Assembly: GCA_021234155.1 (NCBI GenBank)
Contig: JAJEKV010000005.1
Location: forward strand, 16,726,089 to 16,790,088
Direction of reading: 5' to 3'
Source: Isoetes taiwanensis
Taxonomy: Eukaryota > Streptophyta > Lycopodiopsida > Isoetales > Isoetaceae
DNA: 64,000 nucleotides
Shown: positions 1 to 64,000 of the stretch, piece by piece
Position numbering within the stretch: position 1 is the first letter of the stretch
Layout of the letters: each line of letters opens with the position of its first letter
Notes under the pieces: model-generated
Databases searched by the model: none
Seen by the model: only the letters and a program-made list of their open reading frames with translations
Told to the model about the DNA's origin: nothing
Made by a program: the position numbers and the translations under genes

Positions 1-1317
1 TGATTTTGAATGGTTTGCAAAGGAAGGAGAAACTCTGAGGCAAAATCTGGAATATATAAATGGAAAAATTGGCTGATTGATAGCTTGAAGTTTTCTGAAC
101 TGTGTTGTATCCTTACAATGACATCGATCTTAATAGCAAAGCTATTGAGGGTTGCTATCTAAGCTTTCTTTCAATTACCAACTTCTCTCTCCCTTAGGTG
201 AGTTGTGCCTTTTCCGTGTCAAAACTTTGTGTAGTTATACATAGCAAAGAGGCATATCTTTTCACAATGTTGTCTTATGCTTTGTTGAATTTCCCTCTCT
301 GTTGATTGCAGATATGCGCTCGATCTTTCTTCTATTCCACAATGTATATGCCCAAGAGAAATGATTAACCTACTACAATATTTCCACAATAGCACCCCAA
401 GAAAGCTTTCTTTAAAAGGATAAGAAGAAGGCTAGATCATAATACCATAACACAAGTCTTCATCATCTCTACCGAGTCCCATTCATATGTTGATTGCAGA
501 TATGCGCTCAATCTTTCTTCTATTCCACAATGCATATGCCTAGGAAAAACGATTAACTAACTGCAATATTTCCACAATAGCACCTCAAGAAAGCTTTCTT
601 TGAAAGGATAAGAAGAAAGCTAGATCATGATACCACAACACAAGTCTTCATTTCGTTCCAACAGTATCAAAACTACTATATAAAACTCAGATCTGTTCAA
701 GAAAATAAAGAGGAACCAATTTCAAAACAACAGCACAAGCTCAAACTAAATAGAATTGAATTGAATTGAATGATTTTGAATGGTTTGCAAAGGAAGGAGA
801 AACTCTGAGGCCAAATCTGGAATATATAAATGGGAAAATTGGTTGATTGATAGCTTCAAGTTTTCTGAACTGTGTTGTATCTTTACAATGACATCGATCT
901 TTCTAGCAAAACTATTGAGGGTTGCTATCTAAGCTTTCTTCCAATTACCAACTTCTCTTCCCCTTAGGTGAGTTGTGCCTCTTCCGTGTCAAAACTTTGT
1001 GTAGTTACATATAGCAAAGAGGCATATCTTTTCACAATGTTGTCTTATGCTTTGTTGAATTTCCCTCTCTGTTGATTGCAGATATGCGCTCGATCTTTCT
1101 TCTATTCCACAATGTATATGCCCAAGAGAAATGATTAACCTACTGCAATATTTCCACAATAGCACCCCAATAAAGCTTTCTTTAAAAGGATAAGAAGAAA
1201 GCTAGATCATAATAACACAACACAAGTCTTCATCATCTCTACCGAGTCCCATTCATCTGTTGATTGCAGACATGTGCTCGATCTTTCTTCTATTCCACAA
1301 TGCATATGCCTAGAAAG
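1..1317. repeat. 770-bp tandem repeat with internal 188-bp subrepeats
   Basis: The sequence at position 1 restarts at 771 with only scattered substitutions, so this is a direct tandem duplication with a 770-bp period; the second unit stops near 1317. Inside each unit a shorter block beginning GTTGATTGCAGATATGCGCT occurs twice, at 301 and 489 and again at 1071 and 1259, which gives a subrepeat period of 188 bp. No open reading frame worth calling runs through it. The left end may continue outside the window. A short GAATT array at about 753-770 sits at the unit junction. This is noncoding satellite-like or locally duplicated DNA; its function is unknown. Confidence 0.85.
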
Positions 1318-2973
1318 CAAAATATACAACATAAGCACTAGCAATAATAACAACAAACTACGTCGAAAGGTAATGATAATCCATCCATCCATGTCATCAA
1401 ATACAACAATACAATAATGCATCAAATACATCAAATAGAGGTTCCTACCCAGGGCTTAGACTCAAGGGGGAGTCGACTGATGGTTGGGGGCCTCCAGATA
1501 GAATAGACCAAGTTATGGCAATGACTTGGGCTGGCAATAGACAATAGCTAGGGTTGACCACTCCATCCGCCACCCCCTGCATACTTTGTAGATAGGCTAA
1601 ATTAGGCTCTGTCGTGACTGTAACCTGCCGGAGACATAATCCCATGGTATCACCCAACGAGGCTACTCCGAGTTGCATCTCCCCCGTCCGATGAGGTAGG
1701 AAGGGTTGCATCTCGGAGTGCAATGGCTCCATGGGCGGATAGAGGATCCTGGTGACATACGTCCGTATCCGACTAAACTCCCCAAAACAAGAGCTACGCC
1801 GACACTTGCAACTCTTGAGAGTCAGGGCGACACCATTGACCCAGGAAGTGTCCGACCTATACCCGGCCCACACGAAGTGTCCGACTATGAGCCTAGCCCA
1901 CTATGGGACCCCAGTAGCCGTGCTCAGCAGGGTCCTCCCTTCACTTTGCCACTGACCCCGTTGCGTGGTGCTCAGTCACTCCATAGCTTCCATAGCCAGG
2001 TGGGCTCTATACATAGGCCGCATAATAATGGGAACTAATGGGTCTAAACTAGGAACATCATCCACTAGTGGCTACTAGGTCGCTACTCCCCTTCCCAATA
2101 CACAAGAGGAGCAAACATGAGATTAACCAACATCATATCAACATAATCTTGATAATAAATGAGAATAACAACTAATCCTAATCGCATACATCTAACTTAT
2201 AGTTAGGGTTCATTGATTAGGGTTCATGTTCAGGACAATAGGTTCTAGAATGGCTCTACTGCAATACTGGAATCTATTCGAAATACCTGTCCCTGACGCG
2301 CTATCGCTAACTCCCTGGTTCTCCATCTCTAGCAAGTAGTTGGAGAAGATGATCCTCCTCTGCTGCTGCAACTCAGGCTGTCGAAGACGGTCTTCGAGTC
2401 GGAGCTCTGATCGCAAACTGGTGGGTCTGAGGTTGATGGAGCCAAAAGTGGCTAGGGTTTAGGGTTTAGCCTTTTATATGTTAGGGTTTACATGAATGCC
2501 ACTTGGCTCCCATAGGTGCGTCTATGTGGCAGTTCGCCTATAAGGTGAGGCCATGTTTCTTGCCTTAGGCTGGCTAAGTTATGTAGATAACTTAGCCATC
2601 TCCCCCACATTAGGTGTATATAAGTCTACTTATGTAAAGTTGTACGGTGATGTGGCCGCGGATATATCTATTTATATCGTATATTCCAGAGGAATGTCAC
2701 AGGGTTGAACATAGCTTTTGAATAACTATTATTTTATGTTTTAGTGGTAACATTGCAAAGTATTTTTTATAATATTTTTTACTTAGGGGATTGTAAACTC
2801 ATATCTAGCAAGAACGTACATCTTCTAGTGCTTTTTATCAGATTGTGCATTTTTAGATGAAGCCTATTTTTCAAATGGTCTATCACGCGCAGGGTCATAA
2901 CTAGCACTTTTGAAGAAATTTATATTCAAAACTTTAGCTATGCAAAGTACGAGCATAGCTAAAGTTCCTCCCA
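1318..2973. other. Unassigned spacer with a possible first exon on the minus strand
   Basis: No recognisable protein family is present. On the minus strand, two adjacent TTTAGGG-like units (about 2451-2468, a telo-box-like motif often found in plant promoters) lie upstream of an ATG at 2326-2324. That ATG opens a 40-nt exon reading MENQGVSDSASGTG, followed by a good donor (CAG|gtattt). This looks like the 5' end of a plant gene, but I found no convincing downstream exon. A 140-codon minus-strand frame at 1445-1873 lacks an ATG start and any familiar motif, so I do not call it. Confidence 0.3.
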
Positions 2974-3960
2974 ATGTACGAGCATAGCAAAATCGGTCCT
3001 CCCAATGTTCCTTCTAAGATGCTTGGCATCCCTTCTGCCATCAGATCCAATACGGCTGATCTTTGGTCTAGAATTATTGAGAAATTCATCATTAAGGTGG
3101 ACAACCTTAATTCTAAGTACTTGTTTAAGGTGGACAGAGCCATCATAGCCAACTCTGTCATTGTCTCTACCCACGTCTATCAGTCCTCCCTTATTCTTGC
3201 TCCCAAAAAGTTCTATATCAGACTCCAAAGTATCCTTGGCAAATTCATTGCTTGTGGAAGCAACAAAAGATGTTGGACTCTGGTATCTATGGAGGAATGT
3301 TGCAAGCCCAAGAATATGGATGGCCTGGGTATTATCAATCTTGAAAAGCATGCATTGCAACCAAGTACCTTTTCAGGGCCATCAATAATGAAATCAAGCA
3401 CCATGTCTCCATTTTAATCAAGCAACATGTCTCCAAGTGTAAGCCTTATGGTTGGAATGTTAAGTTCAATTTTCCTGATGCTGTCTTCCCCGACTTCAAA
3501 ATTCCTTCAAGTATGCCTCCTATGATCAGAAAATGCGTTAAGACATGGCTGGAAGTAAGTGGTTTGTATAACTGAAACAACGATATTTCTTTGTCCCAAA
3601 CTGGTTGTTAAAATCCTTCTCCTAGGGAAAAATAGCAGTCATTGTCTGGTCAAAATTTTTCCAGATGGAGCAAGAAGTTGGCAACACCAAGGGATTAACC
3701 TTATTGCAGATCTCTTTCAAGCGGACCTTAATTCTCTTTGATCAGTCGGCTCTCAAAAATGATGGAGATGTCAGCAGACCTCTGCATAAAGCTATTACTG
3801 ATTACATTATGCAGGCTCATTGGAACCACAACAACATCACCTGACATTTTAAGGGCTCAGATAAGTACTTTGTAAATTTTGATCAAATCCTTGAAGATGC
3901 TTTCTATACCAGTAGACGGGCCCTCGAATTATCTAGCTTAGATGAGGGATTGTAGAAATG
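2974..3960 (+). mobile_element. Degenerate LINE retrotransposon fragment (reverse-transcriptase C-terminal part)
   Basis: The plus-strand translation carries the region that follows the catalytic domain of plant LINE reverse transcriptases. It shows an LGIPSAI-type start, a long helical stretch with a YLFKVDRAIIANSV-like segment, then W-x(4)-EECCKPKNMDGLGI, which matches the usual W..cc.PK..GGLGI block. After 3417 the frame breaks. Further family-like pieces (WNVKFN, GINLIADLF, YTSRRALEL) follow in shifting frames to about 3950. There is no 5' half, no clear poly(A) and no target-site duplication. It is an old, dead insertion. The family assignment rests on motif recognition, not a search. 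Confidence 0.65.
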
Positions 3961-4073
3961 GTATGAAGACGAGTATTAAACGAGTGCTTTCAATAATATT
4001 ATGATTTAGAGATTAGATTATGATCAAGAATAAGTTTTGGGAGTAAGATGGATATCAGGATCAAGACTATTAT

Positions 4074-4679
4074 CATATGGTCTATGGTTTCAAGAATCAT
4101 ATCCATATCAAATCCCCCCGAACTCCCCAATTTTACTACATATTCTAAATGAGGTACACCCTGGCCTACCACAGTCATCGGATCTGTCAATCATACGGCC
4201 CAGACTGTATGTTGGAGCCTCTGGGCACCTCTCGTTTCGCTTATGTTCATTTACGATTGGGGGCACCTATGATTTTGAGATGTCAAATACGAGTTTGCCT
4301 AAGGTTTTGATGGTATATCGAGCCTCTATACGGCTTCGCTTAAGGTTTTAGAATATGAAATGCGAGAGCTCGAACCTCTACCAAAAGAACTCAACGTCCT
4401 AATAAGACTATTTTAACCAATCTAACCAATGAGCTAACGTGACTATTTTTTATCTTAAATCTATGTTTTTTTTTTATAATAACCCATTGAATTGTTTTAG
4501 AGATATGGTCTATGGTTTCAGGAATTATATCCATATCAAATCCCCCTGGAACCCTTCATTATTTTGCTACATATGCGAAACGAGAGGTGCCCAAAGGCCC
4601 CAACATACGATATAAATCGTAGGATCAAAGAATCCGATGATTGTGGTAGTCCAGGGTGCACCTCATTTAGAATATGTAG
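4074..4679. repeat. Foldback-like repeat pair
   Basis: Two kinds of repeat overlap here. Arms at 4136-4248 and 4566-4679 are inverted copies of each other (about 113 bp, roughly three quarters identical), both containing a CCTCATTTAGAATATGTAG-type end. In addition, a 45-bp block beginning ATATGGTCTATGGTTTC is repeated directly at 4074-4119 and 4502-4548. The arrangement looks like a foldback element or rearranged nonautonomous transposon. There is no coding capacity and I found no clear target-site duplication. Confidence 0.6.
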
Positions 4680-5984
4680 CCGGGACATAAACGGTCTGAC
4701 AAAGGACTCACAAAGTTGGGGCCTACGAAACTCTAAGAATTAAGATTGCAGACTGAAGTTAATAGGGCGTGACCTTGAAGGCATGAATATAAACCCTATC
4801 ACTTATACAAGATCAAATCCAAGAAAGCTCAGGTAGTAAGCGCCTCAAGAACACACGCTCTTGTGGAGCTGTTGATCAAAAAAAGTTTGATTTCAGCAAA
4901 ACCGTCAAGCTCACCAACAAGTGAAGGTCTGGATCAGATGGAGGCAAATTATTACGAATAAACAAGACCACAGATCTCACAAACTTTTTAAGCCTTTTCG
5001 ATTCCTTTGTAGCATAATCTGTGTGATTAGATTTTTAGCAGCTATGAATAATGGAAACAAAGCAATAGAGCACCAGTAGGACAAAACGTTCGAATCAAAG
5101 AAGAAACGGGTGTCAGGGAATCTAGAAGTTCTATATAATCCTGACATGGAGAGGTATAGAGCCTAGTTGCTTAGGGGACTATCTATGCCTAGAGAAAGGA
5201 CTGACTTCCTGCACAAACTATGGAAGAGTTCATTGCTTAGTTTGCAATGCCCACACCATGCATAATGTATGAAGGATGAAGGGTATGATTTGAGAATTAT
5301 AGAAGAAAAAGGAGTATTGGCAGATAAGAATGATAAGGTCAGGATAGAGGATGCAATACAGGTATTGCAATGCCAATGCTATAACATGTTGCAATGTGCT
5401 ACTGAGATACAGAATTCATGTGAATACAATCATTCTCTGAATATTGGGTACACGACAATGGTCTGCCAGTTCTGCTATGAGAATAACTTAGTGGAATACA
5501 GGTGCAAGGCATTGGCTGCAAGAAATAGTGAGAACATCCATAGGACGATTGTCTTAATTTCATGTCCCATGTCCTGTGCTTATGCAAATATGGTCTTCAC
5601 AATTCATATAAAGAGCTTAAGCAAATCAAAAATCAACTGCGTCCTCAAAAGATGATTTTGAGCAGGAAATCTAAGATCAAACATTTATGAAGTTTTTGTA
5701 AGTTTCCTATGTAAGAATCACTACTACCACATAATCATGATTTGCATTGTAGAAAATATCAAATTCAAGTCAATTAATGTAGTGAGCATAAATCTATATG
5801 TCCAATGAAAATGGCCCAACATTTGAGGTTACTCCGGAGAGAATACTTGAAATATGCCCTGATCATTTATTCATCTATGATTTTTTAATCAACTCTATAT
5901 ATGGATATATGATAGCCTATGTCATGAATCATCAAGTTTAATCGAATATAGAAGCATCATGTCCTTATGATGATGCATCAATCC
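4680..5984. other. Unassigned spacer
   Basis: No gene family is recognised. One 128-codon plus-strand frame with an ATG (5269-5655) contains several cysteines (for example in a QCQCYNMLQC segment) but no known domain. It is not supported by neighbouring exons and has no obvious splice structure, so I leave it as a chance or decayed frame. The rest is AT-rich single-copy-looking DNA. Confidence 0.3.
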
Positions 5985-7880
5985 TTTTTTTTTTTTTTTT
6001 TTTTGAAGACAAGGTAGGTTTGATATTCATTAAAATAAGTTACATCATATAGTACACCATAAAAAGCATACTTTCATCATGAAGAACAAAACATGTTCCT
6101 TATGGGCCTGATAAAGGAAGGCACCATTCCTCATAATATTATCAAAATCCATGATACTATTTAAGGAAGCACTAAAAACACCTGTAACCAGAATCTGAGT
6201 ATGAATTTTATTGTGCCTCAATGAGATCCTGCATAGTAAGGTTAGCCACCTTCTTTTTTGCCCAATATGTTCAGCAATAGATCCAGCTTAGCCATCAGAT
6301 AATTCGTGAGGTCGAGAAGCAAAAGTACATGAGCCTCTCTTTTCTGCTGCCATTTATGGTACAAATTCATAAAATATTGTCTCAGATTGTTATGGCTCCA
6401 CACTTCAGACTTGTTCAGAATCTTTCAAATGGCCGAGGCATGTATCATTTCTTGTTTTAGCTGAATAAAAATGTCCTCTTCCTCATTCTGGGAAGATTGT
6501 AGTTTTCTCCATCCGAATCCTCATCAACTCCCATACCTCTTTCTGCACCTCCATATCGATTAAGTCTCCTCGTTGCATTTGTGTAAAACATCATCACCAA
6601 TAGTCAGTTTAAGCACATAGAATTCATGCATCCCATGGAATCTACCAATGATTGTCCATGATTTGTCAAAATTCTTCCCTTTAAGAACTCTCAACTGAGT
6701 CTATCAATACTGCCAAGAATGTTTGCTTTAGCTAGATCAGATTAGGGGTCTTATGTTCAATGGCTACCCTATTCCGATGTTTCCAAATTGCCCTGCAACT
6801 TAATGATCTTGTTGTATTCAATAACCTATTCTCAGTATCCAAGAAATCTATCAAGTTAGAATCCCGAATTGCTCCCCTGTTAATATGAGGAATCCAACTC
6901 CAAAAATCCCCAGTGCAAGGACAGACAAACATGTGGTTTGAGGTTTCCATCTCTTCACAACCCATTGGGCATTGTCCAGATATAGAGCTATCAAACTTAC
7001 CTCTCTTTAAATTGGTATACAAGCTCTGGTGTAGAATTAACCATCTAAACGTCTCGACCTTGTGGTAGTATAACTTTGCCATCCCTTGGCACTGACTGAT
7101 GCCAAATCTTTTCACAATTCCACATCAAGATTGCTCTACATGGTTTATGACATTTAAATGCCTTATAAATCTCCTTAACTGAGTATATATCTATTCTATT
7201 ATATTATATTCTATTCTGTTCTTAACTGAGTATATTTCTTTACCTTTTAAGTGCCATAGATTTGAACTGCTACTTAGCTCTTCATACTGTCCCACTTTAC
7301 ACATAATGGAGTCGTAAATTTTCTTATCAAGATTTGATCCCTTTGTGACAACTGCTATTTCTTCCCACGACTGTCTCCAATCTGTCTGATACCTGCGTTA
7401 TGCCACTGCATATATTTTGTGGATGTTGTAGAGCTAGACAGTCATTCTCACTCATAGCTATCTCAGGATGCCAAAAGAAGTTGATTTCTTTGGATCTAAC
7501 ATCAATAATTGGAGGTTTGTAACACAGGGATGCTGCATTCCATGCTTCAATCATTCTTCTCAGAGTGTTGGATATATTGGGACAGGGTACTACTTGGAAG
7601 AATGCTGAATCTGGCAGTTCATGTTTCAGACTATGACTATCAACTAGATATGATTCCTGCATCCAATACTTAACCAACTTTAAAGCAAGGGATGATGAGG
7701 TGCTATGAATTGCTCTCCAGATCATCTTAGCTGCTAAGGCTTGAGCTTGAATAAACAAGTCCTTGCATCCTATACCTCCTTCCTTTCTAGATTTGGTAAG
7801 GTCCTACCAAGCCACCTTATGTACTCCTTGCCAAATGAACTGCCTAATGGCTGCTTATATCTTTCCATATGATGCCTTGT
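5985..7880 (-). mobile_element. 5'-truncated LINE remnant, minus strand
   Basis: A run of about 20 T at 5985-6004 is the poly(A) tail of a minus-strand retroelement. Upstream on that strand, 7115-6732 reads as a zinc-binding reverse-transcriptase tail: KVETFRWLILHQSL, then C-x3-C (CPMGCEEMETSNHMF) and FWSWIP, ending in an RAIWKHRNR block. Further upstream, 7758-7327 reads as the RT thumb region (AAKMIWRAI, LVKYWMQESY, NTLRRMIEAWN). Frames are interrupted, so it is dead. It lacks the 5' ORF and most of the RT domain. I looked for a target-site duplication of the sequence beside the poly(T) near 7.9 kb and did not find one. Confidence 0.75.
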
Positions 7881-9429
7881 CTCCAACTATATGCGAAGCG
7901 AGCGCTCTCTCCATTGGAGATCAATTAACGTATATATAAGTATAGTACATTCCATTTTTGCAAACACATTGAAATGCTTGAGGTTGGAAATATATGTAAC
8001 AAACCCATAGTTAGAGTTGGAAATAGGTGGTACATCATATAGGTTAGAGTTGGAAATAGGTTAGAGTTTCAAACATCATATCTCTTAGGTGTATGCAATA
8101 GGATAGATAAATACGATGTATGCAGGGGAGGGGTTGCTGGTGGCAGGGATGGTGAAGATGGAGGAGGGGAGTGTGGAGGTGGCAATGAATGTTTTGGTGG
8201 AGGAGCGGAGTGATGGAGAGGTGGTGAATGTTTTGGTGGAGGACTCGGCCGAATTTTGAGTCTGTGCAGACTCTGATTCAATTGGGATACAAGAAGGCAG
8301 ATGTCAACTGGATTTGGCCTTTCTGGCAGCCCTCCTCATAGAAGACATGATGAACAAAGGATGAAAACAGACACTGTGCTGGCGACACCTCATGCAACTG
8401 GATCAACCGAATAGACACATGATAGAACAGATAATCTCCCCGGAAATAGCATTCTCCTCTGTTGACGACACCTGCAGCCGCCTCCCCATCCGACCCCATC
8501 CAAATCTCAGGGCCCTACTGCCAGGTAGGTTTCCAAAACGCATCCCAGATGCCATCATCACAAAAATATGTTTTTGTATACGAATACCTGGCCTCACCTT
8601 AGGAAATCTTATGTAATAAAAATAACATTCTTGGTCGGGACCACATTATAGATTCACCTTACCCTATATTGTTGCCACAACTTTTGTTTTTCTCTTTTCT
8701 CAAGTTCCTCATGATGGAGTGCAACATGCACCTAGATTTATGATTTCAGTATTGCGCCTTGTGACCTTGAACATGCTAAAACCTAATGCAGACAGACTAC
8801 AATACCGCACTAGGCATGAGACTAAAAAAATTGGCCGTCTAGCTTAACGGCCTGACCTCATTTTTTGTGGTGGCTGGAATCCTTTCAAGTTGGTTATTTA
8901 GGAAGCCAGCAGTGGCTTCGATTTGTCCCCTCCATGTAACCTTTCGATAGGATCAAAACGGACATCTGGAAACGCCTCTGACGATTGACGTCCCTAGATG
9001 ATTCTCATAACTGGAATAATCCAGGGGGGTGCACATTTGTAGTGCGTAACTAATATCAATTAATACTTTTAGGGGATTTTTATTAGCATTTTCATATGTA
9101 TACTTATCCAAAAAAATACGTAAGTATTTGCTTGATGACATGAAAAATACATTGAGGGGGACATAATATGTATAAAAATCTGTAAAAAAGTTTACTATGG
9201 GCAGAGAATGCATATAAAAGTTGACTAGTTTCTCGTATTGAAAATGCAGAATTATTGTATATGGGGTATACATGCAGAGGGATGGCTGGAATATATGAAA
9301 ATGGGGATTTCTGTTATGAACAGTGTCATATAAGGCCAAGCCAGATGGTAAATCCAATATACATATAGGTGAATCCCATGAGGGAATAACCCAATGATAT
9401 TATTTTGTACCAGGCGCTCTGAACCATGG
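7881..9429. other. Unassigned spacer with a purine-rich low-complexity tract
   Basis: 7985-8070 repeats a GTTAGAGTTGGAAATAGG-type phrase. 8120-8260 is G/A-rich; its complementary strand encodes a Pro-His-Ser-rich low-complexity frame (PPPKHS, PPHSPPPS), which resembles extensin-like repeats but has no signal peptide or flanking domain, so I treat it as simple sequence. Several overlapping frames at 8278-8616 on both strands show no domain. 8640-9430 contains nothing I recognise. Confidence 0.35.
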
Positions 9430-9780
9430 AGGATTTCATTCGTTGCCATCACATATGCGGCTGGAAGTTATCGATATGGTGATACGAAGGAATGGATCAC
9501 CGCCAATCCAAGTCGTTGGGGATGCTGACCGACAAAATCGCCTCCTGGGTGCATCATTTAATTCCATTTTTTTGACGAATTTCGTGGTAGAGAATGACGA
9601 CAAGCATATTCCTCTATGTCAAATGATCTGGGCTGTTGGGGTTTCTAGGAGAGTTTATATAACTGATGACGAGGACGCTTTCTCCCAGCGATACTAACCT
9701 CTGGGATCCCAATAGTTCTGGGCTGTCAATGAGAACGACCGACGGAATTGCGAGTTGCTGCCAGGATTGTCTCCCATCTT
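9430..9780 (+). repeat. Dispersed repeat, copy A (direct partner at 63.68-64.0 kb)
   Basis: About 320 bp here (from the CATATGCGGCTGGAAG region on) match 63,677-64,000 in the same orientation at high identity. Most differences are C-to-T or G-to-A transitions, for example GTCGTTGGGG against GTCATTAGGA. That is the normal signature of methylated-cytosine decay in an old repeat. An 84-codon frame (9443-9697) is open here but broken in the other copy, so coding is not supported. The element type is unknown and no terminal repeats are visible. Confidence 0.75.
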
Positions 9781-9839
9781 GTTGTTGGGGGATTCCAACA
9801 ACAATTACTTGTGGATAATCCTTTGTACTGACTGATTCG

Positions 9840-10215
9840 ATGTGGCTAGGATGCACGAAATGGAAACTTCGTCTGATTGAATTCCCCGCACGGTTGTGAT
9901 TAGACACAATAAAAGATAGTCTGGATCGTCCGGAAAGTACATATATGGCAGGGTACCACACACAATTGTGATCGTGCACGGTAAAAGATGACATGGATCA
10001 TCTGAAAAGTACATACGTGGTAGGATATGGCTCTTGTGGCGACCAATCTCATGTGGCCAGGATGCACAAAGTGGAGATTCCGTCTGACTGAAGGATGCAC
10101 ATAGTGGAAATTTCTTCTGACTGAATTTCCACATAGGGCTGCAATTGGGCACGGCGACAGACGACTTGGATCGCTTGGAAAGTGCACCTGCGACAGGTAC
10201 GAGTAACAAGAGGGG
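9840..10215. repeat. Diverged tandem repeats of about 75 bp
   Basis: Three related blocks share a core of the form GG-ATCGT/ATC-x-GGAAAGT-CA, at about 9882-9950, 9951-10023 and 10128-10200. A second motif, GGATGCAC followed by TGGAAA/TGGAGA and TTCGTCTGA, occurs at about 9848, 10058 and 10093. Unit divergence is high. The minus-strand frames across it are repeats of one another and not evidence of a gene. This may be part of the same mobile element as the dispersed repeat immediately to its left. Confidence 0.55.
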
Positions 10216-10306
10216 AATAGCCGACCCGTTATAAATAGGCCCAAGGATCTCGCCGACAGAAATAATTTCCACCCGAATCAGCGTAATGAGGGTAGTAATA
10301 TCCTAA

Positions 10307-10596
10307 GAGCCAGTTCACATGCAGTGAAGGCGCCATCATCGTCGTGTAAAAAGGCTCACCCTTTTACACGGACCATCACCTGCCGTTGCCGATTAGCACA
10401 GGGCACAGGGCCCCAACCATCGCCAGAGAGGGGCCCTGTTTTGCCCTGTGCTAATCGGCAATGGTTGCTGCAACCATCGCCAGAGAGGGACCCTATTTTG
10501 CCATGTGCTAATCGGCGATGGCAGGTGATGGTCCATGTGAAAGGGTGACCTTTTTTACACGACGGTGATGGCGCTTCAATGCATATGAACCAGCTC
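10307..10596. mobile_element. Foldback MITE, Tourist/PIF-Harbinger-like
   Basis: A 290-bp element has inverted ends of about 110 bp: it starts GAGCCAGTTCACATGC and ends with the complement of GAGCTGGTTCATATGC, and the pairing continues far inwards. It is flanked on both sides by TAA (10304-10306 and 10597-10599), the 3-bp target duplication typical of PIF/Harbinger MITEs. The loop contains a roughly 55-bp tandem repeat (CAACCATCGCCAGAGAGG at about 10417 and 10469). It has no coding capacity. The transcript would fold into a long hairpin. It lies about 640 bp upstream of the Rab3GAP start codon. Confidence 0.85.
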
Positions 10597-10599
10597 TAA

Positions 10600-11238
10600 G
10601 CCCTCTCCAAGGGTGTGCAACCCCATCCCCCATAAGACAATTACAACCATAGCATGTTGTCCGTCAAAAAATACATAGCCCAAATATAAATGAAATATAA
10701 AATAAACTTGTTGTGACAGACTCTCTGCCCTAACATTTTAAGGGACATGCACTCACTCGGTCTTCGGATCGTCAAGCAATCTATTCTTTGCGGAATAAGC
10801 TGAATTGAGACCATATTAAGTGCATAAGCCGGTATTCATTTCGAATAAATAAAAGAATTATCCTTGATCGCGTGGTTATGCCGCATTCTTTCAATGAAAT
10901 CTGTAGATCAGGTTTCGATTACAAGGTAGTTTCAATTCCGGCTTAACCCATCTTGCAACCTTCTGAAGCTTACTGTTGTGGTTTCTCAGGTTCATTAATT
11001 GTGGGGGTTTGATGGGCTATATAAATTCAGATTTGCTGTTCCATGTTCTCGAAATAGGGGATGCCCGATGACAAGTCTTAATTGGAAACATTGAAGGTCA
11101 GTAGTTTCCTGAATGAAAATTTGAGCTCATTTTGTGGTGAATAAGTGATAATTGGAGCCATAGCAAGACTGTTAGAACTGGAATTAAACGGCTTTCAGTT
11201 CAATTTAAAAGAAGAGTTTTTCTTCCTCATGGATTTAG
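10600..11238 (+). promoter_or_regulatory. Upstream region of Rab3GAP with a short overlapping upstream ORF
   Basis: The span between the MITE and the start codon must hold the promoter and 5' UTR; I see no unambiguous TATA box. Immediately before the chosen ATG (11,239) lies another ATG at 11,229, out of frame, encoding a nine-codon peptide (MDLDGRSPR) that ends inside exon 1. Such an overlapping upstream ORF could reduce initiation at the main start. The true transcription start cannot be read from the sequence. Confidence 0.35.
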
Positions 11239-14200
11239 ATGGAAGAAGTCCAAGATAATGAAGCGGCTGCTATAAGTGAGGATGATGAATCTCAATACCC
11301 TTCTGAAAATGTGAGTTCTAGTACTTGGGCACTCACCTTCTTTTGATTGCATAAACGAACATACAGCTATGTTGGTTTCATGAATGCAGCTGGAAGGCTT
11401 CAAGGACTTCACTGTGGCTTCATCTTGGGAAAGGTATTGACATACTTAATGCAATCCTTGTATACATAGCTTGAGAGACAACCATGTTTTTGTCAAAAGA
11501 GAAATGAAGAAAATGAAAATGAGGAAAGAGAATGAAGATATAAGAAGATGGATTAAAACGAAATTCTTAAGCTTTACAAAATTGATGTATAATAACTAAT
11601 TATCAGCTAAAGTGATTTGCTGTGTGGGAACCTGATTAGTTTTGGTTCTTTAAAAGTTCTTCTAGAGACTTCACGAGGTCATTATGACTGTGCTAGCTAC
11701 ATTTGTTAGAGATCACGATGCATAAATCATATGCTAACATGAATAATCTTTATGAAATTCTCTTTTTTTGTCTTCCTTTATTTGCTTACAGCTATTACCA
11801 AGGAAGCTTTTTTTAAAGCAGCTGTGCTTTCTCTTGTTTTAAGAATCTGTGGTCATTTGTTTCATATGCTTCTTCTTTTTTCACATTCATGGGAGCGGCA
11901 TTAGATATACTAAAGCAAGAACCAGGAACAAAAGAGACAACTCACAGATTGAAGCCATCGCACCTGACTTTTGATTTTCGTAAATATTGCCATGTGAAGA
12001 TGTATTTTAGTTTAATATAAAAGTCCAGCTGGATGTTTTACATAACGGTATTCTGTCTCCCATTTTCTTTTTGCAGATTCATTGCAGCTGTGGAATCTGT
12101 TTTTCAGGAATGGTCAAACATTGGAGCGACTGGCTTTCTTGTAAGCTCAGTCATTCATTTATGATTTGGTTGCTTGTTTACCTGTTTTATCTCAAAGTCA
12201 TTCCATATACAGTACGAATAATAGCTTGTGTTAATGTAGGCAGATGGAGTATCAGCTGGCAGACAAGTCGCTGGTGCAGAACCCGTGGAAGGTTTTGAAA
12301 ATTTGCTTCGCATTGTCTCTGAAGTATCATACGGTTATAAAAAGTACCGCATGGAACTGTTTTTCCCCAAAGCTAGTCGTATGTATTATAATCACATAGA
12401 GTGTTTAAGCCCGTAGTGCAAAGCGCTGCAGGACTAACTTAAGAATATGAACTTCGTCTTGTAGATGAAAGCAATGACGAATGGATTTTTGGGTTGCACC
12501 ATTTGCAGTTGTGCTTTGGTGTGAAGGAATTTATGGTATGCTTGAGCATGAATGTATCCAGAAAATCTATGCGTTAAAAGTTTATTTTCAATACTAAGTA
12601 CCTTGTGGTATTGAATATCTCCCTTAGGTGGTTGCTCCAGTAAGCATGAGTGGTGTTGTCCTTGATGCTGCAGATGCCACATTTTTATTGAGCACTGTGG
12701 AAGTTGCACTCTCAAATTCTGGCAGGTAGGTTCTGGAAATCTTAATTCTTATGCTTGTTCACAAACGGCATCAGCCCGTTTTCTTCAGTCTTATATCTAA
12801 TTTGAAAGTGATTTGTATGAGTGAACCGAGCATTGTATTTATTTTCTGGATAAATCGAGGCTTAAAATGTTCAATGCTAGGCTTCATCCGCTGCTATTGG
12901 AGAACCAGTGCAACCATGAGGCTTACGGACAGCAAGGATCATGCTTTGCACAGTCCCTCTTAATTACATTACCTGGGACCAAGAACAAGAGAAACACCTG
13001 ATGTTCATGTTCTGTTAATCATGCTCGTTGGTAGTAGTTTGGGGTGCTCAATCTATTAAAATCATATTAATTTGCTCTCATTCTAATGTCCAGGGGTTCT
13101 CTTGTGTTATTTTACAATGTTCAATTTTCTCAGAAATAAATGGCACCATACACCCACATGTAAAGGGACTGTCTCTTTGAGGGCTTCAATTTGATGAAGA
13201 TGTTAACTTTTTTTGGTGGAGATTCCCTATGTGAAGATGGGAGAGCAAGGTGTATTAGCAGTTTTTAAATACCTAGAAGACCATTGTATTAATGATTCCC
13301 ACCTCGAGAAAAAAGATTCCAACCAAATATACAACCAAATGTGAAGGATTCGTTTCTTTAAAAGCCTCATTTTCTTGAAGATTTAAAGCTTCCTGATGTG
13401 AAGATGATAGGGCAAGGTATTGATTGACAGTGAGCATTTGTTTGCAGCAGTACAAGCATTCTATGGGGTATGCATTGGTTGCAGAACATGTGAGCTTGAA
13501 AAATGACAGTGGAGAATGAAGTCGTAATTAAAAGTGGCAAGGAACCAATCCCTAGTTATTACTATAATAAACTACCGTAACATCAACTACTTCCATAACA
13601 TCAACTCCCAATCTCAATGAAGCATTAACCAACTATACTATCTAATCAACTAGTGGAGCAAATACTGGGATCAGCATCCTGCTTAAATAATTTGAAAGTA
13701 TAATGGAATTGTATGCCTTTCACAAAGTGTTATCTTGATATATTCGGACATGCATTAACAGACCTGTTTTTGTTTGCAGAGTGTGGCCAGTGTTTGTACC
13801 TGTTCATGATCCAACACGTAAGGCCTACTTTGGGATTCAGAATTCAATGGGCTCATTTTCAATACGATATGAAGCAGATCGCGTGGATACTCAAGTCCCT
13901 GTGAAACTTATGCATCTAGAGGGCTTATATGACTTATTTCTATCCAAATTGGTAATATATTGCTGTATACAAATCCATATGATTATTTTTGTACGTGGAG
14001 GAAGGTCTCTCATTGATAATTTCGTTTCTGATGGAGGGATCTTCTTTATAAATTGAAAAGGAATTTAAGAAGATTGCATGGCTTTATTAAAGGAATGCTT
14101 AAACTTTTGCACGTTAGACTTTTTACGATTATTAAGTAGTTGATGTCTTATGAATGTTTGAAATAATACTGAAGAAAGATTATATTAAACATCTGTGGGA

Positions 14201-17200
14201 GACCGCTTGGGTCTATGAAGGTTATTGATTACCAGTTCAAGCAAAAGTAATTCTTTTCTAGTTGCGGTTGGCCTCTTCACTTCATTACACTTTCTATTTT
14301 TTCCATAAACTGCATAAAAACCAATTGAGATTCTATAAGAATGGGGAGAGATATTTTGTGTTTACCCAATATGCCTAAGATGGCAATAATATTCTTACTC
14401 ACCTATATAAGTACTCTAGGCTGGATGTTTTATGAAAATAAGCACATATCTTTTAAGTACTAAGGAACATGTGCATAGCCTTTAATTTCTAAGGAACATG
14501 CATAGCAGAGCATCTATATGATATTCACTTGATGATAAGAATGAGACACTGGAGCATGACTGTAAACTGTGTTCAACGCATGGTCATTACGTTTTGCAAT
14601 ATGTGGACAGGTAGACTTGAAAATCCTGGGACGGGCACAGCAAAGACAATGCACATGCATGTAATTAGGTGACTATTAGGTTAGCCCAGAGTTTTATTCA
14701 TCCGACTTAGAAAAATACAGTTCCGGACAAGCATAAGCTTTCATCTTGTCACTTCCATGTTCAGCGACTAGCATGAATAAATGAACGCATTATATGGCAT
14801 GTACAACTGAGGATAAACCACAATTTTAACCATGTAGAAATGAGGAATAAACCACAATGTTAAGTCAAAGACTGTTTACCTATCAAGTACACCTAACATG
14901 TTCATCTTGAATTCACAGGGTTATGCAGATTCACATTTTCCCACAAGTCGAAGGATGACATTGGTACTGACAATGAAATTGACTTACAAAGTTTCATTAG
15001 GTCACAGTCTTCCTGAAACAGAATTGCCTATAGAGACGGTCAACGAGGTGCCTGATAGCACTCAATGGGATGATGAATGTCCCTGGGCTGAGTGGCATTC
15101 AATGGAGGATCCAGTAAAAGGTATTATTTGAAATCTGAAAGGTTCACAATCAGATCAGTACGTGCATTTGCTGTTAGAATTTATTATGGGTGTAATCATG
15201 ACCTTTCTTATTTCAGGCTTTGAGCTTATTACAACTTGGAGAAATAGGTATATAGACAGTTCAGTAGATATGGCTGAGTTAGAAAATGCTTCAACATTTG
15301 AGGCTGACAACTGGTTCCTGAGGCCGAAATTATTTCTGTAAGTCACAAGGCAGTTTTTTTCTTTTGTAGAGACTGGTCTGTCCAAAATTCATTTGCTGTT
15401 TATGCTGGTGGGATGTTGGTATAGAATTTGGAATGGAGGTCACTGTTCGATTTTTCGCCTGTACTATATCTATTTTTGAAGGCAGAAAATGGTCCTTATC
15501 AATGAAATCTATCCTGTCTTGTGGGTATAAAATCATTATAATAATATGCATAGGTTTCTTTGTACTTATGGCATTACAGGGGCACAGGCAGCACAAACAT
15601 GGGCTTGAGAAGTGAGATGGTCATGCAAATGCTTTGTATACTTATAGTGACACGATACACTTATAGTGCACCATAAAGATGCATGGGCTGTGTAGAAGAA
15701 GTGCAGAAAGTCAGTTTTCCATATTGCAGGTCACAAACCTAATATGCCTGCCTACCTCAAACTGTAGATAGTCGGAACCAGGAATGCTTGCCTTCTTTTT
15801 ATATGGGAATTAACACGAGGAGCAATCTTTGACAAAAAATGGGATCTAAGCAAGACAAAACATAATGAACTCGATTCATCAATACATGTGCACATCCATT
15901 TAGTTATTAGCTATATCAACCTCTTCATGCAATTTTCCATACAGGAATAGTGGAGCTTCCGGACTTTGTGGCACCCTCTACCTATCTGCATTGCCTTTTC
16001 AATCCTGGCTGGCCATTTTCAGATGCTATATCTAGTTCTATTAGCTAGAGGACTCAATATATGATTGCCTTTTTTATTTTTCTGTAAATAAGCATCCATT
16101 CTTTAGCTAAACGAAAAGAAACTATTTATCTTTTCTGGGTTGCAATAGGAAGATACTTCATTTATGACGTTTCTTATTATACTACAATTCTGCATTTTAG
16201 AACGGATGACCCACAGAGCGGGAGCTTAGGTTTTGCAGGAAGGTTGCATGCCTTGATTATGTCCTTTGTGCTAACAAAAGAGGCAGAATTTATGGAAGAC
16301 TTTGCATCTGGTACTATTATCATATTTTTGAAATGTTATTTTGATTTCCTTGCTTGGTTCATCATAAGTGCATTCAATTCACTTAATGAATAACTTAATT
16401 GCAGCTGTTAATCACCAAATTCGGGACGTCTCCCATGCATTCAGGGTACCTCCACCAACTGTTCTTGACCGCATTTTGAGGGATCTGTTTTATGAAGGTC
16501 TGAAGTACAGTAATATTAATAAAGTATGTTCTGTCTTGCTTTGCATATAAATTTTCTTTAGACTTATGCTGCTTTATGGTTCTTAAATCATAGAAATAGC
16601 CTCTTGTTTGTGTAAAAACTGATTAGCGGATCCATATCAAAGAGCAAACAGGGTGGTTTAAGCAATTAGTCAAATGGATGCGGTATGGAGCATTCGTATA
16701 TCTGGTGGAAATAGGGATTTGTGGTTTGATTCCTAACATGAGAATAGAAACAGTGAGAATTGTTAAGCTGATTGAGGATTTCGAGGCAAAACTTCTTGCA
16801 TGGTAACCCGCTTGTATATTTTCTGCCTCATGGACCTGAGATTTAAATGTATAACCTTGAAATATCTTAGCAACCTCGCAGCTCATTTTTGGTCCTGCCT
16901 GGGCCTTTGGCTTTCATACTCATGACGTATGAAATTGTTCCATTATGTGCACACGATCAGCTAAGCTGTCCATATCCTGATTGTGGAGATATCAATGGGG
17001 TATGTAAAGGCATTGATGAGTGGCAATCCTAATTTATGTAAATTAGGATTTAAAAACAACTAGCATGTACATAGCTGTAGCCAGTTTTCTGTATGAGGTA
17101 AGTGTGCTGCAAGTAAAGATCAGGAGGAGGAAACAAGGTTAAAGTGTGTCTGAGGAAGTTAATGAGAAGCAGAACAAAATAAAACAGAAGCGAAACGTGC

Positions 17201-20200
17201 TGGAATAAACCAAGGTCATCTATTACTATAAAGTACTTTAAAAGGATAGTTCCTAAATGATGCTGCTGATGGAAGGGAAAGAATGCTGCCATGCACATTT
17301 ATAGTCTTTAAAGCATTCTTAATGTTCTAACAGATTATGTGATTTTATGAAAATGCAGGTGGTGTTCTTACATCAAGCAATAAAGGGCACAAATATGCCA
17401 ACAAGCTTAAGGGAGCACCATTAGATTCACTCTTTGGGCGATTCTGCCTCCATGCATTATGGTTTGGGAACTGTAATATTCGTGGTAAGTGTAAGCAGTG
17501 CCAGTATTTAATAGTTCTTCTTTAAGTTTAATATTTTTGCATTTCTTCTGTCTAGCCATTTCGGTTCTCTGGATAGAATTTGTTCGGGAGGTACGTTGGT
17601 GCTGGGAAGAAACACAGCCGTTGCCAAGATGTCAAATAGGAGATCCTATGGATTTTAACGCATGCTTAATTTACCAGAAGTTGCAGCTGGTATGAGGACT
17701 TTCTTTAAACCCAATGCTGTAAGACTGTTATCTTTAAATTGCTGGTTGACTAAGGATTCAGATTGAGGAATTTCAGTTTTATGATTAGTCAATAAAGCCA
17801 CCCAAAATTTTCATTGTTGAGCTTCTGATATTTATCTTTTTTGGTGTTATTGCTACCAGCTTGCAGAATGCATCAAGCAAAAGTCTATGCAAAGGCTCAC
17901 CACGAACAATCAAAGTGATGACAAGTCTTATGGACATACCTTTGTGGCAGCAGAGTCGGCAAGATCGTCTGTATTCCCTGAAAGCCAGGTTGAACAAGAT
18001 ACATGCATAGTGCAGGATTAGAAGAGGATATTTGTGTAGTATGTGGTTGGTTGCAAAATGACAGGAAAACTTACCTGCAATGGTGATGTCTTCTATAGAA
18101 AAAGATGAGAATGATGCATGATATTGAGGATGAGAACTCTACTTGCGCAACCTTGGAAGATGCCAATGGGTAATGATTTCACATAAGAGAGTCATGTTTT
18201 ATTTTTACAAGTCTCTATGTGGTCTTCTTTTGCTCACTTAATGAATGTCGATTGCTAAGTAACTCTTCCTTGGCGTCTTTCAATAGCTATCGGTTCTTAA
18301 AAGTTTCCCTTTGAAGGTTTTGTTCAATAATTCAGTTTTCGACCACCTCAGTTTGCATTGCCAGTATGTTGGTTTATGTTACTTAACAGTGGCATATCAT
18401 GTATCATATTCCCATTCATTTAGGCTGCTTAAATGGTACATGTTGATTTAGACTAGTGGACTGTATCAGTTAGACTCATCACTTTAAGGAATAAATGTCA
18501 GGGAGAACGAAATTGATAGTAAACGTAGAGGCTCAGCTGGGCCTGCTGGGAAATTGCGATTGCTCAAATCAGGACACAGGCTGCATGCACCTCTCACACA
18601 GGTATCATTATCATCTGCAAAGTGACTGGCACAGGTAGTCATTCTCATTCTGACGTTTAGTTTATTCCCAGTCACCTCCTGTTATGACTGAAGATATGCT
18701 ACAAGAACGAGAGCAAGCCCTTTCTGTTCTAGACAATTCACCAAGTGTAATATCTGGTTGGAATTTCGTTACTTTGTTGTTTATCCTTCTCTAGGTCATT
18801 AATATTCCACATGGGTATCCTAACAGGGTAAAAGGACTCGAATTCGTCTTCAGAGCGATCTTTTGGTATCAGGTGCATGCCTCTAAACTAGGCCTATTTT
18901 GATTTGCAGCCAAAGTGCATGCCGGCAAGAAACGGGAATGTAGAAGAAACAATAAATTAGATCTGCACTGGGTCACCATCTAGATTTGGGGATTTATGCC
19001 TGTCCACGTTCCCCGTTCCCCATTCTTGTGACGGTAACGGCTGAATGAAAATGCATCGCCTTTAACCCAACCCAACGAAAGAAGGAGCCCCAATGAGAAT
19101 ACAATACATGCAATACAAGTTGCCTGTTTGCTGGAGTAGCATTTTAGCATAACTGTTGCCATGATCTATAAGCGTACAGCACTTTTTGCATAAGCATCAC
19201 TTTGAAGACTGCTTTTTAGTTATGAATTGTAAGCTGGAAAATCTGTATTATGCAGAAGACGGACACATGGGTTTCTTCTTTAGAAAGATGTCTCTTCCTG
19301 CTTTGAAGTTCTGACATTTGGTCATGTTTACTCCATAATTTAGACATGGCTGCATTTAAAGCTGCAAATCCTGGTGCCCAGTTTGAAGACTTCATTCAGT
19401 GGCATTCTCCACGTGATTGGATAGAAAACAATTTGCATGAGAAGGACAAAGGAGTGAAGGAAGCTGCTGGTGATATTGACATGAGAAGCCCTGGAAGACT
19501 GTCCCAACGAATGGGAGAACCTGGAAATACTTGGGAGCAGATCTGGAAGAGTGTAGATCCATTGCCTGCTTCTGAACAAAAACCAATCTTTGACTATACG
19601 AGGGAGGGAGAAAAGGTAAGTAAGATTAACCTGCAAAATTGCTATTTATTAATGACTTCATTACAAGTGTTTCATACGTTCAGGTAATTCATTATTTGGA
19701 TACACTGAAGCCACATCAGTTGCTTGCTCAGATGATTTGTACATCATTCAGTGCTGCTGCTCATATCTTATTCACGGCACCAGGGAGTAGTATTCCACCT
19801 ATGTCTTCTGAGATAGATGACCTCTATATTCTCATGGGCAGCCTTGTAAATCCTCTTGCCAAAGTAACCATATCAGGTGATTATTTAAGTTGGTTTGTTA
19901 AAGATTTCTAGGCGTTTTTGCTTAAGAAGGATGCATTCTGCAGATGAAGAGATGCTACAACATGCACATGAGTGGCAGAAAAATCTTTTGCAAGTATATG
20001 CATATTTTGAAAAAGCTGAGAAGGACGTAGCTTTAGCTGCCTCACTAAAACAAAAGTTGTCCAAGGCACCAAATCGTTTGTTGGCTGCATTACTTGACAG
20101 TCCCTTAAAGAAGACAAATAAATCTACAGTTGGAGAAACTTACGAGGTTTCATATCCTAAAAAATGTCAGTTCTTGTATCTTTCCTTAACTAATAATGAT

Positions 20201-20520
20201 TAATTGTTCTTTATTTCTAGGAGCCTTATACGGTCTTGGAAACATATAACGAGAGACAAGTTGTAGCAGACTCTGTTTTTGCTCCAGCTGATGACGAACA
20301 TGTGTGGAAAGAAAGCTTACGAATGGGGAACTTCTTGAATGGGCATGAACCACGAAGTCGGGAAATAGTGTTTTCTTATTGGGATGGTCATTCGGATACT
20401 TATAGTGGAGCACGAGTGTCCAAGGAGGAATGTAATAAAAGACAAAAATCTCATAGGATGTATATTCATGGCACAGCAAATGATTTGCAAATAGCCCTTG
20501 CTATTGTTAGCAATGATTAA
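11239..20520 (+). CDS. Rab3 GTPase-activating protein catalytic subunit (plant Rab3GAP1 homologue), multi-exon
   Basis: The family is the catalytic half of the Rab3GAP heterodimer, which acts on Rab GTPases in membrane traffic. Exons by splice sites and phase: 11239-11310, 11390-11433, 12077-12140, 12240-12378, 12465-12535, 12628-12725, 13780-13951, 14919-15120, 15217-15337, 16201-16310, 16405-16497, 17359-17484, 17556-17689, 17860-18169, 18502-18601, 18672-18746, 18827-18872, 19344-19615, 19684-19876, 19944-20146, 20221-20520. The product is about 980 residues, normal for the family. Hallmarks are WDDECPWAEW, FGNCNIR, VLWIEFVREVRWCWEE, MTEDMLQERE, MAAFKAANPG, RLSQRMGEPG and the C-terminal SHRMYIHGTANDL. 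Exon 17860-18169 needs frame corrections: a T seems missing near 18020 (in both copies), and small indels at 18062 and 18110-18117 are absent from the 31-kb copy. Those breaks are probably sequence errors. Exons from 17359 on lie inside the 13.6-kb duplication. Confidence 0.9.
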
Positions 20521-21935
20521 GTATGCTTTGCGCAGTTGTCTCATATCTCATCTTCATCTAAGATATATGCAATCATAAACTGGTAGACACGTTTATTTAC
20601 AGACTAATTATAACCAATGTCCCATAAGGGATTCCATGAACATAAACAAGATGCTAACGCATCAATGGATGGCCTGTTGGAAGACCCATTGATGCCTCTC
20701 TCACCACGTACCAAGACCAATATAATGCCACTAGTAGATTGCCCACTTTTGGTGCAGTCTATCATAGACTTGTCTTTGGTGAAACCTTTTTGTTTGAACA
20801 TTGTTAACCTATGTTTTGTATGTATTCTACATTTTGGGTTTTGTATGTATTCTACTTTTTAAACTGTTGTACATTACATTGACAACCCCCACCATTTCAC
20901 ATGACATCCTAAACATGTCTTGCCTTGGATTTTTCCCACCCAAATCTTGACATTTCAAACAAGAAGAAGGCAAAAGTGGATATAAGAAGTAATTGATCAT
21001 TGTTTACAGTGTCCTTAAACATCTGCCATTTTTATTATGCATATAATACTTTCCTTGCATGCACATGGTGCAACATTTAAAGAGATCCAATGCTTACATT
21101 TCTAGATGTGCAAAATAGATCAGCACCTTTGGTGCAAATTAAGGAGATTTAAAGAAACCATTTAAAAGGCCTCTTCCACAAAAGCATAGCACTGCGTGGC
21201 AGGTTTCTCGTAAGGAAGATGAGCTTTGGCCTTTTTCGTTTGGTTTTTCTATGCCTCAAATTTGAAGTGTGTGTGAGATGCATGTGGCCACGTTACATGT
21301 GGAATATACCAAGATGCTTTTTAATACTAATACACTCATGTTACACTCGTATTGGGGATGAAACTACGTAGCATCTATAATATTGGTTAAAAATGCATCA
21401 AGGAACTAAAGACGTGCCAATCAAACCGACAATTATCATTTGCAAGGTGACAATGTTATTGTGTTGTTGCAAAATACTTCATGTGCACATCTCACTTGTT
21501 TGTGAAGTGAAGAACTTAGGAGTGTGGCAAATCTCAGATTTAATAAAGGGGAGACTGAACTTAGAGGAGTATGGAAAATCTCAGATTTAATAATGAAGGG
21601 AGAGATCATTTTATTTCTTCCAGGTCAACTCCAAATACATATATAATGATGCCACCTAGTGTGTTGACTTATTTAATTTCGTACAGACTGGTGATAGCAC
21701 ATAACTTAATTTTGCTTCCAAGGGCAGCCCAATGGTGTGTTAGCACCTTGGTTTACATGTGATACAATCTAATTAACATGAATAGGTATCATAGCACACC
21801 TGACTGAGTATGCATAGCCCCTTAAGCATGTACAGGGATTGTAAGTAAACATATTAGCACATTTCCATTAGTAATAACATAGTTAATAAATGGGAAAATA
21901 CTACGATATTAAGGTCAATGAGAAGGACAAGTTAC
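20521..21935. other. Rab3GAP 3' flank and spacer
   Basis: The 3' UTR of Rab3GAP presumably occupies the first few hundred bases. T-rich tracts around 20,790-20,870, including two near-identical TTGTATGTATTCTAC phrases, could hold the 3' processing signal. Beyond that is AT-rich DNA with no recognised coding sequence. Short frames on both strands have no domain content. The same block recurs at 34,157-35,564. Confidence 0.4.
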
Positions 21936-22164
21936 CTTGACAAATGGTAGTTGCTAGAAGACTTCATAGAAGTAACATCAATCTTTTTCAACCAGTTCGC
22001 TGTTCTGCCACCAATAAATCCTGGCATAATCATACGAACGAACAGGGATGTCATGACCAGGCTGAAACACTTTTCCATTTTGCATGTATACAACGATCAA
22101 AACCTTGTCCATAGTAATGCAAGTCCCACAAGCGCAGCCCAAAGCGCCAGGCACTTATCTCCAC
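21936..22164 (-). pseudogene. Nitrate-reductase-like molybdopterin domain remnant
   Basis: The minus-strand translation gives YMQNGKVFQPGHDIPVR in one frame and, after a 4-bp duplication (CGTTCGT), MIMPGFIGGRTANWLKKI in the next. Together these match the eukaryotic Moco-domain block YMQNGE..x.PDHGFPVR.IIPGFIGGR.VKWLKRI of nitrate reductase; sulfite oxidase has a diverged IGAR version. The piece ends at a plausible donor (TCAAG|gtaact) and begins after TTTAAAG, so it looks like one exon. I found no other nitrate reductase exon nearby on either side. A second copy with the same duplication lies at 35,565-35,792. It is an isolated, broken exon, so a decayed gene fragment. Confidence 0.6.
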
Positions 22165-23862
22165 CTTTAAATCAAACAAATTCGATTATCTAGTATCGTC
22201 AAACTGGCATTTCATACTTTGATATTTGCATGCATTGGAATAGAGCATGACTTATAAAAGTGACTCCAATGTCCAAGCTTGATACAACACATAACAACAA
22301 AATGGTTACCTCAAACTGATGGGCTCTTCCTAGATGTAAATTACAAAGCAATATGTGAAGTCGCAATAAAACTAATTGAGATAGAGAGAATGTAAAGGGA
22401 TGCTTAGAGTGCCCTCTTGGCAATCATAACTTGCATCCACATCCCACATAGAAGGCATTTCTGGAACCGAGTTACAAATCATGACCAAGATTCACAACAA
22501 AATGTGCAATTATAACTTGTTGAATCATGTAGTGGATCAATCCTTTTTCTCGAGAATAAACATACAAAGCTACCTTTATGATGGTGATAGTTTCATTGGT
22601 GTAGCCACATCAATTCAGCTGGAGAGAAATCTCGTATGAAATATAGATACATGATGGCATAACTTGCAAAAACCTCCTCCATGATCTGCATGTTCTATAG
22701 ATGAATGTGGAAGTTGGATGACTGTACAACCCAATAAATAAGACATGTATCAATAGTTATAGTGGCTTGGGGAAGTAAAAATACGAATTAGTCATATCTC
22801 TCGAGCAACCATCAGGTGCAAATGCATCAAGATGGAAATATTCACCTCAAATAAATCAAAACAGAACTCCATTAATATGAGCTCCTTACTTATTAGCTAT
22901 TTACTTCCTTGATTATGAATATCCACATCAATACCAGGTGACTTTACTATTTGGGAACTATTTCGTCAAAGAAGAGCCATCATTGAATCATTTGCCTAAT
23001 TCTAATACATAATGATATGCATTCAAAAATATGAGCTGGAAGACAAAATTGCAAGCAAAAACTCACAGCCATAAATAAAGGATATGCCACAATATTCTCA
23101 AATTGTGGCCCTCTATTTTTCCATCCCCACACTCCCCAAGGATTGCCCTACGGGCAACCCAAAAAAGTTCTTCCACGCGACTTCAACCTAGAAAACAAAC
23201 CAAAATATACATCTCTGTATATTCTACAATATTCTGAAATTTCCATGGGTATATTCTCTTTGTTCAAGTGGCATCCCGTCTTTTTGTCCCGATTTTTTGG
23301 AAAGGGGTTGGACCTTTGTTTTTGTTGTGAAAATATGTTCTCATATGCGCACGTCCGTTTTACCTGCAAAAACATTGCTTTGACATGCGTTGGTGATTAG
23401 TGACCAGGGATAACAAGTGATTGGAGATAATCCAGAGATAATAGGGAGTGGGAGGGTTGATAACAAATGATTGAAGATAACCCAAAGATAATAGAGAGTG
23501 GGAGGGTGTTGCAGTCTTAAATCCAGGTCCTTGAAAGTTACATAAGTCTAACCGTCCTTGGGCCCTTGCAAGCTATATACATCTAACCGTCCCTGCCCGT
23601 TGGATCTGATGGTGGTTATATGAAAGAACCTTTCGAATATTCGATTTTATAGAATATTTCGAGGATTATTAGCAATAATTACCAGCCTCGAGGGTTATTT
23701 ACCATAATCCCCTCAAGGGGAAGGTTAACCTTCTCTTCTCTCCTCACACAACGTCAAGGTAACTGGGTGTGTGTTCCGGTAGTTTCTTCTATCATTCTAA
23801 TGCAGAATAGCAAGTGGATCCCAAAAAACATGTAGATTCGGTCGTGAAGCTTGAGTTACCTT
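22165..23862. other. Unassigned AT-rich spacer
   Basis: No protein family is recognised on either strand. Short minus-strand frames with splice-like edges occur, but none continues the nitrate-reductase-like exon. Related phrases GATTAGTGACCAGGGATAAC and a GATAACCCAAAGATAATAG-type phrase form a small imperfect repeat at about 23,395-23,510. CGTCAAGGTAAC at about 23,752 is mirrored by GTTACCTTGACG at about 23,855, framing the hairpin that follows. Confidence 0.35.
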
Positions 23863-24000
23863 GACGTAGTGGAAACGTGAAGGGGTGCATTCTTGCCAGC
23901 CCCCTGGCCTACAGAATCCGGTTCGCCTCAACGGCGCTCCCGGATTTTGCAGGCCAGGGGGCTGGCAAGAATGCCCTCCCCTTTCACATTCCACATCACG
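23863..24000. repeat. Long near-perfect hairpin
   Basis: Arms 23,864-23,921 and 23,940-24,000 are inverted copies with few mismatches; the central 21 bases of each arm (around TTCTTGCCAGCCCCCTGGCC) pair perfectly. The loop is about 18 bases. The stem is GC-rich inside an AT-rich region. Possible identities are a foldback MITE, a young microRNA/siRNA precursor, or a structural repeat. There is no known mature miRNA I can assert. In the second copy of the 13.6-kb unit (about 37,455-37,580) the right arm is largely missing. Confidence 0.75.
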
Positions 24001-24134
24001 ACATGGAACCAGTTGCACTCAGTAAGAGATGCAGTTTAGTGATTACTGTAGAGGAATGGGGTTGTCTTCAAGGTCACATCTACTTTTGAAACGAGGTGTT
24101 TTCTTAGTCTTCACGTGGGATTTAGTCTTTATGT

Positions 24135-25045
24135 GGGAAATTCTAAAAATGCCCTCGTATTTCTTTATAATTGTCAAAATGCCCCTATATTATTTGTTGA
24201 AATGCCCCTGCATTTCAAATCATCCATTGATGCAGAGCCAGTGTAAGACCAAAAATGGATATGAATTAGGCTAGAATCTCCTCATGGATCTGGCAAGAAC
24301 CTCTTCGTGGATCTGGTAGTTTATATATCCAAGCCCAAGGATTTTTTTAAACTTTGACCCAGCTTCGACACGGCCCAAATTTGGTATTTACTTAAGCCCA
24401 ACACGTGATGGGGTAGGTCCGATAGATTGCTAAGCTGCTTGAACACTACAGACAATTTGGGGTCTTTAGAAAACTTGATGGTTGACAAATTTGTTGGATT
24501 ATGCAAACGGACCTTATTCTCCATCAAGACTGTTGTATACAGGACCATCAAGATGCTTGATTAGATTGTCACAATACTTATCATAGCCAAAAAATTTGCC
24601 TTCTCGAAGGATGGGAGGCTGAGCTGTTAATAGAAGCCAAAGATGGGGATCTAAAACATACTTTGCCCCCCTTTTTTTTGTTTGTAGAAGAGAATGGTAA
24701 TTACCGTGAAGGGTAGTATTAGGAGGCTCATTGGCAGGTAGCTTGTAGACTTTTCCATTCAAAATGAAAGAGGCGCCCAAAATCGACAAATCCAACATCA
24801 AAATTACATGGACAAATTTGGCATCAAAATCACTTTATGTAAAAATAACCAATGTGTTCAATGCAAAAATGCAAGGCTTGAGGTCTGCGACAATGACAAT
24901 TCACAGTCGGTCTTGGGCTTCTTGTTAATCACAATGATTAATAATCATTCTAGTATAAGAAATATAGGCATTTCAACAAATACAAAAATTAGAAGGGCAT
25001 TTTCACAATTGTAAGAAAATATAAAGGCATTTTAAAAACTTTCCC
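24135..25045. repeat. Element-like segment with 75-bp inverted ends
   Basis: A left arm at 24,135-24,208 (GGGAAATTCTAAAAATGCCC and on) is mirrored by a right arm at 24,963-25,045 with moderate divergence. Both contain the phrase TTTGTTGAAATGCCC/T. The interior has two minus-strand frames (24,801-24,514 and 24,551-24,321) of unknown nature, for example GYDKYCDNLIKHLDGP, which may be one broken gene. The arrangement resembles a small DNA transposon or foldback, but I could not identify target-site duplications. Confidence 0.45.
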
Positions 25046-25371
25046 AAGTTTTATTGATTCATACGCAAGTTTTTGATTTCTCTACGCTCTGAGCTTTTTC
25101 ACAATTATGAGATAAATATTGAGGTTAGACCACAATTTGGTGTTATGCTTGTTGACTGCCTTAATAATCTCACCTCTTCAGTTGGCAGTGCAGCTCTTGA
25201 AATATGCTATCCAAGTTAGATATGCAGTATCTTCTCAAGTGAGTCTTTCTAATTGGGTACAAGAAAGTTTGGCATGTTTCTTAAGGCATACATCTGGGCA
25301 ATGCAGGTTATTGACACCAATAACATTTGCATACAAGTTATGCACCGTTGGGGCAGGTGCAAAGGAAGGTA

Positions 25372-25672
25372 AGAGAGTATCGAGTTTTTTACAGTTTGTA
25401 GTTTTCGTTGGTAGGCAAGAGAGTGGCGAGGTTCTACAGGTCGCAGTTTTCATTGGTTGTAGTGGCAAAAATTGAAGTGGGAGTAAAGGAAGACGAGAGA
25501 GTGGCAAGGTTTCCGCAATATGGATGTTTTCAATGGTTGTAATGGCATACGTTGAAGTTGGAGGTTTAACGAGGAGAGAGAGTGGCGAGGTTTTTACAAT
25601 TTGGAAAGGGTGGTAAGGTTTTTACGATTTGGAGTTTTCAATGGTTGTAGTGGCATAAGTTGAAGTTGGATG
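25372..25672. repeat. Diverged tandem repeats of about 75-80 bp
   Basis: Four to five units share AGAGAGTGGCGAGGTT followed by TTTTCAATGGTTGTAGTGGC and a TTGAAGT phrase. Units start near 25,376, 25,419, 25,495, 25,576 and 25,609, with internal deletions. There is no coding evidence. The block recurs at about 38,945-39,240 in the second copy of the duplication. Confidence 0.65.
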
Positions 25673-26798
25673 TTTGTGCATTTCTCTTTGTACTACTGTA
25701 GGTTATCTATTATGAACGCAATTTCGTATGGTATGAATTTCATGCATGTGCAATTCTAAGGTGTATGGGGTATTTTGTCAATTGGCTATTTTTAATTGGC
25801 CTTTAATGAATGGGAGGCTTCATAATGTTCTTTAAATCATCTAGCTAATAGTCTTAACGTATAAGAATTTGCCGTTGCCTAGTAATTAGATCTTAATGAG
25901 ACATTTAGGATGTTTGTCAATTCACCTAGCTGGCCCTCGTAAAGGATAAGAGTATACGGTGGCTATGCAATTGTAAACTAAATGGGGTGTTTAGCCAATA
26001 TTGTTAAAAACTCGTTTTTTATTTGTTCAAATTACCTTTATAAAAATCGTCGCTTTTTTTATAGGATTTTTATGATTTAGTACGACCAAAAAAAAAAAAA
26101 GGCCACGTTCTTTGCACTGCTTTATTGGACAGATTTGCGTTTGCTAAAAGTTACAAGATATAGCATGTCAACAAGTAAATAAGAAGCTTATGCTGCTATT
26201 ATAAGATATTAAGTTCAAGAACAAAGATATCATAGCTGTTTTGCCATGCAACTCTTATGAAAGTTCAAAAAAACATTATTATAGAGGTTAAGAAATATAA
26301 GAATTTCATATACAAGGATAAATAAGTTCAAAAATATCATATATTTGGATTAAGAAAATCACAGTTTAAGGATTAAAGATTTTAAGGATTTCTAAGATTT
26401 AAAAGATTTTTAACATATTTTACATAAAATATGTTTTAAAAGATTTTTTTCCAAATTTTTTTATATCTTCAAGAAATCTTAAAAAATATTTTTTAAACGC
26501 ATGGAGTGTTCAATAAATTGGTGACTCAAAATGTATTTGTAGATATGATTGGTGAGATCCATTTGTTGATAAATATGGTGGTCGCTGCAATATTGAGCTG
26601 TTTGTTGTGGTCATGAGTGTGGGAGAGGAGTGCATTGTGCATTATTGAATTGAATTGAATTGAATTGGTTAGTTATTATAAGCTTAAACGTTTGCAAGGT
26701 ATGGGAGTATGATATGTTGTTTTATCATAGTCCAGACATGAAAGTTGTTTGAGTATTAAGAGGAACTAAGCATTGCATGCAATGTTGAGTTAGCTTCA
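25673..26798. other. AT-rich spacer
   Basis: No gene was found. The stretch includes homopolymer A tracts (about 26,088), an imperfect AT palindrome around 26,400-26,440 (ACATATTTTACATAAAATATGT) and a short TTGAA array at 26,644-26,668. It ends at TTCA (26,795-26,798), which I read as the target-site duplication of the DNA transposon that follows. Confidence 0.4.
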
Positions 26799-27118
26799 GG
26801 GCAAAAGTATGCTGGTGGTATCAAATAAACGCGGTTCAGCACCCAGCACCCTTCATAACTTTTTTTTCCACCCTTCACCAATTATAGTCTAACCTATTTT
26901 ATGCCCGTCACTTCACATAGACCGTACTCGTTCTAATCATAACCTGCTTACCGCCCACCGTAAGTAATGAATGTGGCCCGATGGGTAGCAAATTTTGAAT
27001 TTGTAAATTGCAACCGTCGGCCTGTTCCCCAACTTTTGCTACTCCGGCCAAATAGCCCGCGGAGAAGAAGCTCGAGAATTTCCACATTCACTCTAGTATT
27101 CCAAAATTCAAACGCACT

Positions 27119-29257
27119 ATGGTGAAGAAGGTTGTTAATCCACCGGCTCAGCCAGTAATTCCAACGAATGCCATGCGCAGGGTAAGCAAAATGCACTGCC
27201 TTGCTTCCAGCCCAGAAGGAATGTGCCCCTGAGACCGGACGTAGCTGATTGCCGAACAGAGGAGGACTTTCATGCTTATGCGGGTCTACCAAACGATGGT
27301 GTACATCCTTCTCAATTTCGGACGGATGTCATTTCTGCTGCAGACTATGTATTTCAGGCAGGCAAACCTTGATTGCTCAAGACAACCCTAAACCATCAGC
27401 CAAAAGGTTTTTGTTCAAACACTTAATATATTTGATCCCTGTTTTCTTCCACCATGAATGTGCAAATTTTGTTTGGATAATTCATTCAACTTAGGCTTGA
27501 GCAAAAACTTGTCTGCAGAAAAAGAAGGCAGCCAATGGTTATACTTAGTGAATCTGATGAAGATGACAATGCCACTAAAGGAGTGCCAGCACAACCTCTA
27601 ACATACAAAAGGTGCCTGTTATCCTGTTATATTTCACCTTGTATATTCTCTACAAATTTCAGTTGGTAATTGGAGGATATCCTTGTATGCAGGAGAACAA
27701 GGCAGGTTGTGAATGATGAAATGGAGGATAAAGCACGGAAGGCCACTGCAAGAGTTACTGATAGCCAGGAAACACCAATACATTGGGGGCAGGGAGATAC
27801 TAATACAGATGTATCTGACTATGGCTATCAGCACTCTCCATCATTGGCTAGCAAAGCTAAAGCAGAGTCCAGCAGATCGCAGCAACGTCCAGCACATCTC
27901 AATAGCACTGCCCAGCACAGTCCAGCACAACATGGCAACAGAGTCCAGCAGAGTCAAGCACATCTCGCAGCACAGTCCAGCACAATGCATCACACATCGA
28001 CAGTGGGTGCAAACGTTGAGGGATGGGAACCCAGGCGGAAGTTGATGGTGCTTGACATAAAAGGTGTACTGGCACAGACACAATAGAGGAAAATGGGCCA
28101 AAAAATCTTGCCTCCATCTCAAACGAACCATGTTGTAAAAGAAACTGCAAGTAAGTACCTCATTTGCAGACCAGGGTATCATGAGTTTGTGGAGTGGGCA
28201 TTGCAGAGGTTTGATATTGTGATCTGGAGTGCTTCTCTACTTTGGAATACAAGGGATATGGTAGATGCATTGTTCCCAGATTTGCGGACCAAATTCTTAA
28301 AGGTATATAGTCAAGAGCAGTGCTATGCCCCACCGAAGGTTATGGTGCTTCTGTGGCAGGTGGTGCACCACTGTATCAGGGTGAATGCCTTTGTGAGTCA
28401 GTTTAGGCCGGGTGTGAGCCCTCTCTGACCTTGTTGTGCCCCTCATTGTGAGACTGTGGAGCATTGTCTGGTTTTATGCCCTCACTTGCAGGCTGCTTGG
28501 GATTGGGTCAGGGCTCTGTTTCAGGTGAGATTGACTAGCCAGCAATTGCTGCTTCATGTGTATCCTGGTGCTTGGCCGCTCTTGCGGCGGCAAGCCTTGC
28601 ATCTGTGCGTGGCTTGGTTGGTGTGGCTGATTTGGAAGCGGCGGCTGTTGTGGATCTTTCAAGGGATTCATCAACCTGCAGTCTCTCTGATTCCTCGTCT
28701 CAGGTACAAGCTATTTCAAAGCTTTCTGGTGTTCCTGGGATTAGTAGAGCGGAAGTTCGCCATTTGGCGGGACTTCTTGGGTGTTGTAGATGGTGATGGT
28801 CGGTTTGTACAGCAGTAGAGTTGTAGTTTTTCTGTGAGTTTGTTGTGGAGTGTCGAGGTATCGCTGTCTCTTTGGGGCAGTTCTCCTTCCTCCTCACTTG
28901 ATTTGTAACATTACCCTTCTTTTAATATATTGATGACATAGTTCTTCAAAAAAAAAAAAAGAGCAGTGCTATGCATGCGAGCATCCAACCAGTACAGCAA
29001 AGCAAATTTTTTTCAAGGAGTTGAAGGTTGTACTTGAGAATTTTCTTGAATATCATGGTATGATTTTCTTGGTAGATGACAGCCTACACAAAGGGTTTCT
29101 AAACCCTGCACACACAACCGTTCCTGTTATGCCTTTCAAGGGGCAGGAAGAGGAAGACTTTTTGCAGAAGTTTGTGTGTCCAGCATTGGATTACTTGTCT
29201 TCCCATACAGTTGAAAAAACAATCTCACAGCTAGACATCATTGATGCATGGTTGTAG
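27119..29257 (+). pseudogene. FCP1-type HAD-fold protein gene, interrupted by a LINE
   Basis: An ATG at 27,119 opens MVKKVVNPP..., followed by conserved-looking text (EEDFHAYAGLPNDGVHPSQF) that needs one extra G near 27,181; copy 2 has that G. After an acidic exon (LSESDEDDNATKG, about 27,520-27,612) and an intron, 27,692-28,328 carries a Gln/Ser-rich linker and then an FCP1 homology domain: LMVLDIKGVL, RPGYHEFVEWALQRFDIVIWSAS, DMVDALF. After the LINE it resumes as FFKELKVVLENF and MIFLVDDSLHKGFLNPAHTTV. In this family the nucleophile motif is DxDx(T/V) or, in plant relatives, DLNG. Here it is DIKG, so phosphatase activity is doubtful, while the later DDS acid motif is kept. An in-frame TAG at 28,084 and the LINE make it a pseudogene as read. 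Confidence 0.7.
28329..28960 (+). mobile_element. 5'-truncated LINE insertion with target-site duplication
   Basis: The 14-bp GAGCAGTGCTATGC occurs at 28,315-28,328 and again at 28,961-28,974, directly after a poly(A) of 13. The insert encodes the terminal RT zinc-binding region of a plant LINE: KVMVLLWQVVHHCIRVNAF, a C-x2-C-x(3)-ETVEHCLVLCPHLQAAWDWV block, and a WLVWLIWKRRLLW block. Only the last 0.6 kb of the element is present, as expected from incomplete reverse transcription. It lands in a coding exon of the FCP1-like gene. The frame of that exon resumes correctly after the second duplication, so this insertion is younger than the gene. Confidence 0.9.
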
Positions 29258-29599
29258 AAGGAGATAGTACAGGAGTAGAAGGATTACTGTCTCAACAACT
29301 ATCTTGTCTCGGCCTATTATATCCTCAATGCTCCAGAAGAGGTATAAAGGCAGTTGCTGTGGGCACCATTCCTGAAGACTCTAACCACTCTGAAAACTTC
29401 AATGACTCCTGAAAATACCATTGTACACTAGCCTTTTGTAATATATATGACTTACTTTATGTAATCTTGAGTATTGATTCCAAGTAATGTCTCTAATACA
29501 ACATAAAAATTTAAGATAAAGGTCTTCAAAATTTAAGACAAAGGTCTTCAAAATTTAAGATAAATGATGAAATGATGAAACAACTAGGTCAAACCATTT

Positions 29600-30783
29600 T
29601 CATCCTTCATATGGTAGGCTGTCAAGGATCATCTGATGGGTAGCCCCCTCAAGGAAAAACCTGTTAGTGTCGGGAATTTGATACATCTCAAACTTGATTG
29701 CTGTGACATGATGACTGCATTGATAAGTAAGACCTTTGTTTTGAAGTAGCTCCCAACTACCATCGGGTTGGATAGCATAGTATACACCAGCCAACACATG
29801 TTCATCGACATTAAAAGTCTGACCCCAACTGTCATGTACAATCTTGTCAAGAATATGCCTCAGCTTAACACACTTCACCACATAGAAGTCTGCATTCTCT
29901 TGATTGTCCTCCTCGGCTACAAGTGCAAAGTTGTCACCTTCCTCTATGTTTCCACTAAGCCATTCCCCATCACCTTCAAAAAATGCCTCGTCAATTTCGT
30001 CATCAAGTGTTTCGCCAGTAGACTTCATAGGCTTTAGTGTCACATACTTCCAATTCTTCAACCTGTGCCTATTCACACAACATGATCAGTTTCCCTTCAA
30101 ACAGTTACCACAGAAACAACTTAAACCTCTATGAGCTACCCTTGTGGTCGATTTGGACATGTATGTCCGGGTACTATGTATTTCCTTGGTCCCTTCCACC
30201 CTGGCACAGTCCAGCCAGTCTGTCCTATCAACATCATCCTTTCCAATTAACCAGAAGTACCTGCAACGAGACAACAACAAGTATTGCAGCTCACAGACAG
30301 CATAATGCAACACTACTCATCACATTACAACAGTTCACAGACAGCACTACTCAGCACATTACAACACTACTCAGCACATTACAACAGTTCACAGACAGCA
30401 TTACTCAACAGAATGCAGCAGATGAAAGCATAATACCTTTTGATGTTCCCGTTGTTGGTACCTTCATTCCAACGAGTTGCGAATTCACAGGCATCAGCAG
30501 CACCCCTAAATCTCACCCCATCATACTTGAGCTGCTCTCTAGTGAATGCCCCTTTAAGGACTGCCCCTTGTCCATCGTGCTCTCCCTTACCATGGGCTGT
30601 CCCAAAGAAATTCCACACTATTTCCTTTCCTAGCTCATGGTGATATCTTAATAGGAAATAGAATGGCCGGGCAGATTTGAATTGGCTAGAACAACCATCT
30701 GACCAAACTATATGTCTGGAGCCATGAATTGTGCTTTCTAAGACAGTGCTGCACAAAAAGAGTGTCATGAATCTTGTCATCAC
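29600..30783 (-). pseudogene. Transposase-like protein, C-terminal part (copy 1)
   Basis: Reading down the minus strand from 30,783: VWSDGCSSQFKSARPFYF, then VWNFFGTAHGKGEHDGQGAV, RFRGAADACEFATRW, a donor after AACATCAAAAG at about 30,438, then an exon 30,259-30,144 (YFWLIGKDDVDRTDWLD) and a final exon ending PDTNRFFLEGATHQMILDSL with stop at 29,600-29,602. SDGCxxQFKS and GHGKGxHDGxGAV (here AHGKGEHDG) are the hallmark blocks of an uncharacterised family in lower plants and invertebrates that I take to be transposases. An in-frame TGA interrupts at about 30,093. The upstream half is absent because the duplication ends at 30,816. It ends tail-to-tail with the FCP1-like gene, about 340 bp away. 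Confidence 0.7.
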
Positions 30784-31007
30784 TTAAGTAAAAATGGGTT
30801 TCCTTCAATAGCTTTCTATTGAGAAGCAAGACAAAATAAAACAGAAGCGAAGCGTGCTGGAATAATGGTCATCTATTACTATAAGTACTTTAAAAGGATA
30901 GTTCCTAAATGATGCTGCTGATGGAAGGAAAAGTGCTGCCATGCACATTTATGATCTTTTAAAACGTTAATGTTCTAACAGATTATGTGATTTTATGAAA
31001 ATGCAAT

Positions 31008-34000
31008 TGGTGTTCTTACATCAAGCAATAAAGGCACAAATATGCCAACAAGCAAGGGAGCACCATTAGATTCACTCTTTGGGCGATTCTGCCTCCATGC
31101 ATTATGGTTTGGGAACTGTAATATTACGTGGTAAGTGTAAGCAGTGCCAGTATTTAATAGTTCTTCTTTAAGTTTAATATTTTTGCATTTTCTTCTGTCT
31201 AGCCATTTTGGGTTCTCTGGATGGGGCGTTTGTTAGGAGTGCGTTGGTGCTGGGAAAGAAACACGGCCGTTGCCAAGATATCCAAATAGGAGATCCCTAT
31301 GGATTTTTTAACGCATGCTTAATTTACCAAGTTGCAGCTGGTGGTATGAGGACTTTCTTTAAACCAATGCTGTAAGACTGTTATCTTTAAATTGCTGGTT
31401 GACTGGGATTCAGATTGAGAATTTCAGTTTTATGATTAGTCAATAAAGCCACCCAAAATACCATTGTTGAGCTTCGATATTTATCTTTTTTTGTTATTGC
31501 ACTACCAGCTTGCAGAATGCATCAGCAAAAGTCTCTGTAAAGGCTCACCACCGAACAATCAAAGTGATGACAAGTCTTATGGACATACCTTTGTGGCAGC
31601 AGAATTGACTAGATCGTCTGTATTCCCTGAAAGCCAGGTTGAACAAGATACATGCATAGTGCAGGATTAGAAGAGGATATTTGTGTAGTATGTGGTTGGT
31701 TGCAAAATGACAGAAAACTTACCTGCAATGGTGATGTCTTCTATGAAAAAGATATGAGAATGATGCATGATATTGAGGATGAGAGAACTCTACTTGCAAC
31801 CTTGGAAGATGCCAATGGGTAATGATTTCACATAAGAGAGTCATGTTTTATTTTTACAAGTCTCTATGTGGTCTTCTTTTTGCTCACTTAATGAATATCG
31901 ATTGCTAAGTAACTCTTCCTTGGCGTCCTTTCAATAGCTATCGGTTCTTAAAGTTTTCCCTTTAGGTTTTGTTCAATAATTCAGTTTTAGACCACCTCAG
32001 TTTTGCATTGCCAGTATGTTGGTTTATGTTGTTACCAACAGTGGCATATCATGTATCATATTCCATTCATTTAGGCTGCTTAAATGGTACATGTTGATTT
32101 AGACTAGTGGACTGTATCCAGTTAGACTCATCACTTTGGGAATAAATGTCGGGAGAACGAAATTGATAAAGTAAGCGTAGAGGCTCAGCTGGGCCTGCTG
32201 GGGAAGTGCGATTACTCAAGTCGGACACAGGCTGCATGCACCTCTCACACAGGTATCATTATCATCTGCAAAGTACAGCTTTGAGTAGTCATTCTCATTC
32301 CTGACGTTTAGTTTATTCCCAGTCCTCCTGTTATGACTGAAGATATACTACAAGAGCGACAGAAGCCCTTTCTGTTCCTGACAATTCACCAAGTGTAATA
32401 TCTGGTTGGAATTTCGTTACTTTATTTTTATCCTTCTCTAGGTCATTAATATTCCACATGGGTATCCTAACAGGGTAAAAGGACTCGAATTAGTCTTCAA
32501 GAAGCGATCTTTTGGTATCAGGTGCATGCCTCTAAACTAGGCCTATTTTGATTTGCAGCCAAAAGTGCATACCCGGCAAAAGCAGGGATAAGAAGAAACA
32601 ATAAATTAGATCTGCACTGGGTCACCATCTAGATTTGAGGGATTTATGCCTGTCCCACGTTCCCGTTCCCCATTCTTATGGTAACGGCTGAATGAAAATG
32701 CATCGCCTTTAAAACCCAACGAAGAAGGGCCCCAATGAGAATACAATACATGCAATACAAGTTGCCTGTTTGCTGGAGTAGCATTTTAGCATAACTGTTG
32801 CCATGATCTATAAGCGTACAGCACTTTTGCATAAGCATCACTTTGAAGACTGCTTTTAGTTATGAATTGTAAGCTGGAAAATCTGTATTATGCAGAAGCG
32901 GACATGGGTTTCTTCTTTAGAAAGATGTCTCTTCCTGCTTTGAAGTTCTGACATTTGGTCATGTTTACTCCATAATTTGGACATGGCTGCATTTAAAACT
33001 GCAAATCCTGGTGCCCAGTTTGAAGACTTCATTCAGTGGCATTCTCCGCGTGATTGGATAGAAAACAATTTGCATGAGAAGGACAAAGGTGTGGAAGCTG
33101 CTGGTGATATTGACATGAGAAGCCCTGGAAGACTGTCCCCACAGATGGGAGGAACCTGGAAATACTTGGGAGCAGATCTGGAAGAGTGTAGATCCATTGC
33201 CTGCTTCTGAACAAAAACCAATCTTTGACTATATCGAGGGAGGGAAAAGGTAAGTAAGATTAACCTGCAAAATTGCTATTTATTAATGACTTCATTACAA
33301 GTGTTTCATACGTTCAGGTAATTCATTATTTGGATACACTGAAGCCACATCAGTTGCTTGCTCAGATGATTTGTACATCATTCAGTGCTGCTGCTCATAT
33401 CTTATTCACGGCACCAGGTAGTATTCCACCTATGTCTTCTGAGATAGATGACCTCTATATTCTCATGGGCAGCCTTGTAAATCCTCTTGCCAAAAATAAC
33501 CATATCAGGTGATTATTTAAGTTGGTTTGTTAAAAGATTTCTAAGCGTTTTTTGCTTAAGAAGGATGCATTCTGCAGATGAAGAGATGCTACAACATGCA
33601 CATAGTGGCAGAAAAATCTTTGCAAGTATATGCATATTTTGAAAAAGCTGAGAAGGACCGTAGCTTTAGCTGCCTCACTAAAACAAAAAAATTGTCCAAG
33701 GCACCAAATCGTTTTATTGGCTGCATTACTTGACAGTCCCTTAAAGAAGACAAATAAATCTACAGTTGGAGAAACTTTACGAGGTTTCATATCCTAAAAA
33801 TGTCAGTTCTTGTATCTTTCCTTAACTAATAATGATTAATTGTTCTTTATTTCTAGGAGCCTTATACGGTCTTGGAAACATATAACGAGAGACAAGTTGT
33901 AGCAGACTCTGTTTTGCTCCAGCTGATGACGAACATGTGTGGAAAAGAAAGCTTACGAATGGGGAACTTCTTGAATGGGCATGAACCACGAAGTCGGAAA

Positions 34001-34156
34001 TAGTGTTTTCTTATTGGGATGGTCATTCGGATACTTATAATTAGACCACGAGTGTCCAAGGAGGAATGTAATAAAAGACAAAAATCTCATAGGATGTATA
34101 TTCATGGCACAGCAAATGATTTGCAAATAGCCCTTGCTATTGTTAGCAATGATTAA
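31008..34156 (+). pseudogene. Orphan 3' half of Rab3GAP (copy 2)
   Basis: This duplicates the last ten exons of Rab3GAP without promoter or 5' exons. Frames are broken repeatedly: the conserved VLWIEFVREVRWCW block is scrambled at about 31,205-31,245, the RLSQRM block shifts frame at 33,140, and a stop replaces SGA at about 34,040. In one place this copy is better than copy 1: exon 31,675-31,819 is open for about 48 codons (EEDICVVCGWLQND ... FYEKDMRMMHDIEDE), whereas copy 1 has indels there. Neither copy is error-free. If the duplication is genuine, this is a dead fragment; if not, it is the same gene read twice. Confidence 0.8.
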
Positions 34157-37100
34157 GTATGCTTTGCGCAGTTGTCTCATATCTCATCTTCATCTAAGAT
34201 ATATGCAATCATAAACTGGTAAGAACACGTTTATTTACAGACTAATTATAACCAATGTCCCATAAAGTTCATGAACATAAACAAGATGCTAACGCATCAA
34301 TGGATGGCCTGTTGGAAGACCCATTGATGCCTCTCTACCACGTACCAAGACCAATATAATGCCACTAGTAGATTGCCCACTTTTGGTGCAGTCTATCATG
34401 GACTTGTCTTTGGTGAAACCTTTTTTGTTTGAACATTGTTAACCTATGTTTTTGTATGTATTCTACATTTTGGGTTTTGTATGTATTCTACTTTTTAAAC
34501 TGTTGTACATTACATTGACAACCCCCACCATTTCACATGACATCCTAAACATGTCTTGCCTTGGATTTTTCCACCCAAATCTTGACATTTCAAACAAGAA
34601 GAAGGCAAAAGTGGATATAAGAAGTAATTGATCATCGTTCTGATGTCCTTAAACATCCTGCCATTTTATTATGCATATAATACTTTCCTTGCATGCACAT
34701 GGTGCAACATTTAAAGAGATCAAATGCTTACATTTCTAGATGTGCAAAATAGATCCCACCTTTGAGTTGCAAATTAAGGAGATTTAAAGGAAACCATTTA
34801 AAGGCCTCTTCCACAAAAAGCATAGCACTGCGTGGCAGGGTTTCTCGTAAGGAAGATGAGCTTTGGCCTTTTTCGTTTGGTTTTTCTATGCCTCAAATTT
34901 GAAGTGTGTGTGAGATATGTGGCCACGTTACATGTGGAATATACCAAGATGCTTTTTAATACTAATACACTCATGTTACACTCGTATTGGGGATGAAACT
35001 ACGTAGCATCTATAATATTGGTTAAAAATGCATCAAGGAACTAAAGACGTGCCAATCAAGCGACAATTATCATTTTACAAGGTGACAATGTTATTGTGTT
35101 GTTGCAAAATACTTCATGTGCACATCTCACTTGTTTGTGAAGTGAAGAACTTAGGGTGTGGCAAATCTCGGTTTAATAAAGGGGCTTAGAACTTAGAGGG
35201 TATGGAAAATCTCGGATTTAATAATGAAGGGAGAATCATTTTTATTTCTTCGAGTCAACTCAAATACATATATAATGATGCCACCTAGTGTGTTGACTTA
35301 TTTAATTTAAACCAGGCCCGGTGATAGCACATAACTTAATTTTGCTTCCAAGGGCGCCCAATGGTGTGTTAGCACCTTGGTTTACATGTGATACAATCTA
35401 ATTAACATGAATAGGTATCATAGCTTTTTACATTGAGTATGCATAGCCCCTTAAGCATGTCTGAGGATTGTAAGTAAACATATTAGCACATTTCCATTAG
35501 TAATAACATAGTTAATAAATGGGAAAATACTACGATATTAAGGTCAATGAGAAGGACAAGTTACCTTGACAAATGGTAGTTGCTAGAAGACTTCATAGAA
35601 GTAACATCAATCTTTTTCAACCGATTCATTTATTACGCCACCATAAATCTGGCATAATCATCACGAGCGAGCGGGGATGTCATGACCGGTGAAACACTTT
35701 TCCATTTTGCATGTATACAATGATCAAAACCTTGTCCATAGTAATGCAAGTCCCAAAGCGCCCACCCAAAGCGCCAGAGCACTTATCTCCACCTTTAAAT
35801 CAAACAAATTCGATTATCTAGTATCGTCAAACGGCATTTCATACTTTGATATTTGCATGCATTGGAATAGAGCATGACTTATAAAGTGACTCAATGTCAA
35901 ACTTGATACAACACATAACAACAAAATGGTTACCTCAAACTGATGGGCTCTTCCTAGATGTAAATTACAAAGCAATATGTGAAGTCGCAATAAAACTAAT
36001 TGAGATAGAGAGAATGTAAAGGGATGCTTAGAGTGCCCTCTTGGCAATCATAACTTGCATCCACATCCCATAGAAGGCATTTACTGGAACCGAGTTACAA
36101 ATCATGACCAAGATTCACAACAAAATGTGCAATTATAACTTGTTGAATCATGTAGTGGATCAATCCTTTTCTCGAGAATAAACATACAAAGCTACCTTTA
36201 TGATGGTGATAGTTTCATTGGTGTAGCCACATCAATTCAGTTTGGAGAAATCTCGTATAAAATATAGATACATGATGGCATAACTTGCAAAAACCTCCTC
36301 CATGATCTGCATGTTCTATAGATGAATGTGGAAGTTGGATGGTAGCACACCCAATAAATAAGACATGTATCAATAGTTATAGTGGCTTGGGAAGTAAAAA
36401 TGCAATTAGTCATATCTCTCGAGCAACCATCGGGTGCAAATGCATCAAGATGGAAATATTCACCTCAAATAAATCAAAAAAGAACTCCATTAATATGAGC
36501 TCCTTACTTATTAGCTATTTACTTCCTTGATTATGAATATCCACATCAATACCGGTGACTTTACTATTTGGGAACTATTTAGTCAAGAAGAGCCATCATT
36601 GAATCATTTGCCTAATTCTAATACATAATGATATGCATTCAAAATATGAAATTTGAAGACAAAATTGCAAGCAAAACTCACAGCCATAAATAAAGGATAT
36701 GCCACAATATTCTCAAATTGTGGCCCTCTATTCCATCCCCACACTCCCAAGGATTGCCCTACGGGCAAAAAAAAAAGTTCTTCCACCTGACTTCAACCTA
36801 GAAAACAAACCAAAATATACATCTCATATATTCTACAATACTGAAATTTCCATGGGTATATTCTCTTTGTTCAAGTGGCATCCCATCTTTTTGTCGATTT
36901 TTTTTGGAAAGGGGTTGGATCTTTGTTTTGTTGTGAAAATATGTTCTCATATCATGCGTCGTTTTACACTGCCCAAAACATTGCTTTGACATGCGTTGGT
37001 GATTAGTGACCGGGGATAACAAGTGATTGGAGATAATCCGGAGATAATAGGGAGTGGGAGGTTGATAACAAATGATTGAAGATAACCCAAAGATAATAGA

Positions 37101-40100
37101 GAGTGGGAGGTGTTGGGTCTTAAATCCGGTCCTTGAGAAGTTACATAAGTCTAACTTGTCCTTGGGCCCTTGCAAGCTATACATCTAACCGTCCTGCCCG
37201 GTTGGATCGATGGTGGTTATATGAAGAACCTTTTCGAATATTCCGATTTTATAGAATATTTAGAGATTATTAGCAATAATTACCGACCTCGGGGTTATTT
37301 ACCATAATCCCCTCAGGGAAGGTTAACCTTCTCTTCTCTCTCCTCACACAACGTCAAGGTGGCGGGTGTGTGTTAGGTAGTTTCTTCTATCATTCTAATG
37401 CGAGAATAGCAAAGTGGATCCCAAAAACATGTAGATTAGATTAGGTGAAGCTTGAGTTACCTTGGCGTAGTGGAAGCGTGAAGGGGTGCATTCTTGCGGC
37501 CCCACGGCCTCTGATCGGTTCGCCTCGGCGGCTCCCGGTTTTTGCGGGCGGTGAAACTCCATTCCACATCACGACATGGAACGGTTACACTCGATAAGAA
37601 TGCGGTTTAGTGATTCTTTGTGGGAATGGGGTTGTCTTCAAGGTCACATCTACTTTTGAAGCGAGGTGTTTTCTTAGTCTTCCACGTGGGATTTAGTCTT
37701 TATGTGGGAAATTCTAAAATGCCCTCGTATTTCTTTATAATTGTCAAAATGCCCTATATTATTTGTTGAAATGCCCGCATTTCAAATCATCCATTGATCT
37801 TGAGCGATGTAAGACCAAAAATGGATATGAATTAGGCTAGAATCTCCTCATGGATCTGGCAAGAACCTCTTACCGTGAATCACAGTGGTTTATATATCAA
37901 GCCCAAGTTTTTAAACTTTGACCCGACTTCGACACGGCCCCAAATTTGGTATTTACTTAAGCCCAACACGTGATGGGGTAGGTCCGATAGATTGCTAAAA
38001 GGCTGCTTGAACACTCTACGGAACAATTTGGGGTCTTTAGAAAACTTGATGGTTGACAAATTTGTTGGATTATGCAAAGCGGACCTTATTCTCCATCAAG
38101 GCTGTTGTTGTATCTGGGGACCATCAAGATGCTTGATTAGATTGTCACAATACTTATCATAGCCAAAAATTTGCCTTCTCCCGAGAAGGATGGGAGATTT
38201 GTACGTTAATAGAAGCCAAAGATGGGGATCTAAAACATACTTTGCCCCCCTTTTTTTGTTTGTAGAAGAATGGTAATTAGTGAAGGGTAGTATTAGGAGG
38301 CTCATTGGCGGGTAGCTTGTAGACTTTTCCATTCAAAATGAAAAGAAAGCCAAAATGCGACAAATCCAACATCAAAATTACATGGACAAATTTGGCATCA
38401 AAATCACTTTATGTAAAAATAACCAATGTGTTCAATGCAAAATGCAAGGCTTGAGTGCGACAATGACAATTCCACCCGATGGGTCTTGGGCTTCTTGTTA
38501 ATCCCACAATGATTAATAATCATTCTAGTATAAGAAATATAGGCATTTCAACAAATACAAAAATTAGAAGGGCATTTTCACAATTGTAAAGAAAATATAA
38601 AGGCATTTAAAAACTTTCCCCAAAGTTTTATTGATTCATCATAAGTTTTTTGATTTTTCTACGCTGAGCTTTTCACAATTATGAGATAAATATTGAGGTT
38701 AGACCACAATTTGGTGTTATGCTTGTTGGCCCTTAATAATCTCACCTCTTAGGTTAGCGGTCGCGGCTCTTGAAATATGCTATCCGAGGTTAGATATCAC
38801 GATATCTTCTCAAGTGAGTCTTTCTAATTGGGTACAAGAAAGTTTGGCATGTTTTCTTAAGGCATACATCGGGCAATCACGAGGTTATTGACATAATAAC
38901 ATTTGCATACAAGTTATGCACCGTTGGGGCAGGTGCAAAGGAAGGTAAGAGAGTATCGAGTTTTTTACAGTTTGTAGTTTACGTTGGTAGGCAAGAGAGT
39001 GGCGAGGTTCTACAGGTCGCAGTTTTCATTGGTTGTAGTGGCAAAAATTGAAGTGGGAGTAAAGGGACGAGCGAGTGGCAAAGGTTTCACAATATGGATG
39101 TTTTCAATGGTTGTAATGGCATACGTTGAAGTTGGAGGTTTAACGAGGAGAGAGAGTGGCGAGGTTTTTACAATTTGGAAAGGGTGGTAAGGTTTTTGAT
39201 TTGGAGTTTTCAATGGTTGTAGTGGCATAAGTTGAAGTTGGATGTTTGTGCATTTCTCTTTGTACTACTGTAGGTTATCTATTATGAATAACAATTTCGT
39301 ATGGTATGAATTTCATGCATGTGCAATTCTAAGGTGTATGGGGTATTTTGTCAATTGGCTATTTTAATTGGCCTTTAATGAATGGGAGGCTTCATAATGT
39401 TCTTTAAATCATCTAGCTAATAGTCTTAGCATATAAAATTTGCCCGTTGCCTAGTAATTAGATCTTAATGAGACATTTAGGATGTTTGTCAATTCACCTA
39501 GGCGGCCCCTCGTAAAAAGGATAAGAGTATCACGGTGGCTATGCAATTGTAAACTAAATGGGGTGTTTGTTGCCAATATTGTTAAAAAACTCGTTTTTTA
39601 TTTGTTCAAATTACCTTTATAAAATCGTTAAACTTTTTTTATAGGATTTTTTTATGATTTAAATGCGACAAAAAAAAAAAAAAAGCCACATTCTTTGCCT
39701 TTGCTTTTATTGGACGGATTGCGTTTGCTAAAAGTTACAAGATATAGCATGTCAACAAGTAAATAAATAAGCTTATCTTTGCTATTATAAGATATTAAGT
39801 TCAAGAACAAAGATATCATAAATTTTTTTGCCATGCAACTCTTATGAAAGTTCAAAAAACATTATTATAGAGGTTAAGAAATATAAAATTTCATATACAA
39901 GGATAAATAAGTTCAAAATATCATATATTTGGATTAAGAAAATCACGGTTTAAGGATTAAAGATTTTAAGGATTTCTAAGATTTAAAAGATTTTTAACAT
40001 ATTTTACATAAAATATGTTTTAAAAGATTTTTTCAAATTTTTTTTATATCTTCAAGAAATCTTAAAAATATTTTTTAAGCATGGGTGTTCAATAAATTGG

Positions 40101-40385
40101 TGACTCAAAATGTATTTGTAGATATGATTGGTGAGATCCATTTGTTGATAAATATGGTGGTCATTTGCAATATTGAGCTTTTTGTTGTGGTTATGAGTGT
40201 GTGGGAGAGGAGTGCATTGTGCATTATTGAATTGAATTGAATTGAATTGAATTGGTTAGTTATTATAAAAGCTTAAACGTTTGCAAGGTATGGGAGTATG
40301 ATATGTTGTTTTATCATAGTCCGGACATGAAAGTTGTTTGAGTATTAAGAGGAACTAAGCATTGCATGCAATGTTGAGTTAACCG
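34157..40385. other. Copy-2 intergenic block (duplicate of 20.5-26.8 kb)
   Basis: There is no additional gene. It holds the second versions of the nitrate-reductase-like exon (35,565-35,792), the hairpin (about 37,455-37,580, right arm mostly lost), the inverted-ended segment (about 37,695-38,630) and the 75-80-bp tandem repeats (about 38,945-39,240). CAG/CTG alterations are dense here. It ends at the left end of the DNA transposon, where the TTCA flank of copy 1 reads ACCG. Confidence 0.7.
35565..35792 (-). pseudogene. Nitrate-reductase-like exon remnant, second copy
   Basis: Same fragment as at 21,936-22,164, including the short tandem duplication that breaks the frame (here GCTCGCTCG on the minus strand), with several further small changes. 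The shared duplication shows that the lesion predates the 13.6-kb duplication, or that both copies are one locus. Confidence 0.5.
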
Positions 40386-40692
40386 GGGCAAAAGTATCTT
40401 GGTGGTATCAAATAAGCGGTTCGGCACCCGGCACCCTTCATAACTTTTTTTCCACCCTTCACCAATTATAGTCTAACCTATTTTATGCAGTCACTTCACA
40501 TAGGCCAGTACTCGTTCTAATCATAACACTTCATACAGTAAGTAATGAATGTGGCCCGATGGGTAGCAAATTTTGAATTTGTAAATTAACCCGTCGGCTG
40601 TTCCCCAACTTTTGCTACTCGACCAAATAGCCCGAGGAAGAAGCTCGAGAATTTCCACATTCACTCTAGTATTCCAAAATTCAAAAGCACTA

Positions 40693-42808
40693 TGGTGAAG
40701 AAGGTTGTTAATCCACCCACTCGGCCGATAATTCCAACGAATGCCATCTTGAGGGGTAAGCAAAATGCAACGCCTTGCTTCCGGCCAGAAGGAATGTGCC
40801 CACGAGGCCGGGGCCTAGGCGATTGCCCGAGCAGGAGGACTTTCATGCTTATGCGGGTCTACCAAGCGATGGTGTACATCCTTCTCAATTTCGGACGGAT
40901 GTCATTTTAGCTGCGGGGACTATGTATTTGAGGCGGGCAAACCTTGATTGCTCAAGACAACCCTAAACCATCGGCCAAAAAGGTTTTGTTCAAACACTTA
41001 ATATATTTGATCCACATTTTCTTCCACCATGAATGTGCAAATTTTGTTTGGATAATTCATTCAACTTAAACTTGAGCAAAAACTTGTGCTTGAAAAAAAA
41101 AATGACCAATGGTTATACTTAGTGAATCGATGAAGATGACAATGCCACTAAAGGGAGTGCCGGCTAACCTCTAACATACAAAGGTGCACGGTTATCTGTT
41201 ATATTTCACCTTGTATATTCTCTACAAATTTCGGTTGGTAATTGGAGGATATCCTTGTATGCGAGGGAGAACAAAGGCGGGTTGTGAATGATAAGGAAAT
41301 GGAGGATAAAAGCACGGAAGGCCCTTTGCAAGGATTCTTGATAGCGAAACACCAATACATTGGGGGCGGGGAGATACTATCTCGGATGTGTCGACTATGG
41401 CTATCGGCCTCTCCATCGTTGGCTAACAAAGCTAAAAGCGAGTCCGGCAGATCGCGACAACGTCGGCACATCTCAATACTTGCCCGGCCTGATCCACACA
41501 ACATGGCAGAGTCAGCGGCGAGTCAAGCACATCTCGCGGCACGATCCGGCCACAATGCATCACACATACCGGTGGGTGCAAACGTTGAGGATAGGAACCC
41601 GAGGCGGAAAGTTGATGGTGCTTGACATAAAAGGTGTCTTGCCTGAACACAATAGAGGAAAATGGGCCAAAAATCTTGCCTCCATCTCAAGCGAACCATG
41701 TTGTAAAAGAAAGCGCAAGTAAGTACCTCATTTGCGGACCCGGGTATCATGAGTTTTGTGGAGTGGGCATTCAGAGGTTTGATATTGTGATGCGGGTGCT
41801 TCTCTACTTTGGAATACAAGGGATATGGTAGATGCATTGTTCCCAGTTGCGGACCAAATTCTTAAAGGTATATAGTCAAAGAGCGATTGCTATGCCCTTT
41901 GCCAGAAGGTTAGGGTGCTACGTGGCGGTGGTGCACCTTTGTATCGGGGGTGAATGCCTTTGTGAGTCGGGTTTAAGCGGGGTGTGAGCCCTCTACGCCC
42001 TTGTTGTGCCCCTCATTGTGAGGCTGTGGAGCATTATGCGGTTTATGCCCTCACTTGCGGTACTGCTTGGGATTGGAGTCGGGGCTGTTTTGGTGAGATT
42101 GACTAGCCAACAATTCTTTGCTTCATGTGTATCACAGTGCTTGGCGCTCTTGCGGCAAATATGCATCATCGTGGCTTGGTTGGTGTGTGGCTGATTTGGG
42201 CGGTATTTGTGATCTTTCAAGGGATTCATCAACTGCGATCTCTCAGATTCCTCGTCTCGGTTTACAAGCTATTTCAAAGCTTTTAATGGTGTTCTGCAGG
42301 GATTAGTAGGCGGAAGTTAAGCCATTTGGTGGGACTTCTTGGGTGTTATGTAGATGGTGATGGTGGTTTGTCTGGCCCGTAGGTTGTAGTTTTTACGTGA
42401 GTTTGTTGTGGGTGTCGGTATCGCTGTCTCTTTGGGCGGTTTTCCTTCCTCCTCACTTGATTTGTAACATTACCCTTCTTTTAATATATTGATGACATAG
42501 TTCTTCAAAAAAAAAAAAAAGTGCTATGCATGCGAGCATCCAACCATCAACAAAGCAAATTTTTTTTCAAGGAGTTGAAGGTTGTACTTGAGAATTTTCT
42601 TGAATATCATGGTATGATTTTCTTGGTAGATGGCCTACACAAAGGGTTTCTAAACCACACACACCTTAGTTCTGTTATGCCTTTCAAAGGGCGGGGAAGA
42701 GGAAGACTTTTCGCCGTTTGTGTGTCCGACATTGGATTACTTGTCTTCCCATACAGGTTGAAAAAAAAAACAATCTCACGGCTAGACATCATTGATGCAT
42801 GGTTGTAG
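40693..42808 (+). pseudogene. FCP1-type HAD-fold gene, copy 2
   Basis: Duplicate of the gene at 27,119-29,257 with more frame breaks. LMVLDIKGVL is preserved, as is part of the RPGYHEF region, but the Gln/Ser-rich linker is heavily altered at CAG sites: of 14 CAG counted by eye in copy 1 (27,858-27,980), about three remain. It retains the four-G run at about 40,753 that restores the N-terminal frame missing in copy 1. The DDS motif is damaged (VDGLHKGF). Confidence 0.65.
41896..42520 (+). mobile_element. LINE insertion, copy 2
   Basis: Duplicate of the insertion at 28,329-28,960, at the same site in the FCP1-like exon, ending in a poly(A) of 16. The target duplication is blurred here (GAGCGATTGCTATGC before, GTGCTATGC after), again by changes at CAG. 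Confidence 0.75.
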
Positions 42809-43156
42809 AAGGAGATAGTCTGAGGGAGAAGGATTCTTGTCTCAACAACTATCTTGTCTCGGCCTATTATATCCTCAATGCTCCGAAGAAGGTATAAAAG
42901 GCGATTCTTTGTCAGGCACCATTCACGAAGACTCTAACCACTCACGAAAACTTCAATGACTCCTGAAAATACCATTGTACACTAGCCTTTTGTAATATAT
43001 ATGACTTACTTTATGTAATCTTGAGTATTGATTCAAGTAATGTCTCTAATACAACATAAAAATTTAAGATAAAGGTCTTCAAAATTTAAGACAAAAGGTC
43101 TTCAAAATTTAAGATAAATGATGAAATGATGAAACAACTAGGTCAAACCATTTTTC

Positions 43157-46100
43157 ATCCTTCATATGGTAAATTTGTCAAGGATCATCGATGGGTAGCC
43201 CCCTCAAGGAAAAACACAATAGTGTCGGAATTTGATACATCTCAAACTTGATTCTTTGTGACATGATATGTTGCATTGATAAGTAAGACCTTTGTTTTGA
43301 AGTAGCTCCCAACTACCATCGGGTTGGATAGCATAGTATACACCAGCCAACACATGTTCATCGACATTAAAAAGTCGACCCCAAGCTGTCATGTACAATC
43401 TTGTCAAGAATATGCCTCGACAACACACTTCACCACATAGAAGTCGCATTCTCTTGATTGTCCTCCTGGCTACAAGTGCAAAGTTGTCACCTTCCTCTAT
43501 GTTTCCACTAAGCCATTCCCCATCACCTTCAAAAATGCCTCGTCAATTTAGGTCATCAAGTGTTTTAGCCCGATGGACTTCATAGGCTTTAGTGTCACAT
43601 ACTTCCAATTCTTCAACTTTGTGCCTATTCACACAACATGATCGGTTTCCTTCAAGCGGTTACCACGAAACAACTTAAACCTCTATGAGCTACCCTTGTG
43701 GTCGATTTGGACATGTATGTCGGGTACTATCATATTTCCTTGGTCCCTTCCACCCGGCGCGATCCGGCCCGATCACATCCTATCAACATCATCCTTTCAA
43801 TTAACGAAATTACGCAGCGAGACAACAAACATTGCGCAGCTCACGGGCGACATAATGCAACACTACTCATCACATTACAACGGTTCACGGGCGGCACTAC
43901 TTCGCCACATTACGGCACTACGGCACATTACAGCGGTTCACGAGACAACATTACTCAACGAATCGGCGGATGAAAGCATAATACCTTTTGATGTTCCGTT
44001 GTTGGTACCTTCATTCCAACGAGTTCGCGAATTCCACGGGGCATCGGCGGCACCTAAATCTCACCCCATCATACTTGAGCTTGCTCTCTAGTGAATGCCC
44101 TTTAAGGGCGCCCCTTGTCCATCGTGCTCTCCCTTACCATGGGCTGTCCCAAAGAAATTCCACACTATTTCCTTTCTAGCTCATGGTGATATCTTAATAG
44201 GAAATAGAATGGCGGGCGAGATTTGAATTGGCTAGAACAACCATCGACCAAACTATATGTGGAGCCATGAATTGTGCTTTCTAAGGCAGTCTTTGCACAA
44301 AAGTGTCATGAATCTTGTCATCACTTAAGTAAAAATGGGTTTCCTTCAATAGCTTTCGATCCCGAGCTTTTTGTCTATCCTATCACGTGATGTGGGCGAG
44401 AATTGTTATCAGGTCATTGTGCGGTCTTGGCTCTGAACCTCCTTTGTATTTTTATGCTATAATTCTGCAAAATAAATTCACGAAACAAGCGGTGCTATCT
44501 TGGATATTGTCGGGGGAACTCTCGAATTCGAGGGCACGCCATCTAGCCACAACAATTATGTGGCTAAAATATCTTCAATGTGGAACACAGATAGGAAATG
44601 AAATCCTTCACTGCCGTTCTCTTGTAAGACAATCTAAGAACTGGCTTTGGTTCTTTCTTTTTTTTTCCCCTTGCCAGTTGAGGTCTCGTCTTGTGCTGCA
44701 GTTTCAGACTGTGTCCCACCAGCTACCTTGGATTTCTTACTTTTGTTTCCCTTCTTGGTCGCATTGGATCTTTTCTTTCTGCTGTCACCTTGTACTTCCT
44801 TGGTAACCGATGCTACAACTCCACCCGACTCTTACGTCTCCCTTTGGAATCTATAGCAAGGTCTGTAGCATAAAACAGAAGATTAGTGCAAGTTGAAAGC
44901 ACAAAAGCAGGATTCAGCGGATGACAACACATCTCAGCATGTTGCAGCATGCAATAAAGAGAGTATTACCTTTTCAAACATTTTCCATTCAAGCAAGAAC
45001 TCATGATCCTCTCTTTCTCTTGGATATATAGGAAGACTTTTTATGCCACACCTCTGACATTTCTGCATCAAGCAGTCATGCTTATACCATTCCTCACCCT
45101 CGCTCTTGTTGCAAACCACAGCCCTCTAGAGCTCGCTGCCTAAGTCATACGTATGTTGGCTGGCCAGACACTTCTCACCAGATCCACAGACCTCACAACA
45201 GCACTTGCACTCTTCACCATGAAATCCAGTTTTCGCTGACCTTAAAGCATTCAGGCCTACTCTGGCATACTCCAACTTCATATGGTATATGCAACAACAA
45301 GTTTTCCTTTCTGATACTTTCTTTACATAAATAGGCTTCAACTTCTCGAAAGCCTTTAAGCAAACATGGTGTTCAGGATGTGCCTTTTTGTATTGTTGAA
45401 AAAGCTGCAGCTGAATGGTGGCCTTTGGTTAGAAATATTTATGCAAGAATTGCAAGGAGCTTTTGTATGGAAACTTATACCTGTGTGACCTCCATAAGGT
45501 GCAAGGAATAAGAAATTTGGAAGCCTGAGTCTCTAACAGTGTTCATAACATCCTTCTTGCAAGGAGAGACTCTGCTATTTTGTTTCCAGAATTCTGTAAT
45601 GCTTTGCTTGTAAGCAGGGGTGAGAGAATCGCACCTCAAGCTCCTTTGGAAGCAAAAATGGACCATATCCAAGGACGGCTTCCGATTTTCTTAATGCAGC
45701 AGTTGCAATTGTTGCCCTTTTGGAACCTATCATAAGAAATATTGCACATTATTCAATGAACCTCTCCCAGTCAGCAGCACTTAGCAGATATAAGCACCTT
45801 AAAGCATAAAGAAGCATAGACTTGATTTCGTGCACTCAGCAGATACAAGCACTTAAAAACATAAAGAAACACAGGCATGAAATCAAGAATTAGATGTACC
45901 TAACAGCCCTGCCATAGTGGAATTGCATCTCGATTTTGTGGAAGAAGCCATCACCAGTGTCGAGGTTCTGGCTCTCCAAATATCATGGTTCCTTTGCCTC
46001 TTTGTGGCTACCATTGTCTGTTTCAAGTTGTTGAGCAGCACCCCCGCTGCCTTGCACTCCTTTGGATTTGGCAAAATTCCAGGTTCTGAGATTTCCATTT

Positions 46101-46570
46101 CGTGGTGATGAACCACCCTCTTCATCACATCGGCCTTGAGTTCGAGTGAATGCTTTTTTGGTGAGCTTGTTGAAGTAATCAACTACAAGCTTGGCTATTT
46201 CTTGCCTGCGTCTCATGCTTAGATCTTCCCGTTCAACCGCTGCTTTTCTCATCTTATTCCGTAATCTGTAATCTCTCTTTCTCTCTGCATCCAATTTCTT
46301 GTAAATTGCAGAGGAAACTGGATCTTCACATGATATTTCCTGTGTTGCATTGAGATCCAACAAATTTGGAACAATGTATTGGAAATCATCAGGCCGAAAA
46401 TCTAATGCTAAACGTGTGATTGCCTCTAGGCCGATATCAGGGAGCGCAATGAATTTCTTGATAGAGGGAGAATAAGTGAATTGGAGGGAGAATTTGCGCG
46501 GGCCATGAGATCGAAGTAGTTCTGGGCTCAAATTTGCAACGTACAACCACTCGCGCGAAAATCCAGCCAA
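43157..46570 (-). CDS. Cys-rich transposase-like protein, full-length locus (degenerate)
   Basis: Minus-strand exons run from about 46,570 down. The first (to 45,900) is basic and helical (AERKRDYRLRNKMRKAA...), with a frame change near 46,160. It continues MEISEPGILPNPKECKAA and ends CNSTMAGLLG. The second (about 45,728-45,480) has YKQSITEFWKQNSRVSP and HLMEVTQ. The third (45,422-44,970) has a Cys cluster (CCCIYHMKLEY, ECKCCCEVCG, CLMQKCQRCGIKSLPIYP) interrupted by one TAG at about 45,128. The fourth (about 44,860-44,360) has a Lys-rich stretch and an ARWRALEFE-like block with broken frames. The remainder continues in copy 2 with the SDGC and HGKGEHDG blocks. I could not find an in-frame ATG at the 5' end. 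Its promoter lies within 184 bp of the right transposon end. As read it is not translatable; the lesions may be real or sequence errors. Confidence 0.6.
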
Positions 46571-46758
46571 AATCCCACAATCATTTTCCTAACGGTTCAT
46601 TGCTGAGGTGGACGTGTGAGTACATGAAGGGCGTGGAAAAAATGATGGGCAACCCAAATTAAGAAAAAGCAGGGATGCTTTAAGCGGGCTAAAACCCTGC
46701 TATAAGCATACGTCCGGACACATGCTTTTGATACCCATCAGCATACTTTTGCCCTTCA

Positions 46759-49105
46759 ATACATGCATAGACAATGCTTTTATACCCTTCATGTTCTCTC
46801 AAACCATAATCTGGCTACACTTTCATGTAACAAGTTAGTCACCAAAATTAACAACTGTCAAATTAGCTTTTATAACAATATGTCCAAATGGCAAGTAACC
46901 AAGTTGTAAATATGCTTAGTAAGTACTATGAGTGGTATAGTGTGGCCTGGAACAATTTTATATTTTTAATGCTGGATGGAGTATTTAATTTGCCAAGCTG
47001 ACTAGGTTTTATTAGATCCAAAACATTGTCAACAATATAGACCATGCCATCATGGCTCGAATTTAGTGGCCCACCTAACTGGGAAAAATACCACCCACAG
47101 TTGATATTACCGGATTTTCGGATTTTTTGAAGCCTATTTTTCGGATTTCTTTGGATTTGTTTTTGCAAAAATGACCGTAAAATCCCTGGAAGTTTTTTTA
47201 TCTAATCAAAATTTTTTAAGGATGGTCGGATTTTTCAGGGAGGAAGCCCTCTATTTTCGATCCCTACATGCCATTTTCTATTTTATTCTATACAAGATGG
47301 TAATGCGGCGGCGTTGCCGCCGCTATACTTCGACGGGTTTTTTGTAGTAGCCCAAATAGATCAACGGGTGGAACTTGGGATTAGAATGTTGTTAGTTATA
47401 TATGTTGAAGAAAATGATAAGGTGCCCTGACGGATTGGTTTTAGCTCAGTACTCCTTCCTTAGTCAGAAGAAATTTCTAACATTTGCGTGAAATCTTGGA
47501 ATAGTTTTTACAAATATGATATATTCTAATGCTCTTGCCTTAATTAACAATTTTATTTGACTTAACAATTACTGCTCTTTACACAACACATGTTATCTAA
47601 AACATAATCAGAATATCCAGTGCACTGCCAAGCATTCCTATTATCAACATATCTATGGCATCGATTTCAGATCTCCCAATGCTCTTGCCAGAATCTTAAA
47701 GGAAGTTTCATCTTATTGTCATATTTGTTGCGATTAAGTGCGCAGGTTTTATCTTTTAGTTCTGATGATATTAACATCTTGCAAGATTGGTTCGGTTTGC
47801 TCGAACTATGTGAATTTAGGAAATGGCGTCTTGCTATTAATCATCGAGGACTTCATTAAATTGGCTTTTAGCAACACTGTAGAATACATGCCGAGGAAGA
47901 GGAAACTAAAACTACTTGCTTGAAAGTGGTGCTTTGCATGTATTAATCGCCATGAAAATGAAATTGAAACACATTGCGGACATTCTGAGGCCCTTTCTGA
48001 TTTGGAATCTGTCGGCCACATTAGCCGTGTTTGTTGCCGGGCATTGTACAAAATAAGGAATTGGTTGAAACTTCGTCCAAAGTGTTAAATTAGTTAGGTG
48101 TCTAAGGAAGTTAAGCTTTGTTCTTCCATTTGAAAGCTTCAGCAGAGAATCGAGAAATGCCACCGGCCATGCCACCCTTACTGGCTGCGGGCTTTTTCTC
48201 TCTCTTCTTCCTCTGTTTTGGCCTTGGCAATCATATCACAGTGGCTCCATGTCCCTAATTCGTGACTGAGACCTCAGACAGATTCCACTTCTTAAATTGA
48301 GTACGAATTCTCTAACTTTGTATATCTGTCAAATTTGTATATCCCTTAGCCTTAGAAATCGATCAAAATTTGGGCAAAAGTTCGGCAAATTCGACTGAAG
48401 ATTTGACAAACTTCTACTAAATCTGCACTAAATCATTTTCGGCATTGACTTCCTCTTCAATAAATACAAATTTACTTCCACTGACATATCTATAGTGCTA
48501 TCTCGAATGAATTGCCAGGGGCTTTGATGAATTGCTAAAACGGGGAAGTTCCTTGAGACAACTAAACTTCTCAGGGATGGCTTAATTAGAATGATTTCTG
48601 GCCCAGAATACATATCTTTGAAGGCAAAAATAACAATCCGATTAAAGCAAGCCCCAAACTAGGATCGAGCGTCTGAGAAATGAGACCCAGTATTATGCCA
48701 GGGGAAGCTCTGGCAGCTTTAAGATCTTCATCCGCTTGATTTAATCTTATAACGTTACCATAGCACAGTCTCCTGCTCCAGATGCAAATCCAAGGCTGCA
48801 AAATCCTTATCCCATCATCACGACCTTGATTTCTGAGACAATTATATGTGAATTCCAGGCCAAGATTTCCCAAATCTAAATTGTTCAGAATCAATATTTC
48901 TCTAATTCGATTGCTCAATAGCAAGATTTTTGACCGGTTTTGCAAGCACTTGCTTTCCACCGATGTTCTTATGCGCAAGTTTATAGAGAAAAGTTAAATG
49001 CAACTCTGCGAAAGAGAACAAATAGAACTCTACAGAGCGGATACTTCAAGCACGGGGACTAAATTGCCTTATTTGCCGAAAGAAATCCTGGCCCTCCATC
49101 CCAAT
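46759..49105. other. Unassigned spacer
   Basis: No domain is recognised. It contains a GC-only hairpin, GCGGCGGC-GTT-GCCGCCGC, at 47,305-47,323 in an AT-rich setting. A 130-codon minus-strand frame at 48,586-48,978 has no known motif and no splice context. A hydrophobic frame near 48,100-48,240 is too short to call. Confidence 0.3.
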
Positions 49106-49217
49106 CTAGCTTGCTGATGTGGAATTAATTCCCTCATACACGTCACATTTTTCCTTGCCAACTAGCTTGCTGACGTGGAATTAATTCCCTCATACACGTC
49201 ACATTTTTTCTTGTCAA
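49106..49217. repeat. 56-bp tandem duplication
   Basis: Two near-identical units start at 49,106 and 49,162 (CTAGCTTGCTGATGTGGAAT and CTAGCTTGCTGACGTGGAAT). Each contains an ACACGTCACAT segment whose TGACGTG/ACGTCA-like core resembles a bZIP-type ACGT element, so a paired regulatory site is possible but unproven. Confidence 0.8.
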
Positions 49218-52200
49218 AAACATCCTACATGAGAGATATATGATGAAAGATAGAGAGACATTTACTACCAGTGAATTAGCCAATCCTAGAGAACATTAAA
49301 TTAGTAATTTTACATCATGCAAGCCGTGCAAACTAATTCAAGAGGTTAAAGAGCCACATCATTTGATAATTCCAAGAGATCATATATGATACAAAACACG
49401 AATCCTCTTGCCTATGAACTTCTTCTTAATTTTGATAATATCAAAAGACACCAGCACAAAAGTGAAAGGTGGAACTACAAAAAACATATAGCTTTAGCTT
49501 GCGTGATGGCATCACCAATCACATCCTATAATTCATAACTATCCAGTTGAATGAGAACTTTTTATCAAAATTTTGAGGGCACCTTTAGCCTATTGTTTCA
49601 TCATTCGCAAAGGATATAATGCACGTCGTCTTGTTGGCATTAGCAGATGCAAATGTGAGTCTTCTAGGTGTTAACATAGGTCGCTCCCAACAACACATGC
49701 CGCTCCTATTAAAATGCCACACTGATTCACATAATGATTAAGATAGACATGCATATAGACATGGAGGCAGTATATATCTAAGAGGCCTTCATCTGGGATC
49801 TAAATTACTCTATTGACTTGAAAAGAATAATGCAGCCTGCAATTATTATCTAGAAGAAAAGAATCAACCATTCAGACGATAAAGGTTTAAAATATCCTCA
49901 CCAATGTAGAACACGAAAGGAGGAGATCCACATGCAACATAGAAAAAGCTAACGGACAAAAGAAATGCTACCTGAACATGTGCCTAATTTCGTGTTGGAT
50001 TGAGGAAGAAAAAGACATGCAGGGTCGATGTGGCCTGTAAATCTGAGTCTCTTGTTTATTGAACTATTTGGTAAAACACTTAATATCATTTCAACTATTT
50101 GGTAAAACGTCCGCATTTGTCATTTCAACACAGCGCATCTGTCATGCCGGTGGATCAAGTGGACACGTTGCCACATTTTAGGCGTCCGTCGACCATATCA
50201 AGTCGGCCATATTAAACCGATGAGAACATGTCTGTGTGAGATGGCCGAAGAAGCTGGAGGAATATTGATTGCAATCCAATAAGCTCTTGCTGGTCTACTT
50301 CACCTAATGCCCATATGCAAAGGATCCTCCGAGAGCAAAAACATTTCTTGCTTCTGTTTGCAAAGAAGGATTATAAAAGTACTGGAGAATATCAAGGAGC
50401 GAGAAGGCGCATTTAGAGACAACATTGATCTGTCCATGGAAAGCAAGTTAGAAAACATATTGAATGCGATAAAAGATAACTCAGATGCTCAAGGGGATGC
50501 ATGCCAAAAAGTGAAAATGAGGAATTTGAAAACAAGGGCACCATTATGCTTGAAGATATGGGATCTAGGGTAAGTTTAAAAAACCTTGAGTTCCTCGGGT
50601 CTGCCAAAGGGTGAAAGTTTGTAAAAAACTATAAAACCAGCATCTTCCCTTGTCATATTACTTGCTTAAAGGAAAAAGTTAGCAAAAAAGGAGAAAACAC
50701 GAAAAAGTACCAGGAGGGTACTGAGATGGAACCCATGAGGAAGGAAGTAACCCATGGGGAAAAATATATAGACATGGCAACAGGGTTATCATGAGAAGAA
50801 CCTTATAGAAGAAAAATACCTATGGAGGTAAGATAGGAAATGACGTGGCAAAATAAGCTCCTCGAATAATGAAGGGGTCAAAGTCACGAGACTTTAAAGA
50901 AAGAAAAATACTTGTGAGAGATGGGACGAAACTAGACAAACTGGTATCAACAAATTATGAAAGGCCTACTAGCAAGGCCAAGATATAAAGATCATGGGAA
51001 AGTATCTTATCACCAAGCTGGGGAAGAATCACTATGGTCTGGACGAACCCAAGAGCAAGGCAATTATTATGAAGGGGAATTGAACCATTGGAAAAAGAAA
51101 GTAAGAAAAAAAGAAATTGTTAACACGCGAGAATTGTTGACAAATGGGAAAATTTTTGGACGAAGTTCTTGACTAAAAGGGAAAAAGACGCGACCATGAA
51201 CATGCCGATTTAGGGCGAAAAGCCAGAATGAGGATGTCGTTCCAGAAATTGGCTCTGGAGATGAAGATGCAAGGCAGAATCTGCCTGGAAGAATGCCTGG
51301 ATGCCAAGCAATCAGAAATCTGAGTTTCTACCAGGTTCCAGCCTTGTAACGACCGGATTTGCCTGTAAATAAACAAGGAAGCCGTGATTCTGAGCAAATC
51401 GGATCTCAGACAGCCCGAAAATGCTTGGCAAAGAACTTGAAAGCGTGGAAATGCTTGGATCAGCACAAAACGACCCTGAAGCAGGCCGAAATTACTGATC
51501 TGAGTCGGATTTGGCCGGATTTGCATACATTCTTGATTCCAGAATTGCCCTGGCAAATTTAGAAGGATCCCCAACAGTCGAAATTGCTTGACCGGACAGC
51601 AGAATGAAAGGATCTAGCAAAAGGGTTATGGCGTAGAAAAAATGCCGCAATTGACAATACCAAGGCTTCTTCCGACTCAAGATTCTTTGAAAAACCCATC
51701 TACATCCTCCACGGCTAGAATTTGACGGCTTTAATGCCTGTTTTTTGGATTTTTGCCCGTCAAAACAGCTGAAAAAACAAGGTGCTGCGCACGGAGGGTT
51801 GCCCTTCATGGCAGAGGGTGAAGTGGCTTAAATCATAGTTCAAAGTCATGTTTTGACAATCAATTCAAATTGGTACTTCAAGGCAATCGTAGGAATTGTG
51901 AATTGTTTTGCATGCCAATTTTGTTCAGGGTATGAAGGAAGAACTCGATATTAAAATTGCTAAGAATTTAATAGCATGAAATACATGGAAGTTGCAAGCA
52001 AAGTAAAGCTGCTTAGAAATGCGAAGGCATGTCCTTTGTTGCTCAATAGTTATGGGTCGTGTTTTGAGCCTAGGCCCGGTCGAAGACAAATGATTTGGAG
52101 TCCATGGTTGAGCTCAAACATACATTTACCCTGGCTCTTCAGTACGCTTTGGCGCAATGATCGAGGATCTATCTTCACTGTAGCTAATGCGCCTCCTAAT

Positions 52201-52518
52201 GGGTAACTGTGAAATTTATCAAGCAATGCTCCTACTATTGTGACATGTAGCGTCTTGGATGCAGTATAGATGTCGTCGAACATTGTTAACTCTTCCTTCA
52301 TGTGGCCGCTTCTTCGCACATGTCGTTAGGAGGCCAAAAACTATCTTGTTGCAAGCATTGCACGTCTTCACGACCTTGTTGTTGCCAGTTATATTCAATC
52401 TTGATGTTCATGAGACCTGCATATCCAAAAATGTTTGATTAGTGGAAATCTATATAAAAGAAGGTGACAAGCGAGGACAATTTTGACTTAGTTTTAGGAG
52501 CAGAAGATATGCCTTGGT
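49218..52518. other. Unassigned spacer
   Basis: No recognisable gene. 50,307-50,573 is an ATG-started 88-codon frame with a Lys/Glu-rich centre (IIKVLENIKEREG, ENILNAIKDNSDAQG). 50,650-51,170 is purine-rich and open in pieces. Together these look like the remains of a retrotransposon gag-like or other low-complexity gene, but no diagnostic motif is present. A 133-codon minus-strand frame at 51,173-51,574 lacks any known domain. Confidence 0.3.
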
Positions 52519-52568
52519 ATTTGTATAGTCGAGTGGCTATGCACGCATAAGCACTCGACTATACAAAT
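52519..52568. repeat. Perfect 17-bp inverted repeat
   Basis: TTTGTATAGTCGAGTG (plus one flanking A) pairs without mismatch with CACTCGACTATACAAA (plus T), separated by a 16-bp spacer, GCTATGCACGCATAAG. The phrase GCTATGC/GCATAGC recurs several times in the next 400 bp. It could be a protein-binding palindrome, the tip of a small foldback, or a short RNA hairpin. Confidence 0.75.
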
Positions 52569-54200
52569 TTTTTTATTGTTCAAACCCTATGTGCACATAG
52601 GTTCAGTATGAATTTTATAATTACGAAGCTATGCACACATAGACTAGGAACTATATGTGCATAGCATTTTGGCTTCACAAAAATTACAACGAAATAACAA
52701 GATGCTGCCTTTAACAAAAAAAAAGACCCCTAGCTATACAAAAAAATACCCCTAGTTCAGGGCCTATGCGCACAGAGCCACTTGACAGTAGAAAAGTTTC
52801 TCCTCTTCAATATAGCCACTTGCTATACAATAAATCACCTATTCATGAACTATGAGCACATACACTCAGTTAGCTATGCTATTTCAAATTTAATAATTAT
52901 AAAGCTATGATGTTAATAATTACGAAGGCTATGCTAGGTATCTATGAGATCTCCTCATAGAGTTATGCCCGAGGGTGCCACCAGAGATCTTGCCAATAAT
53001 GTGTTGACATATCCTATTAATCCACTGCCTCTCGCGAGTTGTCCTTGATCGCATCCATGAAATTTATAGTTTAACTGTTTTGAAAACGAATATAAGAAAA
53101 ATGTTTGCACTATAATACCCAAACAATTTCTATTTGCATTTTTTTTTCTAAAGAGTGCCATCTTCGCTTGATGATATCACACCTAAAATTAGTGTCACAA
53201 AGACCCTAAAACGGTCTATCAACCCTACAAGGATTGCGGTACATTAACGAAATACAACCATTGCAATTCCAACAAATATGCAATAGCAATAATTCTTGAA
53301 ATTTCCACATAATTAGCATAATTAAAAGGAGGGATTTCCATAGGAATCTAACTGCAGCAAACTAGCAAAGAGGCGCAATAGCAAGCTTGGGCAGTCTTAG
53401 GCTTGGATTTAGTTTGTTAATAAATCTATCTTTAAACTAGGCATCTAGGCATTGAAAACGGGGTTAAAAGCCATAAAAACCAATATGTTAAACATTAAAA
53501 AAATTGTAGATTTGCAGTAAGCAAATAAAATTGAGATATACAAACATTTGGCGGCCGATTACCAAAAGCCACAAAAACCTGAATGGGGCACACAACCACG
53601 TTATAAGAAATAGTCGAAGATGGAAGGGCCAGAAAAAGCAAGCCGATTTGAGGTGGCCCAAAATACAAGCAAGCAAACCCTAAATAGCAGATAAATTCAT
53701 TGACATATGCAATTGAGGCTTCTTCCTTCGGTTGTTCAAACTGAAAGGCTGCACTCACAGGGTCGGAGCAGCGATACATGCTGAGCAGATGCAGCGACTG
53801 TAGAAAACGACGTCGTTGGTTGCTGCGACCAATTTTTCATAAAGTGGTTCAGACAATGTTGTTTCTTCACCATTGATTTGTGCAAGAGTTGCACCATTGA
53901 TTTGTGCAAGAGTTTTTAAGGAAGAAATACACTGACCTTGGATATGGAAGATTCTTATCTTCCATAATCTAAGGGTCAGGAATTAACAATAGAAACAATC
54001 ACGATAAAGAAAGCCATTTGAGATGAAACTGAGAATGTTTCATTGTAGAGTTAATAATCATTAGATCTTCAGTTAATTGTTTAGCAAATAAACCCCCCCT
54101 TTTTTTTAACTTCATATTATTGGCAACGTATGGAATGCCATTGGGGATAAAATTCAGAAGAAACACTTTGGAATGGGAAAGGGGGGGAGTTCTAGGTATC
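52569..54200. other. Unassigned spacer
   Basis: AT-rich sequence with short repeated phrases around 52,620-52,960 (variants of CTATGCACATAG). Minus-strand frames at 53,488-53,779 overlap in different registers and show no domain. A short direct repeat (CACCATTGATTTGTGCAAGAG) occurs at about 53,869 and 53,892. Confidence 0.3.
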
Positions 54201-54361
54201 CATGCCTTCAATGCCTGCCCAAAAAGGGTGCTTGGAGATAATGCATGGCCGACAATAGGCAATTTGAAAGCTCTGGGTTCTGGGTATGCATGCCTTCAAT
54301 GCCTGCCCAAAAAGGGTGCTTGGAGATAATGCATGGCCGACAATAGGCAATTTGAAAGCTC
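54201..54361. repeat. 88-bp tandem duplication, exact over at least 71 bp
   Basis: The block starting CATGCCTTCAATGCCTGCCC at 54,201 is repeated at 54,289 with no visible mismatch through TTTGAAAGCTC. The identity implies a very recent duplication or an assembly stutter. It generates repeated frames on both strands that are not genes. Confidence 0.9.
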
Positions 54362-54673
54362 ATATGGCATGTAGCAAATTTGACTAAAATTGTGGATCTA
54401 ATAATGTAAAGGCATTCTGCATGCTTCGGAAGGGTAACTTGGAAGCTCATATCCCATCTTTTATTGATTGGAGAAAGGTAGTCTCCTTCTATATGAAGGT
54501 TTGTACAAGAAACAACACGAAACTAGTATTGGGGCAACTTTAGCTAAATGTGCTTATAATAAGACAAGCCATTTTGCCTTATTTTGGCCACCTTGTAGGT
54601 ACCCAAAGCAGGCTTTGGCCTCTCAAAGGACATTTTCTGCATGGATAAAACGGGTGCTTTTGTGCCCCATGTG

Positions 54674-55315
54674 CTACCTCATGTCATTGCTTTCACTTGG
54701 TTCAATTGACACTATAGAATCTGTAGCGCCTGCAGCAAGTAAGACATTGTACGGATGGAAGGATAAACATCTGATTGAACTAATCCTTTGGCCTAAAAAG
54801 CTGTTGTGGTAGCGATTCATGCTCAGCTGCTCGCCACTTGTGTTGAATACTTTGATGTACTGCTTTGCAGACCCATTTGCAATGACTAGTGCATGTTGAT
54901 GAACTGCAAATGCTGTCAGATTACCTTTATGAGCATCTATACTCAGAAAAGGGGCACCACAATTTCTCACATCAAAGAACTGTGAGCAGCAATGCAATCA
55001 CATCAATCTTTATAAAACTGTCCTCACAAGAAATATTCCTTTTTAAAAAGTAATTTCACTTACCTTTCCCATATCCATTCTAGGATGAAAATCACTACCA
55101 ACTACCCTGTGAGCATGGGGCCTCATTCCATCTGCATTAAATCTTGTCTTTTCTTGCTCAGCCTGCACTTGTAACAACCCACATAACTAAATTATGAGCA
55201 AGACTTGCTGAACATGGCGTAGAACAATTACCTGTTCAAGCTGCTTCCTAGTAGATTCTAACAGCCGGTGTGCTTCTAATAATCCATCCTCCAAACACTT
55301 CTTTTTCTGAAGATG
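54674..55315 (-). CDS. RAPTOR-like WD40 protein, C-terminal exons
   Basis: Three minus-strand exons have correct GT-AG borders and phase 0. Exon 55,315-55,232 reads a coiled-coil segment ([20 protein letters not shown]). Exon 55,162-55,064 reads [19 protein letters not shown]. Exon 54,979-54,674 reads [60 protein letters not shown] and [15 protein letters not shown], then stop. The last exon matches the final WD40 blades of RAPTOR, the substrate-presenting subunit of TORC1. The middle exon matches the preceding RPH..RVVGVGF region, lacking the usual IVSASQAGD link. The coiled-coil exon is not something I know from RAPTOR. No N-terminal caspase-like or HEAT part was found upstream, so this is a fragment or a chimaera. 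Confidence 0.6.
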
Positions 55316-57149
55316 CTGCAACGAAGTCCGATTAGTTTCTCATAATTAAGCTGCAAGCAAGATGCTTAGGAATGTACCTTGGAGAGACCACAATTTAGAG
55401 CTTCTGAACATTTTAAGCTCTCTTATTCCATTCGTTTTTCAACTAGTAATTCTCAATCTTCAGACAATTTTTATTTCTCTTGCAGTTGAACCTAGTTTAA
55501 AAAAAGACCATAATGATTAGACCGGAACTACTGAAGGGGTTAATGAAATGGGCTAAGGAGAAGAATGCTCCTCTGGAGTATGGACATTTTTTACATCTCA
55601 AACATAAAGTCAAACAAATGCAATTACTATTTCTCTCTCCCCAACAAATTGGTAAATAAAGTATAAATGCTCAATGCAAACACTGTCCACCAAATTTTCT
55701 TGAATGACTTTCTTTATTACTAACTTAATTTTACCACTCTATACATCAAATAGAAATGTTGCTGGCATTCAACTTCAGATTGTCTAAACGTCCTGACTCA
55801 CCGATAATGATGCTTTGGAAGCCTTAATCAGATAAACCTTAAACGGCTTAAATCAACAAGGCACATAACTGATCAAGAACTCAAGAATTAAGATGTTTTA
55901 AAGGGACTTAACCACTTAATAGGTTCCATTATGTACCTGATAATTCCATTACACATCTGATGCATTACTTCTATGTGTGGTCTTCACAGCCTGTGGATCT
56001 GCAATTGGAAAAAAAGAATGGTTTACTGCTTGCCATTTGTCCAAAGATGCAGTATAGCTATGAGAAAGGATAATTCATGTAGGGACAAAAGCCATATTTA
56101 AAATCATAAGCTACTTCTAAAGGTATGAAGCAGTAGATTTTTGTTGTTTTTGAGATAAGCCAAGATCTCAGGGACAGTCAAGCCATGTCTTCCATGAATC
56201 AGTCCTGTGGGATGAATTCTGCACATTGCATTGCTTAAAATGACAGATGATTTTACCTGGCCAAGTTGTGGAAAACCTTATCTGTGATAGAACAGAGGTA
56301 GAAGGAGCTGCTACATGACGAATCATTACACCCAGCTTCACTAGGCATTATCCCTAGAACAAAATGAATTACGATTGTCTTTAACTTGATTGAGATAAGT
56401 AGAGTTGTCATCTCACTTCTTTGATGCAAGAAAATATGCAGAAATCGGCCTGAAAAGGGAAGCCCTAAGTTCGTGCACAGCCTTGCATGCTGCCCAAATT
56501 GTTCTCAATCATCCCGTTGAATATGTTCTGGATCAATCCTCTCGACCTATATCATGTATCAGAACTAAGGTCCAGCAAAACAATGCATAGAAAATGTGTT
56601 TTACTTGGCAAACTGCTCCAGCCATTTTCTCCACAGGGTTGCTATCGTGGCGTCTTTCAGATTATTCAGGATTTCAGGGCATGTGCCATCTCCACAAGAC
56701 AGTCCCGTAGGACAGTCCGCTGCCCAAAATCTCTGGTTTATTCCTTCCTACTCAAGTATTTTCGAAAGAATTGAAGAGAAGGGCGCTGGGATGGATAGGA
56801 AAACAGGTTAGCCGGTTTCAAAAATGGCTCCTCAACAACAGCGGCCACCGAGAGTTTACAGCTGACAGTAAGTTTGGAGCAGTCGTCGTTATATTCTTTG
56901 GATATACTGGCATATACTTGAAATATGCCATAAACCCACATCAACAAGGGCTTGCCCCTAGGGCAACAACAAAAATCTATGGCAAAAATGAAAGGCCTTG
57001 AGTTGGGCAATCAGTAGCGTCATAGAAAGGGCAACTACAAGACATATTCGTTATTTAAAAGGCTACAAGACATATTCGTTATTTGAAAGGCTACGAATAG
57101 AGAAATGCCTGTCATTTTTTTTTATATATATCTTTATTTATAAATTTTA
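55316..57149. other. Unassigned spacer
   Basis: I could not extend the RAPTOR-like gene upstream: candidate exons at about 55,940-56,010 contain stops. Plus-strand frames at 56,405-56,811 and 56,771-57,001, the latter with a hydrophobic segment (FGAVVVIFFGYTGIYL), have no recognised domain. A 33-bp direct repeat around ACAAGACATATTCGTTATTT occurs at about 57,036-57,100. Confidence 0.3.
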
Positions 57150-59590
57150 AACATTTGTAGGTAGGAAGGCATTGAGACAAAGAAGTTTGCCATTTGAAGG
57201 GCTGATTTAACGAGGAGTTCGAGCATATGGCACCCGAGTAAATTAATGACATCGATGGCTGCGCTACATCTTTTGTGGAATACCCACAATAGTGGAAAAA
57301 ATACCATTACCTTTGCAAACTACTAGCTCTAGTATAACATGTACAAATAAATTCAGTCAAGATACACCGTGCAACTGTACAAGACCCTATATGAAGCTAG
57401 CAAACAGAGAAGTGGTGCAGATTTTCCCACACCGTGGTATAGCTTCAATCCATAAGGCGCATCAGAACGGAGAGCAGGATTTTGGAGATGGCAAGATCCG
57501 AAAGGGAAGGAAAAGCGCAGATTGATCATCTGAAACTTATCAGAGGGCCAGATACACAATATATACTCGAACGGAAAAGCCGCCTCCGCCCAGAAACTTC
57601 CCCATGAGGGAAAGTTTCATATTTACATATTTACAAAGGCTTTTCATATTTACAAAGACTTTTCATATTTACAAAGTTTCATAAAATAAAAGAAAATACC
57701 TGGCTCATGAGCTTAGGAGGGAAAGTTTCATAAAATATTTGTGAGATATTTATGATACTTTGTAAAATATTTCAAAGTTTCATATTTACAAACTTTGATA
57801 TCATTTACAAAGACTTTTAAGTTTTATATTTACAAACTTTCATATTTACAAACTTTGATATCATTTACAAAGACTTTTAAGTTTCATATTTACAAACTTT
57901 GATATCATTTACAAATTGTAGGTGGGATTAAATCAGGATATTTACAAATATGGACCTTAAACAAAGGAATAAATATCCTGATTTAATCCCACCTACAATT
58001 TGTAAACAATATCAAAGTTTGTAATAGGTGGGATTAAATCAGGATATTTATTCCTTTGTTTAAGGTCCATATCTGTAAATATCCTGATTTAACCCCACCT
58101 ACAATTTGTAAACGATATCAAAGTTTGTAAATACGAAAGTTTGTAAATATGAAACTTAAAAGTCTTTGTAAACGATATCAAAGTTTGTAAATATGAAACT
58201 TTGAAATAGTTTACAAAATTTCATAAATATCTCACAAATATTTTATGAAACTTTCCCTCATGAGCTCATGAGCCAGGTATTTTCTCTTTATTTTATAAAA
58301 CTTTGTAAATATAAAAAGTCTTTGTAAATATGTAAATATGAAACTTTCCCTCATAAGGAAGTTTGAAATATTTTGCGAAAAGTTTTCCGTTCAGTATATA
58401 TTATGTCCTCTGATAAGTTTCCTCATGATCAATCTGCCCTTTTCCTTTGTTTTCCTTCGGATCTTTTGCTATTTCAAAATTCGTTGTTACACTTTTGGGT
58501 CTATGCAATATGCGTTACGATGCACCTTATAGATTGAAGCTATACCACGGTGTGGAAAAATCTGCACCACTTCTCTGTTTGCTAGCTTCAAATAGGGTCT
58601 TGTACAGTTGCACGATGTATCTTTGACTGAATCTATTTGTACATATTATACTAAAGCTAGTAGTTTGCAAAGGGGTAATGGTTATATTTACAAACTTTGA
58701 TATCGTTTACAAATTGTAGGTGGGATTAAATTAGGATATTTATTCCTTTGTTTAAGGTCCATATTTGTAAATATCCTGATTTAACCCCACCTACAATTTG
58801 TAAACGATATCAAAGTTTGTAAATACGAAACTTAAAAGTCTTTGTAAACGATATCAAAGTTTGTAAATATGAAAGTTTGGAAATATGAACTTAAAAGTCT
58901 TTGTAAACGATATCAAAGTTTGTAAATATGAAAGTTTGTAAATATGAAACTTTGAAATATTTTACAAAGTATCATAAATATCTCACAAATATTTTATGAA
59001 ACTTTCCCTCGTGAGCTCATGAGCCAGGTATTTTCTTTTATTTTATGAAACTTTGTAAATATGAAAAGTCTTTGTAAATATGAAAGGTCTTTGTAAATAT
59101 GTAAATATGAAACTTTCCCTCATGGGGAAGTTTCTGGGCGGAGGCGGCTTTTCCGTTCGAGTATATATTGTGTATCTGGCCCTCTGATAAGTTTCAGATG
59201 ATCAATCTGCCCTTTTCCTTCCCTTTCGGATCTTGCCATCTCCAAAATTCGTTCTGTTACGCTTTTGGGTCTATTCTGCTCTCTGTTCTGATGCGCCTTA
59301 TGGATTGAAGCTATACCACGGTGTGGGAAAATCTGCACCACTTCTCTGTTTGCTAGCTTCAAATAGGGTCTTGTACAGTTGCACGGTGTATCTTGACTGA
59401 ATTTATTTGTACATGTTATACTAGAGCTAGTAGTTTGCAAAGGGTAATGGCTTTTCCAGCTATTGTGGGCATTCCACAAAGATGTAGCGTGACCTCGATG
59501 CCGAATCAATTTACTCGCCCGATTACTATGCTGACACCTCATAAATCAGCCCTTCAAATGGCAGCTTTCTTTGTCTCAATGCTCTCTTCC
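57150..59590. repeat. Large inverted repeat carrying HeLo-like gene 5' ends
   Basis: The left arm (about 57,150-57,600) and right arm (about 59,113-59,590) are inverted copies, each containing the same promoter-proximal stretch and the first codons of the HeLo-like gene. Pairing is nearly exact around the inner ends (AAGCCGCCTCCGCCCAGAAA and its complement). A third, shorter direct copy of the promoter part lies at about 58,370-58,690. The left arm's gene piece, read on the minus strand, is VKSALQMANFFVSM, truncated at about 57,155. Transcription through the arms would give a hairpin RNA homologous to the functional gene copies. Confidence 0.8.
57600..59112. repeat. Nested AT-rich palindromes and tandem repeats
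   Basis: The interior of the inverted repeat is built from variants of AAAGTTTGTAAATATGAAAC, AGTCTTTGTAAACGATATC and GTAGGTGGGATTAAATCAGG in both orientations. 57,600-57,960 is mirrored by about 58,010-58,350, and another copy runs 58,685-59,112. TTTACAAA/TTTGTAAA recurs dozens of times. It has no coding capacity. Such DNA is prone to cruciform formation and to assembly error. Confidence 0.8.
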
Positions 59591-60291
59591 TACCTTGAAA
59601 CAAAATGCATTATAGCCAAGAATGCGTCTGAAATGCACAAACTCAAATCCAAAGTATTGGACTTTGCAACCCTGATTGAAAAATATGGCCATAACACGGG
59701 TTTGGGATTCCACTTGAAACTTTATTGTGCAATTCCGTGAAGTAATCCAAGACTTCCAACTTCTCCAAAGAGTACAACCACCACCAATGGCATCTCCAGG
59801 TTCATATTTGCTCGTAATTTCAGTTCCCAATTTAATGAATACTCTAATACACTCTTTCGTTTGCATATCGAGTTTCATACCCATTTGGCTTGCGCTGCTC
59901 AGTTCCAAGGTTTACATCTCTTGATCAGAAATCTTGAAATGAGTAGATTTTGGAATTTCCAAATGAGAAACATTGCTGAATGTAGATGGCCAGTATTTTG
60001 GCAGAATTTTCTGCTTGCCTTTCCTACTGTAAGAGCTAATTTTTTTTCAGGCAATCCCGAGGTTGTGAAAAACTGAAATTGAAGATTGAAAAAAGATCAG
60101 AAGGAGGTCCTAACTTGGTTACGCCATTAGATATAGATCATATATTTGACATGGCAGGGATTAATTCAGTGGAACTGACGATTTCCCAAATCCTTGAGAG
60201 GGAAGACGAAATTGAAGATGTTGATAATCCCTCTTTTACATCAACGGTTCTGACGCATATTTCTCCAAAAATGCACCAAGACAATGTCTGA
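59447..60291 (+). CDS. HeLo/MLKL-N-terminal-like protein (copy A)
   Basis: An ATG at 59,447 begins MAFPAIVGIPQRC. Helix-forming blocks follow: KSALQMAAFFVSMLSSYLET, NASEMHKLKSKVLDFATLIE, then after a frame change near 59,740 REVIQDFQLL, SSQFNEYSNTLFR, RFWNFQMRNIAECRWP. A further break at the T run (60,042) leads to KLKLKIEKRSEGGPNLVTP and the acidic end EREDEIEDVDNP, stop at 60,291. The helix pattern resembles the four-helix HeLo domain of MLKL-type and RPW8-like cell-death proteins; no kinase or NB domain follows. The full product would be about 280 residues. Compared with copy B, many differences fall on CAG/CTG, so the breaks may be sequence errors. The assignment is by pattern only. Confidence 0.45.
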
Positions 60292-61126
60292 GTAAAACTA
60301 TTCACCTGTTTTCCTATTTATTTATTGATAACTCTTTGTGTTGACGTCACAGAGGGAGGGCCCAGTGATTATGTTATCCCCATGTTAACATAATCACTAA
60401 TGCCAATAAATTGTAATATTTCATGTGACAATATGGATGAAGCTTTACTTAGCATTCTCAAGTTGTTTATTGAATGAAATTTCACAATTAATAGAGGATA
60501 TTACATAATTCTAGGCTGCTTCCATGTGCTCGATTGCATGCTTTGCGGTTCACAAGGCATCCTTGTGAATTTGGTGATTATAGAGAAAATCCAATGCCCT
60601 GACAGTTATTTTCTTGTGCTAGGTGGGACATTAAAACTATTAGAGGTTACTAGAGCTTGCTCAGTTTGGCAATTTGCTAAACTCATTCTCATGTTGTGCC
60701 TAGATCATACAATGGTTTTTGTTTATTTAAGCTGTTTTATTTATGTTTGATGCAACATGCTCCCATTTTGTCCACGTGAAGTAATGTTCAATCAAACCAT
60801 GACATCTCTGTCAAGCAAATAAAGCCTAACGACGACGTATTTGGAAAAATCTTTGTTCAATCTTCTCAAATAAGAGGAGCGGCAATGTATTTTTTGTAAC
60901 AACTTAGATGCGCAAGAACAAGAACCTAAGGAGTGCCATTTTTCTTACGAACGATGTCGAACGATTGTTGTATCTAGAAAATGGAGATCTGATCGCAATG
61001 ACAGGGGATAAGCTATTTTGCAAACAAAAAATCAATGCAGTCTATTGTAGGCAATGTTGTGACAATTGTGCCTTCTTTCAGTTTATGATTAAAATGTTGA
61101 TTTCCAAACCTACATTTAGGCTCTGT
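60292..61126. other. Spacer between HeLo-like copies
   Basis: No gene is recognised. A short inverted repeat (TGATTATGTTATCC and GTTAACATAATCA) lies at 60,366-60,398, just after a GGGCCCAGTGATTAT phrase that also follows copy B at 61,796. The 86-codon frame at 60,908-61,168 runs into the repeated promoter region and is not convincing. Confidence 0.35.
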
Positions 61127-61214
61127 CCAAATAGGGTCTTGTACAGTTGCACGGTGTATCTTGACTGAATTTATTTGTACATGTTATACTAGAGCTAGTA
61201 GTTTGCAAAGGGTA

Positions 61215-61805
61215 ATGGCTTTTCCAGCTATTGTGGGCATTCCACAAAGATGTAGCGCAGCTACTGATGCCGTCAATTTACTCGCCAGTGCTATGCCTGA
61301 ACCTGTTAAATCAGCCCTTCAAATGGCAGCTTTCTTTGTCTCAATGCTCTCTTCCTACCTTGAAACAAAATGCATTACAGCCAAAAATGCGTCTGAAATG
61401 CACAAACTCAAATCCAAAGTATTGGACTTTGCAACCCTGATTGAAAAATATGGCCATAACCTGGACTGGGATTCCACTTCGCAGCACTTTATTGTGCAAT
61501 TCCGTGAAGTAATCCAAGACTTCAGCCAACTTCTCAAAGAGTACAGCCACTGCAGCTACATCTCCAGGTTCATATTTGCTCGTAATTTCAGTTCCCAATT
61601 TAATGAATACTCTAATACACTCTTTCGTTTGCATATCGAGTTTCATACCCATTTGGCTTGCGCTGCTCAGTTCCAAGGTCCCCATCTCTTGATCAGAAAT
61701 CTTGAAATGAGTAGATTTTGGAATTTCCAAATGAAAAACATTGCTGAATGTAGATGGCCAGTGTTTTGGCAGAATGTGTCCATATCAGAGAGAAGGGCCC
61801 AGTGA
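61215..61805 (+). CDS. HeLo/MLKL-N-terminal-like protein (copy B, open frame)
   Basis: From the ATG at 61,215 the frame is open for 196 codons: MAFPAIVGIPQRCSAATDAV, KSALQMAAFFVSMLSSYLET, NASEMHKLKSKVLDFATLIE, DSTSQHFIVQFREVIQDFSQ, ending FWQNVSISERRAQ. It is about 650 bp of direct repeat of copy A including the 90 bp upstream of the start. It lacks the roughly 345 bp that in copy A encode the acidic C-terminus: the sequence jumps from TTTTGGCAGAAT to a GGGCCCAGTGATTAT phrase found 3' of copy A. The predicted protein is therefore the helical N-terminal domain alone. The HeLo-like assignment is inferred from helix spacing and a REVIQDF...KEYS pattern. Confidence 0.5.
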   Translation: MAFPAIVGIPQRCSAATDAVNLLASAMPEPVKSALQMAAFFVSMLSSYLETKCITAKNASEMHKLKSKVLDFATLIEKYGHNLDWDSTSQHFIVQFREVIQDFSQLLKEYSHCSYISRFIFARNFSSQFNEYSNTLFRLHIEFHTHLACAAQFQGPHLLIRNLEMSRFWNFQMKNIAECRWPVFWQNVSISERRAQ

Positions 61806-63676
61806 TTATTTTATCACCATGTGAATTGTTTGGCTGCTTGTCGTAATCTACCTCCTTAAATGGGATAGTTAAGCCTACCCAGCAGAAAGAATAAGAATTA
61901 CTAGGAATGTGTGACTGCTGCCCGGCTGGGCATGTGGAATAGGTATATGTGTGGAGTTTATAGGTGAAATAAAGAGTTATAAATGTAGTCATGTCTAGAG
62001 ATGTAATGATGTGTCAAATAATGTCCATAGATATAATGGGGTAATATATGCAATAGGATTTAGAAGGCCAGGCATTAGTCATGGATACATGGAATAGGCA
62101 AACATAATAGAATATTAAAGACCCAAAAAAAAAAACAAACTCTTTGGAATTGTCTCTGTCTATAAAAGATATAAAAACAATCACAATAACCTATCTAAAC
62201 ACACAAATCCTACATATCTAAACCCTAAGTTTGTGGTATGGTGACATGATTGATAGCATTGCCTGCTCCATCTAGAAGTTGCATGTTTTGATTCTATTTT
62301 TTTAGAGCTCAAAATATAATAAAGTTGTAACCCCTAAAGCCTAAACCGAACCCTTTGGAATGGTCTCCATCTTTAGCCATCTAACTAAACACACAAACCC
62401 TAAACACAACTCTAAAACCATGGTGGGGTGACATTTTGATAGCATTGCATGTTCCATCGATGAGTTAGAATTCATATTTGATAGCATTGCATGTTCCATC
62501 CATGAGTTAGAATTCATATTATGATAAGATCATTGTCACTAAACCCTAAAACAATACCAAGCAATAATTCTTAAATATGGCATATGGCATTGATGTGTGC
62601 CCACAAAGAGAGGTCCCTACCTTTTATATTATCTCTTCTTGTGTTCGTGAGTTTGCACAAAAGCCCTATGTATTACGAACATCAAAATATGCAATTATTC
62701 TGTCATAAATTGATGCCATAACTTATTGGCCAAGCAAAAGAGAATTTAACTTGTGTAGTGTCACTCCAATCCAGTAATGGTTCAAATTGTTTGTAAATGG
62801 CAAGGCATGACTTTATGAAGTTCGTGCTATAATCTATATGTGACTCTATGCATTAAATTCACATTGTCAAATTTTTTTAATACTCATGTTGCAGCATGTG
62901 TGTAATTGGTCCTGTGTAGCCATTTTTCTATAATGAGGGATCCATTTCAACATGAGTGCGCACATATAAATTTATAAATTAAGAAGGGCAATGCTCAAGA
63001 TGTAATAGCAATATTGAATGAACCTTGATTTGATTATTGGACGGGGAGGGGGAGGAGGGATTTTGCAAACGAATTTTAAAAGAAAGTAGCATTGGTTTGA
63101 GTTGTATGCTGAACACAACATCATGGTGCAGTATATGTAATTGAGTACTTGTCAACAAAGCAACATCAATAGCATTTTTGTTGACATAGCATATGAGTTT
63201 AAGCCTCTAGTTCAAAAGCTTAAAGTTGACAATAAAACCTTGTCCCAAGTCCACATTATATGGCACACATAATCTTCATCAAAGGTCAATGACGTTGAAT
63301 ATAATGCCATAGTGTATATAGCCTTCAGCCCTGGCTTTGTGGTACCTACACTTAACACCATGTAACTGTACTTATGCATGGTGTTTTTTTCTGCATAAGT
63401 TACAATAAGCAGAATATTTATGTAGAATATTTATGTCACCATAGTTATTGGCTTCTAAAGCTTATCCTCTCATTCTGAAAATGAATGACCGTTCCTTTTT
63501 AATCATGAATGGAATTCATGCTCTTTAGGGATGGACGGATTCTTACTACGCACAATCTTAGGTGTAAAACTATGAGGAACAACTTCCACTGCTTTGCTTG
63601 TTGTACATGTTTTCGGTTGCATAAAAAAAATATTCATTTCGAAGCACAAACTATGGTGTATTACCCAAATAATGCG
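61806..63676. other. Unassigned AT-rich spacer
   Basis: Mostly featureless. A 42-bp exact-looking tandem duplication (TTTGATAGCATTGCATGTTC...) occupies 62,435-62,518, with a related phrase at about 62,251. Poly(A) at 62,127-62,139 might mark an old retroelement end, but no LINE coding sequence precedes it. Confidence 0.35.
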
Positions 63677-64000
63677 ACTCATTGCCATTGCATCTGCGGC
63701 TGGGAGTTATCGATATAATGATACGAAGGAATGGATCACCGCCAATCCAAGTCATTAGGAATGTTGGCTGACGAAAAATCACCTCCTAGATGCATGATTT
63801 AATTCCATTTTTTTGACGAATTTCGTGGTAGAGAATGACGACGAGCATATTCCTCTATGTCAAATGATATGGGCCGCTGGGGTTTCTAGGAGAGTTTACA
63901 CAACTGATGACGGGGATGCTTTCTCCCAACGATACCCTCCGGGATCCCAATAGATTCGAATGGCCAATGAGAATAACCGATGGAATTAAGTGAAGTTGCC
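63677..64000 (+). repeat. Dispersed repeat, copy B (runs off the window)
   Basis: Direct counterpart of 9,430-9,780, starting at ATTGCATCTGCGGCTGGGAG and continuing to the last base. Differences are mainly C/T and G/A transitions. The element continues beyond the window, so its full extent is unknown. Confidence 0.75.

Follow-up and report, generated by a model that had tools for sequence, protein, structure and literature searches.

Sola elements are DNA transposons with 4-bp target-site duplications, a DDD-type transposase and mostly a length of 2-9 kb; they occur in a moss and are seemingly uncommon in flowering plants (PMC10741241). The family analysed here resembles them, by description only, in its 4-bp duplications, its size and its acidic residues. 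Kolobok lineages combine a DDD/E transposase with a lineage-specific helper gene, as does our family (PMC9587614).

We analysed a stretch of 64,000 nucleotides from Isoetes taiwanensis, in the following called the window, together with its matches in the genome. A cut-and-paste DNA transposon that is abundant in the genome has left a dead remnant in the window, and this remnant was later included in a tandem duplication. That the account holds as a whole, i.e. an abundant two-gene DNA transposon family with a DDD transposase and a RING-FCP1 helper, represented by a dead copy in the window, we consider quite probable.

In the window, the end sequence GGGCAAAAGTATGCTG occurs exactly at 26799 (forward strand) and at 46739-46754 (reverse strand), and with 2 mismatches at 40386. 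Three end matches at up to 3 mismatches were reached in 4 of 100 shuffles of the window alone and are thus mildly unusual. Self-BLAST aligned positions 17160-30819 with 30817-44360 at 92% over 13,883 columns, which represents a 13.7-kb head-to-tail tandem duplication. A second, independent insertion at 26799 was considered and rejected, as the ends at 26799 and 40386 derive from a single left end doubled by this duplication. Copy 1 meets the duplication junction at 30817 and lacks a right end of its own. Of the inverted ends listed in the first-pass annotation, those at 40386 and 46754 stand, whereas the one at 26799 does not mark a separate copy. Likewise, the TTCA proposed for both outer flanks is kept at the left of copy 1 and the right of copy 2, but the left flank of the end at 40386 has decayed (...AACCG), leaving copy 2 without TTCA on this side.

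Table 1. Positions of the transposon remnant and the surrounding tandem duplication in the window.
Feature	Position	Strand	Remarks
First unit of tandem duplication	17160..30819	+	contains left 4.0 kb of element; self-BLAST, junction read
TTCA, left 4-bp target-site duplication, copy 1	26795..26798	+	
Left terminal inverted repeat, copy 1	26799..26826	+	GGGCAAAAGTATGCTGGTGGTATCAAAT
Second-gene N-terminal domain remnant, copy 1	27196..27348	+	tblastn with L007 F_N, 86%
Second-gene FCP1 part upstream of insertion, copy 1	27685..28329	+	tblastn 69%
Insertion inside FCP1 part, copy 1	28330..28960 (limits approximate)	+	poly-A tail, 13-bp duplication AGCAGTGCTATGC
Second-gene FCP1 part downstream of insertion, copy 1	28961..29359	+	tblastn 82%
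Transposase-like gene, C-terminal exon, copy 1	29603..30265	-	tblastn 84%
DDD domain, second part (SDGC...HGKGEHDG), copy 1	30436..30817	-	tblastn 86-97%; severed at duplication junction
Second unit of tandem duplication	30817..44360	+	self-BLAST
Left terminal inverted repeat, copy 2, decayed	40386..40413	+	2 mismatches within first 16 bases
Second-gene N-terminal domain remnant, copy 2	40772..40915	+	tblastn 67%
FCP1 part, copy 2	41325..42960	+	same insertion within, about 41897-42521
Transposase-like gene, C-terminal exon and DDD domain, copy 2	43158..44611	-	tblastn, several frames
Transposase-like gene, Cys-rich exon	44937..45428	-	tblastn 87%
Transposase-like gene, first exon	45937..46588	-	tblastn 81-97%
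Right terminal inverted repeat	46727..46754	-	GGGCAAAAGTATGCTGATGGGTATCAAA, exact
TTCA, right 4-bp target-site duplication	46755..46758	+	

Between the ends we could confirm the two convergent genes described before, and the FCP1 assignment of one of them was right: a peptide from the upstream FCP1 part of copy 1 matches Pfam NIF with an E value of 6.3e-8. The element is broken, with frame changes in the matches to both genes and no unbroken full domain, and no RING match was obtained in either window copy. The insertion within the FCP1 part looks like a 5'-truncated LINE when the translation of 28429-28818 is inspected by eye; a Pfam search with this translation gave no match.

In the genome, the family is an abundant cut-and-paste two-gene DNA transposon with inverted ends and 4-bp duplications. 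At up to 3 mismatches, the 28-base right-end version (GGGCAAAAGTATGCTGATGGGTATCAAA) has 997 matches and a second end version 880, two sets that may overlap at this tolerance. The left-end version of copy 1 has 28 matches. All three reversed controls gave 0. These further copies support the transposon reading first made from the window. The inverted ends begin with GGGC/GGGT. For the second end version, the first 100 exact matches listed, out of 880, contain 22 facing pairs, 18 of them spanning 7,611-8,004 bp; most complete copies measure about 7.65 kb. Short copies with the same ends (251 bp and about 930 bp) occur, too, the eleven short copies having been chosen as facing pairs. As anticipated in the first-pass annotation, 4-bp target duplications are present, namely in 18 of the 19 insertions read at both ends, comprising 18 different tetramers; the exception, L008/L028, has no matching duplication. 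Outside this count are L009, L011, L013, L014/L031 (one end), L062, L063 and L001-L006, for which at least one end was not found or not sought. None of the 18 tetramers is TTAA, and membership in Kolobok was rejected on these grounds. An empty site was reconstructed for one copy (L064): removal of the element and one TCTT leaves a continuous 455-aa frame, joined exactly at GGGT/ACCC, and both halves of this frame match DUF7869 (positions 53-91 and 91-187).

With high confidence, based on the anatomy of the element and on conserved acidic residues, we infer that the minus-strand gene encodes a DDD transposase responsible for cutting and pasting the element. Invariant acidic residues lie in DFAEN, SDGC and HGKGEHDG; D44, D131 and D172 (also E47, D96 and E170) are invariant in seven sequences from four lineages. 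Genome match lists comprised 150 scored matches each, of 5667 candidates for the second part of the DDD domain (SDGC...HGKGEHDG) and of 4710, 2079 and 7258 in the other lists. KDZ, hAT, MULE and others are DDE superfamilies with Pfam models and were covered by the profile test. The profile search proposed earlier for naming the DDE family of this protein (KDZ etc.) yielded no family: nothing in Pfam and NCBIfam exceeded the cut-off, and the Pfam-type profile search gave no transposase family at E values up to 5 or 1. The PDB returned no match by sequence and by profile two La-related chains only, with E values of 0.32 and 0.6, which is chance level. Because Pfam, NCBIfam and PDB gave nothing above cut-off or chance, its RNase H fold is putative. 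No relatives of the transposase were found in viral contigs and GTDB genomes. Searches with the transposase exons, the N-domain and the non-FCP1 open reading frames of L033 gave no name; all matches concerned unrelated families and lay below the cut-off, the best at an E value of about 0.007.

The second gene encodes an N-terminal domain, a coiled coil (judged by eye), a RING-H2 finger and an FCP1 domain, in this order. It is longer than in the first-pass annotation, where the RING finger, the N-terminal domain and the D-x-N motif were missing. Pfam NIF matches with an E value of 4.5e-20, and the scores of L007, L032 and L064 (72.4, 78.2 and 53.2 bits) compare with a gathering score of 21.8. 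The zf-RING_2 match (E 4.7e-4, 20.8 bits) stays below its cut-off of 27.3. In L007, the C3H2C3 ligands are C44, C47, C63, H65, H68, C71, C81 and C84; all eight are complete in only 7 of 14 rows, and the RING of lineage B misses one. The catalytic motif of FCP1 phosphatases is DxDx(T/V), with the second aspartate as the usual general acid/base. In 18 of the 20 readable copies the motif is D-x-N rather than D-x-D, with N also in lineages B and C, and catalysis is therefore doubtful.

The first-pass annotation had asked whether the HAD gene co-occurs with the transposase in each copy. In all 19 transposase-centred loci read, the second gene lies convergent with the transposase, in L063 as fragments only. 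FCP1 was present in nine of nine long loci, chosen mostly for long open frames, and in eight of eight further loci, seven without a listed FCP1 match nearby and one (L050) with; it is whole in L064. From the FCP1 side, a listed transposase match lies within 8 kb of 63 of the 150 listed FCP1 matches, convergent in 62 cases and with a median start-to-start distance of 1,648 bp, compared to 0 in a control shifted by 1 Mb; for the RING, the first 50 of 150 matches entered the linkage comparison. A transposase was found in 7 of 9 FCP1-centred loci; these nine were sampled from 30 loci that, among the best 60, had no transposase match listed. At L037 and L040 there was none within about 3 kb, and for L040 a convergent transposase match is listed about 8.2 kb away. 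Lineage B contributes 13 convergent pairs among the matches listed, read by eye.

The tandem duplication in the window could suggest that the inverted ends are chance features of a mere segmental duplication and that there is no transposon, but the many dispersed copies, the target duplications and the clean empty site refute this, and we regard it as practically excluded. It is also next to impossible that the two genes belong to separate elements inserting near each other: the two FCP1-centred loci without a nearby transposase would fit, whereas convergent order and spacing are fixed and one end pair and one duplication enclose both genes in six loci (L007, L010, L012, L015, L032 and L064). 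More has to be said on a host gene that was captured, as happens in Pack-type elements, and is carried along passively, without a role in transposition. Plant transposons often bear gene fragments, and the ten other FCP1 genes sampled in the genome are possible sources of such a capture. Against this, the same order N-RING-FCP1 is also found beside transposases of only 52-60% identity; between lineages A and B (L007, L032), identity is 52% for DDD, 36% for N, 40% for RING and 30% for FCP1. Furthermore, purifying selection acts on N and RING (L007 versus L015: dN 0.04/dS 0.90 and dN 0.11/dS 0.88, respectively; FCP1: dN 0.08/dS 0.21). The median dN/dS of the FCP1 domain is 0.48 over 62 pairs (maximum 1.27), a weaker constraint than that on DDD, for which 51 pairs give 0.22; the linker has 0.63, and for two transposase exons, the first one and the Cys-rich one, several pairs range from about 0.5 to 1 or above. 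All these values are simple, non-independent pairwise estimates, with frame-shifted pieces in some rows (for example F_RING of L010; FCP1 of L008 and L014). In a tree, the element copies and L033/L058 form a group separate from the ten other FCP1 genes (support 100/100), in a small sample with a long-branch warning. We therefore consider a passenger very unlikely. Homology of all three domains across lineages and the selection on N and RING indicate that the second gene is long-standing and functional; of the two origins offered earlier, captured or long-standing, they favour the latter over a recent capture.

The transposon thus seems to bring along a protein of its own that acts on host regulatory machinery. 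We infer with moderate confidence that this protein, rather than being a passenger, is a helper which the element itself encodes and needs for successful transposition or expression. The FCP1 part might read or weakly process a phosphorylated partner in the nucleus, either the Pol II tail or the proteasome, which appears the more likely because of the D-x-N motif and of UBLCP1, a proteasomal phosphatase of the CTD type, as best solved relative. The RING, in turn, might recruit ubiquitin transfer and thereby lessen silencing, or the turnover of the transposase by the host. Our tentative picture, possible but far from secure, is a deeply diverged and apparently recently mobile group, in which a dedicated RING-FCP1 protein working on phosphorylated nuclear machinery helps the transposase to escape silencing or turnover, the FCP1 module perhaps being present also in a second repeat type (L033). 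An active Pol II tail phosphatase raising or redirecting host transcription, as suggested in the first-pass annotation, would agree with the NIF match (E 4.5e-20), the conserved motifs VIWSAS (16 of 21 rows) and LVDDSLHK (15 of 21) and the Pol II CTD phosphatase among the weak PDB matches of lineages B and C (E 0.018-0.083), but it is improbable given the exchange of the second aspartate. Action on the ubiquitin-proteasome system by a RING ligase with a UBLCP1-like domain, for instance by making the transposase more stable or by eliminating a silencer, is somewhat unlikely as well. The RING-H2 ligand pattern in L007 and half of the rows points in this direction, as does UBLCP1 as top PDB match in lineages A (E 0.002), B (2.9e-5) and C (0.011). 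All these scores are weak, however; the UBLCP1-type NCBIfam model TIGR02245 reaches 27-35 bits versus a cut-off of 192 and is outscored by the dullard-like TIGR02251 in lineages A and B, and the lineage B RING is incomplete.

The second protein shares the FCP1 (NIF) homology domain with UBLCP1 and the FCP1/SCP phosphatases, but differs from them in having D-x-N for D-x-D-x-(T/V), in its fusion to a RING and an N-domain and in being encoded by a transposon. If our reading is true, the family would explain many FCP1-like open reading frames in the genome that might otherwise be taken for host phosphatases, and a conserved RING-FCP1 helper would offer a route of transposon control over host transcription or protein turnover, testable in an abundant family. 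No Sola element with a RING-FCP1 gene was found in the literature searched, and no FCP1 or NLI-interacting-factor gene in a transposon among the matches listed from the open-access literature. Sola2-Fanzor elements combine a Sola2-type transposase, a second gene and 4-bp duplications, as our family does, but there the second gene is Fanzor1, a TnpB homologue, and the duplications are AT-rich instead of freely varying (PMC3627910). Kolobok duplications are TTAA-specific and the helpers nucleases, a helicase or KolX, unlike in our family (PMC9587614), and Sola1-1 of Ectocarpus is 21.5 kb long with a ParB-like and DNA methyltransferase accessory protein in place of RING-FCP1 (PMC12477816). The helpers in the papers cited are nucleases, a helicase, a DNA-binding or DNA-modifying protein and Fanzor; the RING-FCP1 protein, if it acts as a helper, would represent a class not encountered in the literature searched.

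The window element is bounded by inverted ends, as the first-pass annotation had claimed. However, its two left ends are not independent insertions: each lies in one unit of a tandem duplication found by self-comparison of the window, and they therefore represent the same insertion seen twice. The tetramer TTCA, previously reported on both outer flanks, stands directly before the left end of copy 1 (the element in the first duplicated unit) and directly after the right end, which fits a single insertion split by the duplication. The window copy is dead: it lacks a RING match, its FCP1 part is split by an apparent 5'-truncated LINE (identified by eye; flanks in copy 1 AGCAGTGCTATGC), and the matches of both its genes contain frame changes.

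Coordinates of features in the window and at two loci elsewhere in the same genome
Sequence	Position	Feature	Remark
Window	1-1316	Direct repeat of 546 bp (1-546 / 771-1316)	96%; inner repeats inside
Window	17160-30819 / 30817-44360	Head-to-tail tandem duplication, 13.7 kb	92% identity; transposon cut at junction 30817
Window	26799	Left end, copy 1	GGGCAAAAGTATGCTG
Window	40386	Left end, decayed twin	
Window	46754	Right end	Single one in window
Window	57159-61805	Clustered direct and inverted repeats, 0.65-0.9 kb	Repeated ORF (59357-59740, 61101-61805)
L033 (G000:C1027:14498500-14508200)	3882-7928	Further ORF group with FCP1 domain	Motif D-M-N-G-V-L
L064	506-1430 and 8851-9777	DUF7869 protein frame holding inserted element	

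Further copies with the same kind of ends, 4-bp duplications and an empty site, all suggested as checks by the annotation, were found in the 1.66-Gb genome (1110 contigs) to which the window belongs. With up to 3 mismatches allowed, the 28-base version of the right end matched 997 times; for a related end (GGGTGAAAGTATG...) the number was 880, the two sets possibly overlapping. Both reversed patterns gave 0. The window's own left-end version matched 28 times (control 0). Of the exact matches to the related end, 100 were listed; they include 22 facing pairs, and in 18 of these the distance covered is 7,611-8,004 bp. All eleven short copies read, which were selected as facing pairs, carry 4-bp duplications (7 copies of 251 bp, 4 of 926-935 bp). 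The length of 251 bp is exact in seven (L016, L019-L022, L025, L026), a very uniform miniature derivative. Duplications were also detected at the insertions L007/L027, L010/L029, L012/L030, L015, L032 and L064 and at the window element, and not at L008/L028, where both ends were read. This amounts to 18 of 19 insertions, every tetramer being different, in a count leaving out L009, L011, L013, L014/L031, L062, L063 and L001-L006 (one or both ends not found or not sought). At L064 the element sits within a foreign reading frame; joining the flanks minus one TCTT restored a continuous 455-aa frame, whose halves match Pfam DUF7869 (positions 53-91 and 91-187). By its ends, duplications and this one empty site, the family is a transposon.

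The minus-strand, transposase-like gene comprises in intact copies at least four coding pieces (first, Cys-rich, central and C-terminal exons), the central one carrying DFAENY...SDGC...HGKGEHDG. D44, E47, D96, D131, E170 and D172 are invariant in seven sequences from four lineages. The profile searches proposed earlier yielded no Pfam or NCBIfam family at its cut-off, and PDB matches were at chance level only. The motifs LDNC..QNKN and GHTHEDVD in the DUF7869 frame at L064 resemble by eye SDGC..QFKS and HGKGEHDG of the transposase, so that DUF7869 may be its remote relative.

The product of the plus-strand gene (L007, L015 and others) begins with an N-terminal domain for which Pfam shows no relatives; a likely coiled coil, judged by eye, and a RING-H2 finger follow, and a variable linker then leads to an FCP1 domain (NIF, E 4.5e-20). 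The finger matches zf-RING_2 under the family cut-off (E 4.7e-4), with all eight ligands present in 7 of 14 rows. The first FCP1 catalytic motif is D-x-N: of 20 readable copies, 18 have N in place of the second acidic residue, as do the diverged lineages B and C. The best PDB relative is UBLCP1, weakly (E 0.002, 2.9e-5 and 0.011 for lineages A, B and C), followed in B and C by Pol II CTD phosphatase; the NCBIfam dullard-like model scores above the UBLCP1-type model in A and B, all far under cut-offs. The FCP1 domain of L033 groups with those of the transposon, a similar one occurs in L058, and the domain recurs many times in the genome match listing (by eye). Neighbouring ORFs in L033 had appeared ParB- or methyltransferase-like by eye; no such match was found in Pfam or PHROGs.

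Co-occurrence of both genes, a further point of the annotation, was confirmed. A listed transposase match lies within 8 kb of 63 of 150 listed FCP1 matches, convergent in 62 pairs (median start-to-start distance 1,648 bp); a 1-Mb shift control gave 0 pairs. For the first 50 listed RING matches, an FCP1 match lies within 6 kb in 27 cases (26 of them downstream in the same orientation); a transposase match lies within 10 kb in 21. Thirteen FCP1 matches of lineage B pair convergently with transposase matches (by eye, from match listings). The FCP1 gene was contained in 9/9 transposase-centred loci picked mostly for long frames and in 8/8 of a second set (seven without a listed nearby FCP1 match, L050 with one); including L064 (whole) and L063 (fragments), the second gene is present in all 19 transposase-centred loci read. 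FCP1-centred loci, picked for absence of a listed transposase, contain one in 7 of 9 cases; none lies within about 3 kb at L037 and L040, a convergent match being listed ~8.2 kb off at L040.

Lineages A (L007) and B (L032) have the whole layout in common at identities of 52% (DDD), 36% (N), 40% (RING) and 30% (FCP1); lineage C (L064) shows the same layout with a 60% identical transposase. In an FCP1-domain tree, of small sample and with a long-branch warning, element copies and L033/L058 stand apart from ten other genomic FCP1 genes (support 100/100). Median pairwise dN/dS was 0.22 in the DDD domain, against 0.41 in the C-terminal exon and 0.48 in FCP1, the latter two exceeding 1 in single pairs; for the first and Cys-rich transposase exons, several pairs gave ratios from ~0.5 up to 1 and beyond. 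For the second gene, values were 0.28 (RING), 0.06 (N domain, 6 pairs) and 0.63 (linker), and the well-separated pair L007 vs L015 gave dN/dS components of 0.04/0.90 (N), 0.11/0.88 (RING) and 0.08/0.21 (FCP1). Selection has thus preserved the second gene, with stricter constraint on the N and RING parts than on FCP1 and the linker. Synonymous divergence in this pair is markedly uneven between domains, ~0.2 in FCP1 vs ~0.9 in N and RING, which suggests that elements L007-L015 are mosaic via recombination.

The ends, the duplication, one empty site and two conserved, linked genes are demonstrated. The DDD protein would excise and insert it via its ends, with the RING-FCP1 protein as putative helper. 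The latter might be a plain CTD phosphatase, but this is less favoured because the catalytic motif is altered to D-x-N. Our tentative guess is instead that it would recognise a phosphorylated nuclear partner, the RING transferring ubiquitin. Within the open-access papers to which the search was confined, screened by listing, no RING-FCP1 transposon helper was found. By description, the element may work like Sola, because 4-bp duplications and a DDD transposase are the Sola traits named in a review (PMC10741241). Two-gene DDD transposons with helpers are already known, and according to the respective papers these helpers differ from RING-FCP1: a ParB-methyltransferase in Sola1 (PMC12477816), Fanzor in Sola2 (PMC3627910) and several in Kolobok (PMC9587614).
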